A stretch of 64,000 nt of DNA, taken from the IMG/VR virus record IMGVR_UViG_3300022921_000002, positions 62,001 through 126,000 of that record; one strand, written 5' to 3'. Position numbers and translations under genes: made by a program. Shown here one piece after another: positions 1-64,000 of the stretch. Position 1 is the first letter of the stretch. The number at the start of each line of letters is the position of its first letter. This DNA comes from a virus. A model generated the notes under the pieces. That model worked only from the letters and a program-made list of their open reading frames with translations. It had not been told where the DNA came from and did no database searches.

Positions 1-481
1 CGTCAGGATCATCCGCAACAGTAACTTTGGTAACACGAGACATTTTTTGTCCATGAAGGTGTGTTTTCTGTAGCTCTTCACCACGTTCTAATCTGGAATG
101 ATGCGGTTGCCCTAAGTTTTCTGGTTGTTTTGCTCTACTGTTCAATTCAGGTTGTTCTGTTATTACACCCCAACCTTTTGTTTCAGGATTGATTTCTTCA
201 TTATATTGAGTAGGAACTGTTCCGATAATAATTGGTTGCTGTGCATCTCTACCATCAATAAACAAACCAAAAACGAAATCGTTTTCATCAGGAATTTGAT
301 TAAATAAGTCATTTACAAGGCAACTTGCCCATGGTAATGATTGAGTCGGAACTTTATCATTCAAACCATGTACTCCAAATGCTCTTACTTGAACTCGTCC
401 TTGCTTTTGTGGATCATCTCTATTCTCAATAACACCAATAAAGAATAAAGGTTCTCTTATGCCAACACCGTATGGGAACAT
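1..481 (-). CDS. gp5: Baseplate central spike / hub protein gp5 (partial)
   Basis: The reading frame starts with ATG at 481 on the minus strand and is still open at position 1, so only about 160 N-terminal residues are present. The translated start has the gp5 OB-fold signature: a GVIENRDDPQKQGRVQVRAF stretch, then PWA and an IIIGTVPTQYNE segment. In T4, gp5 forms the trimeric tail spike that punctures the outer membrane and carries a lysozyme domain further on; whether a lysozyme domain exists here cannot be seen. The start overlaps the gp27-like stop by one base (TAATG), which suggests translational coupling of the two hub components. Confidence 0.85.
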   Translation of the reverse strand, partial: MFPYGVGIREPLFFIGVIENRDDPQKQGRVQVRAFGVHGLNDKVPTQSLPWASCLVNDLFNQIPDENDFVFGLFIDGRDAQQPIIIGTVPTQYNEEINPETKGWGVITEQPELNSRAKQPENLGQPHHSRLERGEELQKTHLHGQKMSRVTKVTVADDPD

Positions 482-1854
482 TAATCATTACTCCAATCAT
501 ATTTAACAAGCTCAAAGTTGGTCCGTACTTTATCGTTTTCCAATGTATGCTTGGTTGTAAATACAAGATACCTACCTGATAGCTGTTGATGGTTATTAGA
601 AGTACCTAAAGCATCAAATCCTTGAACTGTAAGATCAATTAATTGACCAGGCATAATATCCATTCGGCCTGTTAATGATGCCGATACTTTAGTGTTGTAT
701 AAATGGTGCCTGTATGCTATTCGGTTTGAAACTAAATCATCAAGTCTTTGGTCAGATGCCAATTCACGTGAAGTAGCATAAGGTCCGGTAAAATCACGGA
801 ATGCAAGAAACCGTGGACCGTTGTCAATTCTAAATGTTTCTTCAGCAAATTCTCTAGAATGTGGAAAATCAATTTGGCCTCTTCGTGCCTGAACTCCTGA
901 CATATCAACAAACTCAGCTTCTTCGGTATACTTATATGTTGATTCAGTATAGTTGTGGTTTAATATATCAACTACACAAACCGTACTTGCATATCCGCCT
1001 GATTTTATATCTTTACCAATATCACTACCTCTTGAATTAATAGTGATATATTCAATACGATTAAGTTGCTTTTCAGGTTCAGTAGGATCATATGTTGCAT
1101 TAGGTGAATAAAAGAATTTTTGTATTACGTCATCTGCTTCAACTGATTCTTTAATTAAATATTCATCAGTCACAAAAAAGTAATCAGTTAAATTTTCAAA
1201 GAAACGATAAGTCTGTGAATTTGCTTCACCATAAGCACGTCGAGCAAGGAACAACATTGTTTCCGACGGTGTGTAATGCGGGATAGCTAAATTGTTTAAA
1301 CCAATTGTAGGTTGTATTGTAAACTTTCGGCTTTCATTTGTTGCAAAATTAACTAATGGAAATTTAGCAGTACCATATGGGAATGTTCTGCTTCCTTCAT
1401 TTCTAACAGCAGTGCCAAGTGTTGCGAAATAATTTCTAAACGTATATTCAACAATTTGGTTTATTGATTTATTGGCAAACCCTTCTTCAACATCCGACGC
1501 AACGGCTGCCGAATAAGTAACTGCTGATATAAAATGAATATTATACCGAACACCATTCATACTTTCAGTAGGTACTAAATTATCAATACGAATAACCTGA
1601 CACGCCAAATCATATTCAGTATCAAGGTCGTGGGATACAATTTTTAAAATTAATTGTTCTTCGCCAAGTAATGGTGTCTTGTCAAGGAAACCAACGGTGT
1701 CTAGGACAGCGGCTACACCACTCCATGAAGTCATACCCATCGACTGATTGATTTCAATACCATCAATCATCCCGGCGATATTTTCATCAAGGTTTGTGTA
1801 TTTGTTTCTTAACGTAAATGAAACAATCGTATATGATGATGGATTAAATGCCAT
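481..1854 (-). CDS. gp27: Baseplate hub protein, gp27-like
   Basis: This 457-residue protein lies directly upstream of gp5 and downstream of gp53, the place of the gp27 hub in marine T4-like phages. It is rich in beta-strand patterns and opens with an IDGIEINQSMGM stretch typical of barrel-forming tail hub proteins. In T4, gp27 trimers form the ring that joins the gp5 spike to the tail tube. There is no signal peptide or membrane segment. The start at 1854 directly abuts the stop of the upstream 84-residue gene. The assignment rests on position, length and general resemblance, so the family is likely but not proven. Confidence 0.7.
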   Translation of the reverse strand: MAFNPSSYTIVSFTLRNKYTNLDENIAGMIDGIEINQSMGMTSWSGVAAVLDTVGFLDKTPLLGEEQLILKIVSHDLDTEYDLACQVIRIDNLVPTESMNGVRYNIHFISAVTYSAAVASDVEEGFANKSINQIVEYTFRNYFATLGTAVRNEGSRTFPYGTAKFPLVNFATNESRKFTIQPTIGLNNLAIPHYTPSETMLFLARRAYGEANSQTYRFFENLTDYFFVTDEYLIKESVEADDVIQKFFYSPNATYDPTEPEKQLNRIEYITINSRGSDIGKDIKSGGYASTVCVVDILNHNYTESTYKYTEEAEFVDMSGVQARRGQIDFPHSREFAEETFRIDNGPRFLAFRDFTGPYATSRELASDQRLDDLVSNRIAYRHHLYNTKVSASLTGRMDIMPGQLIDLTVQGFDALGTSNNHQQLSGRYLVFTTKHTLENDKVRTNFELVKYDWSND

Positions 1855-2109
1855 TTATAGTTTTATACTTTTTACAAATTCTTCGGTTACTTGTGGTAAA
1901 TACTTTTTATCAATTAAAAAGATCTCACGTTTGTTTTCGTTTATTGCTCGTTCGTTATCCCAAATGCGCCAAGGTTTCCATTCTTCAGGAATAATACGTT
2001 TAATAATAATTTTACGACCTTGTTCTGTTCTGATAATAACTCGGTCTTCCTTACGAAGATAAATTGTTTCAAAACTTTCAGGTGTTAATTTGACTAGATC
2101 AACTGCCAT
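1855..2109 (-). CDS. Small conserved baseplate-cluster protein, unknown
   Basis: An 84-residue basic protein with no recognised domain, between gp53 and the gp27-like hub gene. It abuts its downstream neighbour and lies 3 bases from gp53, so it belongs to the baseplate operon. It has two strand-like stretches (DRVIIRT, KIIIKRII) and no membrane segment. A role as a small baseplate or assembly factor is an inference from position only. Confidence 0.55.
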   Translation of the reverse strand: MAVDLVKLTPESFETIYLRKEDRVIIRTEQGRKIIIKRIIPEEWKPWRIWDNERAINENKREIFLIDKKYLPQVTEEFVKSIKL

Positions 2110-2112
2110 TTA

Positions 2113-2487
2113 TTAAACCTCCCTATACCAATAGATGATGTTTTCATCGTTATCTTCTTGTGTCCAATCGACTACATCATCACCAATCCTACCTGATACA
2201 TTACCGTATTTGTCAATTAAGAAATCTTTAAATTCTGCTTCCGACAACGGCCACTCATGGTAAGGATCCATTATATTGTTTGCCATATAAACGAGCCAAG
2301 TATAATCAACTGAACCGTAATAAAAATTAGCAATATCCTCAGCTCTTTCACCTTCACTAATTGTATATGGTAAATAAAGTAAAGGGTTTGTACTTACGTT
2401 ACGAACAAATTGATTTCTTCGTGTAATGTCACGTACCTGTTTACCTTCGTATGTTATAATTGGAAAATTTTCAAAATACTTTGCCAT
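2113..2487 (-). CDS. gp53: Baseplate wedge subunit gp53
   Basis: A 124-residue protein with the hallmark gp53 pattern: YYGSVDYTWLVYMANNIMDP, a LysM-like segment found in T4 gp53, followed by WPLSEAEFKDF. In T4, gp53 locks neighbouring wedges together around the hub during baseplate assembly. It is shorter than T4 gp53 (about 196 residues), as is usual in marine relatives. Its start overlaps the gp48 stop by one base (TAATG). Confidence 0.85.
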   Translation of the reverse strand: MAKYFENFPIITYEGKQVRDITRRNQFVRNVSTNPLLYLPYTISEGERAEDIANFYYGSVDYTWLVYMANNIMDPYHEWPLSEAEFKDFLIDKYGNVSGRIGDDVVDWTQEDNDENIIYWYREV

Positions 2488-3470
2488 TAAGTTTCTCCTA
2501 CCGCATTAGCATCTGCACCGGCGCTAACACCATAATCATTCGCAGTTTGAATTTCGAGTTCTTGGAAGGTTAATGCTATTTGAACTGCTGATGGTTTACC
2601 ACCTTTCATAATGCTTGTCAATCCGCCAACTTGATAATTAACAGTAAACTGTGTAACCATTGAAGTTTTATATTGCATCCAATGAGTAGGATCAATTCCC
2701 AATAAAAAGATATCTACTGTTGAAGGATATGACAAGAATGCCTGTGTAAGACCAGCAAAATCTCGTGCTACAGGTAATGTCTTTTGTTTGAACCTTTCAA
2801 CAATCTTTTTAATCAAAATTGAATCAGATTTATTCGTTGGATATAAATCAAATGTCATATTATGAGTTCTTAAATCAACACCTTCAAACGATAGTGTTTC
2901 TCTTGGGTTAACAGTATTTCCTTGCACCGTATCAAGTGTTCTGCCAATGTCACCTGGCAATTTACTACGCAAAAGGTATTGTGCTGACTTGGCGGTATCA
3001 GCAAGGCTTGATCCCATAATCGCCGATCCTGCTGCATTAATAGACATATCCTCAGGTGCATTTCTACCCATACCCGCTCCTAATGACATTAGTAGTTGTG
3101 GTAGATCTGAAACTTTTGAATTGCCAAAATCACCAGATGCAGCAAATTCTCTTGCCGCAGTAGCAAGGTATTCCGTTGTTTTATTTCTTTCAAACCCATT
3201 AATTCTAAGGTTCGTATCATCCTGTAGTGTTGTGGGAAAAGGTAGTTCAATAGAATTAATTGATCTTAATTCACTACCTACAGCTCTCTGCCCAACTCTT
3301 TCACTACTTGCGTTTAATCCACCGCCTAGTGCAGTTTTAAAATCATAATCTTTAAAAACGAACAGAACCGAATGTGGTACAGGCGATGTTGGAAACGATA
3401 AATTACCTTGAGTGTTCTTATTGCGCCATGCATTTCTGTCCAGCTCTGGGCGAGTTGATGTTTTCGCCAT
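2487..3470 (-). CDS. gp48: Baseplate tail-tube cap gp48
   Basis: A 327-residue protein that is first in the minus-strand baseplate operon. It contains an INSIELPFPTTLQDDTNLRI stretch resembling the gp48 motif of an ionic/hydrophobic strand followed by an asparagine-rich turn, and a C-terminal strand pair (YKTSMVTQFTVNY, VQIALTFQELEI) typical of tail-tube-like folds. gp48 caps the hub and starts tube assembly together with gp54. The late promoter at 3508-3515 reads into it. Confidence 0.75.
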   Translation of the reverse strand: MAKTSTRPELDRNAWRNKNTQGNLSFPTSPVPHSVLFVFKDYDFKTALGGGLNASSERVGQRAVGSELRSINSIELPFPTTLQDDTNLRINGFERNKTTEYLATAAREFAASGDFGNSKVSDLPQLLMSLGAGMGRNAPEDMSINAAGSAIMGSSLADTAKSAQYLLRSKLPGDIGRTLDTVQGNTVNPRETLSFEGVDLRTHNMTFDLYPTNKSDSILIKKIVERFKQKTLPVARDFAGLTQAFLSYPSTVDIFLLGIDPTHWMQYKTSMVTQFTVNYQVGGLTSIMKGGKPSAVQIALTFQELEIQTANDYGVSAGADANAVGET

Positions 3471-3488
3471 TTGATTCGGTCCTTTTCT

Positions 3489-3496
3489 TATAAATA
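3489..3496 (+). promoter_or_regulatory. T4-type late promoter (TATAAATA)
   Basis: An exact match to the T4 late promoter box, 26 bases before the GTG start of the gp4-like gene. It lies 11 bases from an oppositely oriented copy, so the two tail operons diverge from one 50-base regulatory spacer. Confidence 0.8.
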
Positions 3497-3507
3497 GTTT
3501 ATGTTCT

Positions 3508-3515
3508 TATTTATA
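3508..3515 (-). promoter_or_regulatory. T4-type late promoter (TATAAATA on minus strand)
   Basis: Exact late box on the minus strand, 38 bases upstream of the gp48 start. It should drive gp48, gp53, the 84-residue gene, gp27 and gp5 after sigma-gp55-like factor and sliding-clamp activation. That mechanism is known for T4 and inferred here. Confidence 0.8.
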
Positions 3516-3522
3516 TGGAAGT

Positions 3523-3987
3523 GTGAGCAGGATATTGGCGTATAGTGGTAGGTTTCGGCCGAAAAACCCGCAGAAATATAAAGGTGACCCCACAAAGATT
3601 ATTTATCGTTCGCTGTGGGAGTTTAAATTCTTTAGACACGTAGATAAACATCCTGATGTGATTTGGTGGCAAAGTGAAGAGGTTATTGTACCTTATAGAT
3701 CACCAATTGATGGGCGGTTGCATCGGTATTTTCCTGATGTGATTGTTAGGCAGAAAAAGCCTGACGGTAAGACCGAAACATTAATGATTGAAATTAAACC
3801 AAAGGCACAGACAAGGCCACCTGATATTCGTAATAAAAGTACACTCAAAGGTCGTGTATCAAAACGCTATTTGAATGAGGTTAAAACCTGGGGTGTTAAT
3901 GAAGCAAAGTGGAAAGCAGCACAAAATTTCTGTGCTGACCGCGGATGGAAATTTTTGATATATACTGAAGATCATTTAGGAGTTTAA
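3523..3987 (+). CDS. gp4: Head completion protein gp4-like (TnsA/PD-(D/E)xK-type fold)
   Basis: A 154-residue protein with the very conserved gp4 signature: GRFRPKNPQKYKGDPTKIIY near residue 10, then RSLWEFKFFRHVDKHPDV, RYFPDV and IEIKPKAQ. FPD...EIK has the spacing of a PD-(D/E)xK nuclease core. T4 gp4 (gp50) is needed to finish DNA-filled heads. The chosen start is GTG at 3523; a TTG at 3535, better spaced from an AGGA at 3530, is possible. It lies 2 bases before the next gene. Confidence 0.85.
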   Translation: MSRILAYSGRFRPKNPQKYKGDPTKIIYRSLWEFKFFRHVDKHPDVIWWQSEEVIVPYRSPIDGRLHRYFPDVIVRQKKPDGKTETLMIEIKPKAQTRPPDIRNKSTLKGRVSKRYLNEVKTWGVNEAKWKAAQNFCADRGWKFLIYTEDHLGV

Positions 3988-3989
3988 AA

Positions 3990-4598
3990 ATGGTAGCAAA
4001 ATTATTTGACGATATACTATTAAGAGGTATCCGTGAAGGGCAAATCCCTGCACGTACTGCAGGTGCCAGAGATTGGTATCGTCAGCAAGCCGCTACAGTT
4101 GGAAAAGGTGAAGCAAAAGGTGAAAAACTTATTCGTGAAGCCGGTAAAGAAAGATATGAAAACAGATTTAGGTTAGGCCATATGTATATGTTTGCATATG
4201 ATCCAAAGCACAAAAAGACATTACCATACTATGATAGGTTTCCACTTATATTTCCGATAAATAGAGCACAAGGTGGTTTTCTTGGTATCAATATGCATTA
4301 TTTGCCACCCACCTTAAGAGCAAAATTAATGGACCAACTATATACTGTTGCCTCCAATAAAAAATATGATGAGACTACTAAATTGAGGATTAGTTATGAC
4401 GTATTAAACGGAGCATCTAAGTTTAAGTTATTTGCACCTACGGTGAAACATTATTTAACAAAGCAGGTAAGAACGAGATTAGTATATATTAATCCTTCAG
4501 AATGGGATATTGCATTATTCTTACCGACACAAAAATTTGTTGGTGCCAAACAATCAAAAGTTTGGTCTGACTCAAGAAAAGCCGTAAGAGGAAGATAA
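3990..4598 (+). CDS. Conserved T4-like virion-module protein, unknown
   Basis: A 202-residue basic protein between gp4 and gp54, one base from gp54. It has aromatic-rich blocks (YYDRFPLIFPI, GFLGINMHYLPP) and a C-terminal INPSEWDIALFLPTQKF segment that looks strongly constrained. There is no signal peptide or membrane helix. I recognise the pattern as common in marine T4-like phages but cannot assign a T4 gene. Position next to gp4 makes a DNA-end or neck/baseplate role possible, but this is unproven. Confidence 0.6.
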   Translation: MVAKLFDDILLRGIREGQIPARTAGARDWYRQQAATVGKGEAKGEKLIREAGKERYENRFRLGHMYMFAYDPKHKKTLPYYDRFPLIFPINRAQGGFLGINMHYLPPTLRAKLMDQLYTVASNKKYDETTKLRISYDVLNGASKFKLFAPTVKHYLTKQVRTRLVYINPSEWDIALFLPTQKFVGAKQSKVWSDSRKAVRGR

Positions 4599-5366
4599 AT
4601 GTCTTTTAACATATCAAAATTTAAATCAAATATGGACCGTTACGGTGGACCTGCTCATACCTCATTATTTGAAGTTCAAATCATACCACCTGGTGTTAGA
4701 ATTGAATCAGGATTAACACCAAGAGAACTTACATTCTTTTGTAAAACTGCCGCGGTACCAGGTTTAACTGTAAGAACAGAAACACTTGAACAGATTGGCC
4801 AATTGCCAAAACAGTTTCCCGTAGGAATGGATAACCAACAATTTAATACAATCTTTATGCTTGACTCCGACCATGCTGTTGTGAGTTATTTCCATTCATG
4901 GATACAGTCAGTTGTAAATTACGGTTCAAAAGGTGGAAGCTTTGCCGAGGTTGATGGGCAACTGCCGTATGAGGTGGGATACAAAGATGAGTATTCATGC
5001 CGAATGATTATCAAATATTATTCAACACGTGGCAAAATTGAAACTTATTATGAAACAATTCTTGACGGATGTTATCCAACAATCATTGGTGATATTGATT
5101 TGGCGTGGGAAAACAATGACAGCTTTGGCACATTACCTGTTGCGTTTGCATACGATCGCATTGCATTTAGTGGAGAAAAGGTTGGTTTGGTTGGAACACT
5201 TGAACGGTTTGGACGAGGTGCAGGATTGTTATCATTACTCGAATCAGTAGGAAGCATTGGTCAAACAATTCAACAAGGTTTAAGACCTGTTGGTATTCAA
5301 GATGCAATTAATAAGTTTACTAAAGTAAGAAGCGATTTCGATAATATATCAAAAATATTTAGATAA
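4599..5366 (+). CDS. gp54: Baseplate tail-tube initiator gp54
   Basis: A 255-residue protein with the tail-tube-family hallmark FCKTAAVPGLTVRTET near residue 45, followed by long beta-strand stretches. This matches gp54, the tube initiator that sits on gp48, more than the tube protein gp19, because of its place in the baseplate cluster and the extra C-terminal helical tail after about residue 200. Stop and RBS are close to the gp26 gene (AGAGAG at about 5370). Confidence 0.75.
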   Translation: MSFNISKFKSNMDRYGGPAHTSLFEVQIIPPGVRIESGLTPRELTFFCKTAAVPGLTVRTETLEQIGQLPKQFPVGMDNQQFNTIFMLDSDHAVVSYFHSWIQSVVNYGSKGGSFAEVDGQLPYEVGYKDEYSCRMIIKYYSTRGKIETYYETILDGCYPTIIGDIDLAWENNDSFGTLPVAFAYDRIAFSGEKVGLVGTLERFGRGAGLLSLLESVGSIGQTIQQGLRPVGIQDAINKFTKVRSDFDNISKIFR

Positions 5367-5383
5367 TAAGAGAGAGATAAATT

Positions 5384-6085
5384 ATGACACTACCAAAAAT
5401 TGATTTGCCGATTTATGAGATGGAATTGCCATCAACCGGTGAAACTATCAAGTACCGTCCCTTCACGGTTAAAGAAGAAAAGATTCTATTAGTTGCTCAA
5501 GCATCTAAAGATAGTACACAAGAAATGGTTGCATCAAAGCAAATTGTAAATAACTGTTTGATTGACTATGATGTTAATAAATTAGCAATGTTTGATCTTG
5601 AGCTTATTCTATTAACATTGAGATCAAAATCCGTTGATAACTTAATTGAAATGCAGATCACTGATCCTGAGACAGAAGAAACTGTTGATATTTCAATTGA
5701 TTTAATGGACACTGAAATTATTAAAAATGATAAGCATACTAACAAAGTTAGGATCAATGAAGATTACACATTAATTTTAAAGTATCCTTCGATTGATGAG
5801 TATATTAAGATTACTGAAATGGACGAAGAGGATCCATTGGTATCATATCAAATTATGGTTTCCTGTTTGGATAAAGTTGCATCGGAAGATGAAGTTTATG
5901 AGTTTTCAAAGTATTCACAAAAAGAAATAGATCAATTCATGGAAGATGTGACAACCCCGGTCGTTGACGGTATTAGACTATTTTTTGAAACAATGCCAAA
6001 AATAAGACACACTAAAACATACAAGAATAAAAACGGTGACACTAAAAACTTTGTAATAGAAGGAATGCGAAGTTTTTTTACATAA
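5384..6085 (+). CDS. gp26: Baseplate hub subunit gp26 (T4 base plate protein family)
   Basis: A 233-residue acidic protein. Its N-terminus (LPIYEMELPSTGETIKYRPF followed by TVKEEK) is diagnostic of the T4 baseplate gp26 family. In T4 it takes part in central hub assembly. A good RBS (AGAGAGATAAATT) precedes the ATG. The stop overlaps the next start by one base (TAATG), so gp51 is likely translationally coupled, as in T4 where 26 and 51 are adjacent. Confidence 0.85.
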   Translation: MTLPKIDLPIYEMELPSTGETIKYRPFTVKEEKILLVAQASKDSTQEMVASKQIVNNCLIDYDVNKLAMFDLELILLTLRSKSVDNLIEMQITDPETEETVDISIDLMDTEIIKNDKHTNKVRINEDYTLILKYPSIDEYIKITEMDEEDPLVSYQIMVSCLDKVASEDEVYEFSKYSQKEIDQFMEDVTTPVVDGIRLFFETMPKIRHTKTYKNKNGDTKNFVIEGMRSFFT

Positions 6086-6249
6086 TGTTGTGCCATTCAT
6101 CACTGAGCGAATATTACCAAACGATGTTTGCTCTGGTACAACATCATAAGTATTCTATATCAGATATTGAAAGTTTGGTACCGTATGAAAAAGAATTATA
6201 TTTTACAATGTTAATTGAGTTCATGGAAAAGCAAAACGAGAATAGGTAA
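6085..6249 (+). CDS. gp51: Baseplate hub assembly protein, gp51-like (54 aa)
   Basis: A short gene starting ATG TTG TGC at 6085 and ending TAA at 6247-6249. Its middle, HHKYSISDIESLVPYEKELY, matches the gp51 pattern (a YK/HYS...DIE..IPFEREIY-type helix pair) seen in T4-like phages. T4 gp51 catalyses hub assembly and is not in the virion. It is nested between gp26 (1-base overlap) and the tape-measure candidate (5-base gap), exactly the T4-like order. Confidence 0.75.
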   Translation: MLCHSSLSEYYQTMFALVQHHKYSISDIESLVPYEKELYFTMLIEFMEKQNENR

Positions 6250-6254
6250 GAAAC

Positions 6255-8381
6255 ATGGCTAGAGAATATTCCAAAGATACAGAAGCAATCATTCAAAGGC
6301 TTAGGGATGAAGGTGACCTGATCCGTAATAGTGGAACAAATTCATTAAAATCAGTCAGTTCAAAACTCGACAAGTTTGGTGATGTTTTCAAATCAATTAA
6401 CAATGGAATACAAGCTCAAAGCGTAATGCTAAAGCAAGCACAAGGTATTGCGGAAGAACAATACGAGTACACAAAAAGACAACAGGAATTTGATGATTTA
6501 AAATCAGAAAAGCTTTCTGATGATACTCGTAAGAATGCCGAAGCCCGTGACGCAAAATTAATTGACGGTGTTACAAAAGCATTTAACTTAGGTAACCTTA
6601 CCAAATTACTTGCAGGTGGTGCAGGACTTGCTGCCGCAGGCCTTATAGGTAAAGGGTTTATGGATGAAAGATTTCCTAATGCATTTGACGGTATCAAAGA
6701 TACAGTAGCGGACTTGCGAGGAACTATTGACGGTATGAACCAGGCAGCCGCTGAATTAACACGAACCGTTAATGAAATAAAAACAGATATTCAAAAATTT
6801 AAAGATGCTGTACCATGGGAAGCCCTTGCGATCACACTTGCAGGACTTGCCCTTCTTCCATCAAGAGCAGGTCGGTTTGGCTTTGGTCTTGCCGCAGGTG
6901 CTGCTACTGGTGCATATAAAGTATTTAAGGGTGCAAGGCAAGGTGATGCTGGTTTAGCACAAGCGAAGGCAATTAAAGAAGCACAAGAGCGAGCAGCGAA
7001 AGAAGCAGCAGAAGCAGCGGCAAAAGAAGCAGCAGAAGTTGCAGCAAAGCAAGCAGCGGAAGCGGCGGCTAAGAAAGCAGCTCAAACTGCTGCATCTGAT
7101 GATAAGTTAATTGCTATCGCGGCGGAGCAGGCAGCAAAAGTTGCAAGTGAAGAAGCAGCAGAAGCAGCGGCAAAACGTACGGCGGCAATCTCAGCATCAG
7201 TCGCATTGCAACAAGCAGCATATGCTGATGCCGCTGGTCCTAATAGATATAGAATTCAACCACCGTCATTACCTCACCCTGGCAAAATGTTTACAGCACC
7301 GGGTCAAATGCCCGCGCCTAATATTAATATTACAGAAACACCTTCTGGTTTTATTTATCAAGATATGGATAATAATAATAGGTTTATGCCAAGGGATGTG
7401 GCGCAACAACGATTATCAGCTGCAGGATTTGGACCTGACGGTTTACCAAATTATGGTAAGGCGCCTCGACAACCACGTGTCGGCCCAAGGGGTGGGGATG
7501 CTGGTTTAGCAGAGGCACGAAGAATGTTGCAAGTTGGAGAAAAGCAGGGTGCAGAACTTTTAGCAAATGCTGACCGAGGTTTGATGAAAAAAATGGTAGC
7601 ATCTGAAACCACTAAAATCGCGGTAAAATGGATTCCCGCTGTTGGTGCAGTTATAGGTCTTGGGTTTGTAGCATATAGTCTTATAATAGGAGATTATACA
7701 ACCGCCGGTTTAGAATCAGTCGGTGTGGCAATGCCTAGTATTACTGGTATTGCTGCTGATATCGCCGCAGCTACTACTTCAATATTTTTCCATGTTGGAG
7801 GAGTAGGTCCTTATAACCAATTCAACCCAGCACACCGTGCACTGTATATGGAAATTGCTGCGATGTTACGAGATTCAGTTGATAAGTATATGGAAGATAA
7901 AGCAAGGGCAAGAGCAGAACGAGCAGCACAACCTTCCCAATGGGAACTCTTAGCAAGAGAAGCAGAAATTAAAGGTGGCAATGCTCGTATTGCAAGTCAA
8001 GCAACTTATTATGAAAAAAATGAAAGTGGAGGATTTTTGGGATTGCGCCGTTATTCAGTATTTAATGCTGCAGGACAATTTGTTCGTTATTCACGTACAA
8101 AACCTGAAGGTACTACATCTATGGATGGTTTCCGTATTAATCAAGCAAGGAATACTAGTTACCCATCAGCACAGCGCCAAATGGCACGAGCACAAATGGT
8201 TGCAGCAGGTGCAATAGGCACAGGCGGACAATATAACATCCATATGGGTGATACCGTTAACGCCCCAATGAATTATACTGAAGGTTCTAAGTCACAGGCA
8301 AATGTTAGAATGAACGGTACAAGTCTGCACGGCGGTGCTACCGATGATCCGTTTAATAATTTGCCACCAGGTATTAACTAA
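6255..8381 (+). CDS. gp29: Probable tail tape-measure / hub protein (gp29 analogue)
   Basis: A 708-residue protein directly after gp26 and gp51. The N-terminus (residues 1-100) is helical and charged. Hydrophobic segments occur at about 115-135 (LLAGGAGLAAAGLIGKGF) and about 455-475. Residues 235-300 are a long Ala/Lys/Glu-rich helix built of EAAAKEAAE-like units, as expected for an extended rod. gp29 in T4 is the tape measure and hub component. Length and composition fit, but sequence identity to gp29 is not obvious, so this is inference from position and architecture. The 3' end overlaps the convergent glycosyltransferase gene by 8 bases. Confidence 0.6.
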   Translation: MAREYSKDTEAIIQRLRDEGDLIRNSGTNSLKSVSSKLDKFGDVFKSINNGIQAQSVMLKQAQGIAEEQYEYTKRQQEFDDLKSEKLSDDTRKNAEARDAKLIDGVTKAFNLGNLTKLLAGGAGLAAAGLIGKGFMDERFPNAFDGIKDTVADLRGTIDGMNQAAAELTRTVNEIKTDIQKFKDAVPWEALAITLAGLALLPSRAGRFGFGLAAGAATGAYKVFKGARQGDAGLAQAKAIKEAQERAAKEAAEAAAKEAAEVAAKQAAEAAAKKAAQTAASDDKLIAIAAEQAAKVASEEAAEAAAKRTAAISASVALQQAAYADAAGPNRYRIQPPSLPHPGKMFTAPGQMPAPNINITETPSGFIYQDMDNNNRFMPRDVAQQRLSAAGFGPDGLPNYGKAPRQPRVGPRGGDAGLAEARRMLQVGEKQGAELLANADRGLMKKMVASETTKIAVKWIPAVGAVIGLGFVAYSLIIGDYTTAGLESVGVAMPSITGIAADIAAATTSIFFHVGGVGPYNQFNPAHRALYMEIAAMLRDSVDKYMEDKARARAERAAQPSQWELLAREAEIKGGNARIASQATYYEKNESGGFLGLRRYSVFNAAGQFVRYSRTKPEGTTSMDGFRINQARNTSYPSAQRQMARAQMVAAGAIGTGGQYNIHMGDTVNAPMNYTEGSKSQANVRMNGTSLHGGATDDPFNNLPPGIN

Positions 8382-9771
8382 ATATCTTTTTAATTTGGTT
8401 ATCAATTGCAGTTTGCGGATCATTAATATATTGGTTTATATTAAATAGATCTTTAAGCTCATTCAGGATTTCAATCCTTACTGAATCATTATCGTTAAAG
8501 TATTTAATTCTTTCATCAATATCCCACGCATTAGCGACTAACAATTTTTCTTGAATATGTTTAGGTATTTGTAAACAATCAGGATCATATTGTGGATCAA
8601 GAAATGGTACAATATCGGAATAGGCATATAGTACAGGTCTAAAGTTTAGTGAGTCATTAATTGACACGCATCTAAAAATCATTCCATACTTATATCTTTT
8701 TGTTTTATCATTGACCTCGGACGGAAGCAATGCTTCTTTATAATTTTTATGTTCTATAACATTATTATATAGTTCTGTAAATGCAGCAGTTTCTTTAAGA
8801 GTTGTTTCCGCTCGTTCTGATCTACCGTCCTTTGATTTATTAACACCATTCTTTCTTAATGGAATATAATAAGAACAATCATCGGATTTGACATCCTTTA
8901 GAAACTTATCCCAAATAAATCTCCTACTGCCTTTGTCCTGAAATAACGTACCGGCAAAAAACATATTATGAGTTTTCTTAACTTCATCATCAAAGAAACT
9001 ATCGAGTGTTTTTGGTTTAAATTTTTCATCATAGATAATATGCTGTAATTGTGATATATCAAGTTGTTGAAAGTTTCTTGTACCACGTGTATCATCGGCA
9101 AAATAAAACAGTTTCGTTTTAATTCCCATTTTATCAAAGTACGGTGTATAGATTGCAGGATCAATTGAAAAGGCAATCAATTCTTTATTCAATTTATTTA
9201 CTTTATTGATATATCCAATACACTCCATAAACCAAAAGTAATCTTTTGTACTAAACGCATATGGTGATACACGCTTATCCCAATTAGAAGTCATATCGGT
9301 ATTCATTTCATCAATTTTTTGCATTATATCAGAATCAGTACCAATATAATCAAAGAATTCGTTTTGCATATTATGTAGGAATTCAGAATAATCTTTACCA
9401 CAAAACTTTTGTAATGGCAGCCTAAAGAAATCATCAGTACCTAAAATGATGTGGTCAACAACAGGTAAATCAACAAAACTATCATCCAACCAAGAACGCA
9501 TTGTAATTGCATTCTTTTCCTTATAGTCAGGTCCGTTACCTTCTTTTCTTAAAAGACTATCGGTAGCACCACGTTGGAGTTCATAGTAATTATCAGTGAG
9601 GCCGCAACCTGCACCGATTGTAATAATATTATATTTGTCTTTAATGTTTTCTTTTACAATACGAGCTGGGCCGTAGATGTGCGTATAGGAATTATGATTT
9701 CCTTTATCCATAAAAATAACGGTTGGTTTACTCTCATCAATAATAAGATTACCCATCAATTTAAAAATCAT
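8374..9771 (-). CDS. GT-B-type glycosyltransferase, possibly acting on modified DNA
   Basis: A 465-residue protein. Its C-terminal half carries a GT-B-like donor-site region: a KTHNMFFAGTLFQDKGSRR strand-turn, then FRPVLYAYSDIVPFLDPQYD near residue 395. The same theme ('shape of the contents, then a site where the donor is held') is seen in the second GT-B at 18.7 kb and in T4 glucosyltransferases. Given a dCMP hydroxymethylase in the window, hydroxymethyl-dC glycosylation is a reasonable hypothesis; LPS or protein targets are alternatives. The RBS GAGGTGAT precedes ATG 9771. It lies just downstream of a strong terminator, so it needs its own promoter or readthrough. Confidence 0.5.
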   Translation of the reverse strand: MIFKLMGNLIIDESKPTVIFMDKGNHNSYTHIYGPARIVKENIKDKYNIITIGAGCGLTDNYYELQRGATDSLLRKEGNGPDYKEKNAITMRSWLDDSFVDLPVVDHIILGTDDFFRLPLQKFCGKDYSEFLHNMQNEFFDYIGTDSDIMQKIDEMNTDMTSNWDKRVSPYAFSTKDYFWFMECIGYINKVNKLNKELIAFSIDPAIYTPYFDKMGIKTKLFYFADDTRGTRNFQQLDISQLQHIIYDEKFKPKTLDSFFDDEVKKTHNMFFAGTLFQDKGSRRFIWDKFLKDVKSDDCSYYIPLRKNGVNKSKDGRSERAETTLKETAAFTELYNNVIEHKNYKEALLPSEVNDKTKRYKYGMIFRCVSINDSLNFRPVLYAYSDIVPFLDPQYDPDCLQIPKHIQEKLLVANAWDIDERIKYFNDNDSVRIEILNELKDLFNINQYINDPQTAIDNQIKKIFS

Positions 9772-9792
9772 TTATCACCTCACATAGTAAAA

Positions 9793-9814
9793 GAAAGGGA
9801 CCGAAGCCCCTTTC
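9793..9814 (-). terminator. Rho-independent terminator with UUCG loop
   Basis: On the minus strand a 9-bp stem (GAAAGGGGC / GUCCCUUUC, one G-U pair) closes a UUCG tetraloop and is followed by UUUU. On the plus strand one pair becomes an A-C mismatch, so the element is built for minus-strand transcripts arriving from the 9.8-11.5 kb genes. Confidence 0.8.
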
Positions 9815-9823
9815 AGTCATTTT

Positions 9824-10042
9824 TTAATCTTTATTTGAGACAAACGAGTACATTTCTGTAGCTTTTTTCGTAAGTTCCTCGACTGAATATAACTCAGTCA
9901 TTTTTTGATATTCTTCAAATTGAATTTGTCCTAATTCAAACATCTTAGCTGCGTAATGATGGTTAGTTTCATGGATTTGATCCATATACTCTTTAGCCAT
10001 TTGCAACATATCGGCACGAATTTCAAAAGGATTTTTACTCAT
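9824..10042 (-). CDS. Small phasin-like helical protein
   Basis: A 72-residue protein, wholly amphipathic-helical, with an N-terminus NPFEIRADMLQMAKEYMDQ. This pattern is frequent in marine T4-like phages next to a second phasin-like gene. Phasins coat polyhydroxyalkanoate granules; here the similarity may be only in fold, so function is unknown. The start overlaps the upstream stop by one base (TAATG). A strong terminator follows. Confidence 0.6.
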   Translation of the reverse strand: MSKNPFEIRADMLQMAKEYMDQIHETNHHYAAKMFELGQIQFEEYQKMTELYSVEELTKKATEMYSFVSNKD

Positions 10043-10251
10043 TATTTCATTACCTTAGCTGCGGTTTCACCAGACGCATTCATAAAATCAGCCATTGATT
10101 TCATAGCAACCTTTGAAAAAGCTGTTTGAGCTTCAATAAAAGCATGCAGTGGCGCAGACAATTTTTCGTCTTTTACCAATGTATCAACCATTGTTTTCTT
10201 TGTAGACTGAACATGGTCAATCCAGTAGTTAGTTGTAAAGTCGTTAAACAT
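10042..10251 (-). CDS. Small phasin-like protein
   Basis: A 69-residue helical protein (MFNDFTTNYWIDHVQSTKKT...) ending AFSKVAMKSMADFMNASGET, a phasin-like helix with Ala/Ser spacing. I start it at 10251 because CAGGAGAAC sits 5 bases upstream; an in-frame upstream extension would run through the repeated leader. It is coupled to the 72-residue gene by a TAATG overlap. No catalytic motif is present. Confidence 0.6.
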   Translation of the reverse strand: MFNDFTTNYWIDHVQSTKKTMVDTLVKDEKLSAPLHAFIEAQTAFSKVAMKSMADFMNASGETAAKVMK

Positions 10252-10256
10252 TTTTG

Positions 10257-10277
10257 TTCTCCTGTGTGTGTTAAAAG
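10257..10277 (-). repeat. Repeated leader element, copy 1 (CTTTTAACACACACAGGAGAA)
   Basis: Minus-strand 5' leader of the phasin-like gene: CUUUUAACACACACAGGAGAA. An almost identical copy lies at 11464-11483 before the 119-residue membrane protein. Each copy ends in the RBS and is preceded by a potential hairpin (here a nested GGGC/GCCC pairing), so the unit may act as a combined terminator, processing site and ribosome-loading site. Confidence 0.5.
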
Positions 10278-10289
10278 GGCGACAAAGGT

Positions 10290-10508
10290 TCATCCTCCAC
10301 CTGCCCACTTTTTACTTGAACGATACCAATTTTTTTGGTTATGAATGCGTCCAAGTAATTCTTGTATCTCATGCATTTCAGCACGAGATTGTTCTGATGC
10401 ATTACCTTGAGCAATAGCTAATCCTCTACGACCAGCCTTTGCTCTTAGTGCTTGTTCTATTACTTCAATGTCTCTGACCGACAAATCAAATTTTTTGTTG
10501 GGTTTCAT
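10290..10508 (-). CDS. Small conserved protein, unknown
   Basis: A 72-residue basic protein (starting MKPNKKFDLSVRDIEVIEQA) predicted mostly helical. It overlaps the upstream 78-residue gene by 23 bases and is part of the minus-strand run of small early genes. The C-terminus ends WAGGG. No domain recognised. Confidence 0.5.
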   Translation of the reverse strand: MKPNKKFDLSVRDIEVIEQALRAKAGRRGLAIAQGNASEQSRAEMHEIQELLGRIHNQKNWYRSSKKWAGGG

Positions 10509-10722
10509 TTAATATCTCTTTTGTAATTTTGTTTGCTGGCATACAAGCAACATTTAATATTGTATCGTTAAATCCTGCAACATCAATAACTTCTATTGCA
10601 AGCCTATCACTATTAGCAGGATTGTTGATATATTGTTTACATACGTTTTGCGTTTCAAAAGGTAAGCTCTTTAATGCAAAAGGTTCTGCTTCTAACATTG
10701 TAAAAACTATTAACCATTTCAT
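10486..10722 (-). CDS. Small possibly exported protein, unknown
   Basis: A 78-residue protein with a short hydrophobic N-terminus (MKWLIVFTMLEAEPFALKSL) that could be a weak signal peptide, and two cysteines (in NVCKQY and VACMPA). It overlaps the downstream gene by 23 bases. No family recognised. Confidence 0.45.
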   Translation of the reverse strand: MKWLIVFTMLEAEPFALKSLPFETQNVCKQYINNPANSDRLAIEVIDVAGFNDTILNVACMPANKITKEILNETQQKI

Positions 10723-10751
10723 GTCCTGTTACCTCTTAGCATTATCGGTAC

Positions 10752-10937
10752 TTATCTACTGGGCGTCACATACCCATAATAAGAGCGATAAATTTCAGCA
10801 AGTTCTTGTTGGTCAGTTGACTCTTGAATAATATAGTCTTCTTTATCAACTCGAGATCCGTCTGCGATTGCAATAGCATCCTCTAAACGTGATGCTAATG
10901 CAATAACTTCACCATCTTTTGATCTTATAATATGCAT
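10752..10937 (-). CDS. Small conserved protein, unknown (61 aa)
   Basis: Starts at ATG 10937, overlapping the stop of the upstream membrane protein (TGATG). The longer in-frame version is less likely because it lacks this coupling. The protein (MHIIRSKDGEVIALASRLED...) is acidic and soluble, with a strand-helix start. No function recognised. Confidence 0.5.
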   Translation of the reverse strand: MHIIRSKDGEVIALASRLEDAIAIADGSRVDKEDYIIQESTDQQELAEIYRSYYGYVTPSR

Positions 10938-11107
10938 CAGTTCAGCCCAAAGCAAGGTAAGATATTAACATTACAATAACGACCATATTCTTCAAGGCCA
11001 ACCATTGCCATTAGCATTAGTACCGGTAATACCGCAATCATAAAAATAATAATTGCAAACGCCCAGCCTAATCCTTTAGTTGTGCAATATTGTGTTTGTT
11101 CACTCAT
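10937..11107 (-). CDS. Small single-pass membrane protein (56 aa)
   Basis: Starts MSEQTQYCTTKGLGWAFAII, with a strong transmembrane helix at residues 14-34 (AFAIIIFMIAVLPVLMLMAM). The ATG at 11107 overlaps the end of the 119-residue membrane gene by 8 bases; in-frame upstream starts would overlap further. It could be a holin-like or envelope protein. No family recognised. Confidence 0.5.
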   Translation of the reverse strand: MSEQTQYCTTKGLGWAFAIIIFMIAVLPVLMLMAMVGLEEYGRYCNVNILPCFGLN

Positions 11108-11459
11108 GCTCGCCACCATTCGCACGGCCATCATATTTACGGCCTGATTTTAAAATGTTGTTAAATGACTTAGGATTGTTTTCAGCTTGACGGAATGTCA
11201 CGGCTGTGATTGTAATACCACTAATAAGTAATAGGTGAAACGTGGCACTAAGACCGAAAGCAATATAGCTTCCTACCATTAGGGCAAAAATACCAGACCA
11301 AATAAAGAATAGACTCTGGAAGATCATATGTGCTACCATGGGGTCTAAGTTGCGTAGTGGTGATTTTTCGACTGTCATTACGCTGTCCCACATGTCTTTG
11401 GGAATAGCAGCTAGTGTTGAGATAGTAGTTGCCCAACCAATGGGTTTTACTTTTTTCAT
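11100..11459 (-). CDS. Membrane protein, unknown (119 aa)
   Basis: Two predicted membrane helices at about residues 47-65 and 68-88 (IFALMVGSYIAFGL, LLLISGITITAVTF), with a basic N-terminus. The RBS GGAGAA sits 6 bases before the ATG in the repeated leader. It heads a small operon read from the promoter at 11519-11546, with a hairpin in between. Similar small membrane proteins occur in marine myophages; function unknown. Confidence 0.55.
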   Translation of the reverse strand: MKKVKPIGWATTISTLAAIPKDMWDSVMTVEKSPLRNLDPMVAHMIFQSLFFIWSGIFALMVGSYIAFGLSATFHLLLISGITITAVTFRQAENNPKSFNNILKSGRKYDGRANGGEHE

Positions 11460-11463
11460 ATTA

Positions 11464-11483
11464 TTCTCCGTGTGTGTTAAAAG
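11464..11483 (-). repeat. Repeated leader element, copy 2 (CTTTTAACACACACGGAGAA)
   Basis: Minus-strand CUUUUAACACACACGGAGAA directly after a perfect 9-bp hairpin (11483-11505) and before the ATG at 11459. It matches the copy at 10257-10277 apart from one missing base. Confidence 0.5.
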
Positions 11484-11505
11484 TCAAACCCAGTTAGGGT
11501 TTGAC
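11483..11505 (-). terminator. Perfect 9-bp hairpin with UUUU tail (terminator or attenuator)
   Basis: GUCAAACCC / GGGUUUGAC stem with a 5-base loop, followed by UUUUAAC on the minus strand. It lies about 15 bases after the -10 box of the promoter at 11519-11546 and also downstream of the Hsp20 stop. It can therefore end Hsp20 transcripts and, at the same time, attenuate the downstream promoter. Confidence 0.6.
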
Positions 11506-11518
11506 CGTTATTAGAATC

Positions 11519-11546
11519 AATATAACATAGTTTATTATTTTGTCAA
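11519..11546 (-). promoter_or_regulatory. Sigma70-like early promoter
   Basis: Minus strand TTGACA, 16-base spacer, TATATT. It reads toward the 119-residue membrane gene. Flanking bases (CTATTGACA) match the other members of the early promoter family in this window. Confidence 0.75.
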
Positions 11547-11552
11547 TAGTAA

Positions 11553-12005
11553 TTATCCGTTGAGTTGTTCAACTGCAGATGCAGCATTATTAATAGCAAT
11601 TTTACGAGGCTTCTTTTCTTCGGGAATTACATTTTCTAACGAAATAGTTAGAATGCCGCTATCAAGTGTTGCACCGTTTACTACAATCGTATCCGATAAT
11701 GTAAAGGTCCTGCGGAAGTTACGTGCGGAAATACCACGGTGCAGGTAATCAGGTTCATCTTCTTTGGGAGATTGATTTCCATCAATAGTGAGTGTTCCAT
11801 CTCTCAATTCAATGTCCAAATCATCATAAGTAAAGCCTGCAATTGCTAACTGCAATTCATAGGTTTCATCTGACGTTTTGATAATATTATAAGGGGGATA
11901 GTTTGCTTGACTCGGTGTTTCTTGTCTCATCCTTTCAATCATTCGGTCAAAGCCGATGAAGAATGGATCATTTAACATAGACGTATCTAATCTGCGTGTA
12001 TTCAT
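11553..12005 (-). CDS. hsp20: Small heat-shock protein Hsp20 (IbpA-like)
   Basis: A 150-residue protein with a full alpha-crystallin domain: YNIIKTSDETYELQLAIAGF near residue 40, a DLDIELRDGTLTIDG strand pair, and the terminal GILTISLENVIP motif. A C-terminal KIAIN strand replaces the usual IxI tail. It should act as an ATP-independent holdase; phage copies are thought to protect folding during assembly. The RBS AAGGAGA precedes ATG 12005. It is transcribed from the promoter at 12069-12096 and followed by the 11483-11505 hairpin. Confidence 0.9.
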   Translation of the reverse strand: MNTRRLDTSMLNDPFFIGFDRMIERMRQETPSQANYPPYNIIKTSDETYELQLAIAGFTYDDLDIELRDGTLTIDGNQSPKEDEPDYLHRGISARNFRRTFTLSDTIVVNGATLDSGILTISLENVIPEEKKPRKIAINNAASAVEQLNG

Positions 12006-12068
12006 TTTGTTTCTCCTTAAATAAGCAAGATTAATATAAGGAACCCTTTACGGCATTCCTATACAGTA

Positions 12069-12096
12069 TATATAATACATTTTTCTAAAATGTCAA
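12069..12096 (-). promoter_or_regulatory. Sigma70-like early promoter for hsp20
   Basis: Minus strand TTGACA, 16-base spacer, TATATA, in the CCATTGACATTTTAGAA context shared with other early promoters here. It lies in the gap between the upstream periplasmic-protein stop and the Hsp20 start, giving a leader of about 55 bases. Confidence 0.65.
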
Positions 12097-12105
12097 TGGT
12101 TTTAA

Positions 12106-12426
12106 TTAATTATTTTCAGTATAAGGCTGAAAATTACTTCCATTGGCAACCATGCAGGCAATACCATTAGGATATAATGAAACTAAAGTCCATGAACCTG
12201 TATCCTGATTAACCGTGAAAACAAATTCAGTTTTGATGGTTTGTCCTGAGGCATGAATATTCAATATTTGTCCATTAAACAATACCGGTTCATTATGCCT
12301 TTGAGAAATTGCGGCAATCTCTTGCATCGTGGCACAAGATTGCATTGCATAAAATGGTGGGTAATTTGATTCTTGGGCAACAGCGGGTGCCGCAAGTAGT
12401 GCTGTAAGTAGTGTTAGATATTTCAT
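12106..12426 (-). CDS. Small exported (periplasmic) protein, unknown
   Basis: A 106-residue protein with a clear Sec signal peptide (MKYLTLLTALLAAPAVAQES, cleavage probably after AVA-Q). The mature part has three cysteines (SCATM, IACMV) and alternating strands. No domain recognised. It directly follows the dUTPase gene (9-base gap). One of several phage proteins in this window destined for the periplasm. Confidence 0.6.
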   Translation of the reverse strand: MKYLTLLTALLAAPAVAQESNYPPFYAMQSCATMQEIAAISQRHNEPVLFNGQILNIHASGQTIKTEFVFTVNQDTGSWTLVSLYPNGIACMVANGSNFQPYTENN

Positions 12427-12435
12427 ATCATCTTC

Positions 12436-12945
12436 CTATTCTCCAGTACTACCAAACCCTCCGTCTCTTTCGGTTTTTTGTTCTGGACGTTCTGTGGTTT
12501 CATTTAATTCAATGTTTGTTGTTGGTTCAATTAAACATTGAGCTAATCGCTCACCGTGCTCAATAGTAATAAGACTATCACTAAAATTCGTGAGCATTAT
12601 AAACGACTCCTCGACATAATCAGAATCAATTATGCCAACACCATTTGCCATGGCTAAACCTTTTTTAAGTGCAGTACCTGACCTAATATACATCTTCATA
12701 ACGTGACCTTTTGGTACGTCAAAGATTAAACCTGTAGGGACGAGTACTCTCATCTCTGGTGGTAGTTGAAAGGCATCAGGTTTTTGTCCAACACCTTTCA
12801 CTACAATATCCAACTTCTTGTTCCATGTATTGTAACCAACAAGTCTTTGTTTTTGTTCAATACAGGCTGCTATATCAAAACATGCCGATCCTTCTGTTGC
12901 GTATTCAGGCATCGTAGCACGCTCATTCATTTTATAAACATTCAT
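12436..12945 (-). CDS. dut: dUTP diphosphatase
   Basis: A trimeric dUTPase that hydrolyses dUTP to dUMP, keeping uracil out of DNA and feeding thymidylate or hydroxymethyl-dC synthesis. Motifs: motif 1 ATEGSACFDIAA, motif 2/3 RSGTALKKGLAMANGVGIID with the catalytic-site aspartate following in DSDY, and the C-terminal P-loop-like GGFGSTGE. About 169 residues. I start at 12945 because GGAAAG lies 7 bases upstream and the regA stop is 1 base away. There is an insertion (about 30 residues) after motif 1. Confidence 0.9.
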   Translation of the reverse strand: MNVYKMNERATMPEYATEGSACFDIAACIEQKQRLVGYNTWNKKLDIVVKGVGQKPDAFQLPPEMRVLVPTGLIFDVPKGHVMKMYIRSGTALKKGLAMANGVGIIDSDYVEESFIMLTNFSDSLITIEHGERLAQCLIEPTTNIELNETTERPEQKTERDGGFGSTGE

Positions 12946-12946
12946 A

Positions 12947-13354
12947 TTATTTCTTTCCAATATTATATTTTGCTTCAAGTATCCAATTATCTTTTTCTTT
13001 ATGTGAAAGAATTTTGATTTGGTTTAAAGGTGCAATTGGGTCTTGCGCCTTTTCAGTGTTCACAATATTAACCAAACCCCATTCTTCCAATAAGTTAACT
13101 ATTGTATTACGTCTTGCATTATCTTCTTCGATAAACGTGTCCTTTTTACCATCTAGGATAAACAATTCTTTAAAATGTAGAATTGCATAGCGACCTTGTT
13201 TATGTAGGATGTGGCAAGATTGGTATAATTTCTTTTCTTTACGAGATGAAATACCAATACGTGTGAGTGTTTCTTTGATTTTTAGAAAGCTGTCCTGCGT
13301 TGGTAGGGAAATTTCAATGCCTACTCCTCTAAAAATGTTTTCTTCAATTTGCAT
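12947..13354 (-). CDS. regA: RegA translational repressor
   Basis: A 135-residue homologue of T4 RegA, which binds the ribosome-binding sites of many early mRNAs and blocks their translation. Shared motifs: FLKIKETLTRIGISSRKEKK, LYQSCHILHKQGRYAILHFK and LLEEWGLVNIV, each matching T4 RegA closely. There is a 10-residue N-terminal extension. It sits after gp62 as in T4. Its own RBS (AAAGGTG, 8 bases from ATG) in an A/T-rich leader may be autoregulated. Confidence 0.93.
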   Translation of the reverse strand: MQIEENIFRGVGIEISLPTQDSFLKIKETLTRIGISSRKEKKLYQSCHILHKQGRYAILHFKELFILDGKKDTFIEEDNARRNTIVNLLEEWGLVNIVNTEKAQDPIAPLNQIKILSHKEKDNWILEAKYNIGKK

Positions 13355-13379
13355 AACGATAGCACCTTTATTATTGTTA

Positions 13380-13421
13380 TTATTTAGGCGATGCTCTCAT
13401 GACCATCCGAATATTTATCAT
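13380..13421 (-). CDS. Possible 13-residue leader peptide before regA
   Basis: ATG at 13421 sits 8 bases after AGGAGGG, the best Shine-Dalgarno in this region, which overlaps the gp62 stop. It would encode MINIRMVMRASPK and end 25 bases before regA. It may be a regulatory leader or chance. Confidence 0.25.
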   Translation of the reverse strand: MINIRMVMRASPK

Positions 13422-13425
13422 TTTC

Positions 13426-13821
13426 TTACCCTCCTGTGCTCAATTTGGAATGTACCTCTTTGAGATCAGCGGTTGATAATGCTTTGAGATAGAGTTTAGC
13501 AATTGTTCTATTGCATTGGTATACTTCTTGAATGGCATCAAGGTCTTTGCTTTTATCAGCTTTTGGCCATTTGCTAAACCGTTTACGTTTACGCAATACA
13601 CCTCGGTAATATTGAAATTGCGCATCTTTGAATAAGTGTGCTCTTTGATTCATTTCGTTTGCGTGAAGAATGGAATCCTCAAAGTTAGTGAACCCACGGT
13701 TAACAATATATGGAACATATAGATTTTCCGCCATCTCAGGGTTTTCATGGTTTGCAATCAAATCATCTTTTGAAAATGAGGCTGCGTTCATAAAATCAAA
13801 AGGTGTTATTTCTTTGACCAT
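13426..13821 (-). CDS. gp62: Clamp-loader small subunit gp62
   Basis: A 131-residue helical protein in the gp62 position (gp44-62-regA). It contains FYYRGVLRKRKRFSKWPKA-like basic sequence (near residue 75) that resembles the RGKRYGKWAK region of T4 gp62. gp62 binds the gp44 ATPase ring to load the sliding clamp. It is shorter than T4 gp62 (187), as in marine relatives. Overlaps the upstream zinc-ribbon gene by 26 bases. Confidence 0.75.
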   Translation of the reverse strand: MVKEITPFDFMNAASFSKDDLIANHENPEMAENLYVPYIVNRGFTNFEDSILHANEMNQRAHLFKDAQFQYYRGVLRKRKRFSKWPKADKSKDLDAIQEVYQCNRTIAKLYLKALSTADLKEVHSKLSTGG

Positions 13822-14005
13822 TTAGGTTCTCCTCAAGGTCTTTAAGCATATCATCAAAGTCATCGGCACAATTTTGACATAGCTTTAGGTGTAACGGTCC
13901 ATCCGCGGTATCAATGTCAACACTGTAAATGTCTTTCTTATTAACAGTGCTTTCACAATTAAAACAAGTGTGCATACCTATAAGTTTTTTAATCCATTCA
14001 CTCAT
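13796..14005 (-). CDS. Small zinc-ribbon protein
   Basis: A 69-residue protein with two CxxC pairs (CFNC at 14-17 and CQNC at about 43-46) that should bind one zinc. It is inserted between gp44 and gp62, overlapping both (4 and 26 bases), so it is co-translated with the clamp loader. A DNA- or protein-binding accessory role is an inference. Confidence 0.6.
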   Translation of the reverse strand: MSEWIKKLIGMHTCFNCESTVNKKDIYSVDIDTADGPLHLKLCQNCADDFDDMLKDLEENLNGQRNNTF

Positions 14006-14955
14006 TTGAAACTCGTTTCTATCATAATTTCGGTTAAGAATGCAACCATGTTAACTTCAAGGTCAGCAACAAAGTTGGCCTTATACATATAGTCAGCAAG
14101 TGTTACAACAAAACCTGGCATTGATCTCATTTCAATTTTATCGTTTGACATATCATAGATACGACGGAACATCTCATTCATATCCTGGTCACTGTTTTTA
14201 GCAACCCATTTACGCATATTGGTAAAATCTTTTGCTTTGAGTAATTCAAACAGTGCATCCATTGATTCTTGTTTAAGATTAATAAAAATACCTTCATCAA
14301 TTTTACCCGAAGCTGCATATGATTGCAATTCAGTTAAAACACGACGGAAGTCAGGAAAATGTTTTTGGATTACTTTTGCAACTACCGCTTTATCGTGAGC
14401 GACGTTTTCAGTTTCAAGAATTGCCTCTACTCGTTTCATAAATTGCATCGCAAGTTTAGGACGGTCACTGGTTTCAATACTGAAATCAACTTCTGATAAA
14501 CGAGAACGGAGTGGTGCAATGATACGGTTTTTGAAGTTACACGTAAAGATGAAACCACAATTGGATGAGAATTCCTCAATAAAATTACGGAGTGCGGGTT
14601 GCACGTTAGCAGCATTTAGGTAATCTGCTTCATCAAAGATAACATATTTACGGCCGCCTTGAAGTGATACCGCTGACGCATATGTTGAAATATCATAGCG
14701 GAGGGTATCAATGTTTACGTTCAATGATCCGTTCTTAACAATATAGTCACAACCCATTTCTTCGAGCATTGCTTTTGCAATTGTTGTTTTACCAACACCT
14801 GGTCCACCACTCAATAACAGATTAGGAATACTATCATCAGATACGAATTTTTTAAACATATCTTTAGTTTTTTGCGGAAGGATTGTGTCTTCGATAACCT
14901 GAGGTCTATATCGTTCAACCCACAATACTTCATTTGCTTTTGCATCTACAGCCAT
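14002..14955 (-). CDS. gp44: Clamp-loader AAA+ ATPase gp44
   Basis: A 317-residue AAA+ ATPase. Walker A GGPGVGKTT at residues 50-58, Walker B VIFDEAD at 105-111, sensor 1 region FIFTCNFKNRI, and the Arg finger in LRSRLSEVDF. These order and lengths match T4 gp44 (319). Forms the gp44/62 complex that opens and loads gp45 onto primed DNA. Its start is preceded by a hairpin and U-rich run (14989-15005) that may tune its level relative to gp45. Confidence 0.95.
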   Translation of the reverse strand: MAVDAKANEVLWVERYRPQVIEDTILPQKTKDMFKKFVSDDSIPNLLLSGGPGVGKTTIAKAMLEEMGCDYIVKNGSLNVNIDTLRYDISTYASAVSLQGGRKYVIFDEADYLNAANVQPALRNFIEEFSSNCGFIFTCNFKNRIIAPLRSRLSEVDFSIETSDRPKLAMQFMKRVEAILETENVAHDKAVVAKVIQKHFPDFRRVLTELQSYAASGKIDEGIFINLKQESMDALFELLKAKDFTNMRKWVAKNSDQDMNEMFRRIYDMSNDKIEMRSMPGFVVTLADYMYKANFVADLEVNMVAFLTEIMIETSFK

Positions 14956-14988
14956 TTAATCACCATTTCATAATATAAAAAATAAGGT

Positions 14989-15005
14989 GGGGGCATTTCA
15001 CCCCC
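14989..15005 (-). terminator. GC hairpin with U-rich tail between the 86-residue gene and gp44
   Basis: GGGGG/CCCCC stem, 7-base loop, then ACCUUAUUUUUU on the minus strand. It could be a leaky terminator that makes clamp (gp45) in excess of clamp loader. Confidence 0.5.
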
Positions 15006-15012
15006 GAAGTTT

Positions 15013-15273
15013 TTACTGAACTTTGTCAGCGAGCGGTGCATCTGCTGGAACATTAGCAGGCGCATCCATAGGCATTTGGCCTTGAGGTGCTTCACCTTGT
15101 GGAGCGTTCTGTTGCAAAAACATTTCCAACTTGTTGCGGAGCATGCCTACTCCTGCTAATTCACGGCCTTCAATGCCGCCGCGGCGTGATACAACATCAA
15201 TCATTTGAACAACTGTTGCGATATCTTGTAGCGAGAGTTGTACCTTCTCTTGCTCTTGATTTTCGTTTTCCAT
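15013..15273 (-). CDS. Conserved small protein of the clamp operon, unknown
   Basis: An 86-residue protein between gp45 and gp44. It has an N-terminal helix (VQLSLQDIATVVQMIDVVSR), a conserved RGGIEGRELAGVG stretch, and a proline/alanine-rich disordered tail. The same place is filled by a similar protein in marine T4-like phages, but its function is unknown. The start abuts the gp45 stop. Confidence 0.6.
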   Translation of the reverse strand: MENENQEQEKVQLSLQDIATVVQMIDVVSRRGGIEGRELAGVGMLRNKLEMFLQQNAPQGEAPQGQMPMDAPANVPADAPLADKVQ

Positions 15274-15939
15274 TTAGGATCCTTTCTTATAAGTCGACTT
15301 TGTGTCAATTGCTACGTAATATGTAGCTTCATTACCTTTGAACTCAGAGATACCTTTACTTGAAAGCGTAACTTTGTAGTCCTGAGGTAGGAGTTTCAAA
15401 TTATCAGTCTTGATGATAATTTTGAATGTGTCGGGTGTTACACCGATTTCTACACCATAATCATCAGCTCTTTCGCTAGATGAGTCAATGGCTTTAAGAT
15501 AGCATTTGCCATCTTGTCCAACAAATGCAACTTCAGAGAACTGAAGCACACCTGCTGCTTTCACCACTGATTGGATATCTTCCCACGATACCGCCACTTC
15601 AACGTCAGCGTCTGTGATCTGAATTTCTTTCTCAGGTGGTGTATGAATCATAGAGATATCAGCAAACGCATAACGTGTGCGCTGTTTACCTTCTGTGATA
15701 ATAAAGTATTTATCATGGAATTCTACATCCGGATTTGAATGAAGTGACAAAATTGATAGAAATCTTGACAAATCATAGATACAAGCCTGTGATGGAATTT
15801 GATCTGGAATTGTTGCTGATGCAAGCAATGTTTTCTCAGGTGTGATTGTTTTCAATACACTACCTGGTTGCATCAAAATTGATTTATTAATAGTAGAGAA
15901 ACTCTTCAGAATAGTCAGAGTACGGTCAGAAAATTGCAT
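15274..15939 (-). CDS. gp45: Sliding clamp gp45
   Basis: A 221-residue protein (T4 gp45 is 228) with an N-terminal LTILKSFSTINKSILMQPGS pattern matching T4 gp45. It forms the trimeric DNA clamp that tethers polymerase and, in T4, activates late promoters. That second role matters here because exact T4 late boxes are present. A promoter at 15973-16001 reads straight into it with a leader that contains GACAGGAGTC. Confidence 0.92.
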   Translation of the reverse strand: MQFSDRTLTILKSFSTINKSILMQPGSVLKTITPEKTLLASATIPDQIPSQACIYDLSRFLSILSLHSNPDVEFHDKYFIITEGKQRTRYAFADISMIHTPPEKEIQITDADVEVAVSWEDIQSVVKAAGVLQFSEVAFVGQDGKCYLKAIDSSSERADDYGVEIGVTPDTFKIIIKTDNLKLLPQDYKVTLSSKGISEFKGNEATYYVAIDTKSTYKKGS

Positions 15940-15962
15940 TATATAAGACTCCTGTCATTGTG

Positions 15963-16856
15963 TTATCTGTTTATTTTATTACGCTTTTGCCTTTTTGTCA
16001 ATGGCTTTTTTGCTTTTTGAGATGTTTTATCAGCAGTTAGTGGTGCACCGAGTGAACCGATGTGTGCCATTGAACCTTTGAATACATATGCTCCAATATG
16101 TTGCAACTGCATCCATGGGCAAGTCCAAATTCTTAATCCAATATCACGTGCTTTACGGCAGAAGAAGTAATCTTCCGATAGATACCGTTTTGATACTGGG
16201 TCAATCATACAATCAAAGAATGCGTGGATCATTGTTTTACCATCAAAGTTTTCAGTACGAACATGGTCAGGTTTATAACTCATCTCAGGATATGCTTCTT
16301 TCCATTTAATAAGTGTTTCACGTGGGATGAGCATAAATCCTGTACCTGCTTCTGCAACCTCCATTGGTTCACCGACATTAAATGTTGCCTGTCCTTGAAC
16401 CGGGTTCATAACATAATCAGCAGTATAGTTTTCTAATTCAAACGGATCTTTATCAGCACGACCTTCTTTGGCAGCACGTGCTACCTTTTCCCAAGCAATT
16501 GTTTTCTTTGGGTAAGGACCTGTTACGATATTATAATTCTCAGGATCTGAAATGTTAACCGCAAGCATTGCAAGAATATCTTTTGCATTGAAACCAATAT
16601 CAGAATCAATAAAGACCATGTGGGTGCATTCTGACCTTAGGAATTCATCAACACAATAGTTACGTGCTCGCTGTACAAGGCTTTCATTAAACAAATAATA
16701 AAACTTTACGGTGATGCCATTTGCAGCACACATCATAGCCAAATCTGTTGAAGCCTTTGTATATGAGCCAGCACATTGGGCACCATACATCGGACTTGCT
16801 ATGAAGAGGGAAAACTTTCGTAATTCCTCAACTGTTACTTCTATTTTATTACTCAT
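15963..16856 (-). CDS. GT-A-type glycosyltransferase
   Basis: A 297-residue protein with a family-2/Anp1-like nucleotide-sugar fold: LFIASPMYGAQCAGSY at the start, HMVFIDSDIGF (a DxD metal site) near residue 85, and a GTGFMLIPRETLIKW acceptor loop. The basic C-terminus (KKPLTKRQKRNKINR) could bind nucleic acid or membranes. It overlaps dexA by 4 bases. Target unknown: LPS, virion protein or DNA. Confidence 0.65.
   Translation of the reverse strand: MSNKIEVTVEELRKFSLFIASPMYGAQCAGSYTKASTDLAMMCAANGITVKFYYLFNESLVQRARNYCVDEFLRSECTHMVFIDSDIGFNAKDILAMLAVNISDPENYNIVTGPYPKKTIAWEKVARAAKEGRADKDPFELENYTADYVMNPVQGQATFNVGEPMEVAEAGTGFMLIPRETLIKWKEAYPEMSYKPDHVRTENFDGKTMIHAFFDCMIDPVSKRYLSEDYFFCRKARDIGLRIWTCPWMQLQHIGAYVFKGSMAHIGSLGAPLTADKTSQKAKKPLTKRQKRNKINR
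15973..16001 (-). promoter_or_regulatory. Sigma70-like early promoter for gp45
   Basis: Minus strand TTGACA, 17-base spacer, TAAAAT, inside the 3' end of the upstream glycosyltransferase gene. It gives gp45 a separate promoter, about 30 bases before its start. Confidence 0.7.
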
Positions 16857-17479
16857 ATCATCTCCATATCATTTTCAGCTCGATGGATTGCCTGCAAACG
16901 CATAACATCCGCAAGAATATCCCATGAGCTATCGTGTTCTTTAAAATTATTTTCCCACACTTCTGTACTATTGATTGGACAAAAACCATTGATCTTTGGG
17001 AAATCCAATTTTGCATCAATATAAGTACGTGTATCTCGTATTCTCCAAAACTTTAGGTATTCTTCCATGTGTAGAAGTTTGTTTTGTGATTTAAACAAAC
17101 GACCTAGAATAATAGGATCAAACGTATTTGATCTTGACCACCAATATGTAATGTTTGGTTGGCTAATCAAATAATCCATAAACTCTGAACAGAACATTTC
17201 AACAGTTAAATCATTGGGTGTTGGTTTGATATGCCTACGCACCTCAGGACCTAGTGACTCCCACCAATTAACTGTTGATGCATCAACTTCATATCCATAC
17301 TTTTTAACCTGATTAACAACATCAAGTTTAAACCGTTTTGCTTTTACAACATCGTTGAAGTTGTATGGCTCATCAAGAAACTTATCCCAATTGAATACCA
17401 TAACCGAACAGTCGATTACAGCACATTTATTAGCATCCTTTCCGAATGTTTCGAAGTCAATTATAAGATCGTTTCTCAC
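16853..17479 (-). CDS. dexA: 3'-5' exonuclease DexA (DnaQ-like)
   Basis: A 208-residue DEDD exonuclease. LIIDFETFGKDANKCAVID (motif ExoI DFET), DASTVNWWESLGPEVRRHIK, SNTFDPIIL (ExoII region) and HDSSWDILADVM (ExoIII) match T4 DexA, including the STIEWWK...SPEARK motif. T4 DexA removes 3' ends and affects recombination/host DNA turnover. Flanked by overlapping genes on both sides (4 bases each). Confidence 0.85.
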   Translation of the reverse strand: MRNDLIIDFETFGKDANKCAVIDCSVMVFNWDKFLDEPYNFNDVVKAKRFKLDVVNQVKKYGYEVDASTVNWWESLGPEVRRHIKPTPNDLTVEMFCSEFMDYLISQPNITYWWSRSNTFDPIILGRLFKSQNKLLHMEEYLKFWRIRDTRTYIDAKLDFPKINGFCPINSTEVWENNFKEHDSSWDILADVMRLQAIHRAENDMEMI

Positions 17480-18699
17480 GCAAAGAACTCCTCTAATGTA
17501 GGTTGATTACTTGTACCTCGGACATCCATTTCTGTCTTTTCAGTATGATTATTCTGACGCAAATAGTTTGTTTCAGACATAGGTAGTTCACCGTTAAGGA
17601 ATTTTGCAATCTGCAAGTGCATATCACGAGATGTTGGTACAGGAACATTTTGGGCAATGTGGTTCATAGAAGTCATTCCATTAAGCAACTCAAAATCATC
17701 AGGGAAACCCATCAAATACAATGCTTCACGGATTGTTAGTGAACGGTCATAGTGCGGATGTACTGTGTCTGCAAGGTTACGTCCAATAACAGCATTCATA
17801 CAATCATCAAACACATGGACTGATGCATCCCAAACGCCCAAACCTTGAGCAAACTTTTTGATGGCATGGTCAGTTACGTGTATCCCACGTGTATGTCCTG
17901 TCTCGTGCATCCATTTATTTGCCTCTTGAATTTTACCTGATTTGTTTACATATCCAAATGCCGTTGCCGCAATCTCACGGATAACTTGACGTGCTGTCAT
18001 ATTTGATCCTGGTGGTAGCATTGCTTCAACAAAATTATAATAAGGTTCATCCATTAGGTTTTTGTTTACAATCAAATCTTGGTGTAGTGCATCATCTTTG
18101 ACATCGTTTACATATTCATCAAATCTACGACGTGGGCGTTTATGCCAATCCATAATAGGTGCAGTTTCTGATTTCCAACCAATAGCAAAGGTACGGTCAC
18201 GTGCTTGTGGAATACCATGATATTTTGTTGATGTTTTATATAATGTCATACTATAACCTGCTTTGCTGCAAATGTCAAATAGTTTATCTGCTACAGGTCG
18301 ACCTTTATTAGTAAATAGTGCAGGAGCGTTTTCAACAATAATAGCTTTGGCTTCAAACCTATTAATACCTTCTTTAAAAACTTCGTACATCCATTCGTTC
18401 TTTTCACAACCTGCACCTTTTGCGTCAGGCGCTTTTGCAGTATTCAATTGTGACAATGCAGCACAAGGTGGTGTACCGCTGACAACATCAAGTGATCTTT
18501 TTGCGGCTTCAGGAATCATTGTATAGGCAATATCTCGACCTTTTGTTACATTCTGATAGTTAACATAGTGACTATCGTTTGCTCCAAAGTCAGGATAGGA
18601 ATAGATTGTTTCAGGTGGCTTGCCGAATGCTTTTTCCGCTCCTAGCATTTGACCGCCGATTAGTGGAATGATTGGAGCCCAGGTAATTTCTTTGTTCAT
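17476..18699 (-). CDS. DNA (cytosine-5) methyltransferase
   Basis: A 407-residue C5-MTase. Motif IV GTPPCAALSQ with catalytic C79, motif VI IIVENAPAL, motif VIII QARDRTFAIGW, and terminal GFPDDF and QNVPVPT motifs are all present, so it looks active. It transfers a methyl group from SAM to cytosine C5, for protection from restriction or for regulation. Its presence with a dCMP hydroxymethylase is odd: 5-hydroxymethyl-dC would block C5 methylation, so modification may be partial or this enzyme may act on host DNA early. Confidence 0.85.
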   Translation of the reverse strand: MNKEITWAPIIPLIGGQMLGAEKAFGKPPETIYSYPDFGANDSHYVNYQNVTKGRDIAYTMIPEAAKRSLDVVSGTPPCAALSQLNTAKAPDAKGAGCEKNEWMYEVFKEGINRFEAKAIIVENAPALFTNKGRPVADKLFDICSKAGYSMTLYKTSTKYHGIPQARDRTFAIGWKSETAPIMDWHKRPRRRFDEYVNDVKDDALHQDLIVNKNLMDEPYYNFVEAMLPPGSNMTARQVIREIAATAFGYVNKSGKIQEANKWMHETGHTRGIHVTDHAIKKFAQGLGVWDASVHVFDDCMNAVIGRNLADTVHPHYDRSLTIREALYLMGFPDDFELLNGMTSMNHIAQNVPVPTSRDMHLQIAKFLNGELPMSETNYLRQNNHTEKTEMDVRGTSNQPTLEEFFA

Positions 18700-18712
18700 A
18701 ATATATCCTTAT

Positions 18713-19963
18713 TTAAAAAAATGCTTCGAGTGTTGCTGGTTTTTGAACTTCATATCCAGTTAAATCAGGTCTCTTATAGTTACTGTCAAATGCGGTGAAG
18801 ATTTTATCATTAATAAAACTACCATCATAATATTCAGGTTTAAGAACAGCTTTACGCAATTCGTAGATTGTTTGCTCATATGCCAATTTGTTATCAATAA
18901 GATATTGAAGATTTTTATGGAATTCTTCAGGTGTTTTTGGGCGCAAGATCTCAGGAATAGGTGTGTGACCTTGCATATCATATGACGGATGTAAGAATGG
19001 AATAACACCAGCATGGATCATTTCAATATACTTTGACGTTACCCAACCTTCTTTAATAGGAATGATAAATGTAAACTTAACATCCTGTAGTTTGTTCTGC
19101 AATTGTTTTAAATGCATTGATCCTTTAAAACGATTATCTCCTTTTGCATTATTACCCCATTTGCCATAGATCTCAACATCATCAAATTTGTCGAGTACCC
19201 ATTCCTTCAGGAGTTTATAACGTGATGGTTTGCCTTCATTAAGAACAACCATGAAGTCAGTGTTACGATTAGTATTTACTTCTTCTGTATATTCGTAATC
19301 AACACAGAATGCTGTTTCCATTGCAGCGTATTCACAGTTAACAGGAATGTCTTGCCGTGATTGATCTTCAATGCTTTTAATTGGATGAGCAGTATAGGTA
19401 TAGTCATATTGGCTCAAACCTTTAAACGGTAGGTGCATAAAGTCACGTGCTTGCCGCATTGTGTATCGAGGATCATTGATAACTTCAACATAATGTGGCT
19501 TACATTCATTTAGCCAAAAAGTCAACGGTGTAACATACCATTTTGTCATATCAAGAACAAATGCTGGTTTGCCATCATCGTTTTCTTCACGAACCTTTTT
19601 CATCTTTTCGGGAATACTTACGTTACCGATTTGACCTACCATCATTACCGTGGCATCAAGCGTGATATTATTTTCTTCAAAATATGTTTTAATCCACCAA
19701 AAATACCGATCAGTTGGTACTCTTTCAATTTTCATTTCTGCCCAAATATCAATAACATTATTATAAGGAAACAGATCTGCTTTATCCGTTTCAGTTAATG
19801 AAGCGAAGTCAGATCTTCCTACAATATAAAATATTTTATCAGGGTTGTTGTTTGCAATAGCACGAAGAACACAAGATGCCTCATTGTCACCACCGACAGG
19901 AGAATATTTGTTTGTCCTTAGCTTTACTGATTTACCAATTTTGGCAAAGGCAATATGTTTCAT
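18713..19963 (-). CDS. GT-B glycosyltransferase resembling DNA glucosyltransferases
   Basis: A 416-residue protein beginning MKHIAFAKIGKSVKLRTNKY. Its second half has a SRYKLLKEWVLDKFDDVEIYG strand, then FTFIIPIKEGWVTSKYIEMI followed by HAGVIPFLHPSYD, a donor-binding loop arrangement like that of T4 beta-glucosyltransferase. The first half has GGDNEASC and a Rossmann-like pattern. With gp42 in the genome, glycosylation of hydroxymethyl-dC is the favoured hypothesis. Start could be 12 bases further upstream (19975). It follows the HAD gene by 2 bases. Confidence 0.55.
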   Translation of the reverse strand: MKHIAFAKIGKSVKLRTNKYSPVGGDNEASCVLRAIANNNPDKIFYIVGRSDFASLTETDKADLFPYNNVIDIWAEMKIERVPTDRYFWWIKTYFEENNITLDATVMMVGQIGNVSIPEKMKKVREENDDGKPAFVLDMTKWYVTPLTFWLNECKPHYVEVINDPRYTMRQARDFMHLPFKGLSQYDYTYTAHPIKSIEDQSRQDIPVNCEYAAMETAFCVDYEYTEEVNTNRNTDFMVVLNEGKPSRYKLLKEWVLDKFDDVEIYGKWGNNAKGDNRFKGSMHLKQLQNKLQDVKFTFIIPIKEGWVTSKYIEMIHAGVIPFLHPSYDMQGHTPIPEILRPKTPEEFHKNLQYLIDNKLAYEQTIYELRKAVLKPEYYDGSFINDKIFTAFDSNYKRPDLTGYEVQKPATLEAFF

Positions 19964-19965
19964 AA

Positions 19966-20328
19966 TTAAGTCCATTCCATAGTTTTAACGAATTGCTCGG
20001 GAGTTATTGCTTTATCGTCAATATAGTAAACACCGTATGGTTTACCCCAAACAATTTCATCATAAGGAACGTCGTACTTTTTTAGCCAATCGACTGTAAT
20101 CTGTCCGACGTCTTCAATAATTTTATTTATGTCACCGCCATGAGTTAACATTCTGCGTGCTGTATGTAGCACAATCCGATAACCTTTTGACTTTGCCTTT
20201 TGCAGACTTTTAATCATAGGTTCATTTGGTAGAGCCATAGCATACTTCTGTTCTGATTCTTTTTGGTTATGTCTAGGGTAACATATAGTATCGTCTATGT
20301 CAACTACAATTGTTTCTTGCGTACTCAT
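19966..20328 (-). CDS. HAD-superfamily phosphatase (capsule-biosynthesis type)
   Basis: A 120-residue minimal HAD with VVDIDDTICYP (motif I, nucleophile Asp), VLHTARRM (motif II), WGKPYGVYYIDDKA (motif III/IV). Such short forms occur in surface-polysaccharide gene clusters next to nucleotidyltransferases, as here: it overlaps the nucleotidyltransferase-kinase gene by 29 bases. Likely dephosphorylates a sugar or polyol phosphate intermediate. Substrate unknown. Confidence 0.75.
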   Translation of the reverse strand: MSTQETIVVDIDDTICYPRHNQKESEQKYAMALPNEPMIKSLQKAKSKGYRIVLHTARRMLTHGGDINKIIEDVGQITVDWLKKYDVPYDEIVWGKPYGVYYIDDKAITPEQFVKTMEWT

Positions 20329-21775
20329 TAATATAATCTCTCATTCTTTGTTGTCTGTCTTCGCAGTCATAATGAAGTTTAATACAAGTTGCGATTAACA
20401 GTGCACCGCCATCTATGATTTCGTCATAATCATTAGGAAAGTACTCTTTAATTAATTCAGAAAAACATTCCCGAACCGCTGTGGGGTATTTATGCCCCGT
20501 AACTAGTTCGTTATATCCATGATATAGGTCGTGTGACAATTTGCACATATCATAAAGGTAATCACCACCGATACCTATATAATCACCATAAGATCCTCGT
20601 GGATCCAATAATGTAAAAGCATCATTATATGGGTTATACAGAATGTTGCCAAAGTGCAAATCACCGTGCATAGCATCAACAGGTTTTGCCTTTTTCAGAC
20701 AGCGTTCCGCAACATTTCGGTAATACGGACTATCAGTTTCTAATCGTTCTTCTGTTTTATCAATCCACATCTTTTTTGCATTGTCAGGAAAATTGGCAGT
20801 AAACTCAAGAGTTGGCTTACGATGAAAATGGTTTGACATTGTAACTATAACTCTTTCAATCAAATACCGTATAGTACTTTTTGATATGTCCTCATGAGCA
20901 AATAGATCAGATAGCAGAATGCCTGACTCATAGGACATGGTCAGGGAATAATCATCTTTTAATACTTTAGGAATGAGCATGCTTTGAATAGGTGACAGTG
21001 ATGTATACCAATTCTTTTCATTCATAATAGTTCTTGTGGCAAAACTGTTATTTGCATTTGGAATCTTTGTAATCATATTGAGATCGGCATGATATTCAAA
21101 CGAATTAAACTCACGTGCCTTTAGTGTCAACAATGTAGCACAAGTTTTATGGTATGAGGCAATATCACCAATATCATACCACAATTCTGTACTTACGTTA
21201 TTAAAGTTACCATAATCTTCAAGTGCATCCGAGATATCATATCCTTTGCTATCACAAAAAGCAATGGATGCAGTTTGACCACACTTAAAGCTGTATAGAC
21301 CTACGAGTGCGGTTGCGTTATCAATGTTTTCTTTTGGTTTATTGTAATATTTTTCACCATCCCACATACACCAAGCAAAGTGATCTTCAACTTGTTTTGT
21401 TAAAAGGAAGTCTGTACCCAACGGCATATTTTCTTCAAGGATAATTGCGTCACCCAACCAAACAACAAGAGGACATTCCCAATTACCCAAATTTTCAATA
21501 CCAACAGCAATAGCGTCACGAGGTCCATTTAGTGATCCTTGTTTTACACATTTAATATTTTTATATTTTGATTTTTCAACCCAGTCACGAATATCATTAT
21601 GCTTACCATCAACAATAACGATCTGCCCAACTTGATCAGCATTCTTATAAATTGATTCAATAATATATTCAATAGTAGGTTTACCGTGGACACGGATCAT
21701 AGCCTTGCTACAATTTGCTGTTAGCGGTTTAAGGCGTGTTGCTTCTCCTGCCGCTGGTATCACTACATTTATCAT
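20300..21775 (-). CDS. Nucleotidyltransferase fused to a phosphotransferase (kinase) domain
   Basis: A 491-residue two-domain protein. Residues 1-220: sugar-nucleotidyltransferase fold with VVIPAAGEATRLKPLTANCS, KAMIRVHGKPT and WLGDAI. Residues 250-491: APH/choline-kinase-like domain with AMHGDLHFGNILYNPYND and a TLLDPRG metal-binding motif. The fusion could phosphorylate a small alcohol or sugar and then activate it as a nucleotide, for transfer by the neighbouring GT-B. It partly resembles LicA/LicC chemistry, but split differently. Overlaps the HAD and the methyltransferase gene. Confidence 0.8.
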   Translation of the reverse strand: MINVVIPAAGEATRLKPLTANCSKAMIRVHGKPTIEYIIESIYKNADQVGQIVIVDGKHNDIRDWVEKSKYKNIKCVKQGSLNGPRDAIAVGIENLGNWECPLVVWLGDAIILEENMPLGTDFLLTKQVEDHFAWCMWDGEKYYNKPKENIDNATALVGLYSFKCGQTASIAFCDSKGYDISDALEDYGNFNNVSTELWYDIGDIASYHKTCATLLTLKAREFNSFEYHADLNMITKIPNANNSFATRTIMNEKNWYTSLSPIQSMLIPKVLKDDYSLTMSYESGILLSDLFAHEDISKSTIRYLIERVIVTMSNHFHRKPTLEFTANFPDNAKKMWIDKTEERLETDSPYYRNVAERCLKKAKPVDAMHGDLHFGNILYNPYNDAFTLLDPRGSYGDYIGIGGDYLYDMCKLSHDLYHGYNELVTGHKYPTAVRECFSELIKEYFPNDYDEIIDGGALLIATCIKLHYDCEDRQQRMRDYINEYARNNCS

Positions 21776-22409
21776 AATTTAATCTCCACTCGTCGTATTC
21801 ATCTTCAAGGTTAACCCATTGTGGTTTACATAGACCTGACCAACTATGTCTCTTGTCCCAAACAAACCACGCATATGCAATCATACCACCAATCTGATGT
21901 TTCTTTTCAATCGGCTCAATAGAATCCTTTTTGAATTGAACTCGGTCCGATAAAAATATTATATCACTAGGAGGGTGGTTTGTAAACAACTTTTTTCGTT
22001 TTTTTCCTTCTAAAAAGGTTAAACGTAGAAACATTGCTACATAATCATATTCACCTATCCATTTTTCCGCCATCTTTCGTGGTAAGTCTTTATGATATGG
22101 TGGGTTTGTCACTACTCCATCAAAACCTGTTGGCTTTTGCAATTCCATTGCGTCATAAGAAGTATTTATGCTACATAAAGAATCGGAATATTCATTGAGA
22201 TCATAACTTAAAACATTGTGACCATTCCGCGCAAGCTCAACCGAAATGTTACCACGACCTGCGCATGGTTCAACTATATCTCTTGGTGGTTTACAATACT
22301 TTGTGAGAACGAATGTTGCAAGTGGAGGTGTTGGGTAAAAATCATTCGTTCTTCGGTTAGGGTCATCTTTCTTGACCCCAACATAGACATCGGTTAAACT
22401 ATTAGCCAA
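21729..22409 (-). CDS. N6-adenine (or N4-cytosine) DNA methyltransferase-like
   Basis: A 226-residue class I methyltransferase: SAM-binding EPCAGRGNISVELA at 47-60, catalytic VTNPPYH at 100-106 (NPPY). The N-terminus has NRRTNDFYPTPP, a pattern seen in phage and plasmid methyltransferases and antirestriction genes. It probably methylates DNA or a nucleotide base. Overlaps the upstream dCMP deaminase by 8 bases and the downstream gene by 47. Confidence 0.75.
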   Translation of the reverse strand: MANSLTDVYVGVKKDDPNRRTNDFYPTPPLATFVLTKYCKPPRDIVEPCAGRGNISVELARNGHNVLSYDLNEYSDSLCSINTSYDAMELQKPTGFDGVVTNPPYHKDLPRKMAEKWIGEYDYVAMFLRLTFLEGKKRKKLFTNHPPSDIIFLSDRVQFKKDSIEPIEKKHQIGGMIAYAWFVWDKRHSWSGLCKPQWVNLEDEYDEWRLNYDKCSDTSGRRSNTP

Positions 22410-22905
22410 GGTGTGTTACCAAAATACCTGCCTCTTTAAACATAGGCGCAGATTGCGTGGTCCATAAGTCAACCCATTTCTCGGGTGTGTTGTATGTTGC
22501 TTCGCGGATTACAACTCGGCGAATACCGGATTGAATAATAAGTTTAGTACAGTCAGGACACACTGGCAATCCGTGGACATATATTGTTGCATTCTTTAAT
22601 GAAACACCAGAATACAAAGCATTCATCAAAGCATTAGTTTCCGCATGGACAATCCGTGGGTATTTTTCATCTCGGTTTTCTAAACGCTCAATACTATCTT
22701 CAATACCTTTTGGAAAACCATTATAACCAGTAGCAAGAATACGTCGTTCGTCATTTACACAAACAGCACCAATCTGACTCGACGGATCTTTACTCCATTT
22801 AGAAATTGTTTCAGCCAATTCCATAAATCGCTTATCCCATTTGAGTTGACGTTCATCTTCCTCACGGTATTTTCGACTTATAAATCTATCATATGGTTCT
22901 TGCAT
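22402..22905 (-). CDS. cd: dCMP deaminase
   Basis: A 167-residue zinc deaminase: HAETNALMNAL (H87, E89) and PVCPDCTKLII (C116, C119) make the catalytic zinc site, and the first half has GYNGFPKGIED. Converts dCMP to dUMP, balancing pyrimidine pools in a phage that also carries dUTPase and dCMP hydroxymethylase. Overlaps fabF by one base at 22905. Confidence 0.92.
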   Translation of the reverse strand: MQEPYDRFISRKYREEDERQLKWDKRFMELAETISKWSKDPSSQIGAVCVNDERRILATGYNGFPKGIEDSIERLENRDEKYPRIVHAETNALMNALYSGVSLKNATIYVHGLPVCPDCTKLIIQSGIRRVVIREATYNTPEKWVDLWTTQSAPMFKEAGILVTHLG

Positions 22906-24140
22906 TACATACCTCGAATAGCAATAGTTGAATTTAAACCACCAAACGCAAAGTTATTACTGATTGCAACATCAACCTTCTTTTCCTTTGCGGTATTTGG
23001 TACGACGTCAAGATCACATTCAGGATCAGGTTCTTCATAATTAATTGTTGGTGCAATAATGCCATCGTTTACTGCCATAATTGCCGCAAGTAATTCAACT
23101 GCACCTGTTCCGCCAATACAATGTCCGTGCATAGATTTGGTTGAACTTACACTCAATTTATGAGCATGGTCACCGAATGTTTGTTTGATAGCATCAATTT
23201 CAGTTCTATCATTTGGAACTGTGCCTGTACCATGAGCATTTATATAATCAACTTGTTCTGGGTTAATTGATGCATCTTTGAGGCATTTTTTCATTGATCT
23301 AATCAATCCTGAAACTTCAGGCATCACAAGATCACTTGAGTCTGCAGTACACGCCGCACCTAATACTTCACAGATGATATTTGCACCACGATTTTTAGCA
23401 TGCCAATATTCTTCAAAGACAAATACACCTGCGCCTTCACCGTGAACAATACCTTGACGCCCAAGAGAAAACGGTCGACAGTAACCTGGGCTTACAACGC
23501 GCAAACCTTCCCATGCTTTCATTCCTGATAGATTTAGAATTGCTTCTGAACCACCTGTCAGCATAACAGGAGCCATACCGTATTTAACCATATGGAATGC
23601 TTGTGTCATTGCGTGGTTAGCAGAAGCACATCCTGACGTTACAGTAAATGATGGACCTTTGATATTATGTTCCATTGAGATATGGCAAACAGGAGCATTA
23701 CCCATAACACGTGGAATAATAAAAGGATTAGCACGGCGTTTTGGATTATCAGATGCAAAGTAATTATGATATGTCCGTTCCCAGGTTTCAGCGCCACCAC
23801 TACCGTTACCCATAATAATACCTGCTTCCTCAGCAAGTTCACCATCAAATTCTAAACCTGATTGTTCTACTGCCTCGCGGGCTGCAAGTATATTGAGTTG
23901 TGTAAACCTATCAAAGATTGCAATTTGCATTCTTGTCCAATGGTCTTTTTCATCATAGCCTTTAATTTGGCCACCACGAGTGTAGCGCATATTTTGAATT
24001 TCTATGATGTTTTGGAGTTCGCTAATGCCGTCGGTGCCTTCGGCCATTGCTTTCATTGTATCTTGGGCAGTCCATCCTAAAGAATTTATAGTGCCCATGC
24101 CTGTAATAACAACACGGTTAGTCTGTCTTGTTGAGCTCAT
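22905..24140 (-). CDS. fabF: Beta-ketoacyl-ACP synthase II (FabF/KAS II)
   Basis: A full-length (about 411 residue) thiolase-fold condensing enzyme that extends acyl-ACP with malonyl-ACP. The Cys-His-His triad is intact: nucleophile in TVTSGCASANHAM (about C171), NAHGTGTVPNDRTE (about H303) and STKSMHGHCIGGTGAVE (about H338 with the preceding Lys); the C-terminal NNFAFGGLNSTI loop is also present. Fatty-acid synthesis genes are very unusual in phages. It overlaps dCMP deaminase by one base and the 67-residue gene by 23 bases, so it is a resident part of the early operon. It could reshape host lipids or supply acyl chains; no ACP gene is seen. Confidence 0.93.
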   Translation of the reverse strand: MSSTRQTNRVVITGMGTINSLGWTAQDTMKAMAEGTDGISELQNIIEIQNMRYTRGGQIKGYDEKDHWTRMQIAIFDRFTQLNILAAREAVEQSGLEFDGELAEEAGIIMGNGSGGAETWERTYHNYFASDNPKRRANPFIIPRVMGNAPVCHISMEHNIKGPSFTVTSGCASANHAMTQAFHMVKYGMAPVMLTGGSEAILNLSGMKAWEGLRVVSPGYCRPFSLGRQGIVHGEGAGVFVFEEYWHAKNRGANIICEVLGAACTADSSDLVMPEVSGLIRSMKKCLKDASINPEQVDYINAHGTGTVPNDRTEIDAIKQTFGDHAHKLSVSSTKSMHGHCIGGTGAVELLAAIMAVNDGIIAPTINYEEPDPECDLDVVPNTAKEKKVDVAISNNFAFGGLNSTIAIRGM

Positions 24141-24321
24141 CAATTAATGTTTTCCTTTTTTCACTACCCATTGCTCCATCAAAAAGTGATTTGGCAGAAG
24201 TCATAAGACAACTGCCGAGCATTAGGATTTCTTCATTATCATCACACATCATAATAAGCCGATCTAATTCAGAATTAAAATAAGTCATTCTTTTTACAAC
24301 GTGGCGTGCGGAATGTGGCAT
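24118..24321 (-). CDS. Small helical protein, unknown
   Basis: A 67-residue helical protein (with a CDDNEEILMLGSCLM segment) between the WYL_2-like gene and fabF. It overlaps fabF by 23 bases and its start overlaps the upstream stop by one base. It has no recognised domain; co-translation with fabF may hint at an accessory role. Confidence 0.5.
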   Translation of the reverse strand: MPHSARHVVKRMTYFNSELDRLIMMCDDNEEILMLGSCLMTSAKSLFDGAMGSEKRKTLIDELNKTD

Positions 24322-24593
24322 TACTCTTCAACAAGCTCCACTGAAATAACTTTCTTTACTTTAATACCATCCCACCGATCCTTGCGGATATCGTAACAAC
24401 CAGTATGAGAAGGTGTCAACACAGGTGGATTGTTTATGCGGCCGCGCTTGTTTGGCATATCAGGAATTAGTTCAGGCTTGAGTGTGTAATGCTTACTGCG
24501 TGTACCAGTTTTATCATTACGTTCCCAGGTGACAAGGCATTCGCCTTCCTGTAATTTAGCTTTAAATGCTGCTTTACTCCATGTCCCTAGCAT
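24321..24593 (-). CDS. Small SH3/Sm-like protein (WYL_2 / DUF2693-type)
   Basis: A 90-residue protein with a beta-barrel pattern: CLVTWERNDKTGTRSKHYTL near residue 20 and CYDIRKDRWDGIKVKKVISVE at the end, matching the WYL_2 layout (K-DG-x-R ... YDV-K-xWRSF). These small phage proteins probably bind a nucleotide or RNA. Overlaps its neighbours by 1 and 20 bases. Confidence 0.6.
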   Translation of the reverse strand: MLGTWSKAAFKAKLQEGECLVTWERNDKTGTRSKHYTLKPELIPDMPNKRGRINNPPVLTPSHTGCYDIRKDRWDGIKVKKVISVELVEE

Positions 24594-24810
24594 CGGATTC
24601 TCCTATCATTCGTTTTTCCATATTTTCTTTTACGTCCATTACTTTTTCATTTTCAATTATATTAATAATGATATTAGTAATGTCTAAATCTTTTTGTAGG
24701 AAAGACATTTTGGTTTTTATTTTTTCAATCTGTGCTCGATAAAATTCAAGCTCTTTTTCTTTTCTGAGTTTTGTCTCGATAACATCTGATATTCGTATTA
24801 ATTTACTCAT
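24574..24810 (-). CDS. Small coiled-coil protein, unknown
   Basis: A 78-residue protein, nearly all heptad-type coiled coil (VIETKLRKEKELEFYRAQIE, then KIKTKMSFLQKDL). It starts 8 bases after the gp42 stop. No enzymatic motif. Similar helical small proteins occur beside gp42 in relatives. Confidence 0.55.
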   Translation of the reverse strand: MSKLIRISDVIETKLRKEKELEFYRAQIEKIKTKMSFLQKDLDITNIIINIIENEKVMDVKENMEKRMIGESDARDME

Positions 24811-24818
24811 GGATATAT

Positions 24819-25517
24819 TTATACAACAAGATCAAAATGACGTTCGTATACGTGCAAGTTCATCACTTGCCATGTCAGCATGCCTTTTTCAATAGTAAAG
24901 TGTTTATTACCAGGAAGCTCACAACGGCTGTTCCATCGAGTAACAAGTTGATCCATTAGGTATTGAGCCCATGCGTAATCATTCTTGTAACCAAATACAA
25001 CATCATTAGAACGCATTTGCGATACCATATGTAGAATACCATCACGGATATAGAATGTTTGAGCGTTGGTACAAATGAAATCAGACTTACCGTTTTCATC
25101 AAACTCAACCCAGATAGATGGACGATTGTAAACCATTTGAGCACGACGGCTGTCAGGATTACGCCACAGTTCATCAAAAGCATTTTCAAATTGATTGAAA
25201 TACTTTGGTGAATTTACAAGGTGACCGTAGTTTGAATTGATTTCACCGTTTGGATCAGCAGCATATTGCCATGCCGCAGGTGGTTCTTTAGATGGTCCGT
25301 AAATATCATTAATATTTGTTGAACCTGATTTGTACCATTCCAATTCTGATTCAATATAACTTTGACTTGGTTTACCAAAGATTGCTGGTTCAGTTGCAAG
25401 AAAGTTTGCACCGATTAATTCAATAGTACGTTGGCCTGTTTTATCAATAGTGAATGCTTCATCTTTAAGCTCACCTTTGAAAAACTCACGGATATCATAT
25501 ACGCTATCAATTCTCAT
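24819..25517 (-). CDS. gp42: dCMP hydroxymethylase gp42
   Basis: A 232-residue thymidylate-synthase-fold enzyme with clear identity to T4 gp42: KTGQRTIELIGANFLATEP, GEINSNYG, PDSRRAQMVYNRPS, DFICTNAQTFYIRDG (catalytic C149) and MRSNDVVFGYKNDYAWAQYL. D180 (in KND) replaces the thymidylate-synthase Asn and fixes dCMP specificity. Makes 5-hydroxymethyl-dCMP from dCMP and methylene-THF, so this phage probably has hydroxymethylated, possibly glycosylated, cytosine. It overlaps the nuclease-like gene by 4 bases. Confidence 0.95.
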   Translation of the reverse strand: MRIDSVYDIREFFKGELKDEAFTIDKTGQRTIELIGANFLATEPAIFGKPSQSYIESELEWYKSGSTNINDIYGPSKEPPAAWQYAADPNGEINSNYGHLVNSPKYFNQFENAFDELWRNPDSRRAQMVYNRPSIWVEFDENGKSDFICTNAQTFYIRDGILHMVSQMRSNDVVFGYKNDYAWAQYLMDQLVTRWNSRCELPGNKHFTIEKGMLTWQVMNLHVYERHFDLVV

Positions 25518-26014
25518 GCGAATGTCCTTTTATAGTTTGACTTGTCTATTTCTTTAATTCTATTATACAACGGTTCGTTATTAATGTCAATAATTTTATT
25601 AAATGTTTCGAGCGCAAATCCTGCGGTATGCCTATTGTCTCGTTTGTTTTGAATAACTCTAAACCTACGTTGACCAGGTGGAGGTGCTTCCCATAATGTA
25701 ACAAGCTTTGATCCAGGCCGTGGGTTTTGAACAATAATCCATCGGTCGGCATTTAAACACTTATCAAGTTGATTACTTACGGCACCACCTTTAGTTGTTG
25801 TAATCGGAACAGTAAATGCCTCATACGTTTCCATGTTAGGTACTTTAAAATGGTAATAAATTGTTTGGAATTTAACTTCGGCATGTCTGCCGTCAATCAT
25901 CATATCCTTTGACATATCAAACGGATCTTCCGACATTTCAACTTTGCAATTTTGCATTTCAAAGTATTCTTTTACAATACGTTCACCTAATTTACCTAAC
26001 CGTTCTATGCTCAT
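25514..26014 (-). CDS. PD-(D/E)xK-type nuclease-like protein
   Basis: A 166-residue protein with a restriction-endonuclease-like core: GERIVKEYFEMQNCKVEMSE, then DMMIDGRHAEVKFQTIYYHF (D...EVK). The central ETYEAFTVPITTTKGG and the RWIIVQNPRPG strand complete the fold. It is coupled to gp42 and to the MazZ-like gene (4-base overlaps). If gp42 makes modified DNA, this enzyme could cut unmodified host DNA selectively; that is inference. Confidence 0.6.
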   Translation of the reverse strand: MSIERLGKLGERIVKEYFEMQNCKVEMSEDPFDMSKDMMIDGRHAEVKFQTIYYHFKVPNMETYEAFTVPITTTKGGAVSNQLDKCLNADRWIIVQNPRPGSKLVTLWEAPPPGQRRFRVIQNKRDNRHTAGFALETFNKIIDINNEPLYNRIKEIDKSNYKRTFA

Positions 26015-26322
26015 TTTTTAAACCTATCATCAGTATCAATTGGATCAGACTCAATTGTTGTCATAACAAGAATCATCATTTGAGTTAAGGCATGAGACAA
26101 ATGTGGCAAACCTGATTCAGGATCTTGATCTTCACCTGACATATATGCTAACAAATGACGCTGAATAGATGAGTAATGACGAGAGACAGGAAACTTTTCA
26201 ATGTCTTGTCGCCAATTGTTTTCACCGTACTTTTCAGCACCAAAACCAAATACCTTTGCTGCTTCGATAATAGCTTCAGGTGGAACTAAATGGATTTTGG
26301 GTTTGTCATTATCATACTTCAT
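26011..26322 (-). CDS. MazZ-like dATP/dGTP pyrophosphohydrolase (DUF5664)
   Basis: A 103-residue all-alpha NTP pyrophosphatase. KYDNDKPKIHLVPPEAIIEA, GFGAEKYGENNWRQ and the DPESGLPHLSHALTQ helix match the MazZ/DUF5664 family. MazZ helps base-Z phages deplete dATP; no PurZ is visible here. Given its place next to gp42, it may fill the slot of T4 gp56 (dCTPase), clearing dCTP so that hmdCTP is used. That is inference. Confidence 0.8.
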   Translation of the reverse strand: MKYDNDKPKIHLVPPEAIIEAAKVFGFGAEKYGENNWRQDIEKFPVSRHYSSIQRHLLAYMSGEDQDPESGLPHLSHALTQMMILVMTTIESDPIDTDDRFKK

Positions 26323-26842
26323 TACGAGAGCCTCTGCCTTTTATTTGAGAATTGAGTAGTGGCTGATAATGGTCAATAGATGCATCTTCAATTAATGGAG
26401 CAATCTTTAAGTCATAATCAGCGGTGTTAATGTATTTTATCACAACATCCATAGTTTGTAAACCATTTTCTTTTAGATATTGTCTATATTTTCTACCTGT
26501 TACTTCATGGTGTGAGTCAGGTTTAGTAAACGAACTGCGGTGATTGCCTATCCGTGCATGGATTGAAGAAGTCTTACCATCCGTTTTGCCAATATAAAGT
26601 ATTTTACCTGTGGATTTTTCTTGCCACATATAAACACCTTTATGTTCAAATGCAGCTATGCGCCTACCGTGATTACAGCGACGCAATGGAGTTACAATAT
26701 CAGCTTTATATTCTGTCTTATAACCATGCTCTATGATTTGTAAACAGACTTCACCGTATTCTATGGCTTCCTCCCAATACTCTTCAATATTGGAAAGAAT
26801 TTTATCTTGCAGCAAAGCCGCAAGGTCATCAAGTTTTGACAT
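26312..26842 (-). CDS. GIY-YIG endonuclease-like protein
   Basis: A 176-residue protein with GVYMWQEKSTGKILYIGKTD (GIY-YIG signature as GVY/YIG), an IHARIGNH Arg-containing helix and a KIAPLIEDASIDHYQPLLNS region (metal-binding Glu, terminal Asn). It may be a homing-type or repair nuclease. It overlaps the MazZ-like gene by 11 bases and has no linked intron, so a free-standing nuclease is likely. Confidence 0.8.
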   Translation of the reverse strand: MSKLDDLAALLQDKILSNIEEYWEEAIEYGEVCLQIIEHGYKTEYKADIVTPLRRCNHGRRIAAFEHKGVYMWQEKSTGKILYIGKTDGKTSSIHARIGNHRSSFTKPDSHHEVTGRKYRQYLKENGLQTMDVVIKYINTADYDLKIAPLIEDASIDHYQPLLNSQIKGRGSRNEV

Positions 26843-26854
26843 AACGTCAGTCCT

Positions 26855-27016
26855 TTATGATTTGTGGTTACGATCCTGTAACCCAATCTTTTTAGCACCT
26901 TTATTCCAGGCACCTGATTTACCACGCCATGTTTTGAAGCGTTTCTTTGACGGTTCACATTTTGTAATGGAACCGCCTTCAGAGACAAACTTTTTTACAA
27001 GATCTTTATAATCCAT
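26855..27016 (-). CDS. Small basic protein, unknown (53 aa)
   Basis: ATG at 27016 overlaps the upstream stop by one base (TAATG). Basic product with CEPSKKRFKTWRGKSGAWNK and further lysines at the end, suggesting nucleic-acid binding. It has 12 bases to the GIY-YIG gene. Confidence 0.5.
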   Translation of the reverse strand: MDYKDLVKKFVSEGGSITKCEPSKKRFKTWRGKSGAWNKGAKKIGLQDRNHKS

Positions 27017-27282
27017 TATGAATAATCCCGGATGTAAACGTCGTAATGAGTTGCATTTTCAGCAGGTGTGTCATAAGCCCAAGAATTTTTGCGAGGACCG
27101 CGAGGACGAATACGAAGTCCTTGTGTTTTTTGGTTAAAAATACAAAATCTGCGGGCACGTTTGATAAAACCGTTGCGTTCAACAAGTATTTTTTTAAGGT
27201 TTGCAATCTCAGGATCATCAAGAGATTTACAAGTAAAACGATAGTCAGAAGAAGAGCGGTTTTTGTAAGTTACATAAGCCAT
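27016..27282 (-). CDS. Small basic protein, unknown (88 aa)
   Basis: Begins MAYVTYKNRSSSDYRFTCKS at 27282; upstream in-frame starts would overlap the promoter leader. Highly basic middle (NGFIKRARRFCIFNQKTQ) and RPRGPRK. It is the first gene after the promoter at 27312-27340. No domain recognised; such basic proteins near early promoters may bind RNA polymerase or DNA. Confidence 0.55.
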   Translation of the reverse strand: MAYVTYKNRSSSDYRFTCKSLDDPEIANLKKILVERNGFIKRARRFCIFNQKTQGLRIRPRGPRKNSWAYDTPAENATHYDVYIRDYS

Positions 27283-27311
27283 GATATAGTTCCTTTTCAT
27301 TTGATACAATC

Positions 27312-27340
27312 AATATAACTGATTCTAAAGCATTTGTCAA
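27312..27340 (-). promoter_or_regulatory. Sigma70-like early promoter
   Basis: Minus strand CTATTGACAAATGCTTTAGA...: TTGACA, 17-base spacer, TATATT. It drives the basic-protein genes down to the GIY-YIG and gp42 operon. Spacer bases TTTAGAATCAGT are shared with other copies of this promoter family. Confidence 0.85.
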
Positions 27341-27354
27341 TAGTTAATTTGAAA

Positions 27355-27516
27355 TTAAATCAAATTAAGTAGACCTGCTGTACCTAAAAACAAAATTAAA
27401 CCTGTTAATGACCATGCCAATACTTCTAACTCAGCACCAACTTTTTTGTCATCCACAATATATGCACCAAACAGTCCACCTGCAATCATACCTGCTATAA
27501 TAAAAACTACTTCCAT
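27355..27516 (-). CDS. Small two-helix membrane protein (53 aa)
   Basis: Starts at 27516 behind AAGGAGTAAGCG. Hydrophobic helices at residues 3-18 (VVFIIAGMIAGGLFGAYI) and 32-52 (LAWSLTGLILFLGTAG). Topology resembles a small holin or inner-membrane regulator. It lies after the 79-residue gene (3 bases) and ends upstream of the promoter at 27312. Confidence 0.55.
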   Translation of the reverse strand: MEVVFIIAGMIAGGLFGAYIVDDKKVGAELEVLAWSLTGLILFLGTAGLLNLI

Positions 27517-27519
27517 CGC

Positions 27520-27759
27520 TTACTCCTTAAGTTGGAATTTTGAACTAAATCCAACCGCGTCTTGTTTATATTCAAAAAAGAATGTATCTTCATATACATC
27601 TGTAAATTTTCGGTGCACCCATTGCTGTTTATGCAATTGCACTTTGCACCATTGAGTGGCTGCCCACCTATTATCCGAATGAATGGCAACGGCGTAAAAA
27701 TTACCGCTGCTCATCCATCGTTGTTTATGATCTGCTATTTCTTGTGGCGTCATACCCAT
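27520..27759 (-). CDS. Small conserved protein, unknown (79 aa)
   Basis: A basic, aromatic-rich protein (WMSSGNFYAVAIHSDNRW, then WCKVQLHKQQWVHRKFTDVY) with strand-like periodicity. It overlaps the upstream gene by 10 bases and is 3 bases from the membrane-protein gene. No family recognised. Confidence 0.5.
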   Translation of the reverse strand: MGMTPQEIADHKQRWMSSGNFYAVAIHSDNRWAATQWCKVQLHKQQWVHRKFTDVYEDTFFFEYKQDAVGFSSKFQLKE

Positions 27760-28151
27760 TCCTTATATTCAACAATACCCAACAGATCTTCAATTAATTT
27801 CTTACCATATTTAGTAAACAAAATTCCTTGTTCCCATACAAAATGCTCAACATCTTGACTATGATAAAAGGTTTCTTGACCAGTAATCCAACTTAATGCT
27901 GTTTTACGGTCACCGGCACCAAGGCTGATAACATCTTGAACGCGTGCTTCAAACTTTGCAACATCTCGTTCTTCCTGAGATTTTGTTTCAGCCATTTGGA
28001 TATCAAGGGCACGGCAATACTCATCCCACGTTTTTTGTTTTTCCGCAGGTGTACAGTTATTCCAATCATCCCAATATGCACCACGAGGTCTATAACCATA
28101 AACTTCTTTGTGTAAATCTGAAATACAATCATCTGAATATGTATAAGTCAT
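27750..28151 (-). CDS. Conserved phage protein, unknown (133 aa)
   Basis: Starts MTYTYSDDCISDLHKEVYGY at 28151 after CAAAGGAGC; a longer start would fall inside the promoter at 28177-28205. The segment RPRGAYWDDWNNCTPAEKQK is a recurring pattern in phage hypothetical proteins. Helical C-terminal half. First gene of an early unit. Confidence 0.6.
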   Translation of the reverse strand: MTYTYSDDCISDLHKEVYGYRPRGAYWDDWNNCTPAEKQKTWDEYCRALDIQMAETKSQEERDVAKFEARVQDVISLGAGDRKTALSWITGQETFYHSQDVEHFVWEQGILFTKYGKKLIEDLLGIVEYKEWV

Positions 28152-28176
28152 TGTTTGCTCCTTTGTTGATGATTCC

Positions 28177-28205
28177 AATATAACTGATTCTAAACCAAAT
28201 GTCAA
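28177..28205 (-). promoter_or_regulatory. Sigma70-like early promoter
   Basis: Minus strand TTGACA, 17-base spacer (including TTTAGAATCAGT), TATATT. Identical in layout to the copy at 27312-27340, about 860 bases away. Confidence 0.85.
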
Positions 28206-28292
28206 TAGGAAACATCATTTTTTAGTAGATAAATCTATGATAACACAGCTATGATAGTCTGTCAACAAAATAAATAAGACATGGAGGAGTAA

Positions 28293-28394
28293 ATGAAACT
28301 AAAGTATAGAATCAAGTTCTTTATGTCTAAATTAAAGTTTTGGAAAAAAGGAAGTTACGGTAAAGGTACGTTCATCTACGAAGATGATGATTAG
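28293..28394 (+). CDS. Small charged peptide (33 aa)
   Basis: ATG 28293 preceded by an excellent SD (GGAGGAG, 5-base spacing). Product is basic at first (MKLKYRIKFFMSKLKFWKKG) then acidic (YEDDD). Lies alone on the plus strand between two minus operons and overlaps the sulfotransferase 3' end by 23 bases. An AATAAATA at 28269-28276 could be a weak late box. Confidence 0.5.
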   Translation: MKLKYRIKFFMSKLKFWKKGSYGKGTFIYEDDD

Positions 28395-28986
28395 GTTCAT
28401 AATTAAATGTTTTGATATCTCTTTCATACCAATCTCCTATATCATTTATAAGCTTAGGAGTCCAAAGATTAGGGTAATCGCCTGTGACATTATACTTTTC
28501 TTGTAGTTCAACGCTGAAATAGTTTTTTACATCTTTCTTTAAAGTCTCAGTTTTCATCACATGGCACATTATTTTCCCATCATCGTTAGTAATGTGGTCT
28601 AATTGATTATGCCAATGAAGATGTGGTCTGTGCCATGTGAACGGCATTTCTATAAGTCTGTGCCTATCTTCAATAAATGCCTCAAAGCTTGAAAGATCAG
28701 TACCATGAACCTCATAATCTCTTGTCTTTGCATGCCAATAGCGAGAAGCTGTTCTCTGCCATGGATTTCTTACAACAGCAAATGCTTCAAACTTATCTCT
28801 ATATTCTGGGTAAAGGTCTTTCCATCTACTATGCTCAGCTCCTGGATATCCAATAACTTTTAAGCCCTGAATATAATCATAGTCTTTTAATTTATCTACA
28901 GTGTTAATGATAATTTGAGACTTTAGTGCGTTGCAATATCTTATAGAGAACCCACCTGTCTTTGGAATATGAATAAAAATTTTCAT
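28372..28986 (-). CDS. Sulfotransferase
   Basis: A 204-residue cytosolic-type sulfotransferase: IHIPKTGGFSIR at the start is the PAPS 5'-phosphosulfate loop, and VVRNPWQRTASRYW the 3'-phosphate-binding segment, plus the catalytic-site HRPHLHWH region. Likely transfers sulfate to a sugar or protein made by the upstream operon enzymes. It is the last gene of the fibre/modification operon and overlaps the GNAT gene by 4 bases. Confidence 0.85.
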   Translation of the reverse strand: MKIFIHIPKTGGFSIRYCNALKSQIIINTVDKLKDYDYIQGLKVIGYPGAEHSRWKDLYPEYRDKFEAFAVVRNPWQRTASRYWHAKTRDYEVHGTDLSSFEAFIEDRHRLIEMPFTWHRPHLHWHNQLDHITNDDGKIMCHVMKTETLKKDVKNYFSVELQEKYNVTGDYPNLWTPKLINDIGDWYERDIKTFNYEPNHHLRR

Positions 28987-29438
28987 AATCTATATACTGC
29001 GTATGCATTTTCTCCGTGTTTAAATGTCATCCACTCAGTCATACGAATGAACCCAAACTCTTCAGCATGAGAAAATGTAGGCCTACGAGGTAAACACCAT
29101 AAAAACTCACAACCTTCTCTTCTTCCTTGGTCTGCCACAGCTTGCCACATTATTTGAGATAACTTTTGTCTTCTATAATCTTCATCTACCCACACTCCAC
29201 GTCCTCTATAATAAGTTTCTGAAGTCTTGTGTCCTGAGTTTGAAGCTATAAGTTTATCTCCGTCATACAAGCCCCAGTAGGTGGCTTTATATTTTGTAAA
29301 TATTTCTTTATTGTTTCCAAGTTCAGGAAAAGTCATATCAGAAATATAATAGTGCTCATTCCCAGGCCACAACTTGTCCCAGGCTTCTTTAATCTGTTCT
29401 TTGGTTATTTCTCTAAGCTGATAATTCTGCATAGTCAT
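28983..29438 (-). CDS. GNAT-family acetyltransferase
   Basis: A 151-residue GNAT fold: VWVDEDYRRQKLSQIMWQAV is the acetyl-CoA-binding motif A (R/Q-x-x-G/K-L), followed by EFLWCLPRRPTFSHAEEFGF. Would acetylate an amine on a sugar or residue. Overlaps the 2OG gene by 26 bases and the sulfotransferase gene by 4. Confidence 0.75.
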   Translation of the reverse strand: MTMQNYQLREITKEQIKEAWDKLWPGNEHYYISDMTFPELGNNKEIFTKYKATYWGLYDGDKLIASNSGHKTSETYYRGRGVWVDEDYRRQKLSQIMWQAVADQGRREGCEFLWCLPRRPTFSHAEEFGFIRMTEWMTFKHGENAYAVYRL

Positions 29439-29961
29439 TCAGTACATTTACTACAAGGTGTATTCTATCTTCTTTACTTGAATTGAAGGCAGTGTGCTTT
29501 AACATAGTATTGGTTAAATACCACGTGTCTTGTTTGAGATGCATAATCTCATCATCTATAACCATAAAGCATCCTTCCTGTGTTTTTACAGGATAGTGTA
29601 TTCTTATTTGAGAATCAGTATGCCATGATAAACAAGTAAACGGTAAAGATTTCATTAATCTGACTCTACCGATTTTATATCTTTCATTCAACATATTATA
29701 AACAGTTTCAAGTACGGTGCCACGGAACACTGAGCACACGGTGTTGAAATCTTGTTCCTTGAGTTCTGTTTCTCGCAATGGTACTATAGTCTGACCATTT
29801 TTATAAACCTTTTTTGACCAATCATATTTCAAACTACCACATGCCATCTTTGTGTTATCAGGTGCATCCGATGTAGTTGTAATACCGATCTGTGTTTGAC
29901 CATCCCATTCAATATGATCTAATGTAAATGGCGGTAATTCTAATTCAGTAAAATTTTTCAT
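29413..29961 (-). CDS. AspH-like 2OG-Fe(II) hydroxylase
   Basis: A 182-residue protein of the aspartyl/asparaginyl beta-hydroxylase type. CLSWHTDSQIRIHYPVKTQE carries the iron-binding HxD, DTWYLTNTMLKHTAFNSS the distal His and 2OG-binding Arg (RIHLV). Hydroxylates an amino-acid or other acceptor using 2-oxoglutarate. Its place in an operon with radical-SAM and sugar enzymes suggests it modifies the same product. Confidence 0.8.
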   Translation of the reverse strand: MKNFTELELPPFTLDHIEWDGQTQIGITTTSDAPDNTKMACGSLKYDWSKKVYKNGQTIVPLRETELKEQDFNTVCSVFRGTVLETVYNMLNERYKIGRVRLMKSLPFTCLSWHTDSQIRIHYPVKTQEGCFMVIDDEIMHLKQDTWYLTNTMLKHTAFNSSKEDRIHLVVNVLNDYAELSA

Positions 29962-30650
29962 GGTTCAATCACAAGAAAAGGATATTCTAATTCGTGTACG
30001 ATTTGAATAGTACCACCAAGATGGCCTAATACGAACGGTGGTCTATACATTGTCAAAAATGTTTGGCATGGAGTATTATTTGCTTGTATCTGATCTCGTA
30101 TCAATACATTGTTATCGGTAAGATAAGCTATGTTTGTATCGGTCTCATTCTCTAAGTTACGTATATCAATACTTGACCCATCTCTTTCAACACGTGCCTT
30201 ATAAAACCTATCAAGTAATTTTGTACTATTCGTTCCGATAAGACTGATGATGATTTTCTTATAGGTAAATGTTTCTTTCATCCACCGAACGGTTTGTTTG
30301 AACTCATTAAAATCTGTATGGGTAAATACACTAAACGCAAAAATAATATCTTGCTTTGTATTGATATTGGGAAACGGTTCGTCGAGATTACCAGTCTGAT
30401 TATAAACTTTATTATATTTGTTATAGTGAAAAAAGTTAGCATCAGGATAATTTTTTGCACCAACATCCAATGCACCTTTATCAACATCAACACAAGTATA
30501 GTTACTTTGTTTGATTGGAAAATTATCAAACGATAATAGGTTACCTTGATTGCCACCCCAATCTAAAAATGTTGTTGTACTTGATAAATCATCAACCTCT
30601 AAAAGGCTGTTAAGACTGATTACCGATTTTTCTACCGGGTATAAATCCAT
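29958..30650 (-). CDS. SAM-dependent methyltransferase
   Basis: A 230-residue class I methyltransferase with TFLDWGGNQGNLLSFDNF (motif I), TCVDVDKGALDVG (acidic motif II) and DIIFAFSVFTHTD (motif IV region). Acceptor unknown. Overlaps the PP-loop gene by 41 bases and the 2OG gene by 4. Confidence 0.75.
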   Translation of the reverse strand: MDLYPVEKSVISLNSLLEVDDLSSTTTFLDWGGNQGNLLSFDNFPIKQSNYTCVDVDKGALDVGAKNYPDANFFHYNKYNKVYNQTGNLDEPFPNINTKQDIIFAFSVFTHTDFNEFKQTVRWMKETFTYKKIIISLIGTNSTKLLDRFYKARVERDGSSIDIRNLENETDTNIAYLTDNNVLIRDQIQANNTPCQTFLTMYRPPFVLGHLGGTIQIVHELEYPFLVIEP

Positions 30651-31344
30651 AATCCCAATCTCCCCATATTAATTTGCGTTCACCACAAGACCAACATACA
30701 CCACACGGTTTTTCTGTGTCAGGTATATTAGTACAGCATGACCTCGTTTCCTGCAACAAATCAAATAAATCAAATCTCCTGTAGATTGACGCAACAAACC
30801 TTTTATCAACATTTGCAAATGGAGAATAGTATGGATATCCAAATCTATCAATTGTAATAGGAATATCGTTTTCATTCCGTATACCAATCATTGGATCACA
30901 TTCTTTCCAAAGATTAATATGCGTACCATCTTTTAATTCAATGTCAACATCAAATCGAGGGTTAGCTGTATTACCGCCAATAAGCATATCATACTCACCA
31001 CGGCCAAACACTTCTTTTTGATATTTATGTAGGTGAGAGTCGTTATAATCATCACCGTAGACTGTATGGTGAGACAAGATGTTGTGGTAATCAAACTTGC
31101 TAATCATATATTCAATGATGTTGGCAGACCTTCGTGCCTGCCATCTATACCGCTTGTCAAAGGCTAGAGTAAGGCATCCAATCGTTGTATCGTGTCGGTT
31201 ATTTTCCGTTAAGTATTTGATTAGTAAATAAAAAACCAATGCCGAATCAGCACCACCGCTTAAATTAAAAAGTATTCTTTTACATTCTAACGGTATTTCA
31301 AAGCTTATAGATTGACCAAACTCATCCTCAAGATACATCATCAA
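30610..31344 (-). CDS. PP-loop ATPase, QueC-like
   Basis: A 244-residue adenine nucleotide alpha hydrolase-fold protein. ILFNLSGGADSALVFYLL contains the SGGxDS PP-loop (residues 29-34), and the C-terminal SCCTNIPDTEKPCGVCWSCG is a zinc-site arrangement like the CGxCxxC of QueC. QueC makes preQ0 from carboxydeazaguanine; no other queuosine-pathway gene is visible, so an amide- or thio-forming reaction on another substrate is equally possible. Overlaps SGNH and methyltransferase genes. Confidence 0.75.
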   Translation of the reverse strand: MMMYLEDEFGQSISFEIPLECKRILFNLSGGADSALVFYLLIKYLTENNRHDTTIGCLTLAFDKRYRWQARRSANIIEYMISKFDYHNILSHHTVYGDDYNDSHLHKYQKEVFGRGEYDMLIGGNTANPRFDVDIELKDGTHINLWKECDPMIGIRNENDIPITIDRFGYPYYSPFANVDKRFVASIYRRFDLFDLLQETRSCCTNIPDTEKPCGVCWSCGERKLIWGDWDYGFIPGRKIGNQS

Positions 31345-32161
31345 TCCACTTGTTTATCGCTGCACCGAGGTTTATTTGTCCTTTTGCATCAGGATGAGAG
31401 TCAAGTTCTGAAATTTTACTTTCTGCTGATATCCATTTACCACCAATCTCTTTCCATACAGGCCAACCATATACTTCAACAGGTTTGATCTTTTCAACTT
31501 TTGCAAATGCCTCGCCTGAGATTAATTCGTTTAAAATTGCCTTAGTTAAAAAACAATTCTCAACTCTTTCATCAATCATTAAGTTAAAAACTTTCCATTC
31601 CTTGGGGTGCTTTTGTCTAAAGTTATCGAGGTACCACCACCAGTAATCGGATGTAAACGGCCATATTGGGACATCAGATTGAAATATATTTAATTTAATA
31701 TTAAGTTTACGGCATAACATAATTACCTTCTCAATATAAAACAACGTGTTTTCTAATATAGGTATAGGTCCGTCGAGTGCTAATGGCAATGTATGTAAAC
31801 CCATTAAGTATTCAGCGCTTGAGTTATCTTTTCTGAATTTCTTTTCAGAATTAGATTCCATTGCAAACACCTCCCACCTTTTACAAGGCATTATTCTGCG
31901 CCTACCTAATTGCAATCTTGACCAATCGGTAAGTTGCCAACAAATGTGTGATGGAGGATCATCTGATAATACCGCGTCCATTATTTCAATATAAGCATAC
32001 TCATTTGAACTACCAGATCTACCTTTATTAACGGCAGGCAATCCCAAATGCTTTCCAACATATTCTGGCCATTTCGGCCATGAGCAATCAAGTTCTTCAT
32101 GCTGAAAAGAAAAGTAATTGTGGTCAGTCCAACTACATCCTACTGCAAGCAAATAACTCAT
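31328..32161 (-). CDS. SGNH/GDSL-like hydrolase
   Basis: A 277-residue protein with AVGCSWTDHNYF (block I, Ser), VNKGRSGSSNEYAYI (block II Gly/Asn) and DSHPDAKGQINLG (block V Asp-His). Such enzymes act as sugar O-acetyl esterases or acyltransferases in polysaccharide clusters. Overlaps the PP-loop gene by 17 bases and the double glycosyltransferase by 1. Confidence 0.7.
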   Translation of the reverse strand: MSYLLAVGCSWTDHNYFSFQHEELDCSWPKWPEYVGKHLGLPAVNKGRSGSSNEYAYIEIMDAVLSDDPPSHICWQLTDWSRLQLGRRRIMPCKRWEVFAMESNSEKKFRKDNSSAEYLMGLHTLPLALDGPIPILENTLFYIEKVIMLCRKLNIKLNIFQSDVPIWPFTSDYWWWYLDNFRQKHPKEWKVFNLMIDERVENCFLTKAILNELISGEAFAKVEKIKPVEVYGWPVWKEIGGKWISAESKISELDSHPDAKGQINLGAAINKWIDDVS

Positions 32162-33870
32162 TACATTATCAACCCAAAGTTTTTAGAAATAAAGTGTATG
32201 AATTGAAGTTCTTTAAACTTTATGTTTGTTTCTAACTCATGCTTTCTTTGTTTAAAATGGCGGTTGGTTGGATCATAGGCAGCCAGCTTAGTAGTATCGT
32301 GTTTGAAATGCCATTTCTCTTGTAGGCGCATTACAGGTACATTATTGATCTTAGTCTTATATGACATTATAGTTTCATTATCGTGTCCAAATGATCTACG
32401 GATCTCCTCAGTATACATTGAGAATTCCTTAACCTCATCCATTAAATCTAACAATTCATCAATGCCACCAAAATAATCAAGTTGTTCCATAATCTTTCGG
32501 CTTGACATCATAATCCCAGTATTGAATACCCAATTGTCACCATCAAGATCTTCCTCTGCCAACAATGCGTGCGCATTCCAATACTTTGCTTGGGGATTAC
32601 GGAAATCTTTATTATAATTTTTGAAATATAATGGATCTCTTACATTAACTCCTGCTTCATACGCGGTGTTTACATCACAACAAAATCCTTGTTCTGCTCT
32701 CAAATAATTAAACGCATCAAACTTATCAGCAAAATATACATCGTAATCAATATACAAAACTAAATCATAATCGTGAGTTAATTTATCAAGTAACCAAACT
32801 TTATATAGATTAATAATATTGTATTCTGTTAGTTGTGGAAATCTTGCCGCAAATGTTTCGTATTGCTCATCACGCCCAAACTGAATAAATTCTGCACCGC
32901 ATAGATCTGCATAATCTCGGTGGTTTTTATCTAACTTATCTTTAAATTCTGCAAGCCGTTGTTTAACACGGAGACTTTTCGGAACATCATCATCGGATGG
33001 ACCACGAGGATTGTCAAGACGTTCGTCAGGTATTTCAATATAAATTGAATAGATACATTTAGTTTTATCGTTAAAGAAATGATTGAACTTTTTATTAATA
33101 AAATGAGCAACCTTAATCTCATCCCAATCAACAGTTATAAGATCATCGGATACAATGTAATGCCATTCTCTATCCATCAAAACATACGGGATATTGAATT
33201 CTTCCATAATCCATGAAAACAATGATTCGTTGTTTGGATAATAATACATTCTCAAATAAGTACTATTAACACCCATAAGATTATCGTGCTTTATTTGATT
33301 AATCTTTTTTATGCCTTTTTTAATTCTTGCGATATACTTGATCTTTTTGATGTGTTCAGACTTGCCAACCATAATACCTGTATTCATCACATGGCAATCA
33401 AACTTATCATTAAGTAGATCTCTTGTGATATGGTATTTTAATGTTGGGTTACGCACGCCAATTTCTTGAAAGACAACTTCATTAATGTTTCTATTCAATA
33501 TCTTTTCATCTTGATCTTTAATATGAATGCCTTTACTCAAATCCAATTCATCAAACATATTCTCATCGGTATTGAATACCACATCCATATCAATATACAT
33601 TACTTCATCATATTCTTCAGCAAGTTTGGCAAATAAGTGATGTTTATATAAGTTAACCTTTGTAAACTCAACGTCGTGCTCGACAACAAAGTCTTTCATT
33701 GTGTTATGGAATAATTTAAATTCTACACCAATTTTATCGGCATAATCTTTTTTGTTGTCAATCAGTTTATCCCAATAATCTTTTTGCTGTTCGTGTGACC
33801 AATGATTAACATTCCATGCATCATCTTCACGACTAATATCATCCCAAACTGTAAATATAATTCGTTTCAT
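32161..33870 (-). CDS. Tandem (two-domain) glycosyltransferase
   Basis: A 569-residue protein made of two similar halves. Each has a GT-A-type strand ending in an Asp cluster: EYDEVMYIDMDVVFN in the first half and DYDLVLYIDYDVYFADKFDA in the second, plus a matching MNTGIMVGK / FNTGIMMSS region. This implies an internal duplication of a GT8-like unit, with one domain perhaps specialised. The start at ATG 33870 (MKRIIFTVWDDIS...) is preferred over one 60 bases upstream. Overlaps the methyltransferase by 4 bases. Confidence 0.7.
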   Translation of the reverse strand: MKRIIFTVWDDISREDDAWNVNHWSHEQQKDYWDKLIDNKKDYADKIGVEFKLFHNTMKDFVVEHDVEFTKVNLYKHHLFAKLAEEYDEVMYIDMDVVFNTDENMFDELDLSKGIHIKDQDEKILNRNINEVVFQEIGVRNPTLKYHITRDLLNDKFDCHVMNTGIMVGKSEHIKKIKYIARIKKGIKKINQIKHDNLMGVNSTYLRMYYYPNNESLFSWIMEEFNIPYVLMDREWHYIVSDDLITVDWDEIKVAHFINKKFNHFFNDKTKCIYSIYIEIPDERLDNPRGPSDDDVPKSLRVKQRLAEFKDKLDKNHRDYADLCGAEFIQFGRDEQYETFAARFPQLTEYNIINLYKVWLLDKLTHDYDLVLYIDYDVYFADKFDAFNYLRAEQGFCCDVNTAYEAGVNVRDPLYFKNYNKDFRNPQAKYWNAHALLAEEDLDGDNWVFNTGIMMSSRKIMEQLDYFGGIDELLDLMDEVKEFSMYTEEIRRSFGHDNETIMSYKTKINNVPVMRLQEKWHFKHDTTKLAAYDPTNRHFKQRKHELETNIKFKELQFIHFISKNFGLIM

Positions 33871-34538
33871 ATACCAATCACCATATATCTTTGATATTGA
33901 GCATTCTCCGGTGTAGTAAATCCTGACCAAAATACTCTTGTTAAACCCAATGATTTTTCAAATTCTTCAATACTGTTATGAGTATTAATGTGCTCAGCTT
34001 CATTATGAAAGTTATTACTTTGAAAGCATACAATGCAATTTGGTTTCTTAAGGCGGATAATCATTTCAATATCCTCCTGTTCCATATGCTCACAACTTGT
34101 ATTAATAATGAGTTGAAAATTTTCTGCGCGTTCAATAAAATAATCTATTGCATCATCATGCTTCCAATGAATATTTTGGCAATGCTCAATATCTTTGTGT
34201 AGCATAGGACCGTATATTTCACATTGGTAATCTGAATCAACATTCCATACCGCAACATCATTATCGAGATGTTCTTTCATTAATAATCCGGCAATACCAT
34301 ACCATGCACCCATAACTAAAACGTGCTCAATCGGCCCGTCTCGTAGAAAGGTTTCATCGTTTACAAATTCTTTGAGGTTTTCAACCAGCCATTGCTTACT
34401 TGTTGTTTGGCTAGGATTAACGGCAGTCATAATATCGAGTGAACGGTATAAATCTACATTAGGATTATACTTTGACTCAACATATATTTCTTCAATTATT
34501 TTAAGAGCATTTTTATAAAGTGTTTCTAGGTAATTCAT
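33867..34538 (-). CDS. SAM methyltransferase-like protein
   Basis: A 223-residue protein with a Rossmann motif (HVLVMGAWYGIAGLLM), VWNVDSDYQC (acidic loop) and LIINTSCEHM (motif IV). Probably methylates a sugar or a protein residue together with the neighbouring glycosyltransferases. Overlaps both neighbours (4 and 26 bases). Confidence 0.65.
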   Translation of the reverse strand: MNYLETLYKNALKIIEEIYVESKYNPNVDLYRSLDIMTAVNPSQTTSKQWLVENLKEFVNDETFLRDGPIEHVLVMGAWYGIAGLLMKEHLDNDVAVWNVDSDYQCEIYGPMLHKDIEHCQNIHWKHDDAIDYFIERAENFQLIINTSCEHMEQEDIEMIIRLKKPNCIVCFQSNNFHNEAEHINTHNSIEEFEKSLGLTRVFWSGFTTPENAQYQRYMVIGI

Positions 34539-35121
34539 ATTTCATTCCATTATACATATCAATTGGTGCAGTGCCATTATAAGGATTGGCAATTGAGTTT
34601 ACTAATCCGTGTTCAAACGTATTAAATTCAATACCTTCATGGACAAGAAAACGATCTATACCTGCGTACTTTCTCATAAAGTAATCTTTATTTGACATAA
34701 AGTGATCCCAGATATGATTCTGTTCACCAGCAGTCCATGTGATTACTGAACTATTTATGTGAACATCATAAGCATGAGGTGCCATGTATAAATCGTCTTT
34801 CCAATAATCTTTAATGATTGTTAACCCATCCCAATTCAACCATGGGCGCGGATCAGCTTTAATATCCATGTCTAAATCAAAGAATAAACATTTACCTCTG
34901 ACTGGAAAATCTTTACTAAACATTGCAAGTTTATTCCACCAAAATCTAAGTGATGGTTTTTTGAAACATGGAATACACTCAATCTCAACATTCAACGGAT
35001 TATCAGTATAGCACAAGTATTGAGAATTAGGATAGTATTCTCGTAGCTGATCTCTCAATCTGTTAACGTGTTCAGGGTCGTACTTGTCACCATGTTTCAC
35101 AAATATAATATTATCGGTCAT
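34513..35121 (-). CDS. GT-A-like glycosyltransferase (small)
   Basis: A roughly 200-residue protein (MTDNIIFVKHGDKYDPEHVN...) with CLFFDLDMDIKADPRPWLNW, a DxD-type metal site, and SLRFWWNKLAMF before it. Resembles short GT8/GT25-type transferases. An upstream start at 35130 is possible. Overlaps the radical-SAM gene by 11-20 bases. Confidence 0.65.
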   Translation of the reverse strand: MTDNIIFVKHGDKYDPEHVNRLRDQLREYYPNSQYLCYTDNPLNVEIECIPCFKKPSLRFWWNKLAMFSKDFPVRGKCLFFDLDMDIKADPRPWLNWDGLTIIKDYWKDDLYMAPHAYDVHINSSVITWTAGEQNHIWDHFMSNKDYFMRKYAGIDRFLVHEGIEFNTFEHGLVNSIANPYNGTAPIDMYNGMKYELPRNTL

Positions 35122-36211
35122 TAATTGCATTCCTCAATAAGTTCATAATTTTTGTAACTGCATTCCTGCTATTACGGTTAGACAGGTTTAATATTTTTAG
35201 TCTATTCATTATATCTTCTAATACATCTTTTGATAACAAATTAATATTCCAATTTTCAGTATGCTGCCGTCCTGCTCTATCATATGCATTTATAAACGCG
35301 CCAAAACCATTCCACTCCGCATATTTAAAAAACAAATCAATATTTTCGGCATTGACTTTCATAAGAGTTGAATTAACTTTAATGTTTTCAGGACCTAATA
35401 CATCTTTAAACTTTTGAATGTTATCCATTGTTTCATTATACTTACCGCCAATTCTAATCATATCATATTCCGATTCAACAACAGTATCTAATGAAACTGA
35501 AAGACTAATGTTGTTTTCTTGGCACATCCTTAAAACTTTTTTATTAAATACACTACCGTTAGTACAGATTTGTACTCTCATCTCAGGATTAATGTCGGCA
35601 ATCAACGCACAAAGTTTATATAATGCTTTATGAGAAAACGGTTCTCCACCAACAAATCTTATCTCTTTTAGGTGTGGAATAAACTCGACAAACTGTTCAA
35701 GCAATTGTTCTAGGTTTTCATCATTATCAAACACGTTTGGATCATATTGTTTAAGATCTTTATCGCGTCCTAACATATGTTTTGATGATAATTCGCCAAA
35801 GCACATTGGGCACGCCATATTACACAGATTACTAATTTCAAATTCAAAAACTCTAGGCCATGAGTTAGCATCCATTGCGTGTTCTAATCTATCTCTGCCA
35901 ACATTATAATCATATTCAATAATAGGTGGTGTTTCACCTTTATCAATTCTTTTTTGACAAGCAGCCTGACAACCTGCACTTAATTTATTCTCAAGGAAGT
36001 CATCTTTATAAGTGTTGTTTAATTCACCAAACCAATAATCTTTTAAACCAAACTGATCTTTTTTCCATATTTTCATTTTACGGCTAAAGCAGCAAGGATG
36101 CATCCCGCCGTTTCTTCTTATTCGCATATGATTAAATGCGGCATAGCATGAGATAATTTTATGTTCTTCGGGTATAGTTCGTTTACTTTGAAATAAATCC
36201 CACTTATTCAT
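35111..36211 (-). CDS. Radical SAM protein (SPASM/twitch type)
   Basis: A 366-residue radical-SAM enzyme: SNLCNMACPMCFGELS holds the CxxxCxxC cluster (C130, C134, C137), RFVGGEPFSH is the GGEP motif, and VQICTNGSVF is typical of the core strand. N-terminal cysteines (HPCCFSR, GCQAACQ) could bind an extra Fe-S cluster. Enzymes of this type modify peptides or sugars. Overlaps the other radical-SAM gene by 8 bases. Confidence 0.88.
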   Translation of the reverse strand: MNKWDLFQSKRTIPEEHKIISCYAAFNHMRIRRNGGMHPCCFSRKMKIWKKDQFGLKDYWFGELNNTYKDDFLENKLSAGCQAACQKRIDKGETPPIIEYDYNVGRDRLEHAMDANSWPRVFEFEISNLCNMACPMCFGELSSKHMLGRDKDLKQYDPNVFDNDENLEQLLEQFVEFIPHLKEIRFVGGEPFSHKALYKLCALIADINPEMRVQICTNGSVFNKKVLRMCQENNISLSVSLDTVVESEYDMIRIGGKYNETMDNIQKFKDVLGPENIKVNSTLMKVNAENIDLFFKYAEWNGFGAFINAYDRAGRQHTENWNINLLSKDVLEDIMNRLKILNLSNRNSRNAVTKIMNLLRNAINDR

Positions 36212-37415
36212 TATCTTTGTATTCCTTCAAATATGGAGCCAAATCCCATATGTCTTCATTATTTTCACGTGCCACTAAACAAAAGTCAATCCATTCAACC
36301 ATTCTTTCTTGTATCTCTGCCTTTTCGCCATTCCATTCTTCTTCTTGTGGTACAACACTTAATACGTTATTAGTATTACTCAAATCAAGTTTTGGGTTTC
36401 GCCAATAAAATTTATCGACTTGTTCAAATTTAGAATTAAGATATTCAAATAGTTTATCAATACCTTCTTTTTGGTGATGATCCTCTAACCAAACAGGTGA
36501 ACAATATTTTGGAAATGTAACAAGGTTTGCCATACTTACACGAGGCACACCAGGTACATCAATAAAGTAATCAATCAATTCTGGTAAGTGCATCCAATTA
36601 TAAATTGAGACCGTTGCAACAACTATTACGATGCGTCCTTCGACAGCGTGGTACCGATTGATATTATTTATTGTGCGTTCAAAGTTACCGCCACGGATCC
36701 AATCATATGTTTCGTGTACTCCATCAATACTTGCTTGAATGTGTACTTCTTCAATCTGATGTAAAATATCAATAACAGTATTAGTAACCAATTGAAAGTT
36801 AGTACAAATCTCAACACGGCATTTAGGATTTGTTTCCGCAACCTTTTTCAATATTTTTATATTGTTTGGGTCAGCAAATGGTTCACCACCTTTAATGGTT
36901 AGGTGCTGTAAATGTGGAACAAGATCAAGTACCTTATCAACATCGGCGTCAGTCATCTTATACATATCAGTGTGGAATTTATGATTTTGGTTTCGCCAAT
37001 CTAAACCAGACTCCACCGCCATTTTTTCATATGGTGCCCACTTTGACGAATACTTACCTGAACAGGTTACGCACATTTGGTTACAGATATTACTTGTTGT
37101 AAGCTCAAGAAACCTTATTGGTGTTACCTCAGCGGCAACGTCTTCTTCATATGTTGGAAATTTAAAACGGTTGTAAGTATCAAACCGAGCAAGGCGCCCT
37201 GCATCCCAATGGCGCCAACAGACATCACATTGAGGCGGGAATTTCTTTTCTTTAAAATCTGCACGGATTTGGTTGTATATATCACCGTTAAAGAACTCAG
37301 TTAAATCAGGAACATCTTTAATATGTGATACCGCAGTGTTATCACCGGCACAGCATAAGACAATTTCTCCAATAGGATTGATTGTCAATCCAGTTTCAGG
37401 TACCATACATTTCAT
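36204..37415 (-). CDS. Radical SAM protein (SPASM/twitch type)
   Basis: A 403-residue radical-SAM enzyme: SNICNQMCVTCSGKYS (C111, C115, C118), LTIKGGEPFAD, and VEICTNFQLV core strand. N-terminal CCAG and CDVCW pairs suggest an auxiliary cluster. It is paralogous in layout to the 366-residue gene that follows. It is the first enzyme gene after the fibre-like genes (5-base gap), so the pair probably acts on a fibre- or glycan-linked substrate. Confidence 0.88.
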   Translation of the reverse strand: MKCMVPETGLTINPIGEIVLCCAGDNTAVSHIKDVPDLTEFFNGDIYNQIRADFKEKKFPPQCDVCWRHWDAGRLARFDTYNRFKFPTYEEDVAAEVTPIRFLELTTSNICNQMCVTCSGKYSSKWAPYEKMAVESGLDWRNQNHKFHTDMYKMTDADVDKVLDLVPHLQHLTIKGGEPFADPNNIKILKKVAETNPKCRVEICTNFQLVTNTVIDILHQIEEVHIQASIDGVHETYDWIRGGNFERTINNINRYHAVEGRIVIVVATVSIYNWMHLPELIDYFIDVPGVPRVSMANLVTFPKYCSPVWLEDHHQKEGIDKLFEYLNSKFEQVDKFYWRNPKLDLSNTNNVLSVVPQEEEWNGEKAEIQERMVEWIDFCLVARENNEDIWDLAPYLKEYKDNE

Positions 37416-37420
37416 AATAA

Positions 37421-37990
37421 TTAATCCAATACTGTGTTGATAATAGAGATTGCCTCAGTAATTTTAGTTGAGCGTCGGATTTTAGATTTGATTTCTTTTG
37501 GTGCCTTTTTAATTATATCTTGTTCTAATGACCATAGTTTAAATTTAAATACTGCTTCTTTATTAGTATTGTTATCAAGGATATATTCAAACGCAACATT
37601 ATCAACCTTATTCGTTTTCATTTTAAATGCTTGGTCCAACGTTGTCAAGTCATCTTTTGTTTTCTCAAGGTCCACACGTTTTGTATGTAGATCTTTAAGT
37701 ACACGTGCCTTTTCTTTTTCAAGTTCTTCAATACCAAGGATCTCCCTTGCCCTCATATTAACACGTGTATTGAACTCACGAGAATAACGACGTTTAAATT
37801 CTACCGTGTCATCAAGAATTGATTCTTCATCCCATCCTTCTTCAATCAATGCTTTATAATCTGCGCTATCGGGATTGTTTTCAATAACGTGAGCAACTTT
37901 AGTGTCGCCATCCTCGAATATAATCTCAATTGTATTATAACCTTCATCTATATAATGTGCTTCAATTACCTTACCACTAAACACTGACAT
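37421..37990 (-). CDS. Fibre-operon protein, paralogue of upstream gene
   Basis: An approximately 189-residue protein (MSVFSGKVIEAHYIDEGYNT...) paralogous to the 169-residue gene just upstream: same N-terminal strand pattern, EEGWDEESILDD matching EEGWTKDRLLDS, and ILDNNTNKEAVFKFKLWSLE matching MDNNTSKEEIFKVKLWALE. It adds a coiled-coil insertion (LEKEKARVLKDLHTKR). Start at 37990 gives a 14-base overlap with the upstream gene. Structural or chaperone role in fibres is inferred. Confidence 0.6.
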   Translation of the reverse strand: MSVFSGKVIEAHYIDEGYNTIEIIFEDGDTKVAHVIENNPDSADYKALIEEGWDEESILDDTVEFKRRYSREFNTRVNMRAREILGIEELEKEKARVLKDLHTKRVDLEKTKDDLTTLDQAFKMKTNKVDNVAFEYILDNNTNKEAVFKFKLWSLEQDIIKKAPKEIKSKIRRSTKITEAISIINTVLD

Positions 37991-38486
37991 CTTCATCACC
38001 CTCATCAATAGCTTGTTGGATTATACCTAACGTGCTCAAAATTGTTTTACTTTTACGAATATCTCGTTTTAATTTTGAATCACTGTCTTTAATAAAAGGC
38101 AATTCCAACGCCCATAATTTAACTTTAAATATTTCTTCTTTACTTGTATTGTTATCCATAATAGCTTCATACTTATCAAGACCCATTGTTTTGAGTTTTT
38201 TCTCAGCCTTCATACTTTGACTAATAATTAAATGCTTTGCCTGGGCATTAACAAATGTTGCAAATTCTCTACTTGTTCTCTGTTTATATTCTGCAGTTGA
38301 ATCGAGGAGTCTATCTTTTGTCCATCCTTCTTCAACCAGATCAATATAATCAGGATTATCGGTATCATCTGCGGGAAGGTGGAATACGTGCTCTTTGCCA
38401 TCATCGTCAAGCCATTTGACAAAAATAGTATCGTAGTTGTTACTGATATAATACGCTGTAACTATGCGTTTGCTAAATACTGCCAT
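37977..38486 (-). CDS. Fibre-operon protein, paralogue of downstream gene
   Basis: A 169-residue protein (MAVFSKRIVTAYYISNNYDT...) that shares its whole layout with the following gene, without the coiled-coil insertion. Strand-rich N-terminus, helical C-terminus. Lies 15 bases downstream of the 347-residue fibre-like gene. Probably a virion or assembly factor; family not recognised. Confidence 0.6.
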   Translation of the reverse strand: MAVFSKRIVTAYYISNNYDTIFVKWLDDDGKEHVFHLPADDTDNPDYIDLVEEGWTKDRLLDSTAEYKQRTSREFATFVNAQAKHLIISQSMKAEKKLKTMGLDKYEAIMDNNTSKEEIFKVKLWALELPFIKDSDSKLKRDIRKSKTILSTLGIIQQAIDEGDEDVSV

Positions 38487-38501
38487 AATATATTCACTTT
38501 C

Positions 38502-39545
38502 TTATGATTTTACAATTCTTAAATAATATGTTTCTCTTGTTTGTGTTACACCGCTTGGAAATTCTTGAGTACGATAATCATCGGTATTGACAAATCTTGT
38601 TTGGTAACCGTCATCTGATTCACCTGATAGATATGTATCCGCCATACCCGTACCACGTTGCAGCCCATCACCTGTATATGTCGAGTCAGTGATTTCATAT
38701 GTGATCTTATAACCATCAACAGTACGAGCAACAAGGTTGATTTCATATGAAAGCATATCTTGGAATTCTTCCAACGTATATGTTTGCACTGATCCATCGG
38801 CGGCGGCGTAACATGGAATTTTTACACCAAATTCTGTCCCATCACTCGAGACATTAATTTCGCTAACGGCATTCTTTATGTATAGATAATAAGTGTTTAC
38901 AATAAAATAAATGTCACGGTCATAAAAAGGTTCGCCAATCTGATCTCCAGGTGTGACATCATAACCGCCAGTTATATCATATTTTGAATCTTGGAAAACT
39001 GAACGTGTTCCTACTTGAGTAAAACCAGATTCAGCACCTGTACCAATTTTATATGTGCCTTGCTGATTATCGCCAACAGCTTGGAATGCCATTTCGTTAA
39101 TCGTAGGATAAATGTATGTGTCACGGAAATCCTCACGAGACATAGAACGCAAATTAGCATCACTATCAACGTATAACGGATATCGGTGTGTTTCTTCTGA
39201 TATTGGATATGTTGGCTCAGTTATAGAATTAAATCTTTGTTTAATACCACGCCAAGGTGTTGTAACTAATTCAATGTCAGGTGTTTCCGCAGGAGTGTCA
39301 AAATTTGTTATGTCGGTGGTATCTTCGCCTGCTTTATAACGTGTATCCGTAATAGTACCAATAATATCAGGATCATTAGCAAACTGTGTAAACGGGTTTA
39401 ATACATATAACTCAACTGCGGGGTTTAGTGCATATTGCCGTGCTGCTTCACGTCGCCAAAACGATTGTTCTAGGGATGGTGATTCTCGAAACGATAACAC
39501 ACCGTTAGTGTCAACTGAAACATAGGCTGCTGTGCGTGCGGTCAT
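38502..39545 (-). CDS. Tail-fibre-like structural protein
   Basis: A 347-residue protein paralogous to the 331-residue gene at 39779. Both begin MTAR, contain RYKAGEDTTD / RRTAGAATEN, RSMSREDFRDTYIYPTINEM / RAMTKADFRDTFIIPTIDAL, and end with a TQEFPSGVTQTRETYYLRI-like strand (TQEFPVGSPTNLISYGLRI in the other). Beta-rich and charged with no catalytic motif, typical of T4-like marine fibre or whisker proteins. Coupled by TAATG to the 70-residue gene. Confidence 0.6.
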   Translation of the reverse strand: MTARTAAYVSVDTNGVLSFRESPSLEQSFWRREAARQYALNPAVELYVLNPFTQFANDPDIIGTITDTRYKAGEDTTDITNFDTPAETPDIELVTTPWRGIKQRFNSITEPTYPISEETHRYPLYVDSDANLRSMSREDFRDTYIYPTINEMAFQAVGDNQQGTYKIGTGAESGFTQVGTRSVFQDSKYDITGGYDVTPGDQIGEPFYDRDIYFIVNTYYLYIKNAVSEINVSSDGTEFGVKIPCYAAADGSVQTYTLEEFQDMLSYEINLVARTVDGYKITYEITDSTYTGDGLQRGTGMADTYLSGESDDGYQTRFVNTDDYRTQEFPSGVTQTRETYYLRIVKS

Positions 39546-39757
39546 TAATCATCACTTCCACAGTAAAATGTTTTAAGAACGGTACCGTCTGAAGCTTTAA
39601 CTTCAAACTTGTGATCCTTGGCAACCACACCAGAGTTAATTGTCGCGGTTGTAATTTTTTGGTTAATGATGGTAGACGTTCCTGCGTCAATATCGGCAAT
39701 GTTTTCTAAATGCCGAGTATCATCAATAACTATGCTAGTTCCTACTTTTAATGGCAT
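39545..39757 (-). CDS. Small fibre-associated protein (70 aa)
   Basis: A 70-residue protein: VGTSIVIDDTRHLENIADID, a common N-terminal motif of marine phage fibre proteins (G-T-x-V-I-D-D-x-R-x-L-x-N-I). Paralogue of the 61-residue gene at 40787 (VAGTEVIDNALQLKNVA). The RBS is AGGAGGCAAGG. Preceded by its own late promoter (39776-39783). Confidence 0.6.
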   Translation of the reverse strand: MPLKVGTSIVIDDTRHLENIADIDAGTSTIINQKITTATINSGVVAKDHKFEVKASDGTVLKTFYCGSDD

Positions 39758-39775
39758 CCTTGCCTCCTATGAATT

Positions 39776-39783
39776 TATTTATA
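39776..39783 (-). promoter_or_regulatory. T4-type late promoter (TATAAATA on minus strand)
   Basis: Exact late box 19 bases upstream of the 70-residue gene start, overlapping the stop region of the 331-residue gene. Gives the second fibre unit and the modification operon an internal late promoter. Confidence 0.75.
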
Positions 39784-40774
39784 TTTTTCTAATACGAAGA
39801 CCATATGAAATTAGATTTGTCGGTGAACCAACCGGGAATTCTTGAGTACGATATAAGTCATTACCTGTTGTTCCAACTTGTCTTGTTGTATAACCTGCTG
39901 CTGATGTTCCGTCAAGAATCGTGTCATTCATCAATGTACCTTTGAGTGTAAGAGGACTTGAACTACTTGTAAGGCTATATTGAATTTCATTTCCTGTAGA
40001 ATCAGACGCAATGTGTTTTAACTCACCGAGAATTAAAGCATCAAATGCCGCAACAGTATATTGTCTAATATCTCCATTTGTGTCAATATAAAAAGGTGGT
40101 TCATATGCTACCGCCGACGTATTAACTTTATGTAAGTAATACTGATTAATAATGATTGGCTGATCTTCATTCTCAGGAATACCACCTGACGTATAAACTG
40201 CAGAATCAGCACGCCTATCAATAAACACGGGGTTGGCATTTTGGAGTGTTGCACCTGTAACACTATTTGTTGCCGCAATAAAATATGTACCACCTTGGTC
40301 CGCGGTTTCACCTGAAGAAACAAGTGCATCAATTGTAGGAATAATAAACGTATCTCTAAAATCAGCTTTGGTCATTGCTCTAATTCCGAGTGATCCTGTC
40401 CCAACTGCATATACAGGAAACGCAAGGTTTTCATCAGTATACGTAGGTGCTGCTGCTAAAGTATAATCAACTTGTAATGTAGTATAGGTAACTTCTTCAC
40501 TACCTGTATCAGGTGTGGCTGCCTCAGATGCATAGTTAGCAACAGTAGAAGGACCGTTTTCTGTTGCCGCTCCAGCTGTCCTACGAGTATCAATCATACT
40601 ACCCATATTACCACCACTTGCAACACGAGAAACTGTAACTACTTCATCGTTTGCTAATAGGTGTGCTGCATTTTGAAATATGGCTTGCAGATCTGTACTT
40701 GACATTTCAGTAAGTCTTGTCACTGCAGTATTGGAATTTGCTTCATCCCAATATAATGGTAACCTTGCTGTCAT
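39779..40774 (-). CDS. Tail-fibre-like structural protein
   Basis: A 331-residue protein, paralogue of the 347-residue gene (see shared blocks there). Begins MTARLPLYWDEANSNTAVTR. It follows the 61-residue gene by 12 bases. Beta-rich, Thr/Ser-rich; likely fibre, whisker or baseplate decoration. No enzymatic motif. Confidence 0.6.
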   Translation of the reverse strand: MTARLPLYWDEANSNTAVTRLTEMSSTDLQAIFQNAAHLLANDEVVTVSRVASGGNMGSMIDTRRTAGAATENGPSTVANYASEAATPDTGSEEVTYTTLQVDYTLAAAPTYTDENLAFPVYAVGTGSLGIRAMTKADFRDTFIIPTIDALVSSGETADQGGTYFIAATNSVTGATLQNANPVFIDRRADSAVYTSGGIPENEDQPIIINQYYLHKVNTSAVAYEPPFYIDTNGDIRQYTVAAFDALILGELKHIASDSTGNEIQYSLTSSSSPLTLKGTLMNDTILDGTSAAGYTTRQVGTTGNDLYRTQEFPVGSPTNLISYGLRIRKI

Positions 40775-40786
40775 TTTATTGTCCTT

Positions 40787-40972
40787 TTATAAGGCGCAAT
40801 AATACGCAGCAATAATTGTGCCTGCCGCATTATAAACTGTTAGAACATTTGCTTGGTTTTTAATTGAGTTATTAATCGCGGTATCAGTTGTTGTATCTGT
40901 GCTTGCCACGTTTTTTAACTGTAACGCATTATCAATTACTTCGGTGCCTGCTACTTGAATCGCCATCTTCAT
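40787..40972 (-). CDS. Small fibre-associated protein (61 aa)
   Basis: A 61-residue protein (MKMAIQVAGTEVIDNALQLK...) matching the fibre N-terminal pattern. It ends AAYYCAL, parallel to TFYCGSDD in the 70-residue paralogue, so a Cys near the C-terminus is conserved. An alternative start is MAIQV at 40966. First gene after the palindromic late promoter. Confidence 0.6.
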   Translation of the reverse strand: MKMAIQVAGTEVIDNALQLKNVASTDTTTDTAINNSIKNQANVLTVYNAAGTIIAAYYCAL

Positions 40973-41003
40973 CTCCTTTGACTATTAGCAATCTTATTAG
41001 TTT

Positions 41004-41015
41004 TATTTATAAATA
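41004..41015. promoter_or_regulatory. Overlapping divergent late promoters (TATTTATAAATA)
   Basis: A 12-base palindrome in which a minus-strand TATAAATA (41004-41011) and a plus-strand TATAAATA (41008-41015) share four bases. It can serve either the fibre operon (minus) or the EF-hand membrane gene (plus), not both at once on one DNA copy. Confidence 0.75.
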
Positions 41016-41066
41016 TTCTCAGTGAGTTATTTGCTATGTTACTGATTTTTTCACAGGAGCTATTAT

Positions 41067-41438
41067 ATGGCTTATGTCAACGCCTTTGGAGTGGAGATGA
41101 AAACTATGGCAAAGAAAGAAATAACAGTTGATGCTGAAGCAGCAGCTGCACTCGACACAAATAATGACGGTCATATCTCGGCAGAAGAGCTGAGTATGGA
41201 GTTGGAATTTAAACGCAAGCGCCTTGAAGATCAAGATGCTCAACGAGATGCAATGCGTAAAATGACTTGGTTTGCATTGTTTGGAATGTTATTGTACCCA
41301 GTAGGTATTGCTATAACATCATGGTTAGGATTAGATGAAGCATCAGGATTAATTGGAGATATTGCACCGACATATTTTGTTGCAATTTCTGCACTTGTTT
41401 CTGTTTTCTTTGGTGCTAACGCATACAGTAGTAAGTAA
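41067..41438 (+). CDS. EF-hand membrane protein
   Basis: A 123-residue protein with one canonical EF-hand loop (DTNNDGHISAEE, calcium ligands at positions 1, 3, 5, 9 and 12) at about residues 30-41, then two membrane helices (WFALFGMLLYPVGIAITSWL; YFVAISALVSVFFGANAY). The RBS AGGAGC supports ATG 41067. A calcium-responsive holin or adhesion protein is possible. It is alone between a late promoter and a hairpin. Confidence 0.7.
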   Translation: MAYVNAFGVEMKTMAKKEITVDAEAAAALDTNNDGHISAEELSMELEFKRKRLEDQDAQRDAMRKMTWFALFGMLLYPVGIAITSWLGLDEASGLIGDIAPTYFVAISALVSVFFGANAYSSK

Positions 41439-41444
41439 AACAAA

Positions 41445-41476
41445 AATAGGGAGGCTAACTTAATAACCTCCCTATT
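41445..41476 (-). terminator. Rho-independent terminator of the tRNA transcript
   Basis: A perfect 10-bp stem (AATAGGGAGG / CCTCCCTATT) with a 12-base loop. On the minus strand it is followed by TTTTTGTTTT, so it ends the RNA started at 42284. On the plus strand there is no U-tract, although it lies directly behind the EF-hand gene. Confidence 0.85.
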
Positions 41477-41567
41477 ACTCGGGTCTTGTATGTGGACTTC
41501 GGGCTGTGTGTTACACCTCTCCCAGGCTGTCCCTACCTATCTGGTTTTCACGTCACCAGAATTCCTT
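41477..41567 (-). other. Structured spacer between tRNA-Pro and the terminator
   Basis: No gene is seen in 91 bases. The minus strand holds a TCTGG...CCAGA stem around TGACGTGAAAA and a GTGTAACACAC hairpin. It may be part of a tRNA processing tail or a small RNA. Confidence 0.35.
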
Positions 41568-41634
<67 letters not shown>

Positions 41635-41644
<10 letters not shown>

Positions 41645-41802
41645 TTTCTTGTTATAAGATCAAGAACAATGCTCAACTCATATATTGATTTATCTAAAAC
41701 TAAATGAGCAGTTTTATCATCATTCTTTTTCTTTTCTTCGCGAAGAAACTCTAACCTTACCTTTATATAGTTTTCTGCTTCAGGTTTGTTTCCTCTACGC
41801 AT
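41635..41802 (-). CDS. Small charged protein between two tRNAs (55 aa)
   Basis: ATG 41802, seven bases after AAAGGAT. The product is charged and helical (VRLEFLREEKKKNDDK then LDKSIYELSIVLDLI). Its last 10 bases overlap the 5' end of tRNA-Pro, so tRNA processing should destroy the message. No family recognised. Confidence 0.5.
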
Positions 41803-41819
41803 AATATATCCTTTTTATT

Positions 41820-41893
41820 TGGCAAGGGTGGTAGGAATCGAACCCACACCAACGGGTTTGGAATCCGTTGTACTGCCATTATACTACACCCTA
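41820..41893 (-). tRNA. tRNA-Trp (anticodon CCA)
   Basis: 74 bases including the encoded CCA. Anticodon loop TTCCAAA within ACGGA/CCCGT (one A-C mismatch at the base next to the loop), T-arm GTGGG/CCTAC, acceptor AGGGTG/CACCCT with an imperfect first pair. Discriminator G, as in Trp tRNAs. The non-ideal pairs suggest some decay or phage-specific drift. Confidence 0.85.
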
Positions 41894-41901
41894 TCAAACT
41901 C

Positions 41902-42277
41902 CTTAATACTGAATAGTAGTCTTAACTTAGTCCCTCACCAGGATTTTACGGGTTCGGTTGCTAGCACCTACCTACCTGTTACGTTTCTTTGCTCGTACTA
42001 TGCAGTATTAAGAAGTTTTCGTGGGAGGGACTTTCTGCAGTGCCCCTCCCCTTATTTGCATTTTACGTATGCAACAACCGACTGGGTTTTTTTACGGTAC
42101 CAGTTCTTTTTACCGACCTATATGTCCGACGCGCCTCGAACCACATATAGGGTTTGCTTGGGTACGTTCGACGTGATTGTCAGGCTTTCCCCGTGTGCCT
42201 AATAAAGAATGAGTTCGTTACCGTCATGCTTTTTTACCCGAAGGTGATAGCGTCGTGGCCTATTCCTCATTCCTTAT
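41902..42277 (-). ncRNA. Structured non-coding RNA candidate upstream of tRNA-Trp
   Basis: About 375 bases without a credible gene, transcribed from the promoter at 42284-42312. Visible minus-strand structure: 10-bp repeat 41902-41911/42003-42012; 8-bp repeat 41929-41936/42025-42032 interleaved with it (a pseudoknot or a switch); 9-bp repeat 42117-42125/42143-42151; a stem 42081-42085/42100-42104 whose loop CGGT can pair with ACCG at 42077-42080; a UUCG hairpin at 42236-42245; and a closing pair 42207-42213/42266-42272. A permuted tmRNA is one hypothesis (marine myophages encode such RNAs near tRNAs) but I could not find a convincing tag frame or acceptor arm. Confidence 0.5.
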
Positions 42278-42283
42278 ATAAAC

Positions 42284-42312
42284 AATATAACTGATTCTAT
42301 AGTAAATGTCAA
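42284..42312 (-). promoter_or_regulatory. Sigma70-like early promoter for the tRNA/ncRNA unit
   Basis: Minus strand TTGACA, 17-base spacer with ATAGAATCAGT, TATATT. It is the only promoter seen for the ncRNA-tRNA-Trp-55aa-tRNA-Pro transcript. Confidence 0.85.
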
Positions 42313-42315
42313 TAG

Positions 42316-43026
42316 TTATTTGAAGTTTTTTTGTTTCCAAAACATTTTTTTGTACCGATCTACCCACATTGTTGCTAGTTTATTAACAAACTTTTTATGT
42401 GCGGATTGGTCTATATGATGTTGTTCAGATTTCCATGATTCTCTTTTAAAAGGAATAACTTGTACAAGTGGTGTTCCTTTTTTAATTATAACAGGTCGAC
42501 CTGTAAAGTTTCTAAAAAAGAATGGCAAGTTAACTTGATTGTTTTTATACTCATCGGTATCAACAATTGCTGTTTGGAAATAAACACCACTTAATTGTAA
42601 CGTAGGATCATTTAACATTGGTGTAAATAAACAACTATAACCTGGTGGTGTTTCAATTATAAAATGTTGATTGTATTTGAGTACCATTGCAGGTTCAGTG
42701 AAATACGGATGGCCGTTAACTTGATTAGTATTGTGGTCGGTAATTAAATTTTCCAAACCGTCATTTGACCATGAGGCTTCCCATTTGGGTTTATCATTTT
42801 CAATAGAACCGACAAGCATAAGATCACAGTGTGCAGTAATGGTATAACCTGCAGTCATTGCGTCAAGAAACGGAATACATTTTTTGACGGACCCAATTTG
42901 TACTCCTTCTATAACAGGAGATATCTTTTTAAACCAACTTGGTATTGTTTTGACTGCAGGTTTCGGATATTCACTTGCATCGGATAAAAACTCATCAACT
43001 GAAAATTTAATCCGTTTATCTTTCAT
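42316..43026 (-). CDS. Conserved protein of DUF6065 type, unknown
   Basis: A 236-residue soluble protein. The IPSWFKKISPVIEGVQIG block and KKCIPFLDAMTAGYTI block match the DUF6065 pattern known from marine phages, with a beta-rich centre (PPGYSCLFTPMLNDP) resembling a cupin. Function unknown. It lies 4 bases behind the tRNA promoter and 13 bases after the nuclease gene. Confidence 0.65.
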   Translation of the reverse strand: MKDKRIKFSVDEFLSDASEYPKPAVKTIPSWFKKISPVIEGVQIGSVKKCIPFLDAMTAGYTITAHCDLMLVGSIENDKPKWEASWSNDGLENLITDHNTNQVNGHPYFTEPAMVLKYNQHFIIETPPGYSCLFTPMLNDPTLQLSGVYFQTAIVDTDEYKNNQVNLPFFFRNFTGRPVIIKKGTPLVQVIPFKRESWKSEQHHIDQSAHKKFVNKLATMWVDRYKKMFWKQKNFK

Positions 43027-43039
43027 AATATAATATCCT

Positions 43040-43504
43040 TTATTTTTTCATTTTAGCGGCTGCTTTATCAACTTCCTCTTGTGATACAACACCTTCAGAT
43101 AACAGACGTGCTCGGTTTGTGTTATGAGCTGCTTGTGTGTCATCTTTTGATCCACCTGTATATGGTACAGCATGACCTTCACTAATCATAATAGCAGTTA
43201 CCATACGACCATCTTCAGCAATAAAATCACCGAGGATACGACCAAACTTACCCTTCATATCTTCACCGTCTTTTGCAGCAAATGTTTTAAGTGTAGTTGT
43301 TTTGCCAAGGATGCCTTTTAGTCTATTCTTTGCGGCTAATCCAAATACCTTTTCAACCTTATCGGATGTGCGTGACTCAGGAGTATCAATACCCATAATA
43401 CGTACTCGCTCATCTTTCATCCAAATACCAAATCCTAGATCAATGTCTACATCCACTGTATCACCGTCCACGATTTTAGTTACGTGTGCTTTATATTCAT
43501 ACAT
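43040..43504 (-). CDS. Thermonuclease (SNase-like)
   Basis: A 154-residue protein with a staphylococcal-nuclease core: VDGDTVDVDIDLGFGIWMKD, RIMGIDTPESR (catalytic Arg/Glu region), and KGKFGRILGDF (second Arg). No signal peptide, so it works inside the cell, perhaps on host DNA or RNA. Flanked by small early genes. Confidence 0.85.
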   Translation of the reverse strand: MYEYKAHVTKIVDGDTVDVDIDLGFGIWMKDERVRIMGIDTPESRTSDKVEKVFGLAAKNRLKGILGKTTTLKTFAAKDGEDMKGKFGRILGDFIAEDGRMVTAIMISEGHAVPYTGGSKDDTQAAHNTNRARLLSEGVVSQEEVDKAAAKMKK

Positions 43505-43563
43505 TCTTTGATTCCTTTTATGATTTAAGAGCTCAAAGAATTATAATATAAGTTGCTCAGGTA

Positions 43564-43872
43564 TTATTTATTAAGTTCAAACCGTTCTTCGACGTGCTCA
43601 ATACAAGCAGCAATGATATGGCCGATAGTCGGTTCACTATCAATCCATAATCTAACCGCATAGTTATCAATATCAACGTCAGGAAAGAACTTCTCCTCAG
43701 CTGCCATGATGAAATATAGTACACCCATAGAATCCATAATATCATCAAGTGCTGATTCTAAAGTAATGTCATCACGTCTGTAGTCATCTTTCAAGTATTC
43801 AAGTGCCCAATCATACATTTGTTCAAGAGGTGGGCCGCCATATTTTGTAACCATATCCAATTCCTTATTCAT
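43564..43872 (-). CDS. Small acidic helical protein, unknown
   Basis: A 102-residue acidic protein (MYDWALEYLKDDYRRDDITL, SMGVLYFIMAAEEKF) driven directly by the promoter at 43881-43909. No domain recognised. Could be an early host-takeover protein. Confidence 0.5.
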   Translation of the reverse strand: MNKELDMVTKYGGPPLEQMYDWALEYLKDDYRRDDITLESALDDIMDSMGVLYFIMAAEEKFFPDVDIDNYAVRLWIDSEPTIGHIIAACIEHVEERFELNK

Positions 43873-43880
43873 CTGTATCT

Positions 43881-43909
43881 ACTATATCAAACTTTATTTA
43901 CTTTGTCAA
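43881..43909 (-). promoter_or_regulatory. Sigma70-like early promoter
   Basis: Minus strand TTGACA, 17-base spacer, TATAGT. It lies 12 bases from the plus-strand late promoter at 43922-43929, so early (-) and late (+) transcription diverge here. Confidence 0.75.
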
Positions 43910-43921
43910 CAACTTTTGCCT

Positions 43922-43929
43922 TATAAATA
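43922..43929 (+). promoter_or_regulatory. T4-type late promoter (TATAAATA) for the curli/lysis block
   Basis: Exact late box about 20 bases before the RBS (GAGGAG) of the first holin-like gene. No other promoter is seen before the end of the plus-strand block at 51.3 kb, so it probably controls all of it. Confidence 0.8.
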
Positions 43930-43949
43930 ACCGTAGAGGAGTATTAATT

Positions 43950-44228
43950 ATGGATTTTTTAACGCTTGTTGGTGATGTAGGTTTCCCTATTGCTGGTGCC
44001 CTAGCTGCCGGTGTATTTGTATTTATCACACTTAAGTTTATCCTTGCAAGCGTTACTGACACTGTAAATTCCCTCAAAAATATTATGACGGGTTTGGACA
44101 ACCGAGTTCAGACTATGAATAACGATTTAGTGAAAATTGATGCCCTTTTAAGTTATGCTCTAAATGTTAAACCAAACATTGACCGCATAGCTGCAAATGA
44201 AGGCAAGGATGATGCAAGGAGAGATTAA
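43950..44228 (+). CDS. Holin-like (BhlA-type) membrane protein
   Basis: A 92-residue protein: one membrane helix at about 12-34 (FPIAGALAAGVFVFITLKFI) and a long heptad C-terminal helix (TGLDNRVQTMNNDLVKIDAL). This one-helix-plus-coiled-coil layout is that of BhlA/UviB holins. RBS GGAGTATTAATT. It is paralogous to the 126-residue gene at 44588. First gene of the late plus-strand block. Confidence 0.65.
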   Translation: MDFLTLVGDVGFPIAGALAAGVFVFITLKFILASVTDTVNSLKNIMTGLDNRVQTMNNDLVKIDALLSYALNVKPNIDRIAANEGKDDARRD

Positions 44229-44398
44229 TGCTTTGGAAAGATTTACTATTAATGAAATTTAAAAATGGTTTTCGCATTCTCAATAACGACGATGATAAAT
44301 TTTTTGTTATTGACGACGTGAAACTAAATATCGGTGACATTTATCGAGTTGGCCCAAACGGTTACTTCGAGTTAATTGAAGAAGGACCGCCGCTATGA
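44228..44398 (+). CDS. Small soluble protein, unknown (56 aa)
   Basis: ATG 44228 overlaps the upstream stop (TAATG); TGA at 44396 overlaps the next ATG (ATGA). Strand-rich (NGFRILNNDDDKFFVIDD, VGPNGYFELIE). No family recognised. Confidence 0.5.
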   Translation: MLWKDLLLMKFKNGFRILNNDDDKFFVIDDVKLNIGDIYRVGPNGYFELIEEGPPL

Positions 44399-44586
44399 TG
44401 TGGATGGAATATGCGATTAATCAAGCTGGAAAAAACTTTGAAATAAAAGGTGACTGGCCCGGAGAGGTTATGGGAAAACTAAAAGACGGTACGGATAAAG
44501 AATATTATCTATACAAACCAGGCGATAAGTTTATAGTTAATGAAGATGGTTGGTTGATGCATCACGGAAACATTAACGAGGAATAA
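44395..44586 (+). CDS. Small soluble protein, unknown (63 aa)
   Basis: A 63-residue protein (MMWMEYAINQAGKNFEIKGD, DKEYYLYKPGDKFIVNEDG) with beta periodicity. Coupled to both neighbours. Resembles the 56-residue protein in layout, so a small paralogous pair is possible. Confidence 0.45.
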   Translation: MMWMEYAINQAGKNFEIKGDWPGEVMGKLKDGTDKEYYLYKPGDKFIVNEDGWLMHHGNINEE

Positions 44587-44587
44587 T

Positions 44588-44968
44588 ATGGAATTTGACA
44601 TTGCAGGAGCCATAAGTGAATATGGATTTCCTATAGTTGCGGCTTTTGGAATGGGCTATTTTATATTTTTTATATGGAAATGGGTTACGGAAGTAATTGA
44701 TCCGGTCCTAGGTGAAGCGATGTTTACTTTGATTAAATTAGTAGATCGTGTACGTATGCTTGATAATGATATGATTAGACTTAATAGCAAGTTATCTATG
44801 GTACTTGAATATAGGTCAAAACTAAATCCTAAGCGACAAGATGAGTTGCATAGGTTGGTTGCCGAATATCAGGCAGGTAGTAAAGCGTTTAATTCAACTG
44901 GGGTTGTAGATGAAGAAAATATTAACAATAGTGGCGGTGATGATGCCGGCACAGGTAATAGCAAGTGA
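44588..44968 (+). CDS. Holin-like membrane protein, second copy
   Basis: A 126-residue protein that repeats the first holin-like layout: GFPIVAAFGMGYFIFFIWKW membrane helix at 13-32 aligns with GFPIAGALAAGVFVFITLKF, then a coiled-coil (LDNDMIRLNSKLSMVLE versus MNNDLVKIDALLSYAL). Two such proteins in one late operon suggest a holin/antiholin pair or a dedicated pore pair near the export system. Its tail overlaps csgF by 59 bases. Confidence 0.65.
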   Translation: MEFDIAGAISEYGFPIVAAFGMGYFIFFIWKWVTEVIDPVLGEAMFTLIKLVDRVRMLDNDMIRLNSKLSMVLEYRSKLNPKRQDELHRLVAEYQAGSKAFNSTGVVDEENINNSGGDDAGTGNSK

Positions 44969-45371
44969 ATTAGTTTGGGGATTTAAATCTCCCGCTTTTC
45001 ATTATGGTAATGGATATTCAACTCACGTTTTGTCGGTTGAACAACTTTCTCACAACAGAAAACAAGATTATAAAGACGAGCAACAACGTATTGCCGATGA
45101 ACTTGAGCGAGAAGCAGAAAATACTACTTTAGCCAAATTCCTTCGCAACGTAGAGTCAAGAATTTACGCTACGTTATCCAAACAAATGGTTGATGCTATG
45201 TTTGCCGATTGTGGCGACAGTTGTTCCAACAGCGGTTCAACTGACCTTGAAGATAATACGATTGCTTGGTTAAGAGACCCGGTAACAGGTTCTATCACAT
45301 TAACGATTACCGAAGCAGATGGTAGTACTACTGAAATCACAATACCAGGTGCTGGGGAGTTTAATTTCTAA
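44910..45371 (+). CDS. csgF: CsgF-like curli secretion accessory protein
   Basis: A 153-residue exported protein with a signal peptide (MKKILTIVAVMMPAQVIASE). Directly after it, LVWGFKSPAFHYGNGYSTHV corresponds to the VNPSFGGNPLNGS-type N-terminal segment of CsgF that inserts into the CsgG channel, followed by a helical/coiled part (AENTTLAKFLRNVESRIYAT) and a beta-rich C-terminus. CsgF partners CsgG in curli export. The order csgF then csgG (1-base gap) is preserved. A 3' overlap with the holin-like gene implies coupling. Confidence 0.85.
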   Translation: MKKILTIVAVMMPAQVIASELVWGFKSPAFHYGNGYSTHVLSVEQLSHNRKQDYKDEQQRIADELEREAENTTLAKFLRNVESRIYATLSKQMVDAMFADCGDSCSNSGSTDLEDNTIAWLRDPVTGSITLTITEADGSTTEITIPGAGEFNF

Positions 45372-46184
45372 ATGAGATTTTTACCCTTCATACTAATATT
45401 CTTTTTAAGTGCCTGCGCAACACCCGGAAGTTTGAAAGTTTTAGGTGACCTTGATAAATCTCCAACATTATCAGGAAGTCCTATTGATGATAGATTACTC
45501 GCCGTTCCTGAACTGTCAGGTCCAAAGATTACAATTGCAGTTTATGAATTTGCCGATAAGACAGGTCAAAGAAAGACGAGTTCCAACTCATCATTATCAA
45601 GTGCCGTAACTCAAGGTGCTGAGGTTTGGGTAATTAAAGCATTACAAGATGTGGGCAATCAAACATGGTTTGAGGTAGTTGAAAGAGTTGGCATTGATAA
45701 TCTAATTAAAGAAAGACAGCTTATTCGCCAAACGCGTGAAGTATATGAAAAAGAAAAAGAAAAAGGCCCGACACCTTTACAGCCAATGTTATTTGCCGGC
45801 TTATTACTTGAAGGTGGTGTTGTAGGTTATGACTCCGATACCGCGGCCGGTGGAGTAGGTGCAAGATTCCTAGGAGTCGGAGCCTCAACAGAATATAGAG
45901 TTGATACAGTAACAGTTGTTATGAGACTTGTGAGTGTTAATTCAGGAAAGGTGTTAATGAGTATCGCAACTGAGAAATCAATTGCAAGTTACAGATCTTC
46001 AACCGATGTATTTAAATTTATTGATTTAGGACAAGAAAATATTGAGGTTGAAAATGGGTATTCCGTAAATGAACCTGTGAACTATGCAGTAAGGGCTGCA
46101 ATAGAACAGGGTGTGATAGAATTGGTTAAAGACGGGGTCGATAAGGGATTATGGTCGTATAAAATAAAAGAGATAAGAGGATAG
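45372..46184 (+). CDS. csgG: CsgG-like curli outer-membrane export channel lipoprotein
   Basis: A 270-residue homologue of CsgG. Lipoprotein signal (lipobox LSAC at C15); ITIAVYEFADKTGQRK; VKALQDVG-type helix; ERVGIDNLIKERQLIRQTRE; GGVVGYDSDTAAGGVGARFL; GASTEYRVDTVTVVMRLVSV; NEPVNYAVRAAIEQGVIELV; DGVDKGLWSYK. These are the conserved CsgG blocks, nearly in full length. CsgG is a nonameric outer-membrane channel, so the phage may open a selective export route in the host outer membrane. The start abuts csgF. Confidence 0.95.
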   Translation: MRFLPFILIFFLSACATPGSLKVLGDLDKSPTLSGSPIDDRLLAVPELSGPKITIAVYEFADKTGQRKTSSNSSLSSAVTQGAEVWVIKALQDVGNQTWFEVVERVGIDNLIKERQLIRQTREVYEKEKEKGPTPLQPMLFAGLLLEGGVVGYDSDTAAGGVGARFLGVGASTEYRVDTVTVVMRLVSVNSGKVLMSIATEKSIASYRSSTDVFKFIDLGQENIEVENGYSVNEPVNYAVRAAIEQGVIELVKDGVDKGLWSYKIKEIRG

Positions 46185-46186
46185 AA

Positions 46187-46924
46187 ATGAAGCATTTCAT
46201 ATTTTTGATTATGATGATGTTTGGTTCTGCAGCCTATGCCAACGATATCTACATTACACAAAGCGGTGACAATTTAGATTTAGACATAACACAAGATGGG
46301 CAAGATAACGAATTCGGTGATAGTACCACTGATGCAACTTTGACGGGTGATACAATGACTTTTAATATCACCCAAACAGGTGATTTTAACAAGATTGACG
46401 TTATCATTGATGGTAACAACTACACAGGTACTTGGGCATTTACAGGTGACGATAACACTGTTGATATGACTTGTGATTCCGCATCAGGTTTGAATTGTGA
46501 AACAGTTCAGGTTGATGTTACTGTTATAGGTGATGATTCTGACTTTAAGATTTACATTGGTGAAACAGCAGATGCCGATAGTTTAGTTGCTGACTTTACT
46601 GTTACAGGTGATGGTAACGCATTTTATCTTGATGCTGATGGCACAAATCAGAATTTTGATGTTAATGTTAATTCAAGCGCAACATTACTTACAGCAGGTA
46701 CAGATCGTACACATTTAACTTACGATGTTAATGCTGATAGTGCCGGTAACTTGATTGCTATTGACAGCACAGGAGATGGTGATGTTAATGGGCATGAAGT
46801 AGATCTTACAGTTACTGGTGGCGGCGGAGATTTTATTATTGTTCAAAGCGGTATTTACGATAATCTCGTAAACGCAACTTTCAGTGGAGATTCAGCAAAT
46901 GTTCAAATTACACAATCTGATTAA
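46187..46924 (+). CDS. Curlin-like repeat protein
   Basis: A 245-residue exported protein with a signal peptide ending YAND (MKHFIFLIMMMFGSAAYAND). The mature part contains repeated Q-x-G-D-x-N motifs (ITQSGDNLDLDITQDGQDN, ITQTGDFNKIDVIIDGNNY, TGDDNTVDMT), with Asn/Asp/Thr/Gly bias like CsgA/CsgB. Predicted to be an amyloid subunit or CsgG cargo. One base overlap with the FecR-domain gene. Confidence 0.8.
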   Translation: MKHFIFLIMMMFGSAAYANDIYITQSGDNLDLDITQDGQDNEFGDSTTDATLTGDTMTFNITQTGDFNKIDVIIDGNNYTGTWAFTGDDNTVDMTCDSASGLNCETVQVDVTVIGDDSDFKIYIGETADADSLVADFTVTGDGNAFYLDADGTNQNFDVNVNSSATLLTAGTDRTHLTYDVNADSAGNLIAIDSTGDGDVNGHEVDLTVTGGGGDFIIVQSGIYDNLVNATFSGDSANVQITQSD

Positions 46925-48069
46925 TGAAATTTCATACTATTGGCTTCATTGCCATTCTGCTGATACCGAGCTTATGCTTTGGCGCTGTAGATGAAGATGC
47001 GGGGGCAATCGGTGAATTTTCAGGATCAGGAGTCATTGAGCGTGGGAGAGATGTTATTGATGGTGGCCAAGGTGTTGGGGTGCAACCCATGGATACCGCC
47101 GTCACAGCAAAAGGCCGAATGCGAATCGACTTTATTGATGATACGAGAGTCGATATTACCGAACACGCAAGGTTAGTAATTGATGATTTCGTTTATGACC
47201 CAAATGCTGGGACTGGTAAGCTGGGATTACGTGCGACATTGGGAACAGTACGCTATGCGTCTGGAGCAATTGCAAAGAACAGCAGAAGAAACGTCAGCAT
47301 CAAAACACCGTCAGCAACGATAGGTGTACGTGGTACTGATTTCGTTATGGTGGTTGATGAAATAGGTGGCACGATGGTGACATTATTACCATCGTGTTCC
47401 ATCGACTCCCTCGGAAAAACCAATTGCGTGACCGGTGAAATTTCAGTTGAGTCTGACACCGGGTTTGTTATTATGAATAAAGCATTTCAGGCAACAATAG
47501 TAAAAAGCAGATGGACAAAACCAACTAAGCCATTATTATTGGCGCTTAATGAAAGTGACATAACAAACCTTTTGATTTTAAGAAAGAAAAAACCTTTATT
47601 TGAAGAAGATGGGCAACCATTAGAACAAATGACGGATTTCCTAGATATAGATTTCTTAAATTTTGACGGTTTGGATGTTGATATTTTATCCGATAGTATT
47701 AAAGACATATGGTTAACAGAGTTTGATTTAAGAGATAGTGATTATTATCTCGGTGAACTACTACACGACATGGTTGAACAATTAAACATTGCTTTAATGC
47801 GAAGACTTATGGGTGAATTAGATGCACAGAATGCCGAGTTCTTTAATTTCAGAGAAGAAGGTTATGATCCTGTAACAAGAATTACTTTAAACAGAGAAGA
47901 TCCTAGTTGGATTTTTGAAAGAGACGATAGTGGTTATTATCACCACCTAAGAATATATGTGGAGCAGCAATATGGATATACGATTAATATCCAACAACAG
48001 GACGAGTATGTTTGGGATTACCGTCTTGGCGTTGGTAATAATAATATTGACATCATCCAAATCAAATAG
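46924..48069 (+). CDS. FecR-domain periplasmic protein
   Basis: A 381-residue protein with a signal peptide (ending SLCFGAVDED) and a FecR-type domain at residues 60-180: TAVTAKGRMRIDFIDDTRVD, then GKLGLRATLGTVRYASGAIAK and SIKTPSATIGVRGTDFVMVV, the classical FecR pattern. Residues 200-381 are an acidic/aromatic part of unknown function. It probably senses or scaffolds periplasmic material in the curli locus. Its 3' end overlaps the second curlin-like gene by 98 bases. Confidence 0.85.
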   Translation: MKFHTIGFIAILLIPSLCFGAVDEDAGAIGEFSGSGVIERGRDVIDGGQGVGVQPMDTAVTAKGRMRIDFIDDTRVDITEHARLVIDDFVYDPNAGTGKLGLRATLGTVRYASGAIAKNSRRNVSIKTPSATIGVRGTDFVMVVDEIGGTMVTLLPSCSIDSLGKTNCVTGEISVESDTGFVIMNKAFQATIVKSRWTKPTKPLLLALNESDITNLLILRKKKPLFEEDGQPLEQMTDFLDIDFLNFDGLDVDILSDSIKDIWLTEFDLRDSDYYLGELLHDMVEQLNIALMRRLMGELDAQNAEFFNFREEGYDPVTRITLNREDPSWIFERDDSGYYHHLRIYVEQQYGYTINIQQQDEYVWDYRLGVGNNNIDIIQIK

Positions 48070-48850
48070 TGGACCAAATGAAGTTTATATGTATCAAACA
48101 GGTGACGACTTTACGTTAACTATCACCCAAGATGGCAGTCAGAATTATATAACTGGTGTAAGTGGACAGACTAAAGGTATTGAAGGTGACAACAATACGG
48201 TTGATATGGTACAAATAGGACAGTATCATGGTATCGCAGGAATGTTAGATGGTGATAACAATAACATAGATTTTTATCAAGGTGGCGGTGGTGACAGCGG
48301 AATGATTACTGCAATGGTAACAGGTAATAATAATGACCTGGTGGTGTGGCAAGGTAAGCATCCTGATGGTACAACTGACTTGTCAGAAGGCGGTGACCAC
48401 ACTGCAACGGTTACCATTACTGGTGATTATAATGATATTAAGGCCGGACAAACTGATCAAGGACAAATTAATCAAACTTATGGTAGGCATGAATTAACCG
48501 CAGAAATTACCGGTGATAGCAATGATGTTGGAATGACACAAAAAGGAAATCAAAAGCATACATTGGACCTTGATATTTCTGGTGATGGTAATGATGTTAC
48601 AACTTATCAGCATGGTAATGGCGGACAAAAAACTGCAACCATTGAAGTTTCTGGCAACTATAACGTAATTGATGTAAACCAACGTGGAACAAATTCAGCG
48701 TCAGCAACCATTTCAGTAGAAAGCATATATGGTCCTGCCTATAATGTAACACTTAGCCAACAAACCGACACTTCTGCTAAATCATTTTCTTTAAGTGGTG
48801 TATGTAATGATCCAAATGGATGTGTCGTAAGTGTCGAGCAACACAACTAG
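47972..48850 (+). CDS. Second curlin-like repeat protein
   Basis: A 292-residue protein from ATG 47972 (GGAG 7 bases upstream); ATG 48008 with AGGA is a shorter option. N-terminus has a signal anchor (MFGITVLALVIIILTS). Then at least seven repeats with a DNN/NDV core: GDDFTLTITQDGSQN, GDNNTVDMVQIGQ, GDNNNIDFYQ, GNNNDLVVWQG, GDYNDIKAGQ, GDSNDVGMTQKGN, GDGNDVTTYQHGN. Each resembles the curlin Q-x-G-x-x-N strand-loop unit. Likely a secreted amyloid. Confidence 0.8.
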   Translation: MDIRLISNNRTSMFGITVLALVIIILTSSKSNSGPNEVYMYQTGDDFTLTITQDGSQNYITGVSGQTKGIEGDNNTVDMVQIGQYHGIAGMLDGDNNNIDFYQGGGGDSGMITAMVTGNNNDLVVWQGKHPDGTTDLSEGGDHTATVTITGDYNDIKAGQTDQGQINQTYGRHELTAEITGDSNDVGMTQKGNQKHTLDLDISGDGNDVTTYQHGNGGQKTATIEVSGNYNVIDVNQRGTNSASATISVESIYGPAYNVTLSQQTDTSAKSFSLSGVCNDPNGCVVSVEQHN

Positions 48851-48858
48851 GAGAAGTA

Positions 48859-48969
48859 ATGGATACAGTCGTCGCGTTTTTCATAGCAGGATTTTTTACA
48901 GCATTCGGTTGGTGGGCAGCAAACAAAATAACAACCCAAATTGATACACATATTGAGCAGGCTGAGTAA
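48859..48969 (+). CDS. Single-pass membrane peptide (36 aa)
   Basis: ATG 48859 behind AGGAGAAG. MDTVVAFFIAGFFTAFGWWA is a membrane helix, the rest is acidic. The stop overlaps the next start (TAATG). Small helices of this kind often regulate or anchor neighbours. Confidence 0.55.
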   Translation: MDTVVAFFIAGFFTAFGWWAANKITTQIDTHIEQAE

Positions 48970-49331
48970 TGGATTTAATTTTAAGTTTGGCTTTGTCAAC
49001 ACATTTGGGTCTTTCTCAAGATTATAATGAAATTCATCCTCATATAAGATTAACTAATGATAAATATATCGCAGGCGCATATTATAACAGCGTCGAAAAA
49101 TTGAGTGTATACTCAGGAATAAAATATAGTTATGGTGATATTGCAATAGAAGGAGGTGTGGCTACAGGCTATAGGCCACATCCAATAGCTCCTTATGGTA
49201 GGGTAACCTACGATTACGTGGATAATATAAGATTATTTGGGACTACGGCATTTGAATCCGACGGCTCTGCAGCTCGAGGAGGAATTGTATTAGGAATAGA
49301 ATTTATACTAAATCCACGGGAGAAGCAATGA
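48969..49331 (+). CDS. Small outer-membrane beta-barrel-like protein
   Basis: A 120-residue protein with a short hydrophobic start (MDLILSLALSTHLGLSQDYN) and eight-strand-like alternation (YIAGAYYNSVEKLSVYSGIK, YGDIAIEGGVATGYR). Resembles a minimal outer-membrane barrel. It is followed by a 4-base overlap with the large secreted gene. Function unknown. Confidence 0.55.
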   Translation: MDLILSLALSTHLGLSQDYNEIHPHIRLTNDKYIAGAYYNSVEKLSVYSGIKYSYGDIAIEGGVATGYRPHPIAPYGRVTYDYVDNIRLFGTTAFESDGSAARGGIVLGIEFILNPREKQ

Positions 49332-51322
49332 AACATTTACTATTAACAACTGCATTAGTCATACCAAGCTGGGCTATTGCTGATACTTCGAGTTTACAAA
49401 CATCATCTCACGGTTTACTTGAGAACCAATGGGTTAAAGCTGGCATTAATAAAGACTCAGGCACATTTGGCTCTGGCGGAAGTACATCACCGGGCCTGTT
49501 ATTTGATCCTGAAGGTTCGGGTACATTTAATTCTAGTTATGATTATCTGACGCCTGGCTCGCCGTTTGACGGACAAGCACTAAAGGTAGATGGCACAAAT
49601 AAAGCAAATAATAATACAGGCTCAAAAACTATCGTTGACTCTGACGGTTTAACAGACGGCACAGACAGCATGACTTGGAGTGGTGATGTTGATGTTGATG
49701 GCGGTACATGGAATGTTGAAAATACATTTACATTAGAAGATAATAAACCATACATTGATGTTGAAACAAAAATTACCGCAGGTTCTGATGCTGATACTGT
49801 AGCATATGGTAAATTTATTGACCCAGACTCACAAGGTATGCCGGGAGATAGTTCATCAACAGATAACGTACTTGGGTATTCAGGTGTTCCTGATACAAAC
49901 ATTGCCTTTTCAGAAGCAACTGTTTCAAAGTATGCATTAGGTGTTTATTCAACGGATACAAACACTACTGCAGGCGTCAATGGTTGGTCATCAGAAGCAG
50001 ATGGATATAACGGAACAAGTTATACAGATGCCGAAGGCAATGCTGTCAATTACGGCAATTCAGATGATACTATTGGTATTAGTTGGTCTTGGACTGGTGT
50101 ATCAACAGGCGACATTCTTACAGCAAAATATGCTTATATCTTCGGCCCATCAGCGTTTGATGCACTTGATGATGCAGTAGATGGTGGAGCAGGCGGTGGT
50201 ACTCCTGGTGAATTACCTACAGGGTGGTCACTTGATGATGTTGGATCAGCAACAGATGCTGCCGAAAGCGGCGGAGCACCAACAGTTGTAAGTACCGCAA
50301 CCGAAACTATTACTTCAACATCAGAAGCAATAAGCACAACACTACCTGTTTTAACTGGTGCAATCACAACGCATGACTCATCTACAGCTGACGGTGTTCA
50401 AACTATTGACCGTGAAACTACTACGACTGTAACAACACCGATGGATGTAACAACCACAAGCTTTGTTAGAACTACTGATACTATGAGTGACGGCAGCGAA
50501 GTTGTTACAGACGGTACTCCAACATCAACTACAGTTGTTCGTAATGATGCTGTTGTAACTGTAACTGATCCAGGTTCATTCGTTGGACGTATGGATCAAG
50601 CATCGCAATTAATCGGATTAAATACTCATCGCAATTTAAATATAGCTGATGGCGTATCAGTAGGTCGCATTAACCATTCGATGGGTGATAACTACGAAGC
50701 AACATCAACGGTGGTTGGTCTTGGTCACACACTTGTAACCGACGATGCGTTAAGACTAAGCCTAGGTATTAATAGAATTGATACTGAAATGTCAGAAGGC
50801 GGCGATGGTGAAATAATAACAAACGCTGTGTCTGCTGAATTAGGAAAGGCAATAGAAGATAAAGACATTACCGTCGTAGGACGAGTAAACATGGCTAAAT
50901 CTGATATTGAATATTCAAGAACAATCGGTACTTTTTCTGCGGCAGGTGAAACATCAGCTTCTGACGTTTCTGCTGGGCTAACAATTGAAAAATCAACTGG
51001 TTCTGTTAGACCTTTCGGTGGATTAACTATCGGAAAATCAAGCACTGATGGATGGACTGAAACCGGAGATGTTCAAGCTGTTTTAACTCATGATGAAGCA
51101 GACGCTACATACAGATATGGTACAATAGGTTTCAATATTGATGAAGGACCAATTACCGCTACATTTAGTAAAAACATTGGCGACAATGATGCCACTAATA
51201 TAAGAATTGGTTTTGAACAAGAAATAAATGAATATGCTATTGTCGGTGTAGATTATAATAGAACTTTGGATGAAGATAATTCAAGCAATTATTTCTCAGC
51301 AGGTATCAAGATACGGTTTTAA
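49328..51322 (+). CDS. Autotransporter-like secreted protein
   Basis: A 664-residue protein with a signal peptide (MKHLLLTTALVIPSWAIADT). Residues 30-400 are Thr/Gly/Ser/Asp-rich beta passenger. Residues 430-664 form an alternating-strand domain (GRINHSMGDNYEATSTVVGL, AVSAELGKAIEDKDITVVGR, RYGTIGFNIDEGPITATFSK) ending SAGIKIRF, the terminal-Phe signature of BAM-assembled barrels. It probably inserts into the outer membrane, displaying a passenger. This could stage the lysis step or change the surface of infected cells. Converges with the SIS gene (17-base overlap). Confidence 0.75.
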   Translation: MKHLLLTTALVIPSWAIADTSSLQTSSHGLLENQWVKAGINKDSGTFGSGGSTSPGLLFDPEGSGTFNSSYDYLTPGSPFDGQALKVDGTNKANNNTGSKTIVDSDGLTDGTDSMTWSGDVDVDGGTWNVENTFTLEDNKPYIDVETKITAGSDADTVAYGKFIDPDSQGMPGDSSSTDNVLGYSGVPDTNIAFSEATVSKYALGVYSTDTNTTAGVNGWSSEADGYNGTSYTDAEGNAVNYGNSDDTIGISWSWTGVSTGDILTAKYAYIFGPSAFDALDDAVDGGAGGGTPGELPTGWSLDDVGSATDAAESGGAPTVVSTATETITSTSEAISTTLPVLTGAITTHDSSTADGVQTIDRETTTTVTTPMDVTTTSFVRTTDTMSDGSEVVTDGTPTSTTVVRNDAVVTVTDPGSFVGRMDQASQLIGLNTHRNLNIADGVSVGRINHSMGDNYEATSTVVGLGHTLVTDDALRLSLGINRIDTEMSEGGDGEIITNAVSAELGKAIEDKDITVVGRVNMAKSDIEYSRTIGTFSAAGETSASDVSAGLTIEKSTGSVRPFGGLTIGKSSTDGWTETGDVQAVLTHDEADATYRYGTIGFNIDEGPITATFSKNIGDNDATNIRIGFEQEINEYAIVGVDYNRTLDEDNSSNYFSAGIKIRF

Positions 51323-51758
51323 ATCTCGGTAACACCACACCGCATTGTTCCATAATCTTATAGAGTGTAAGTAATGCTTCGCACTCAAATTCATGGTAGG
51401 TTTTTTGATTTAAAACAATTGTATCTAATTCAGGAATGTCCATAGGGGCTATTACAATCTTATGAGGTAATAGCCCGCCGACATTAACAAGTCCTTCGAC
51501 AATAGGAGAGTTTGCTCTTGTTGTAATACCGATGATACAGTCAGCAAAAGTTCCGTATTCATATATCCATCTTTTATGCCAACCCTCATCACCACCCAAG
51601 GCGGTTAGGTGAATAGCATCAGGTGCAAAGCAATGTTTGCCAAGATGCCTTGTCATATCAGATGCAGCGTGTTGAGCAATAGCAAGGTTTCCGCCATTGC
51701 CTACAATAGCAATCTTTGGTGAATGAGATATTTTTTTAATAAGATTAAGATCTATCAA
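51306..51758 (-). CDS. SIS-domain phosphosugar isomerase (GmhA-like)
   Basis: A 150-residue protein: AIVGNGGNLAIAQHAASDMT matches the GmhA GNGGSAADAQHFAAE motif, then HLTALGGDEGWHKRW and GITTRANSPIVEGLV. Isomerises a sedoheptulose-type phosphate for LPS heptose synthesis. Shorter than GmhA (about 190). Overlaps kdsB by 14 bases. Confidence 0.75.
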   Translation of the reverse strand: MIDLNLIKKISHSPKIAIVGNGGNLAIAQHAASDMTRHLGKHCFAPDAIHLTALGGDEGWHKRWIYEYGTFADCIIGITTRANSPIVEGLVNVGGLLPHKIVIAPMDIPELDTIVLNQKTYHEFECEALLTLYKIMEQCGVVLPRFKTVS

Positions 51759-52434
51759 GGTATTCCTCCACTAATTTTATATCGTCTGGTACATCAACCG
51801 CAGGTGTACGTTCATTAATCATATATGGTATAACATCAACCATTCCTATGAATGCTAATGTGTCTAGTCCTTTATGTGCATATACTAATTCTTGATCATA
51901 TTCTGGAAAATGCATAATTGTACCAAGATCATATGCATATAAGCCATTAATACCAACAAGATTAGGACTATCAATTAATTCACGGTCAGGTGTTCGTGTT
52001 AAGTAAACAATTTTCCCATTGCTGATAACAGCCTTAACTACGTTTACATTACTTCTTTCTTCATCGGTTAATGGATAACAACACTGAACCATTTCAGCAT
52101 TTGTTTCAAACATTTTACGAATGATTCCAGATATCATTTCAGGTGTAACACACGGTTCATCACTTTGTAAATTCACAATATAATCAGCATCAGTTTGAAT
52201 AACCGCCTCAGCAACTCGTGAAGTACAAGTGTTGTGAATCTTTTTTGTTTTAATAAGATTAGGCGCCCATATGCTGTCGTATTCGTCAGCAGCTACATAT
52301 ACTTTATTAATATCTGCGCAAGCGTTCGCGTTATCAATACAATGATTAAGAACAGATTTACCGTTTACTTCGGCAAATATTTTGCTTGGGAAACGAGTTG
52401 ATCCTGTTCTTGCTGGTATAATACAATCAATCAT
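51745..52434 (-). CDS. kdsB: CMP-Kdo synthetase-like (KdsB)
   Basis: A 229-residue cytidylyltransferase: CIIPARTGSTRFPSKIFAEV is the KdsB activation loop (IPARYxSTRxPxKPLA), with NLQSDEPCVTPEMIS (QGDEP motif) and VGINGLYAYDLGTIMHFPEY later. Activates Kdo or a similar sugar acid as CMP-sugar for LPS. With the GmhA-like gene it makes a two-step sugar cassette. Start overlaps the upstream gene by 8 bases. Confidence 0.85.
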   Translation of the reverse strand: MIDCIIPARTGSTRFPSKIFAEVNGKSVLNHCIDNANACADINKVYVAADEYDSIWAPNLIKTKKIHNTCTSRVAEAVIQTDADYIVNLQSDEPCVTPEMISGIIRKMFETNAEMVQCCYPLTDEERSNVNVVKAVISNGKIVYLTRTPDRELIDSPNLVGINGLYAYDLGTIMHFPEYDQELVYAHKGLDTLAFIGMVDVIPYMINERTPAVDVPDDIKLVEEYLDRS

Positions 52435-53257
52435 TTAATATATTCCTTATTTCCTCGGGTTTCAAATATGATATAGTTGAATACTCGATAGGTGCGGATA
52501 CAGCTTCATTTCTGAATTGTAATATTTTGTTTGGGCTGATACCCATAAATCCCCACGTGTCGGGTAAGTTATCATAATAGTGAGTATATTTGGTTGTCGG
52601 TGTTCCCGTCATTCCTGCGGTGTAATAAGTACCGCCGTCATAACTAAAATGGTGTGTGGTTGATAACAATATATCATAGATTTCTTCCATTGTCAAGGAG
52701 TAATGAATAAATTTTACACCATACCCAAACTCGTGAGCAATTTTAGTTATGTTCGGTAATATTGTTTTTTCTTTTTCCATTAATCCGCCGATCCGTCGCT
52801 TTGACATTAACGGTTCAGATTTATGAATTGAAACGAATTTACCTTTCTTATTCCATTGTTTTTTAAACGGCCATAATTGATTTACCGTCCAAGGTGTTGC
52901 AACTGTCTGCTTTTGTTCGTACCGATATATGCTTACAATCATACCATTCTTAGGAGGTAGCATATTATTAAGAAACCATTTCATAACATCATATGAGGTT
53001 TCGGCATTACTAGGTTTACGTTTAAATGGATTGATAAATTGTTCAGGCCACATAATAGAAACACGATATGGGCCTTGTGCATAGTCTTCATCTGACATTA
53101 ATTGTGCTTTAAAGAAAACATCACTTAATAAACACATAATAGTGCAGTGAGCATGGGCTGTATCAGCACAAAAACGTACTATGTGGGATGATGTTGGCAG
53201 TGAAATGCTTTTATTATTTTCACAACCTATATAAATAGTTTCAATTAGATTTGCCAT
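52427..53257 (-). CDS. Unknown protein of the sugar operon
   Basis: A 276-residue protein starting MANLIETIYIGCENNKSISL at 53257 (the upstream ATG at 53269 leaves only a 5-base leader from the late promoter). Aromatic-rich blocks (YGVKFIHYSLTMEEIYDILL, YYTAGMTGTPTTKYTHYYDN) give a glycosyltransferase-like impression (N- and C-terminal sites) but no sure motif. It is the first gene of the sugar operon. Confidence 0.5.
   Translation of the reverse strand: MANLIETIYIGCENNKSISLPTSSHIVRFCADTAHAHCTIMCLLSDVFFKAQLMSDEDYAQGPYRVSIMWPEQFINPFKRKPSNAETSYDVMKWFLNNMLPPKNGMIVSIYRYEQKQTVATPWTVNQLWPFKKQWNKKGKFVSIHKSEPLMSKRRIGGLMEKEKTILPNITKIAHEFGYGVKFIHYSLTMEEIYDILLSTTHHFSYDGGTYYTAGMTGTPTTKYTHYYDNLPDTWGFMGISPNKILQFRNEAVSAPIEYSTISYLKPEEIRNILND
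53230..53237 (+). promoter_or_regulatory. T4-type late promoter (TATAAATA) for the cyclase cassette
   Basis: Exact late box on the plus strand, 64 bases before the Cys-rich gene, inside the minus-strand sugar gene. Probably drives the CHASE2 cyclase/lipase cassette. Confidence 0.65.
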
Positions 53258-53280
53258 GATATAATCCATTAATAAAATAA

Positions 53281-53288
53281 TATTTATA
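53281..53288 (-). promoter_or_regulatory. T4-type late promoter (TATAAATA on minus strand)
   Basis: Exact late box on the minus strand, 24 bases before the 53257 start. Drives the sugar operon (unknown, KdsB, SIS). Confidence 0.75.
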
Positions 53289-53300
53289 AGGAGTATAAGA

Positions 53301-53423
53301 ATGATAGGTCAAGAGAGATTTTGTAAAAAGTGTGGTCACCGCTGCCACTGTTATGCATCAGACTGTAAAGAATGTGTCAATGATGTTTGCACAAGCTGTG
53401 ATTGTAAGAAAGATAAAGAATGA
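53301..53423 (+). CDS. Small Cys-rich (zinc-binding?) protein, 40 aa
   Basis: ATG 53301 behind AAGGAGTATAAGA. Nine cysteines and two histidines in 40 residues (FCKKCGHRCHCYASDCKECV, then CTSCDC), enough for two metal sites. TGA overlaps the cyclase ATG (ATGA). No family recognised; short Cys clusters can be metallothionein-like or zinc fingers. Confidence 0.6.
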   Translation: MIGQERFCKKCGHRCHCYASDCKECVNDVCTSCDCKKDKE

Positions 53424-55462
53424 AAAATATTTTATTATCTCCTATATGGAGCATATTATTGTTAGGGTTACTTGCTTGGCTGCATACTATTAATCCTTCA
53501 TTCATTGAAAGTTTAAGATTACGGTATTTTGACCAGCTTATTGTAAATCAAGAGGTTGTCCCAAATAACATTTATTCAGTAAACATTGATGAAGATGCAA
53601 TAACCGAATATGGACAATGGCCATTTCCTAGACAAGTATACTCAGAATTTATTATAGATCTGTACAATAGAGGTGCAGGTCTTGTTGTTTTAAATATTCT
53701 TATGTCTGAACCTGATAGATCCGGCGGAGATGAAGACCTTGCTATAACTATGCAGCAAGTACCAATAATTTTAACCATGCTTGGAGCTGAGGAGAACAAA
53801 AATGAAGCGATTAATCCAGGAGCCTCTATTATTAATAGCGATTATATTTCTCTCATTCCAAGTGTACCTGGGATTATCGCTAACATCAATGAGCTTGAAA
53901 CTAATGCAGTGGGGTCAGGAATCATCAACACATTCCCAGAGATCGACGGGGTTACCCGCAGAGCACCGTTGGTATTCGAGTCCGGGGGGAACCTCTTCCC
54001 TAATGTCACCCTTGAGGTATTGCGAGTCCTTGCCGGAGACCCATCCTTCCAAATCAAGTTGTCGCCGCTCGGGGTTGATAAATTAAGAATACCACAATTT
54101 GGAATGATACCAACAAATGAGGTTGGCGAGGTATGGATAGATTGGTCTCAAGGTTATCAATCAGAATCAATAATGAATTTGCCAGATGATTTAGGAGGTG
54201 CTGTAGTATTTGTTGGACCAACAGCTGCAGGTACTATTCAACCGATTTCAACTGCGGTTGGTGGAGTATATCCACAAGAAATACAAGCAGCAATGCTTGG
54301 TACTGTATTTAATGAGTCAAACATCACACGTCACGCCGATGCAAAAGCATGGGGTGAACTGGCTGCTCTAATTGTAGCAGGGCTATTAATAATTGGTTTA
54401 TCCTATTGGACTTTTATAGGCATCGGCGCATTCGTATTAACGATTGGCGGCTTTATAGGAGGGTCTATCTATGTATTCCAAAGTTCAAATTTACTTATTG
54501 ACGGCATCACTATTTCTGTTATGCTGTTCCTTGTTGGTAGTTTACGATATATTGTAAAATTCGTAGACGAGTTTTTACAGAAACAAGCAATCAAAAAACA
54601 ATTCGCGGGTTACGCTTCACCAACGGTTGTTAAGTTATTACAAGAAAATCCGTCGTTAGTTAAGGATGGGCAAAAGAAAGACGTATCAATAGTATTCAGT
54701 GACCTTCGCGGTTTTACTCCTTTAGGAGAAAGCTTTGGCGATGATGTTAAAGGCTTAACGGAGATTATGAATGGTTATATGGATGCAATAACCGAACCAG
54801 TATTAGATGCCAATGGCATGATTATTAAGTATATCGGCGATGCTTCAATGCATATTCACAACGCACCGATAGATGATCCTGACCACCCACGAACCGCGGT
54901 GCAAGTGGCTTTCAAAATGCTGAAAGCAGTGGAGAAATTTAATGTGGCACTTCAAAGAAGTAACCGGCCGCCAGTGGGCATGGGTGCTGGTATTAATTCT
55001 GGCCTGGGTTACATTGGGGAGATGGGTAGTAGTAAGCGGCACAGCTACGACATACTTGGGGATGCTGTATCAACAGCAGCAAGAATTGAGTCTAAATGTA
55101 AAGAATATGGAATGGTACTCCTCATTGGAGAAGAAACGCAACGCCACACAGCTGATGAATTCTTTTACCTCAAGATCGACGACTTGGCAGTCAAAGGTAA
55201 ATCGGTAGGAATTGGAATTTGGACAGCACTTGATGATGTAAAACAACCATGGTATGCAGCACAGAAAAAACACCAAGAAATGTTTGCTGCGTATCAAGCA
55301 CAAGATTTTGATAAAGCTATTGAACTATGTGATATATTACATGGCCACTTTGATAATAAAATGGACGGATATTATGATATGTGGAAAGAAAGATGTGAAT
55401 ATATGAAAACACAAGACCTTCCAGAAGATTGGAACGGCGTATTTATTGCGACCACAAAATGA
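53420..55462 (+). CDS. CHASE2 sensor - class III adenylate cyclase
   Basis: A 680-residue membrane protein. A signal-anchor helix (LSPIWSILLLGLLAWL) is followed by a CHASE2 sensor (residues 35-300, with QWPFPRQVYSEFI, IVNVL-like strands and VFVGPTAAGTIQPI), three helices at about 305-385, and a cyclase domain (410-590). Catalytic: D428 (FSDLRGFT), K470 and D474 (KYIGDASM), D544 (YDILGD), R555 (TAARIE). The K/D pair indicates ATP use. S551 replaces the usual Asn of GDxVN. A phage-borne periplasmic-sensing cAMP synthase is exceptional. A GC-rich patch (53860-54080) interrupts the host-like codon use. Confidence 0.93.
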   Translation: MKNILLSPIWSILLLGLLAWLHTINPSFIESLRLRYFDQLIVNQEVVPNNIYSVNIDEDAITEYGQWPFPRQVYSEFIIDLYNRGAGLVVLNILMSEPDRSGGDEDLAITMQQVPIILTMLGAEENKNEAINPGASIINSDYISLIPSVPGIIANINELETNAVGSGIINTFPEIDGVTRRAPLVFESGGNLFPNVTLEVLRVLAGDPSFQIKLSPLGVDKLRIPQFGMIPTNEVGEVWIDWSQGYQSESIMNLPDDLGGAVVFVGPTAAGTIQPISTAVGGVYPQEIQAAMLGTVFNESNITRHADAKAWGELAALIVAGLLIIGLSYWTFIGIGAFVLTIGGFIGGSIYVFQSSNLLIDGITISVMLFLVGSLRYIVKFVDEFLQKQAIKKQFAGYASPTVVKLLQENPSLVKDGQKKDVSIVFSDLRGFTPLGESFGDDVKGLTEIMNGYMDAITEPVLDANGMIIKYIGDASMHIHNAPIDDPDHPRTAVQVAFKMLKAVEKFNVALQRSNRPPVGMGAGINSGLGYIGEMGSSKRHSYDILGDAVSTAARIESKCKEYGMVLLIGEETQRHTADEFFYLKIDDLAVKGKSVGIGIWTALDDVKQPWYAAQKKHQEMFAAYQAQDFDKAIELCDILHGHFDNKMDGYYDMWKERCEYMKTQDLPEDWNGVFIATTK

Positions 55463-55764
55463 TTAGAACTTTATTTGAAATGTTCTTTAAAAATTATATT
55501 GATGAACAAATAGACAAACGGTTCACGGAGAATATGATTGAAAGATACTGGGCTCAAAGACAGAATGAAACATCAAGACGACTTCAACAAGCAAGAGATC
55601 GCTACAAGATTGATTATCCGCCTTCCCATGAGGCCGAGCAAGATATGTCCGAGCCCAAAGTATTGTCCAGTGGTGACTTACGATGGGACGACGCCAAATC
55701 CCGAGTACAAACAAAAACCACTACATCTTCGTTAAAAGATAAACTAAAGGGGATTAACAAATGA
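55459..55764 (+). CDS. Coiled-coil/basic protein of the cyclase cassette
   Basis: A 101-residue protein (MIRTLFEMFFKNYIDEQIDK, then RFTENMIERYWAQRQNETSR) with helical N-half and Ser/Thr/Lys-rich tail. It starts at ATG 55459 overlapping the cyclase stop (ATGA) and ends ATGA into the lipase. No domain recognised. May anchor or regulate. Confidence 0.55.
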   Translation: MIRTLFEMFFKNYIDEQIDKRFTENMIERYWAQRQNETSRRLQQARDRYKIDYPPSHEAEQDMSEPKVLSSGDLRWDDAKSRVQTKTTTSSLKDKLKGINK

Positions 55765-56501
55765 TAGAAAAATGCGCAACTATGGCTCAGTGTGCTCAAA
55801 TAGCATATATGGACGGTAAAGAAGCAAAAGCTGAATATAAAAAGTTAGGTTATACACAACATAAATTTATTGAAAAGGATGGTGCTCAGGTACACCTTAT
55901 TCAGAATAAGAACGAAATTGTTTTATGTTTCCGTGGTACAGAGCCTGGTGAATTTTCTGATATTAAAGCAGATCTAAATGCTATGCCCGACAAAGCAAAC
56001 AACGGATCAGGTCTTGTCCATAACGGTTTTCAAACAGAAGTTGATAAAGTATGGGTTGCAATTGAAGCAGCATTGGCAAAGGCAAAACCTAAAGACCTAT
56101 TCATATGCGGACATTCATTAGGTGGTGCAATGGCAACAATTGCAACATCTCGTTTGGCTGATGGTCCTTGGAATCCTGTGGCATTATATACATATGGATC
56201 ACCGAGAGTTGGTACTCGTAAATTCGTCAAGAGTTTTAAAAATGTTACTCACTATCGCCATGTCAACAATAATGATTTGGTAACAACTGTACCGTTTGCA
56301 CTTATTGGCTATAGACATCATTGCCCACCACGTTATATTAATTACTACGGTAATATTAGAAAAATGTCGAAGTGGCAAAGAATTAAAGACAAGTGGCGCG
56401 GCCGTTGGAGAGCATTGAAAAAAGGTATGCCTTTTGATGGTGCATATGACCACGGTATGAACCATTACTGCAAATACACGGAGCAAAATAATGATAGATA
56501 G
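55761..56501 (+). CDS. Class 3 lipase
   Basis: A 246-residue alpha/beta hydrolase: LFICGHSLGGAMATIA (Ser119), NNNDLVTTVPF (Asp172) and DHGMNHYC (His at about 231/235) form the triad, and VLCFRGTEPGEFSDIK is the lipase-3 oxyanion strand. No signal peptide, so it should act on inner-membrane or intracellular lipids. With the membrane proteins around it, a role in membrane disruption or host-lipid scavenging is plausible. Overlaps both neighbours. Confidence 0.9.
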   Translation: MIEKCATMAQCAQIAYMDGKEAKAEYKKLGYTQHKFIEKDGAQVHLIQNKNEIVLCFRGTEPGEFSDIKADLNAMPDKANNGSGLVHNGFQTEVDKVWVAIEAALAKAKPKDLFICGHSLGGAMATIATSRLADGPWNPVALYTYGSPRVGTRKFVKSFKNVTHYRHVNNNDLVTTVPFALIGYRHHCPPRYINYYGNIRKMSKWQRIKDKWRGRWRALKKGMPFDGAYDHGMNHYCKYTEQNNDR

Positions 56502-56793
56502 AATGCTAGAAGACACGTTATGGATCTACACCGCAATTGGCGGATCCATAATTGGCGCAGTTGTACTTGCATATTTGAGTACAACACGCATTGGACTATG
56601 GGGCTATGCTAAATTTGATTTGATGATTGATTACTTAGTTGAGCGCTGGGGTTTAACCTGGCTTGAACAACCTGAAGACGCATGGCGAAAGAAGTATCCA
56701 AAAATCACTCAAAAGATTGATGATATGGAGCGCCGGCTAAATGCCGTTGAAGCAAAAGCTGGTGTTAAAATCCTAGGAGGAAAAAAGAAATGA
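56491..56793 (+). CDS. Small membrane protein, unknown
   Basis: A 100-residue protein with one membrane helix at 12-30 (IYTAIGGSIIGAVVLAYL) then charged coiled-coil (ITQKIDDMERRLNAVEAKAG) and GGKKK tail. Overlaps the lipase by 11 bases and the next gene by 4. Layout resembles a holin- or spanin-like accessory protein. Confidence 0.6.
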   Translation: MIDRMLEDTLWIYTAIGGSIIGAVVLAYLSTTRIGLWGYAKFDLMIDYLVERWGLTWLEQPEDAWRKKYPKITQKIDDMERRLNAVEAKAGVKILGGKKK

Positions 56794-56948
56794 ATTGGAT
56801 TAAAAACAGACTTAAGGAAAGAACAACTTGGGACGGCTGTGCTTTGGTAGCACTCGGTATGTTGGTTCTCTTCATGGCACCATTAGCAAAAATTGCTGCA
56901 GGCATTGCAATTGCCTGGGGCGCTTGGACAATTTGGAAATCTGAATAA
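56790..56948 (+). CDS. Small two-helix membrane protein (52 aa)
   Basis: ATG 56790 (overlap ATGA, SD TAGGAGGA). Basic N-terminus then helices ALVALGMLVLFMAPLAKIAA and AIAWGAWTIW. Similar proteins occur in marine phages without known function. Candidate holin or antiholin. Confidence 0.6.
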   Translation: MNWIKNRLKERTTWDGCALVALGMLVLFMAPLAKIAAGIAIAWGAWTIWKSE

Positions 56949-56949
56949 G

Positions 56950-57705
56950 TTAAGCTTTCCGCCAATGTTCAAATGAAGGCAGTGTTCTACTATATTCGGC
57001 GACATTTGGTTTTCTTACAATCATAACATCTCCTGCCACACAAAACCTACTTAGTTTTAAATCAGTTTTTGTTTTGAAACTTTGGAGGCCAGGTCCATCG
57101 TCACCTTCCTGTGCAACAATATCATGGTTAAGGTTTGATGGAAATACTAGTAGAACACCGTCCTTTACTGGGAATTGCCATGTTCTTGCATTTGCATAAG
57201 TCCAATTCCCACCCACGTGTTCGCCAAAGAATTTTGAATAGGGCTCATTAGGATGAGCATCACGTGGATCATAGAATCTAATATCACGGTGCCTTTGAAT
57301 ATTTACGTGTGGATAATACACCCATGAGATATGATTCTCAGCATGGTTATGGATATTTATGGATGCTTTATCGGTTATATTAAAGAATGCTTTTGTTATA
57401 AACAAATCAATCTTCATTCGGTTCACACCGATTGTCTCAAGGTACAGGTTTAAACAGTTTGGTAATACTACATCAAACCATTCCGCTAATGCAGGATCAT
57501 TGTGTACTTTCTCATAACCGATAAAGTCATGAGATACACCACTTTCCTTTGAATGTCTAAGATAAGCGTCAAACCACATATCTTTTTCTTTTTGAGTTAC
57601 AGGTTTTCTAACTTCTGTAATTGTTGTTGGAAAAATAAAGTGATTTTGAAATTCACCTTCTTGAGTTGTCGGAAACTTTTCCTCATATCTAAATTGATTT
57701 GCCAT
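56950..57705 (-). CDS. 2OG-Fe(II) oxygenase (TIGR02466-type)
   Basis: A 251-residue oxygenase. SINIHNHAENHISWVYYPHV contains the HxN/H iron-binding region, then RFYDPRDAHPNEPYSK and VFPSNLNHDIVAQEG (distal His). Common in marine myophages; hydroxylates an unknown substrate. Start at MANQFRYEEKF. Its 3' end is 1 base from the plus-strand membrane gene. Confidence 0.8.
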   Translation of the reverse strand: MANQFRYEEKFPTTQEGEFQNHFIFPTTITEVRKPVTQKEKDMWFDAYLRHSKESGVSHDFIGYEKVHNDPALAEWFDVVLPNCLNLYLETIGVNRMKIDLFITKAFFNITDKASINIHNHAENHISWVYYPHVNIQRHRDIRFYDPRDAHPNEPYSKFFGEHVGGNWTYANARTWQFPVKDGVLLVFPSNLNHDIVAQEGDDGPGLQSFKTKTDLKLSRFCVAGDVMIVRKPNVAEYSRTLPSFEHWRKA

Positions 57706-58567
57706 GCTTTCCCATTTCTAACTTATACTGATCGTGGCACATATCACCAAGCGATTTTGTCAGGTTACATAATTTTGATGGATTATCAACTATAGATTTA
57801 ACAGCATCACCGGCACGACGGCCGACAATTTTTCTATTCATTGATTTACCGGTAATTTTTTCCATAGTATCTAAGACTTCGTGGACAGTCCATCCTTGAT
57901 TACTTCCGAGGCATTCGTATGGAGTATTGGATGGTCCAGATATAGCAGCGTTGAGTAAAGAATTACAGAGATCGTTAACGTGAATGTAATCACGTACACA
58001 AGTCCCATCCCGTGTTTCATAATCATCTCCATATACTTCTACGTGTTGCCGTATGCCTGCAGCAACTTCCGCTCCAATTCTAATGAGGTGAGAACTATCC
58101 CCAAGCTGACGATTAATACCATCACTCCCACTAACATTAAAGAAACGAAAAATAGTGTACCCATCAGCTTTCTCCTTTATAATATCTTCAGCACCAACTT
58201 TTGAGCGAGCATATGGTGATGCCATTTCAAAAGCCGATGATGTAGATGCGAATATGAAATTATCAGTACGTAATTTTTGAACCGCATTGAGCGTACCCAT
58301 TGTATTGATACGATAATATGCTGATGGTTCTTTTAATGATTGTGGAACAATACTACGGCCTGCAAGGTGAACTACTGCATCACCCCAACCCATAAGCCAA
58401 TGATCCATAATATCCTGTACCCAAAACTTGTCACAGTATTTAGAAACATCATTGCTTTCGCCATGGAAATTGTTATCAAACCCATGGACTTCATATCCAT
58501 GTTCTTTTGCCAACCGACAAAAATGTGATCCGATATAACCGGACGCACCTGTCACTAATAACTTCAT
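57689..58567 (-). CDS. NAD-dependent sugar epimerase/dehydratase (GalE-like)
   Basis: A 292-residue extended SDR: LLVTGASGYIGSHFCRLAKE (NAD motif), VVHLAGRSIVPQSL, FASTSSAFEMASPYARSK (catalytic Tyr-x3-Lys), NVSGSDG and RDYIHVNDLCN. GalE is usually about 340 residues; this is shorter. Probably makes a sugar nucleotide for the glycosyltransferases. Start MKLLVTG at 58567; a CATAAATA box overlaps the spacer upstream. Confidence 0.85.
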   Translation of the reverse strand: MKLLVTGASGYIGSHFCRLAKEHGYEVHGFDNNFHGESNDVSKYCDKFWVQDIMDHWLMGWGDAVVHLAGRSIVPQSLKEPSAYYRINTMGTLNAVQKLRTDNFIFASTSSAFEMASPYARSKVGAEDIIKEKADGYTIFRFFNVSGSDGINRQLGDSSHLIRIGAEVAAGIRQHVEVYGDDYETRDGTCVRDYIHVNDLCNSLLNAAISGPSNTPYECLGSNQGWTVHEVLDTMEKITGKSMNRKIVGRRAGDAVKSIVDNPSKLCNLTKSLGDMCHDQYKLEMGKHGKSI

Positions 58568-58581
58568 AACCATACTAATAT

Positions 58582-58788
58582 TTATGTAAAGTACTTATCC
58601 AACATATCAAGTACATCCTGGTATTTTGCAATTTCAAGGATTTCTGTTTCCATTGCTTCAAATACGTCGGGGTGTTCACCTACACCTGCTGGGTTATTAA
58701 GATAAACTTCAACATTATACTTATGCTTATCAATATGACCTCTTGCGTGTGAGCGTAGTGCTTCTATTGTGTATTCTTGATGAATCAT
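58582..58788 (-). CDS. Conserved T4-like small protein, unknown
   Basis: A 68-residue protein (IEALRSHARGHIDKHKYNVE, then VYLNNPAGVGEHPDVFEAME) whose pattern recurs in cyanophage and marine myophage genomes. Helical. Function unknown. Confidence 0.65.
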   Translation of the reverse strand: MIHQEYTIEALRSHARGHIDKHKYNVEVYLNNPAGVGEHPDVFEAMETEILEIAKYQDVLDMLDKYFT

Positions 58789-58797
58789 AATATTCTC

Positions 58798-59091
58798 CTA
58801 TACAATTAAGCTTGATTGTGGTGTAACCAAACCACTCGTCATTTGTCGGTATGCGTTAGCAACCTCTTCATTTGTTTTAACTACTAATGAAATGTTATAT
58901 AATACACATTCCTTAGGATCTTGTTCACCTGTCATAGCAATTCCATTTGAAAAACCCATACCTTGTTCACTCATTGTGAGGAACCTAGGATTTTTTAGCT
59001 CAACTGTTGAGCCATCTTGTGATATTAGTTTACCTACGTATTCACCGTTTTGTGTAATTACTGTTACAATATCATTAGCTTTAAATGCCAT
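58798..59091 (-). CDS. Small Sm/SH3-like conserved protein
   Basis: Starts MAFKANDIVTVITQNGEYVG at 59091; a longer start lies inside the upstream gene. Beta-barrel pattern with LKNPRFLTMSEQGMGFSNGI and SLVVKTNEEV. Common in T4-like marine phages, perhaps RNA- or virion-associated. Function unknown. Confidence 0.65.
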   Translation of the reverse strand: MAFKANDIVTVITQNGEYVGKLISQDGSTVELKNPRFLTMSEQGMGFSNGIAMTGEQDPKECVLYNISLVVKTNEEVANAYRQMTSGLVTPQSSLIV

Positions 59092-59272
59092 CTTTTTCAC
59101 CTTTATAAATGCAAATTGCTTGTTGACCTGCTTCAAAATAACCATCGCCTTTACCAACGTCAGAACTTAGATCTTCACGTGCATAAAAGCACTCATACAT
59201 ATTAGTATGTTTGCTGACAAGTTCTACGTAAGGTATTTCATCGTACATATATACGAACACTAAAACCCACAT
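59081..59272 (-). CDS. Small conserved protein, unknown (63 aa)
   Basis: A 63-residue protein (MWVLVFVYMYDEIPYVELVS...) with a hydrophobic first strand and two cysteines (ECFYAR, AICIYKG). Overlaps the next gene by 11 bases and lies 16 bases after tRNA-Arg. No domain recognised. Confidence 0.5.
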   Translation of the reverse strand: MWVLVFVYMYDEIPYVELVSKHTNMYECFYAREDLSSDVGKGDGYFEAGQQAICIYKGEKDGI

Positions 59273-59287
59273 TGTTATTCCTTTATT

Positions 59288-59365
59288 TGGTGATCTCTGT
59301 AGGACTCGAACCTACGACCTAGTGCTTAGAAGGCACTTGCTCTAATCCTGCTGAGCTAAGAGACC
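59288..59365 (-). tRNA. tRNA-Arg (anticodon TCT)
   Basis: 78 bases including encoded CCA. Acceptor GGTCTCT/AGAGATC (one G-T pair), D-arm with AGCTC...GAGC, anticodon stem-loop AGTGC CTTCTAA GCACT, T-arm GTAGG TTCGAGT CCTAC. Decodes AGA/AGG, codons often used by AT-rich phages. Confidence 0.95.
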
Positions 59366-59829
59366 TATCTTTGAAAATTAAGAACGTATCGTTTACCGTC
59401 AATAAAAAATCTAATCGTCGAGTGCGAATACACGTCGGCGTTTACGGTATCTCGATATTCAACAACATCACATTGTTCAGTCCATTCATAACCAACAATA
59501 CGTTGTTGTGTTTTTGGTCGTGATCCTTGATCTGCACCAACCAATCCTCCAATTACCGCGCCGACTGCTGCACCATCATCGTTACCTGATACTCCTTTAC
59601 CTAGGATACCTCCGATAATCATACCTGCAAGAGCACCACCTGCGGCATCACCTTGGGATTGTACCGTCTCGTAAATCGGTACTTTCACATCATTACAAAC
59701 GAGCTTTTCAACAATCTGAACGGAACGTGCTTGCTTTGTATGGTCAAACACTCTCACGTTAGTCGGAGTTTCGTTTGCAAAGACTGGTGTTGCAACAGTC
59801 AGCGCGGTTAGAAATACTAAATTTTTCAT
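59365..59829 (-). CDS. Glycine-zipper outer-membrane-type protein (17 kDa antigen-like)
   Basis: A 154-residue exported protein with a signal peptide (MKNLVFLTALTVATPVFANE). Middle: GGALAGMIIGGILGKGVSGN and AVGAVIGGLVGADQGS, a glycine-zipper 2TM pair, with cysteines in VCND and QCDV. Such proteins sit in the outer membrane. The stop TAG overlaps the first base of tRNA-Arg, so they share a transcript. Confidence 0.75.
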   Translation of the reverse strand: MKNLVFLTALTVATPVFANETPTNVRVFDHTKQARSVQIVEKLVCNDVKVPIYETVQSQGDAAGGALAGMIIGGILGKGVSGNDDGAAVGAVIGGLVGADQGSRPKTQQRIVGYEWTEQCDVVEYRDTVNADVYSHSTIRFFIDGKRYVLNFQR

Positions 59830-59833
59830 TTTA

Positions 59834-60058
59834 TTATCCAATCAATCTTTTAGCATAACGAACGGTCATTAGTTGTGCTTCACTAAGACCTTTCATAGAT
59901 GCAGTTTCAGCAAGATGCTCACCTACATCCGAAAAGGAATTCAGGATAGGTAACGGAATGTTCATAAATTCACCTGATTCAGATGCCCACATCATTTTAC
60001 GGCCAAAGGATGAAACGATTTTTTGTGCGGCAGTTTGTTCAAAGAATGTAATGTTCAT
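59834..60058 (-). CDS. Small helical protein, unknown (74 aa)
   Basis: A 74-residue protein (MNITFFEQTAAQKIVSSFGR...) ending MTVRYAKRLIG, directly after the promoter at 60086-60114. Helical. No family recognised. Confidence 0.5.
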   Translation of the reverse strand: MNITFFEQTAAQKIVSSFGRKMMWASESGEFMNIPLPILNSFSDVGEHLAETASMKGLSEAQLMTVRYAKRLIG

Positions 60059-60085
60059 AGATAGTTTCCTTTATTTGATTATTCC

Positions 60086-60114
60086 ATAATAACTGATTCT
60101 AAAGCATTTGTCAA
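60086..60114 (-). promoter_or_regulatory. Sigma70-like early promoter
   Basis: Minus strand TTGACA, 17-base spacer AATGCTTTAGAATCAGT, TATTAT. The whole spacer is identical to that at 27312-27340, which is strong evidence of a duplicated promoter. Confidence 0.85.
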
Positions 60115-60482
60115 TGGTTAATTTCAATTATTTTAACAAATTCTGTAATTAATTCTTTAGATTTTTCACGTGCCTCAGTTTCCCACCAACAAGTTTCGTA
60201 TTCTGTGTCAGTTTGTAATGCAGCATTAAGATCATCAAACTCATATTGTTTAACGTGAACAAGCTCGTGAGCAATGGTTGAAAATATTTCCGTGATATTA
60301 CGATTAATGGTTTTTACCAAAATCAGATAATAACCTTTTTCTATATCAACACATATACCATTGCCTTCGAGCTCATCCTCAGCTTCGAGGACGATTTGCT
60401 CTGGGAACACGTTTAGATTGTTACAACAAAATGCAACAAACTTTTTTACCAGATCTTCATTATCAAGATTAGTTTTAATCAT
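60111..60482 (-). CDS. HExxH metallopeptidase-like protein
   Basis: About 123 residues from ATG 60482 (MIKTNLDNEDLVKKFVAF...). IAHELVHVKQYEF holds a HExxH zinc site. Paralogous in core to the gene at 61032 (HEMVHVKQY). SprT-like or DUF-type; inferred to cut a host protein or be an inactive relative. Overlaps the YubB-like gene by 8 bases. Confidence 0.65.
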   Translation of the reverse strand: MIKTNLDNEDLVKKFVAFCCNNLNVFPEQIVLEAEDELEGNGICVDIEKGYYLILVKTINRNITEIFSTIAHELVHVKQYEFDDLNAALQTDTEYETCWWETEAREKSKELITEFVKIIEINH

Positions 60483-60981
60483 CATCTTCGTAATCAAAGT
60501 CTTCAAGGTATTCGTTATATTCTTCTTCAATGCTAAAATGTTCTAGCAAATCATCAGGAATTTCATCAATTGACGAACGGTCTTCCAAATTATATTCGTA
60601 ATACTCGTCTTCCATTGTTTCAGAATTAAATTGCCCAACAAACCCAATGCCTGACTCCCAATATTTCAAATCAACAGAACAGTCTTTGTTAAGGGTGGCG
60701 AATGTTTCCAATGCGGTGATTGGTGGACCCCATGCAGAATCGACAGTACCAACAATACGAAGTGTATTAGCGTTTACAACATCAAGTTCTAGGTTCTCAG
60801 GATCAACATCCCATTTAGTACCCCATGCTTCAAGCTGGTCACCGATTCCGATTGATTCATCTTCCTTAAGAGGTACGAGTTGTTGAAGTAAACCACCTTG
60901 ATCTTGAGCCTTTTCAAAAATCTCAGTGATTAAATCAGTCGGTCCGCTTATTTCAATATCATTCATACACCAATTGGGCAT
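60475..60981 (-). CDS. YubB/Api92-type ferredoxin-like protein (DUF1281)
   Basis: A 168-residue protein with the diagnostic N-terminus MPNWCMNDIEISGPTDLITE and GIGFVGQFNS..., as in Api92/YubB of plasmids and phages. Acidic tail (YNEYLEDFDYEDDD). Driven by the consensus promoter at 61007-61035. Biological role unclear. Confidence 0.8.
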   Translation of the reverse strand: MPNWCMNDIEISGPTDLITEIFEKAQDQGGLLQQLVPLKEDESIGIGDQLEAWGTKWDVDPENLELDVVNANTLRIVGTVDSAWGPPITALETFATLNKDCSVDLKYWESGIGFVGQFNSETMEDEYYEYNLEDRSSIDEIPDDLLEHFSIEEEYNEYLEDFDYEDDD

Positions 60982-61006
60982 GCTGTTTCTCCTTTGTTAT
61001 TATGTT

Positions 61007-61035
61007 ATTATAACTGATTCTATTTTGAATGTCAA
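61007..61035 (-). promoter_or_regulatory. Full-consensus sigma70 early promoter
   Basis: Minus strand TTGACA, 17-base spacer, TATAAT: exact consensus in both hexamers. Again carries the AATCAGT spacer tail. Confidence 0.9.
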
Positions 61036-61436
61036 TAGGATTTAAAGCAATCAAACATAATCTTTTCTAATTCGAAGGCTTCTTGTTCCCATGGTGAATT
61101 ATAATAATCACCATCAAATGTTTTACCATACCAACGTGACGGTTTCTTACCGATACCTGAAACAAGCTCACCTTTTAGGTATTGTTTAACGTGTACCATT
61201 TCATGGAAGAAAGTAGTGAGGATCTGGTCTTGCTGGTTTTTTCCATCAATATAAACACACAGCTCAAGATCCTCAGGGTCGTATTCAACATAACCAAAAC
61301 AATCATTATCGAACTCACCATTAAATAACACTTCCATTTCACCTTCGATTTCAAGGAACTCTGATGCAAACGCAACAGCACGGTCCATCATGGCATCAGG
61401 TATTTTTGCTGGTTTATCATATGAGACATAAAACAT
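61032..61436 (-). CDS. HExxH metallopeptidase-like protein
   Basis: A 134-residue protein; FFHEMVHVKQYLKGEL contains the HExxH site, and the downstream YNSPWEQEAFELEKIM provides a Glu. Likely SprT-like protein fold. The start overlaps the gp52 stop by one base (TAATG). Second of two such proteins 550 bases apart. Confidence 0.65.
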   Translation of the reverse strand: MFYVSYDKPAKIPDAMMDRAVAFASEFLEIEGEMEVLFNGEFDNDCFGYVEYDPEDLELCVYIDGKNQQDQILTTFFHEMVHVKQYLKGELVSGIGKKPSRWYGKTFDGDYYNSPWEQEAFELEKIMFDCFKSY

Positions 61437-62776
61437 TATGCCACCTCTTTAAGATCAAGCTCAAATTGTTTCTTTGCAGTTGTATTGTTCCAATACCGCA
61501 AATCAGTTTCAGCTTCTTTGATTTCCTTGGCAAGCTTTTGTACCATTTCATCAGTTAGGCTCATAATGTTAATTGCGAGTAACTTATCAGCATCTTCTGG
61601 TAATGCTGAGGTGACATTAAGGATTTGCTCGGCGACATCTTTTTTCTTGCGGTTCTTGAATACAATTTTATCATCAAGTACTGCTTGGATGAATTCCATT
61701 TTAACACGTAACCAACGTGCTAATTCGATTGCTTCTTGTTTACGCAATTCAATACGAGCATTGAGAATACCCAAACGGTAATCACAAAAATCTTTAATGA
61801 GATCAAGTTCATTTTTGTACTCACGGAGTTTACCATTAAAATCAATAACAGTAATATTTTCGGTGAGTGGCTTTGATAATTTGAACTTACGATATATTTT
61901 ATCGTTATCCCAATCTGAACTACCTTTTTGTTTTAATTTAACATCAAAACGAAAACCAGTTTTATCACATAAATCTTCATATGATACAATGTCACCATCT
62001 TCCTCAAGTTTATCGAGAACCTTAACGTAACCTTCACGGTCAAAACCGTATGGTACTTCAGTGATTGTCATTGTTGTTTTGGTTGGTTTACTGAAAACAC
62101 CATTAACAGAATACTTATCTTCGATAGAATCATATGTAACTGTACCATTGAAATCAGGAAAGGACACTGGAAGTCTTCTCGATATGTTACCACTCGACAA
62201 GTATTCATCGCAAGCACGAGAGAGATCGTTTTTTGATCGCGGAAGAATGTTTGTTGCGAAACCAGTTGCAATTCCTTTAGTTCCATTTGCCAATACCAAA
62301 GGAATAACTGGCAGGTAGAATGCTGGCGGCTCATGCTCAGGATCATTATGTTCAGGTGACAATTCCAAATCTTTGATATATGTTTTGAAATTTTCATGGA
62401 CACGAGTATATACATAACGTGCCGCACCAGGTTCTTGAACAAGTCGAGTACCAAATGACCCACGGCCTTCAACTAAACAAATATTGTTATTCCATGTTGC
62501 TGCCATCAATTGACCGGCACCTGCCGCTGATGTTTCACCGTGGTTGTAGCCGTAATCAGAAATGATACCAGCAACAGCAGATACCTTTTTGAAATCTGAT
62601 TTAGAGTTTAGCAATGAGGAGTACAAATAAAACCGTTGTACTGGTTTCAACCCATCAATCATATTTGGGATTGCTCTCGACTCAACCGTATACATTGCAA
62701 ATGATAACCATTCGTTTTTAGCAACGGCGCTAATTGGGTATTGGTGTTGATCTTCAACAAAATCTAAAACGCTCAT
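61436..62776 (-). CDS. gp52: DNA topoisomerase II medium subunit gp52
   Basis: A 446-residue protein (T4 gp52 is 442). SFAMYTVESRAIPNMIDGLK followed by PVQRF, DYGYNHGETSAAGAGQLMA, WNNNICLVEGRGSFGTR, and GAARYVYTRVHENF (catalytic Tyr in YTR), all strongly gp52/GyrA-like. With gp39 it makes the T4-type type II topoisomerase for replication-fork relief. Overlaps the 134-residue gene by one base. Confidence 0.95.
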   Translation of the reverse strand: MSVLDFVEDQHQYPISAVAKNEWLSFAMYTVESRAIPNMIDGLKPVQRFYLYSSLLNSKSDFKKVSAVAGIISDYGYNHGETSAAGAGQLMAATWNNNICLVEGRGSFGTRLVQEPGAARYVYTRVHENFKTYIKDLELSPEHNDPEHEPPAFYLPVIPLVLANGTKGIATGFATNILPRSKNDLSRACDEYLSSGNISRRLPVSFPDFNGTVTYDSIEDKYSVNGVFSKPTKTTMTITEVPYGFDREGYVKVLDKLEEDGDIVSYEDLCDKTGFRFDVKLKQKGSSDWDNDKIYRKFKLSKPLTENITVIDFNGKLREYKNELDLIKDFCDYRLGILNARIELRKQEAIELARWLRVKMEFIQAVLDDKIVFKNRKKKDVAEQILNVTSALPEDADKLLAINIMSLTDEMVQKLAKEIKEAETDLRYWNNTTAKKQFELDLKEVA

Positions 62777-62800
62777 AGTAATTCCTTTATGATTCTATCC

Positions 62801-62829
62801 ATTCTACAACATTAAACCTGGTTTGTCAA
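62801..62829 (-). promoter_or_regulatory. Sigma70-like early promoter for gp52
   Basis: Minus strand TTGACA, 17-base spacer, TAGAAT. Lies within the end of the 50-residue gene; gp52 starts 25 bases downstream. Confidence 0.7.
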
Positions 62830-62964
62830 CCGATAATTACAGTACACCATCCAACCTTCATAAGCAAAGTATGCCATGATGGGTCCAATGAATGGTGCAA
62901 AGAATAGGTTGAGCATTATCCATGCAAACAAAATAGCTAACAATATGTCATACCATAAAATCAT
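62812..62964 (-). CDS. Small membrane protein (50 aa)
   Basis: ATG 62964 overlaps the gp39 stop (ATGA). Product is almost entirely hydrophobic (WYDILLAILFAWIMLNLFFA, PFIGPIMAYFAYEGWMVY), two helices. Between the two topoisomerase subunit genes. Role unknown. Confidence 0.55.
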   Translation of the reverse strand: MILWYDILLAILFAWIMLNLFFAPFIGPIMAYFAYEGWMVYCNYRLTNQV

Positions 62965-64000
62965 GCGAACATATACTCCTTACGCAAGGTTGAGTCTTTA
63001 CCGAACATCATTTGGAATACTGATGCATCATCAACCGTAACCGTATCATAAACCGGTTTATTAATAATGGTATCATATTCATCTTCGGTCAAGCTGCCTA
63101 GGCCTTTGATATAACGGTGCTTCCAATTTGTTTGTTCTTGTTTGAACTTTGAAGCATCTTCATATGTGTAGAACCATTTAATGTCTTTGCCTTTAGTTGA
63201 AATCATAATTGGAGTACGTGTGATTTTAACACGTTTCTCAGATAACAACCGCGGCCAAAATTTGTAAAAGAATGCAATCAGCAACGGACTGATGTGGCCA
63301 ATACCATCGTGGTCAGCATCGGTTAATGTTGCAATTGATTCATATGACATATTATCAATAGAATTTGGATTGTTAATGTCGAGGTTTAGAACCGCAACCA
63401 ATTCTGACAATTCTTTGTTCTTTAGCACATCCGCAGGTTTCATATCCCACGTGTTCATAATAACACCACGCAATGGATATGCACCAACCGTATCAGGATC
63501 ACGTACTTTGAGTAAGAAACCCATTGCCGAGTCACCTTCAACAATTTTCAGTGTTGAGTTTGGTTTGTTAGCAGAGATGTGCTTTGCAACTTTGACTTTT
63601 CTCAAATTCTTTTGAGCAATTGTAGCGGCACGTTTATCAGCAGCCTGTTTCTTTGCAAGCTGTGCTTCGATAATTGGTTCAATAATTGACGGTGTTGCCA
63701 TGATCTTACGAGCAAAGAATAAAGCATCTTTTACGTTTGCTTCTGTGTAGTGTTCTTTGACATTACCCATTGGGTTTGTTAACCGTTCCTTTGTTTGAGA
63801 ATCAAACTTTGGATTGGTGAAGTTTCGAGCAAACATAACCATGGTCAAACCATTTTTAATTGTCATATTACCGACTTCAATACGGTGTTTCCGTTTAATC
63901 ATAACAGCCAATTGAGTAATTACGTTATGCATTATCCAATCAACATAAGTACCACCTTGACGAGTATTCACACCATTAACAAATGAGTTTGAACGGAACC
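62961..64000 (-). CDS. gp39: DNA topoisomerase II large subunit gp39 (5' end missing)
   Basis: The frame is open at 64000, so the N-terminal ATPase part lies beyond the window (the visible part is about 346 codons). TOPRIM motifs KIVEGDSAMGFLL and LTDADHDGIGHISP carry the acidic metal site, and an ALFFARK-type transducer precedes it. GyrB-like subunit partnering gp52. It ends ATGA into the small membrane gene. Confidence 0.93.
   Translation of the reverse strand, partial: FRSNSFVNGVNTRQGGTYVDWIMHNVITQLAVMIKRKHRIEVGNMTIKNGLTMVMFARNFTNPKFDSQTKERLTNPMGNVKEHYTEANVKDALFFARKIMATPSIIEPIIEAQLAKKQAADKRAATIAQKNLRKVKVAKHISANKPNSTLKIVEGDSAMGFLLKVRDPDTVGAYPLRGVIMNTWDMKPADVLKNKELSELVAVLNLDINNPNSIDNMSYESIATLTDADHDGIGHISPLLIAFFYKFWPRLLSEKRVKITRTPIMISTKGKDIKWFYTYEDASKFKQEQTNWKHRYIKGLGSLTEDEYDTIINKPVYDTVTVDDASVFQMMFGKDSTLRKEYMFA

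Follow-up and report, generated by a model that had tools for sequence, protein, structure and literature searches.

Pelagimyophages have been described to carry hypervariable islands in which tail fibres occur beside GT8-type glycosyltransferases and radical-SAM cassettes, and these islands were read as modifying the host O-chain (Zaragoza-Solas et al. 2020, PMC7029224). In our literature searches that paper, on the "host recognition cluster" (HRC) of pelagimyophages and cyanomyophages, was the sole close match to the composition reported here, and the opinion in the original prediction that no phage system of this composition had been described has to be amended accordingly. In mycobacteriophages, phage-encoded glycosyltransferases act on virion proteins, with capsid and tail tube modified, according to Freeman et al. 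2023 as cited in PMC12619734; by comparison with that account, our locus pairs a fibre-type gene with a large number of tailoring enzymes, and modification is a prediction. In the papers searched we found no description of the full enzyme set, of its constant core or of block swapping.

In dedicated bacterial adhesin and flagellin glycosylation loci the acceptor gene lies beside cytosolic glycosyltransferases of its own, together with modifiers that vary; the likeness to our locus is one of layout, the acceptor here being proposed. The giant viruses are unrelated, but they too encode GT-A enzymes (PBCV-1 capsid glycosyltransferase, mimivirus R699) in systems whose targets include virion proteins, and the resemblance to our GT2x protein is of fold only, at 9-10% identity. 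Serotype conversion of the gtrABC type uses a membrane flippase and a membrane glucosyltransferase, whereas no product of the present operon has a membrane-helix-like segment by 19-residue hydropathy means. The highest such mean, 1.62, lies within the QueC-like PP-loop domain, the typical threshold for a membrane helix being about 1.6-1.8.

The locus lies in a window of 64,000 nucleotides from the 221-kb genome of a T4-like marine myovirus, a large marine virus of bacteria. The minus strand carries two fibre-type modules (40972-37421) and, after them, 11 overlapping enzyme genes (37415-28372; Table 1). These encode two radical SAM enzymes of N-terminal-twitch type, two glycosyltransferase proteins with three GT-A domains between them, two methyltransferases, and SGNH-type, QueC-like, AspH-like, GNAT and sulfotransferase proteins. 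All the genes that the original prediction listed between 28372 and 41000 are present, at 28372-40972, and its enzyme identifications agree with family scores, motifs, profile matches and the AlphaFold and Foldseek analysis of GT2x. Overlaps of 1-41 bases, claimed for the whole operon, hold for most junctions; the exceptions are a mechanical overlap of 64 bases, caused by the annotated start of GT2x, and gaps of up to 21 bases between sm and fib genes and at cc2-rSAM1. Judging from the N-termini of relatives, GT2x probably starts at the internal ATG at 33870, which would shrink the overlap to 4 bases. An assembly artefact is ruled out by independent metagenome contigs, in which 17.9 kb of the region recur at ≥99.9%, and by the purifying selection that acts on its genes.

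Table 1. Genes of the fibre-type modules and the enzyme operon (positions in the window)
Gene	Product	Position	Strand	Basis
sm1	61 aa, like C-terminal domain of long tail fibres	40787..40972	-	profile of sm-type proteins
fib1	fibre-type protein, 331 aa, Mosig_00097 homologue	39779..40774	-	34% identity to Mosig, full length
sm2	second small fibre C-terminal-like protein	39545..39757	-	28% identical to sm1, E 6e-9; profile match
fib2	second fibre-type protein, 347 aa	38502..39545	-	32% identical to fib1, E 1e-30; Mosig homologue
cc1	unknown protein after fib in many loci	37977..38486	-	no PHROG match better than 0.01
cc2	cc1 paralogue, kept after fib	37421..38008	-	35% identical to cc1, E 5e-37
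rSAM1	radical SAM, N-terminal twitch-type region	36204..37415	-	NF033640 209.3 bits; CxxxCxxC
rSAM2	radical SAM, rSAM1 paralogue	35111..36211	-	Pfam Radical_SAM 6e-19; CxxxCxxC
GT3	glycosyltransferase (core)	34513..35130	-	phrog_1962 1.7e-12
MT2	class I methyltransferase family, motif NTSCEHM (core)	33867..34538	-	no own family match; alignment profile matches solved PDB methyltransferases at 1e-4
GT2x	tandem GT-A glycosyltransferase (core)	32161..33930	-	AF2 pLDDT 86 + Foldseek
SGNH	SGNH-type hydrolase or acyltransferase (swappable)	31328..32161	-	motifs GCS (GxS) + DSH (DxH) only; no Pfam match
QueC-like	PP-loop enzyme (swappable)	30610..31344	-	QueC 5e-4; SGGADS (SGGxDS) + Cys4 motif intact
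MT12	methyltransferase (swappable)	29958..30650	-	Methyltransf_12 1.8e-6, just under Pfam cut-off; DWGGNQG
AspH-like	2-oxoglutarate hydroxylase (swappable)	29413..29961	-	Asp_Arg_Hydrox 1e-11; no second one found in the genome
GNAT	acetyltransferase (swappable)	28983..29438	-	Acetyltransf_1 2.9e-9
Sulfotransferase	sulfotransferase (swappable)	28372..28986	-	Sulfotransfer_2 3.2e-5; PKTGG + RNPWxRxxSxY, both PAPS-binding motifs

Each fibre-type gene is preceded by a small gene, sm1 before fib1 and sm2 before fib2, and in other phages the fibre genes that lie upstream of fib have C-termini matched by the sm-type profile, at a best E of 4e-6. The two fib proteins themselves had no PHROG family match, their alignment had no PDB match by sequence search, and the AlphaFold2 model of fib1 (pLDDT 86) had no significant fold match in PDB or BFVD. 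From these sequence relationships fib1 and fib2 may be regarded as fibre-like proteins, and they would be expected on the virion.

GT2x gave no sequence-family match, and its alignment, like that of GT3, no PDB match by sequence search; the 16-row GT3 alignment has an invariant FDLD region. The AlphaFold model of GT2x, for which the input was the window and IMG/VR rows only, matched GT-A enzymes at E about 1e-7, with WbbM as the top Foldseek match, together with LARGE1, LH3, R699 and the PBCV-1 capsid glycosyltransferase. Since the two halves of GT2x are similar to each other (1e-17) and have the GT-A fold, the operon, with GT3, holds three glycosyltransferase domains. Of the radical SAM enzymes, rSAM1 exceeds the curated cut-off of NF033640 N_Twi_rSAM (170 bits), and rSAM2, at 149.6 bits, falls below it and is classed as radical SAM only. 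The QueC-like enzyme likewise scores 20.1 bits against a curated PF06508 cut-off of 22, and is called QueC-like for that reason.

A core made of the fibre-type gene, GT3, MT2 and GT2x stays linked across divergent phages. The gene-neighbourhood search proposed with the original prediction bears this out: starting from GT2x alone, fib was found within about 9 kb in 15/15 testable groups and GT3 and MT2 were present in 20/20, and starting from the fibre-type gene, 17 of 18 groups carried at least two core enzymes; the groups share ancestry, so that these counts are not independent events. GT2x was the query because MT2 alone is too broad, its relatives being also found without fib in radical-SAM arrays. 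In other phages the unit sits after VrlC, inside the HRC, whereas in the present genome 51 kb separate it from VrlC (the neck gene gp14 is at 1.0-1.7 kb, VrlC at 44.0-49.5 kb and the unit at 90-103 kb); the unit therefore stays together in two positions.

Comparison with the HRC can now be made more closely. Both have tail fibre, glycosyltransferase and radical-SAM genes in a hypervariable region (PMC7029224), the fibre character of fib being a prediction, and the HRC layout is shown by Mosig, which has fib and core enzymes. Hypervariable content is also seen here: the relative L006 has a different terminal block, though it is 98.5% identical in the core, and L007 (93%) is without the sulfotransferase. 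The present unit differs in lying outside the VrlC-gp14 interval that locates the HRC, in its defined constant core and swapped terminal blocks, and in the proposed acceptor, the fibre here and host LPS there.

We consider a dedicated fibre-decoration unit the best reading of the locus, with a probability of about 0.55. Cytosolic GT3 and the tandem enzyme GT2x would build a short glycan on fib1 and fib2, the predicted tip proteins preceded by their small C-terminal-like domains, with MT2 as methyltransferase of the core. The radical SAM enzymes, together with the SGNH, PP-loop, methylation, hydroxylation, acetylation and sulfation enzymes, would then, ahead of assembly, tailor this glycan or side chains close to it. 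In such a scheme the constant core would provide the scaffold and the swappable block would set the final chemistry, and related phages would therefore present different fibre surfaces. The role of fib as acceptor, the sequence in which the enzymes act, and a purpose in receptor binding, shielding or mimicry are all putative. The core linkage, the two positions, the likeness of sm to fibre C-termini, the products free of membrane helices, the block swap, the strong radical-SAM enrichment, and the faster change of fib beside enzymes under purifying selection all argue for this reading. Against it count the fib proteins without a recognised fold, the resemblance of GT2x to the O-antigen glycosyltransferase WbbM, the shared ancestry behind the linkage counts and the MT2 relatives without fib. 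AspH-family enzymes, furthermore, can act on lipid A (LpxO).

The main rival reading has a different acceptor. The enzymes may alter the LPS O-chain or lipid A of the host during infection, to prevent co-infection or to keep progeny from re-adsorbing; in that case the fibre-type gene would adjoin them since both belong to a host-recognition island. This is how the related pelagimyophage islands (PMC7029224) and the LPS clusters of P-SSM2 (PMC2984593) have been read, and the top fold match of GT2x and an epimerase and a cytidylyltransferase elsewhere in the genome fit it; we nevertheless judge it unlikely, though worth serious consideration, as the operon encodes neither a membrane protein nor a flippase, polymerase or ligase and the core keeps its fibre-type partner outside the VrlC island. 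The original prediction had allowed a decorated structure either on fibres or on a displayed glycan: a structure tied to fibres is the reading that synteny and the two positions support best, with the fibre or a host glycan as putative acceptor.

The terminal block varies among phages. Radical SAM enzymes made up 38/134 downstream cassette proteins across phages and 0/40 upstream controls, halogenase, P450 and carbamoyltransferase were also among the swapped downstream enzymes of other phages, and the SGNH-type gene has homologues in their cassettes. Peptides are frequent substrates of Twitch/SPASM-type radical SAM enzymes, and AspH-family enzymes hydroxylate Asp/Asn in proteins, so that radical SAM, AspH and QueC-like enzymes might modify side chains of the fib polypeptide directly, in a RiPP-like manner, the glycosyltransferases adding single sugars only and a glycan not being the main product. 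We find this improbable, given that glycosyltransferases and methyltransferase form the constant core while radical SAM genes vary, and that we recognised no gene of the operon as precursor-peptide-like.

QueC-like and 2-oxoglutarate enzymes also occur in phage DNA-modification pathways. A DNA hypermodification cluster is nonetheless very hard to reconcile with the fixed linkage to fib and with an operon holding no base hydroxymethylase or nucleotide kinase; a Tet/JBP search of the genome gave no match, although its control was silent too and it therefore carries no weight here. For cyanomyoviruses, a review reports that evidence of DNA glycosylation is lacking (PMC2984593).

Should virion fibres be glycosylated and tailored in the way that the fibre-decoration reading proposes, chemistry would shape the host range of marine phages and their shielding, besides protein sequence, and near-identical phages with differing terminal blocks would be natural experiments. 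The fib proteins would offer a definite, testable acceptor for many marine-phage glycosyltransferase and radical-SAM genes now filed as host-LPS genes. More speculatively, and rather doubtfully, aquatic phages may share a toolbox (radical SAM, MT2, QueC-like, AspH-like, SGNH, carbamoyltransferase, glycosyltransferases, sometimes halogenase or P450) that adds natural-product-like, phage-specific chemistry to virion proteins and so gives the particle a layer of chemical identity that evolves fast; we know of no described example of such a layer in any virus.

A contig search with MT2 did not indicate a bacterial LPS locus as its source; it returned mainly distant methyltransferases on Rhizobiales chromosomes, and also the phage-like contigs L149, L150 and L221.

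The genome is that of a T4-like marine myovirus; in its major capsid, portal, sheath, terminase, prohead protease and VrlC it matches Pelagibacter phage Mosig. The whole record is 221,447 bases long, and the window covers 62001-126000 of it. In the run that begins with the small gene sm1 and ends with the last enzyme gene, 15 of the 16 junctions overlap or are at most 15 bases apart, and the overlaps between the enzyme genes are 1-41 bases as long as the tandem glycosyltransferase GT2x starts at an internal ATG. The region is not an artefact, since 17.9 kb of it is present at ≥99.9% identity in other assemblies. The duplication of the fibre-like genes was also borne out: fib1 and fib2 are 32% identical by BLASTP, and the same test (E 6e-9 to 5e-37 for all five pairs) relates cc1 to cc2, the genes that follow fib (35%), sm1 to sm2 (28%), the radical SAM enzymes rSAM1 and rSAM2 to each other (27%) and the two halves of GT2x (25%).

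With GT2x as the lone query, 36 loci were recovered from IMG/VR, forming 20 groups at 90% identity. Glycosyltransferase GT3 and methyltransferase MT2 accompany it in all 20, and fib is present in each of the 15 groups whose upstream sequence extends to 6 kb or more; the remaining five, which lack fib, have less than 3 kb there. When fib was the lone query, 17 of the 18 groups whose downstream sequence extends to 4 kb or more contained two or all of the core enzymes GT3, MT2 and GT2x. The groups have common ancestry, and their counts are not independent events. Two arrangements occur. In one, VrlC is followed by a long fibre gene, fib, and enzymes mostly convergent to fib; in the other, sm, fib, cc, an optional radical SAM gene and GT3-MT2-GT2x lie on one strand and VrlC is not nearby. 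Our genome has the second arrangement: the interval between VrlC (44.0-49.5 kb of the whole record) and gp14 (1.0-1.7 kb) is filled chiefly by very large fibre-type genes, and the only two fib genes detected lie 51 kb beyond VrlC. Whichever of the two genomic positions they occupy, fib and the core thus remain linked, and this co-residence is the strongest argument that they may share a function.

The fibre character of fib is suggested by its gene context. A PHROG search with fib gave no match, and its confident AlphaFold model (pLDDT 86, pTM 0.85) had no significant match in PDB or BFVD. In Mosig, VrlC, a small gene, Mosig_00098 and the fib homologue Mosig_00097 follow one another on a single strand, and this order from VrlC to fib recurs in many IMG/VR contigs. 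There, the genes immediately upstream of fib mostly encode long proteins with repeats of the IADNAVTTAKI type, whose C-terminal ends match a profile made solely from small sm1-type proteins (best E 4e-6 against a small set of targets). This match makes sm1 and sm2 look like detached fibre C-terminal domains, each of which, with the fib that follows, would resemble the last part of a complete fibre gene.

The genes beyond the core can be exchanged. Contig L006 is 98.5% identical to window positions 32176-41392 (sm1 to GT2x), carries beyond GT2x an unrelated convergent five-gene block (FG-GAP repeat, AspH-like, unknown, SnoaL-like, unknown), and rejoins the window sequence at 28208. Contig L007 (93%) shares the window's block but lacks the sulfotransferase. 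Compared with L007, the ten shared enzymes and cc2 have dN/dS values of 0-0.16, cc1 has 0.28 and the fib genes have 0.24-0.35; these low values throughout indicate that all of them are kept functional, with fib evolving faster. We sampled 134 non-redundant non-core proteins from 36 loci, nearly all within 9 kb after fib (three L009 proteins lie slightly beyond, and fib was not detected in two loci). Radical SAM enzymes make up 38 of the 134 and 0 of 40 upstream control proteins (Fisher p 1.6e-5). Fourteen of the 134 carry SPASM, eight are AspH-like, and fatty-acid desaturases, carbamoyltransferases, TauD, GDSL, DegT, tryptophan halogenases, epimerases, QueC and one AMP-binding enzyme are also present. 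Individual cassettes hold a B12-type radical SAM gene with AMP-binding and tryptophan-halogenase-like genes (L009:15892-19838) and a cytochrome P450 (L046:10288-11535).

The MT2 family also turns up in a further group of phage contigs, which lack fib and of which three are 332-363 kb long. There it sits in arrays with as many as eight radical SAM enzymes over some 16 kb, near QueC-like, AspH-like and, judged by eye from sequence, SGNH-like and carbamoyltransferase-like genes. By seed-profile count, 28 loci hold at least five radical SAM enzymes. This combination of enzymes thus recurs, with the link to fib as one of its two settings. An MT2-type gene lies inside dense radical SAM arrays in L092, L105, L113, L132, L147 and further loci.

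We favour, with a probability of roughly 0.55, a dedicated fibre-decoration unit whose predicted acceptor is the neighbouring fibre-type protein, because such an acceptor accords with the linkage seen at both positions, with the fibre-type domain, with cytosolic enzymes (no operon product has a clear membrane helix) and with swapping of the terminal block. The main rival, which we hold to be possible though unlikely, is modification of host LPS, as proposed for pelagimyophage islands by Zaragoza-Solas et al. (PMC7029224) and for P-SSM2 (PMC2984593). Direct peptide tailoring seems improbable to us, and DNA modification very improbable. The predicted fold of GT2x, matching the bifunctional O-antigen glycosyltransferase WbbM, LARGE1, lysyl hydroxylase LH3, mimivirus R699 and the PBCV-1 capsid glycosyltransferase, does not decide between a protein and a lipopolysaccharide acceptor. 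Donors might be supplied from outside the operon by the epimerase, cytidylyltransferase and partial APS kinase in the table. Hypervariable islands with fibres, glycosyltransferases and radical SAM genes are an already known type; in the literature searched, we did not find described a constant core linked with fib, the extra-island position of that core in this lineage, the sm domain, block swapping between near-identical phages or a measured radical SAM enrichment.

Features of the region and of the whole record (positions in the window unless marked otherwise)
Feature	Position	Remark
sm1, fib1, sm2, fib2, cc1, cc2, then eleven enzyme genes	40972 to 28372	minus strand
Very large fibre-type gene, 3119 aa	7792-17151 (whole record)	outside window
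Second very large fibre-type gene, >3400 aa (fetched part)	29675-40675 (whole record)	outside window
CsgG (curli)	45372-46184	
Curlin-repeat protein (curli)	47957-48850	
Epimerase	57689-58573	possible sugar-donor gene; beside a 2OG oxygenase (pair 56950-58573)
Cytidylyltransferase	51745-52434	possible sugar-donor gene; with two unknown neighbours (51306-53269)
Partial APS-kinase match	205.6 kb (whole record)	possible donor supply; may be other P-loop kinase
Beta-ketoacyl synthase (FabF-type)	22905-24143	
Product resembling gene annotated adenylate/guanylate cyclase	53420-55462	Melnitz phages (49%), HTVC008M (35%)

Curli genes are a feature reported for pelagimyophages (PMC7029224). The neck genes gp13-gp14-gp15 are found at both ends of the whole record (bases 1-2459 and 217320-219554, both outside the window) as two divergent copies sharing 61-76% protein identity, which may reflect either a duplication or an assembly join of two related phages.

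Follow-up and report, generated by a model that had tools for sequence, protein, structure and literature searches.

The QueC-like gene and its surroundings

The window analysed here, a stretch of 64,000 nucleotides, belongs to a marine phage record of 221,447 bp (IMGVR_UViG_3300022921_000002) that is linear and possibly a fragment. By eye, the phage was judged T4-like; a PHROG tail protein, CsgG and curlin-repeat genes are present. At 30610..31341 on the minus strand (full ORF to 31344), the window encodes a PP-loop protein of the QueC superfamily with 243-244 residues, 244 if counted from TTG. The ORF opens at this TTG (31344), which is followed by two ATG codons, 31341 and 31338. One of these is more likely to be the start than TTG, since relatives such as L054 start at the equivalent position. 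Numbered from ATG 31341, the PP loop SGGADS occupies residues 28-33 and the C-terminal cysteine cluster is arranged as C202-x10-C213-GV-C216-WS-C219-G-ER, the last part of which reads CGVCWSCGER. We named the family to which the protein belongs the CWWC family.

With Pfam QueC (PF06508) the protein reaches 20.1 bits (E 5e-4), which is below the gathering score of 22, and with the NCBIfam QueC model TIGR00364 16.6 bits (cut-off 150.3). It also matches PHROG 1550, "QueC-like" (23.8 bits, E 3.3e-5); phmmer search against PDB gave no match at E≤10. Together with the matches of the AlphaFold2 model described below, the Pfam and PHROG scores place the likeness to QueC above chance. The original prediction of a SGGxDS loop and a QueC-like C-terminal cysteine cluster is thus borne out.

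Four other viral contigs (L001-L004) carry copies at least 98.8% identical to the window protein. Compared with L001 and L002 there are no codon differences, the DNA being identical; with L003 there are one synonymous and one nonsynonymous difference, with L004 16 synonymous and three nonsynonymous ones. Codon differences among these near-identical copies suggest purifying selection. A degenerate pseudogene was considered and rejected, as the frame is open, PP loop and cysteines are intact and synonymous differences from L004 outnumber nonsynonymous ones. No match was found in 50,697 phage records by tblastn, either with the window protein (E≤0.01) or with its relatives L054 and L073 (E≤1e-3).

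The gene is part of a run of eleven minus-strand ORFs extending from 37415 down to 28372, with successive overlaps of 1 to 64 bases as measured from the listed ORF starts, some of which may lie too far upstream. Two radical SAM genes, both matching N-twitch models, begin the run 3.8 kb upstream of the QueC-like gene: 36204..37415 scores above cut-off with NF033640 (209.3 bits) and 35111..36211 under it (149.6 bits, cut-off 170), the latter also matching Pfam Radical_SAM (E 6e-19). They are followed by a glycosyltransferase gene (34513..35130; PHROG 1962, E 1.7e-12), by a gene for a 223-residue protein, methyltransferase-like by eye and without Pfam match (33867..34538), which has phmmer homologues in 22/86 family neighbourhoods, and by one for a 589-residue protein with two glycosyltransferase-like halves (32161..33930), in which DxD motifs were recognised by eye and no convincing Pfam match was found. 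The QueC-like gene is overlapped upstream by 31328..32161, whose product is SGNH-like by eye (GCSWTDH) and has no Pfam match, and downstream by a methyltransferase-like gene (29958..30650; Methyltransf_12, 29.1 bits, cut-off 30). The remaining genes encode an aspartyl/asparaginyl beta-hydroxylase (29413..29961; PF05118, E 1e-11) with phmmer homologues in 15/86 neighbourhoods, the near-identical L001 among them, a GNAT acetyltransferase (28983..29438; PF00583, E 2.9e-9) and a sulfotransferase (28372..28986; PF03567, 24.6 bits with a cut-off of 22; PHROG 3347, E 1.7e-8). In relatives, these operon neighbours are mostly not kept beside the gene. The run had been read as a fibre-modification operon. 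This was not supported as regards fibres: at 37421-40774, the putative tail genes and those enclosed by them encode four proteins without PHROG match at E≤0.001, so that a link to tail fibres can only be surmised.

Several other genes of the window deserve mention. NTP-transferase and epimerase genes are present outside the run. A curli-type secretion operon is found at 45372-48850; it encodes a curlin-repeat protein (PF07012) besides CsgG (PF03783, E 5.7e-50), and one protein within it (46187-46924) has no Pfam match. At 53420-55462, a CHASE2 sensor is fused to an adenylate/guanylate cyclase domain, and this protein might alter cyclic-nucleotide signalling of the host. A beta-ketoacyl synthase gene, for which PHROG gave nothing at E≤0.001, is located at 22905-24143 (Pfam E 5.8e-36). 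Members of the thymidylate-synthase family (24819-25517) and dCMP-deaminase family (22402-22905) and a C5-cytosine methylase (17476-18699) are also encoded. Since dCMP hydroxymethylases belong to the thymidylate-synthase family, cytosine modification is possible in DNA of this phage.

The CWWC family and its departure from canonical QueC

To sample the family, a DNA pattern for CGxCWxCxER was used in viral contigs. In the resulting stretches (at least 120) and the first loci together, the cysteine pattern is preceded by SGGx[DE]S in at least 102 distinct ORFs; ORFs without PP loop were left out of this number as truncated or chance matches. Occurrence of the cysteine pattern in all members proves nothing, because it was the selection criterion. 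The signature of the family reads SGGxDS...GxTxNP...TRSCE...HCGxCWWCxERxWAFG. Among the matches listed, SGGxDS is found in 101/102 members (selected with SGGx[DE]S), GxTxNP in 73/102, T.[ST]C in 98/102 and P-x5-K in 100/102. An alignment (A1) was constructed from 65 members, picked by hand out of 86 under 80% identity. It reveals an invariant Lys180 and nearly invariant Arg155 and Tyr187. Judged from these sequences, the family is large, broad and phage-dominated.

The window copy shares 38% identity with L054 and with L018; in the phylogenetic tree it groups with L018, L054 and L061 (99/96). In place of the consensus CWWC and xWAF it has CWSC and KLIW, respectively, and its specificity may therefore differ. 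Many deeper forks of the tree are weak and bacterial members appear in two places; hence we claim no direction of transfer. In L018 (5374-6785), the PP-loop gene occurs in two tandem copies flanked by radical SAM genes. Near 22/86 PP-loop genes, a repeat-rich family was noticed, with units such as LRRAVIDxNLxSIFRL recognised by eye; its representative (L113 8795-9892) has no Pfam match.

No description of the CWWC family or of its pairing with radical SAM genes was found in the open-licence literature. A survey of PF06508, whose ten largest clusters comprise 98.5% of its set, gives in its available part cysteine signatures for seven of them; CWWC is not among these, and the survey leaves clusters 7, 8 and 10 unanalysed (PMC13329287). 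All 65 members of A1 match Pfam QueC and 47/65 match TIGR00364 at E≤0.01, so loose annotation could label them queC and wrongly infer preQ0 synthesis. One survey of viral AMGs, as far as its accessible text goes, lists queC among the most abundant genes and reads it as making preQ0 to protect DNA (PMC9301287).

The window protein resembles canonical QueC in the SGGxDS PP loop, P...K before the zinc site, a C..CxxCxxC cluster and a Rossmann-like fold. The predicted zinc site is a variant, C(x)10CxxCxxC instead of C(x)8CxxCxxC. In E. coli QueC, mutagenesis identified as essential Y35 (YxQxHxxE), R99 (VPxRN), Y131 (YPDC) and zinc-site Y189, according to the part of the source available (PMC13329287). 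The window protein lacks strict YxQxHxxE, VPxRN, YPDC and TxTCY, and among the matches listed the strict patterns Y.Q.H..E, VP.RN, Y.DC and T.[ST]CY occur in 0/102 members, while all are present in E. coli QueC. These patterns are harsh, as 2/4 QueC controls (Bdellovibrionia L267 and Gat-QueC of phage 9g) also miss some of them. Looser forms were therefore counted among the same listed matches: [YF]PD after the PP loop was detected in 2/102 members versus 4/4 controls, zinc-site [TW]x[STH]CY in 0/102 versus 4/4 and [YF]GQ in 0/102 versus 3/4. RN after the PP loop, found in 34/102 members and 4/4 controls, does not separate the family from QueC. Motif loss was judged by pattern and not on a solved active site. 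Lying below the Pfam cut-off and missing most of these motifs, the window protein is, on sequence grounds, not a canonical QueC.

No genes for preQ0 synthesis were found in the record either. Profiles of QueD, TGT and FolE gave 0 matches at E≤1 in its 221,447 bp; in 14 control genomes the same searches found them in 9, 14 and 11, respectively. Neither tblastn nor phmmer with phage 9g DpdA, FolE, QueD, Gat-QueC and radical enzyme detected anything at E≤1. The whole-record search for queD and dpdA/TGT proposed earlier thus yielded no match, and the full preQ0 pathway was not found in this possibly fragmentary record. The earlier statement that no FolE, QueD or QueE is near holds for FolE and QueD; as to QueE, it has to be qualified by the two upstream radical SAM genes, which match N-twitch models and are not necessarily QueE. 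TGT (PF01702) is detected at E≤0.001 in 0/49 family-bearing records. DpdA2-type proteins could escape this search and those in the record of the window: DpdA2 was not recovered by PSI-BLAST from 9g DpdA (PMC6884629, available in part). A QueD homologue is present in 8/49 family records; G010 and G016 have it at a distance of 4-6 kb from the PP-loop gene.

A comparable case is the singleton QueC-like protein of Mycobacterium phage Muddy, likewise QueC-like without preQ0 pathway. Proteins of this type were judged likely to form another subfamily of N-type ATP pyrophosphatases, in the accessible part of PMC6884629. We rejected the Muddy ORF as a member of the CWWC family, as it reaches 12.4 bits with the family profile and lacks the signature.

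An AlphaFold2 model of the window protein was built with alignment A1 (pLDDT 87.9, pTM 0.88). Comparison with PDB by VIA-align placed Cap9 (Z 13.6, 2.8 A over 160) and MesJ/TilS (13.2) in a tie for first, with FAD synthase and QueC (both 12.2) and LarE (about 10.6) behind. Cap9 was likewise ranked first by Foldseek (E 1.1e-5). The top-ranked PDB entry is a complex of Cap9, 20% identical over 160 aligned residues, and its modified partner. A predicted fold common with Cap9, TilS and QueC does not show what the protein does.

Linkage to N-twitch radical SAM genes

The strongest new fact is the pairing with radical SAM genes across the CWWC family. We analysed 49 family records (48 and that of the window), hand-picked among contigs 45 kb or longer; those with a cut-off ORF or no PP loop were excluded, except L122. 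N-twitch radical SAM genes (NF033640, E≤1e-10) are present in 48/49, in 47 above the curated cut-off. With seven near-duplicates removed, 41/42 records hold 290 copies, 69.6 per Mb. Control loci were retrieved with one DNA pattern from a gene resembling T4-type terminase by eye, and 50 of roughly 118 were searched. N-twitch genes occur in 18/50 of these loci and in 12/19 of the control records of at least 40 kb, the only ones compared, at 19.1 per Mb. The difference is significant for presence (Fisher p 7e-4) and density (Mann-Whitney 2.5e-5), with habitat not matched between the two sets. Such genes are thus common in these phages anyway, yet denser where the CWWC family is present. The family profile itself matched one control record, as a 42-column fragment (E 4.7e-6).

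Further, we examined distances between both types of genes. Among the radical SAM matches listed (150, together with the two window genes), 21/60 PP-loop genes lie no more than 200 bp from a radical SAM gene. With random placement, 6.6 fell that close on average and never more than 15 over 2000 runs; the null of uniform placement ignores that PP-loop and radical SAM genes both favour variable islands. The 60 were taken from 80 PP-loop matches: eight from near-duplicate records were dropped and 12 not entered, being near-duplicates, matches in records whose radical SAM matches fell outside the 150 listed, and one fragment. A variant with only three or four near-duplicates removed gave a similar result (22/63, again among the radical SAM matches listed). 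Both genes could merely share a variable island. Against this argues the distribution of the main radical SAM cluster, a label derived from single-linkage blastp clusters, around 86 PP-loop genes: it accounts for 37/166 genes at positions +/-1 versus 15/204 at +/-6 to 8.

In the clade of the window copy (L018, L054, L061), a radical SAM-like gene is found directly upstream of the PP-loop gene. L018 has an N-twitch gene (171.8 bits) directly downstream as well, and a similar gene is located there in L054. The record of the window is itself poor in such genes, with two copies, 9.0 per Mb (below control density), the nearest being 3.8 kb from the PP-loop gene. No N-twitch gene was detected in family record G041, and in G005 and G045 the nearest radical SAM gene among the matches listed is about 150 kb away. 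At the other extreme, G002 (L017), G007 (L038), G031 (L091) and G035 (L097) each carry 13-17 N-twitch genes in 64-108 kb. The original interpretation is partly supported; the main context that it missed is the linkage to radical SAM enzymes across a large phage family.

Radical SAM expansions of this kind have precedents, as far as the available parts of the sources tell. One T4-like marine genome has 12 such genes (PMC5332604). Host-recognition clusters of pelagimyophages, which are T4-like and have curli genes, contain glycosyltransferases, radical SAM cassettes and Asp/Asn beta-hydroxylase (PMC7029224). The window shares all of these features. It differs in its QueC-like gene, of which the accessible portion of that description makes no mention, and in the length of its record, 221 kb.

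The family also occurs in bacteria. In one phylum, 6 of 290 genomes carry it at E≤1e-8. These six genomes contain nine loci, of which seven have a radical SAM-cluster gene adjoining the PP-loop gene; in L282 (in L137) it is found farther along and in L287 there is none within the 3.6 kb examined. In a set of six bacterial loci, five have such a gene within about 5 kb and L138 has none. Another PF06508 match (E 3.4e-46 or better) is present in 6/6 bacterial genomes that carry a member, all of them metagenome bins; the family does not, then, replace QueC there. Some bacterial radical SAM neighbours are 57-69% identical to phage proteins, which suggests that genes were exchanged between phages and bacteria or that phage DNA was misbinned. 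In two Bdellovibrionia bins (L139 5058-6578, L142 11188-12702), a B12-binding-type radical SAM protein is 69% and 64% identical, respectively, to its phage counterpart next to the L038 gene, and several more radical SAM genes surround it. Neighbours in L137 include APS kinase and a PAPS-reductase-domain protein; the run in the window has a sulfotransferase. Membrane genes that look HTTM-like by eye lie beside some bacterial members, and two that were scanned have no fitting Pfam match.

Proposed function and rival readings

The data show that the protein belongs to the family, that most QueC motifs are lost, how the genes are ordered and that relatives have the gene linked to radical SAM genes. 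With moderate confidence, we favour a divergent ATP ligase of the QueC superfamily that acts in a radical SAM tailoring pathway and not in preQ0 synthesis. As an ATP pyrophosphatase the window protein is catalytically plausible from its sequence. Its PP loop would adenylate a carboxyl or amide oxygen of the substrate; AMP would then leave on attack by a nitrogen nucleophile (ammonia or amine), and an amide, amidine or similar group would be formed. As substrate we envisage an intermediate that the neighbouring radical SAM enzymes make or tailor further. Missing QueC motifs and the position beside these enzymes indicate that the group built is probably a different one. The run of radical SAM, glycosyltransferase, methyltransferase-like, beta-hydroxylase, acetyltransferase and sulfotransferase genes points to an end product that is probably a decorated glycan or modified protein and not a DNA base.

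The original prediction named an amide, nitrile or thio product in place of a deazaguanine. Its non-deazaguanine part is favoured, since neither preQ0 genes nor TGT were found in the record and most substrate motifs of QueC are missing; the products that it names are candidates. Compared with the families described in the available part of PMC13329287, the zinc-type cysteine spacing points to nitrogen rather than sulfur chemistry, which makes thio the least likely of the three. A sulfur-transferring enzyme like LarE, TtuA or ThiI is for the same reason highly improbable: the family profile does match ThiI (E 3.1e-6) and NcsA (1e-3) weakly and the LarE fold is comparable, but by eye the cysteine spacing is nearer to the zinc type of QueC than to the three-Cys [4Fe-4S] type, and no sulfur carrier or desulfurase match was obtained in the nine window neighbours scanned. 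We also think it very unlikely that the protein is a genuine, fast-evolving QueC that converts CDG supplied by the host to preQ0, for use in queuosine tRNA or in 7-deazaguanine DNA. Fold, PP loop and cysteine cluster would suit such an enzyme, as would the QueD homologues in some family records, the divergent forms of DpdA that escape searches and the QueC-level proteins that themselves miss strict motifs. It is opposed by the counts for the motifs with mutagenesis-essential residues and for the loose [YF]PD and CY forms, by the searches for QueD, FolE and TGT in the record and by the separate QueC-level match in 6/6 bacterial genomes that carry a member.

Two further readings concern other ligases. 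An enzyme like Cap9 or QatC, which would attach a nucleobase or another acid to proteins of virion or host at their N-terminus, appears doubtful. Cap9, the protein deazaguanylation enzyme of type IV CBASS, is likewise a small single-domain PP-loop protein with a cysteine cluster, and is the top structural match. As the accessible text of PMC13279940 has it, CDG is recognised in Cap9 and QueC by Tyr and Asp, whereas QatC of the qatABCD defence system, with Thr instead, has the QueC scaffold without this pair. NCBIfam QatC weakly matches 7/65 members, but PADLOC QatC matches just 2/65. The substrate motif Y.DC is missing as described, the cysteine pattern differs from that of QatC, and a length of 243-244 residues fits neither Cap9 (about 185) nor QatC (about 400, extended at both termini). 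In the nine neighbours scanned, no Pfam match to CD-NTase, QatA or QatD was found; for qatB no Pfam model exists, and some neighbours remain unmatched. Unlikely, if less so, is a sugar amidotransferase like WbpG, which would modify a glycan, itself built by surrounding genes, with an acetamidino or uronamide group. Enzymes of this N-sugar type belong to the PF06508 superfamily of PP-loop proteins (PMC13329287, in its available part), glycosyltransferase and sulfotransferase share the run, the NTP-transferase and epimerase lie elsewhere in the window, and pelagimyophage clusters contain both glycosyltransferases and radical SAM cassettes. On the contrary, the cysteine motif of their cluster, CxxC(x)6CxC, is absent from the window sequence when read directly, and it is radical SAM genes, not the glycan genes of the window, that are conserved beside the family.

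The favoured ATP ligase in a radical SAM pathway leads to a broader and tentative idea, which we regard as possible rather than probable. Marine-type T4-like phages and some Bdellovibrionia may share an undescribed pathway, in which banks of N-twitch radical SAM enzymes (one 66-kb record has as many as 17) act together with at least one CWWC ligase on a new substrate. It would be analogous to QueE feeding QueC, in that a radical SAM enzyme makes an acid and a PP-loop enzyme amidates it. If this is true, phages vary the product, which might be a surface glycan or a modified protein, within their host-recognition islands. The CWWC family is a candidate partner for the unexplained radical SAM expansions of marine phages.

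Follow-up and report, generated by a model that had tools for sequence, protein, structure and literature searches.

Relation to described RNAs

The pRNA of phage phi29 is present as one RNA per phage genome and can oligomerise through loops that each pair with a different loop. In the dimerisation site of HIV-1, the hairpin loop carries a palindrome flanked by purines, and several palindromes are tolerated. GOLLD and ROOL are nanocage RNAs of phages and prophages (PMC12286853), and the gene 32 mRNA of phage T4 has a pseudoknot in its 5' leader that represses translation (PMC535899). Earlier screens are also on record (e.g., PMC2864571, PMC2704228).

We analyzed a 64 kb window (the whole stretch of DNA under study, taken from the 221,447-base record of a large marine phage) that carries a structured RNA gene comparable to each of these systems. 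Like GOLLD and ROOL, the RNA is phage-borne, structured, contains pseudoknots and lies in a tRNA neighborhood; kissing loops are intermolecular in those RNAs (PMC12286853) and are predicted to be so here. The RNA described here is also much shorter, uses a separate design of self-complementary loops and is additionally found behind protein genes such as gp32. The Rfam models of GOLLD and ROOL matched neither the region (to E = 10) nor 33 related loci at the gathering threshold. A hairpin loop with a 6-nt palindrome is shared with the HIV-1 dimerisation initiation site and other palindromic kissing loops (PMC5874298, PMC4588261); in contrast to the HIV-1 site, this is a cellular phage RNA with no retroviral genome involved, and its dimer is a prediction. 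The combination of an H-type pseudoknot with an mRNA for the gp32 ssDNA-binding protein recalls the T4 gene 32 operator (PMC535899), but the element described here is 3' of gp32 where the two are linked, and most copies are elsewhere. As with phi29 pRNA, there is one RNA per phage genome that may oligomerise via loops; unlike in pRNA, each loop would pair with itself, and no link to packaging genes was seen. The Rfam model of phi29 pRNA had no match in the window or in the local region.

A structured RNA gene between a promoter and tRNA-Trp

An initial annotation made from the sequence alone had placed a structured RNA between a promoter and tRNA-Trp on the minus strand. Reading of the sequence, comparison of its fold with shuffles and covariation all bear this out, and the gene spans about 380 nt (41896-42277, minus strand), with the promoter upstream and tRNA-Trp downstream. 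In the direction of transcription, the minus strand holds the promoter, ~380 nt without a credible gene, tRNA-Trp, a 55-aa ORF, tRNA-Pro, a small structured stretch and a terminator. From its 5' end, the RNA itself has two pseudoknots (M1 and M3) with a hairpin between them (M2), then two further hairpins (M4 and M5) and, in some copies, a domain named M6; its core is only about 150-200 nt long. The features in the window are as follows.

42284..42312, minus strand: sigma-70-type promoter, TTGACA-17-TATATT, agreeing with the consensus at 11 of 12 positions
42207..42273, minus strand: M0, a 5' domain closed by the inverted repeat GGAAUGAG/CUCAUUC and holding a UUCG hairpin (42235-42246)
42160..42200, minus strand: M1, an H-type pseudoknot with stems AGGC/GCCU and GGG/CCC and a GAC/GUC hairpin in the third loop, supported by covariation
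42117..42151, minus strand: M2, an exchangeable hairpin, CCUAUAUGU...ACAUAUAGG, very variable in sequence and recognized from cassette swaps
42081..42115, minus strand: M3, an H-type pseudoknot with stem 1 CGGUA/UACCG and stem 2 ACUGG/CCAGU, supported by covariation of stem 2
42056..42074, minus strand: M4, hairpin UUGCAU-ACGUAAA-AUGCAA, with two-sided changes in 5 of 6 pairs
42023..42050, minus strand: M5, a G+C-rich hairpin with the loop CUGCAG within 42031-42042 and two-sided changes at 10 of 10 stem pairs
41896..42018, minus strand: M6, a long-helix domain, AAACUUCUUAAUACUG...CAGUAUUAAGGAGUUU, that ends just before tRNA-Trp and recurs in relatives
41820..41893, minus strand: tRNA-Trp (CCA), the next gene on the transcript of the RNA, found by ARAGORN and Rfam
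41476-41445, minus strand: intrinsic terminator that closes the operon after the second small structured stretch

From the position of the promoter, transcription of the RNA is expected to start near 42277. A regional scan found two promoter-type sites, with 2.5 expected by chance; because this count is about that of chance, the promoter call is based on the position and quality of the site. The 397-nt strand was more stable than 100 of 100 dinucleotide shuffles (folding energy, z = -2.8). For the full length this is by itself a modest result and not decisive, and we consider the RNA gene real because its core covaries strongly and is conserved at the RNA level. Chance cannot explain this conservation.

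The initial annotation had also reported inverted repeats, two of them interleaved, and a UUCG hairpin. The repeats are present, and the interleaved CGGU..CUGG..ACCG..CCAG (42081-42115, minus strand) is the true pseudoknot M3, whose stem 2 covaries. A pairing of ACCG with the second CGGU of M3 was disfavored, as the divergent CCGG lineage has lost that CGGU. While the UUCG hairpin exists in the window, comparison lends no support to the M0 domain around it: the only M0 homologues found were near-identical copies from the same phage, none of them independent, and 42211-42277, which is most of M0, folded alone no better than shuffles. The region was further said to contain no credible ORF, and in agreement with this, stop codons occur in all six frames across the homologues, whose lengths do not stay constant modulo 3. 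A plus-strand ORF of 138 aa and an Arg/Lys-rich minus-strand ORF of 27 aa (MWFEARRT..) over M2-M4 were both rejected, since relatives have a different M2 and the frames are interrupted in homologues.

Several neighbors of the RNA gene have features of their own. A relative of the 55-aa ORF between tRNA-Trp and tRNA-Pro (41635-41802, minus strand) lies immediately downstream of the RNA in L087, and similar short ORFs are found in L090 and L095. A 236-aa neighbor (42316-43026, minus strand) belongs to phrog_7084, of unknown function, and its sole relatives in the annotated phage collection are in haloarchaeal tailed viruses (~30% identity). The stretch from tRNA-Pro to the terminator (41436-41567, minus strand) has a fold that beats 200 of 200 shuffles (z -3.9), and it contains CUGGUGACGUGAAAACCAG, a hairpin motif common to large structured domains in L161, L092 and L096.

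Distribution of the RNA family

Rfam 15 matched only tRNAs in the window, and a cmscan of the local region with tmRNA models included and E up to 10 returned nothing convincing apart from the tRNAs. The RNA family was also unmatched at the gathering threshold in 33 related loci. We scanned IMG/VR with an exact 21-mer and then with looser gapped patterns from the core, and complemented these pattern scans with an nhmmer profile and the covariance model R1. Together, the searches placed the core on about 100 viral contigs by our own count. The sole true case in a scan of bacterial genomes was one Rhodobacteraceae metagenome-assembled genome (MAG) with four copies on four contigs, and the other 294 genomes searched in the family of this MAG had zero copies; the contigs concerned are probably phage or phage-derived. 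BLAST searches of the core against 50,697 phage records and 72,556 plasmids gave only chance matches of 19-24 nt.

Every other record searched had a single convincing copy, although one per genome is a lower bound because most records are fragments. A second R1 match in the window (41441-41518, 15.7 bits) is weak, overlaps the terminator region of the operon and was not counted as another copy. Weak matches in L140, L145, L160 and L167 and 12-bit matches in G315 and G316 were not accepted either. Searches of open-access articles brought up no description of the family, and an earlier one in subscription papers or preprints is possible. We are nearly certain that the RNA is a genuine and structured one of phages and that Rfam has no curated entry for it. 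Of the identities first suggested, that of an undescribed phage RNA is the one that agrees with an Rfam-negative, covarying family on phage contigs. The result is an RNA family absent from Rfam 15, spread over ~100 contigs of uncultivated phages, with a fold supported by covariation.

Covariation of the helices

In a first alignment (n = 39), 97.9% of cells paired and two-sided changes occurred at 14 pairs. Alignment A4, which has 59 distinct sequences and includes divergent members added by the model, retained pairing in 95.7% of cells. It held 200 two-sided cells (48 ± 8 in shuffles; 0 of 500 shuffles reached the observed value), and pairing fell to 34-47% when the partners were slid. Because A4 was fitted to the helices of the model, stem 2 of M3, which lies outside the model, is the fair test. 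Here UA changed to CG in 11 sequences, GC to AU in 6 and AU to GC in 9, giving 26 two-sided cells versus 5.8. M1 covaries across 16 relatives, with one stem as AGGC/GCCU, GGGC/GCCC or GAGC/GCUC and the other as GGG/CCC or GAG/CUC. In stem 1 of M3 the inner pairs do not vary, so covariation speaks neither for nor against them; the outer C-G pair of this stem is broken in 12 of the 59 sequences. As far as comparison shows, the RNA is under selection at the RNA level and contains two pseudoknots. Both an absence of covariation and a conserved coding gene had been named as findings that would speak against a structured RNA, and examination for each found covarying helices and no conserved gene.

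Exchange of modules among relatives

The RNA has a modular build. M1 is absent from part of the family and is present by itself upstream of a terminator in L202. The M2 of the window is identical in L086 and L087 and differs by one base in L085, while M1, M4-M5 and the flanks differ; unrelated hairpins substitute for M2 in L119, L090, L094 and L100. Between L087 and L119, M4-M5 and the 120 nt downstream are identical and M2 is unrelated (52%), and the pairs L086/L094 and L085/L100 have a similar pattern of M2 swapping.

M6, whose closing helix is 20-23 bp long, occurs in more than one setting. The window version recurs nearly unchanged in L099, L112 and L121, where the gene context is different. 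M6 versions of unrelated sequence gave helix scores of 20-23, compared with at most 14 in shuffles, and their helix begins right after M5 and ends at the next tRNA or near the start of the next gene. In two of the MAG contigs (L179 and L180), tRNA-Trp comes next after M6, which is also the order in the window.

Self-complementary loops

In all 59 distinct sequences, the M5 loop has in the same place an apical self-complementary hexamer kept through compensating changes, the pattern by which a kissing loop is recognized. Three hexamers occur (CUGCAG, n = 38; CCUAGG, n = 19; CUCGAG, n = 2), with two-sided changes at two of the three position pairs and mostly A..AAA as flanks. For comparison, 19 of 177 loops of stable hairpins in stretches from the same phages contain any 6-nt palindrome, and several of the 19 are M5 itself. 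Because related sequences count repeatedly, independent changes of the M5 palindrome may number just two to four. The two inner bases of the hexamer are adjacent and cannot pair within one molecule, so a partner is needed, either another molecule of the RNA or a symmetric protein. Palindromes differing by type are also found in the M2 loop (CCCGUACGGG, CCUGUACAGG, CCUUAAGG, AGGGCCCU and CUGCAG; combined p ~0.001), while the two commonest M2 types, including that of the window, have only 4-nt palindromes.

The M5 palindrome suggests kissing homodimers, in which two RNA molecules would pair via their M5 loops, and a further self-pairing contact, this one exchangeable, may come from the M2 loop. 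A palindrome could also be favored by a symmetric protein or by selection at the DNA level.

Placement at transcript 3' ends and possible function

Where the upstream neighbor could be identified, it shares the strand of the RNA element and ends a short way before it. These neighbors are tRNA-Arg, -Met or -Pro, a gp32-like ssDNA-binding protein (phrog_224) or small ORFs. At gp32, the element begins at or near the stop codon and a convergent gene comes next, an arrangement like that of an mRNA 3' end. Most gp32-linked copies have UUUU after M5, which gives M5 in these copies the form of an intrinsic terminator (G+C stem and U-run); M5 of the window instead continues into M6. Many copies of M5 have no U-run, and some elements precede a co-directional gene. 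Among 80 gp32 loci fetched separately, the element is present in six, immediately after gp32 in two and ~345 nt past the stop codon in four; of the other gp32 loci, L202 has M1 alone with a terminator, and L207, L224 and L255 have a different conserved structured RNA. Most copies of the element, including that of the window, are not adjacent to gp32.

Cassette exchange, placement at 3' ends, a self-complementary M5 loop and one copy per phage contig are all shown by comparison of the relatives. We think it most plausible that this is a stable phage RNA, either at a 3' end or free-standing, that would associate with itself; this function is our inference. To judge from its position, the compact knotted structure may stabilize or bound abundant phage transcripts (gp32 mRNA and tRNA precursors). 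Given the length of the M6 helix, RNase III could cut it before the tRNA or next gene and so free the RNA. Because the RNA of the window has its own promoter, it probably accumulates free, made together with tRNA-Trp. The whole combination, a modular non-coding RNA family that forms kissing homodimers, is cut at M6 and protects or bounds transcripts, is one we hold tentatively, as having a little short of an even chance. A more far-reaching proposal is a new class of phage RNA that would recognize its own kind through exchangeable self-complementary loops, with specificity swapped by M2 cassettes and with ties to the transcripts of tRNAs and the ssDNA-binding protein, and this we consider doubtful. 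Direct and cheap predictions follow from the exchange of M2 cassettes and from the palindromic loop that covaries. The family also opens to test whether self-association between RNAs, as in GOLLD and ROOL, is more widespread among phage RNAs.

The placement right behind stop codons and tRNAs would also suit a purely cis-acting 3' element, a terminator combined with an exonuclease block or processing signal, in which the M5 palindrome would be the site of a symmetric protein. That relatives have other structured RNAs or plain terminators behind gp32, and that L202 has M1 alone before a terminator, is in keeping with such an element. However, by itself it leaves unexplained the compensating self-complementary hexamers in 59 of 59 sequences, as well as the single copy per genome and the dedicated promoter in the window, and we judge it rather improbable.

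If both M2 and M5 self-pair, each molecule would have two contacts, enough for chains or closed rings, and a trans-acting phage RNA might build a larger particle made only of RNA, similar to those of GOLLD and ROOL. Palindromes in two loops, the promoter in the window, one copy per contig and the tRNA neighborhood and phage origin shared with GOLLD and ROOL (PMC12286853) all fit this scenario. Yet the core is merely about 150-200 nt, the element resembles an mRNA 3' end at gp32, and M1 and the strongly palindromic form of M2 are each absent from part of the family; we judge such a particle unlikely.

The self-associating 3'-end or stand-alone RNA remains our preferred reading. Exchange of M2 cassettes and confinement of the family to phage-type contigs might instead reflect swapping of parts in an arms race, with the RNA as a decoy or inhibitor of a host RNA-binding defense or regulator (e.g., a mimic of a pseudoknot antitoxin). 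Against this, M3-M5 are very conserved rather than diversified and Rfam gave no matching host RNA, and we consider it highly improbable.

Excluded identities and additional observations

A tmRNA, riboswitch, protein gene or replication origin, ideas that trace to the initial annotation or to a GC-skew minimum in the same 2-kb bin, is jointly barely credible, given a tmRNA located elsewhere, no riboswitch model match or constant downstream gene, broken reading frames and the lack of a skew minimum at the element in each of eight further phage contigs. The plus-strand TTCGACGTGATTG, which had been likened to a tmRNA 5' domain, lies opposite the variable M1 hairpin as its complement and is not preserved in relatives. 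No tmRNA or alpha-tmRNA model matched the region, and the true tmRNA of this phage lies elsewhere in the genome (L273:16768-17076, record ~142,768-143,076). It is of the permuted alpha-proteobacterial type with the tag ANDNYKPSGFALAA, and similar tmRNAs are present in L124, L125 and L127. The suggestion of a riboswitch-controlled RNA is disfavored as well, because the element is mostly a 3' element and not the 5' leader of a constant gene type; the downstream genes vary and are sometimes convergent.

Across the 221-kb record, cumulative GC skew reaches a global minimum in the bin of the RNA (104,001-106,000; window ~42,000-44,000) and its maximum at ~206 kb. The minimum is possibly an origin or a strand switch.

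Two further kinds of structured RNA were seen in related loci. One, CCAAC..GGCCUAGUCGCUGARUAAG..UCGGACAAAAGUUGG, occurs near intrinsic terminators at L207:2424, L215:2934, L224:935 and L255:2413 (plus strand); it is directly behind gp32 in L207, L224 and L255 and further downstream in L215, and it was Rfam-negative in L207, L215 and L255. The other comprises large modular domains (L161:6370-6560, L096:480-760, L094:7150-7320, L109:9900-10100, L124:1-180 and L086:10020-10150) that had no Rfam match. They are built from blocks such as CCGCCCGUGAAAU.., GCGGCAAYGUCAAUAAGGCCGUGCGG.. and GGGRACCGGRCCURAA.., and several of them lie just before tRNA-Pro.
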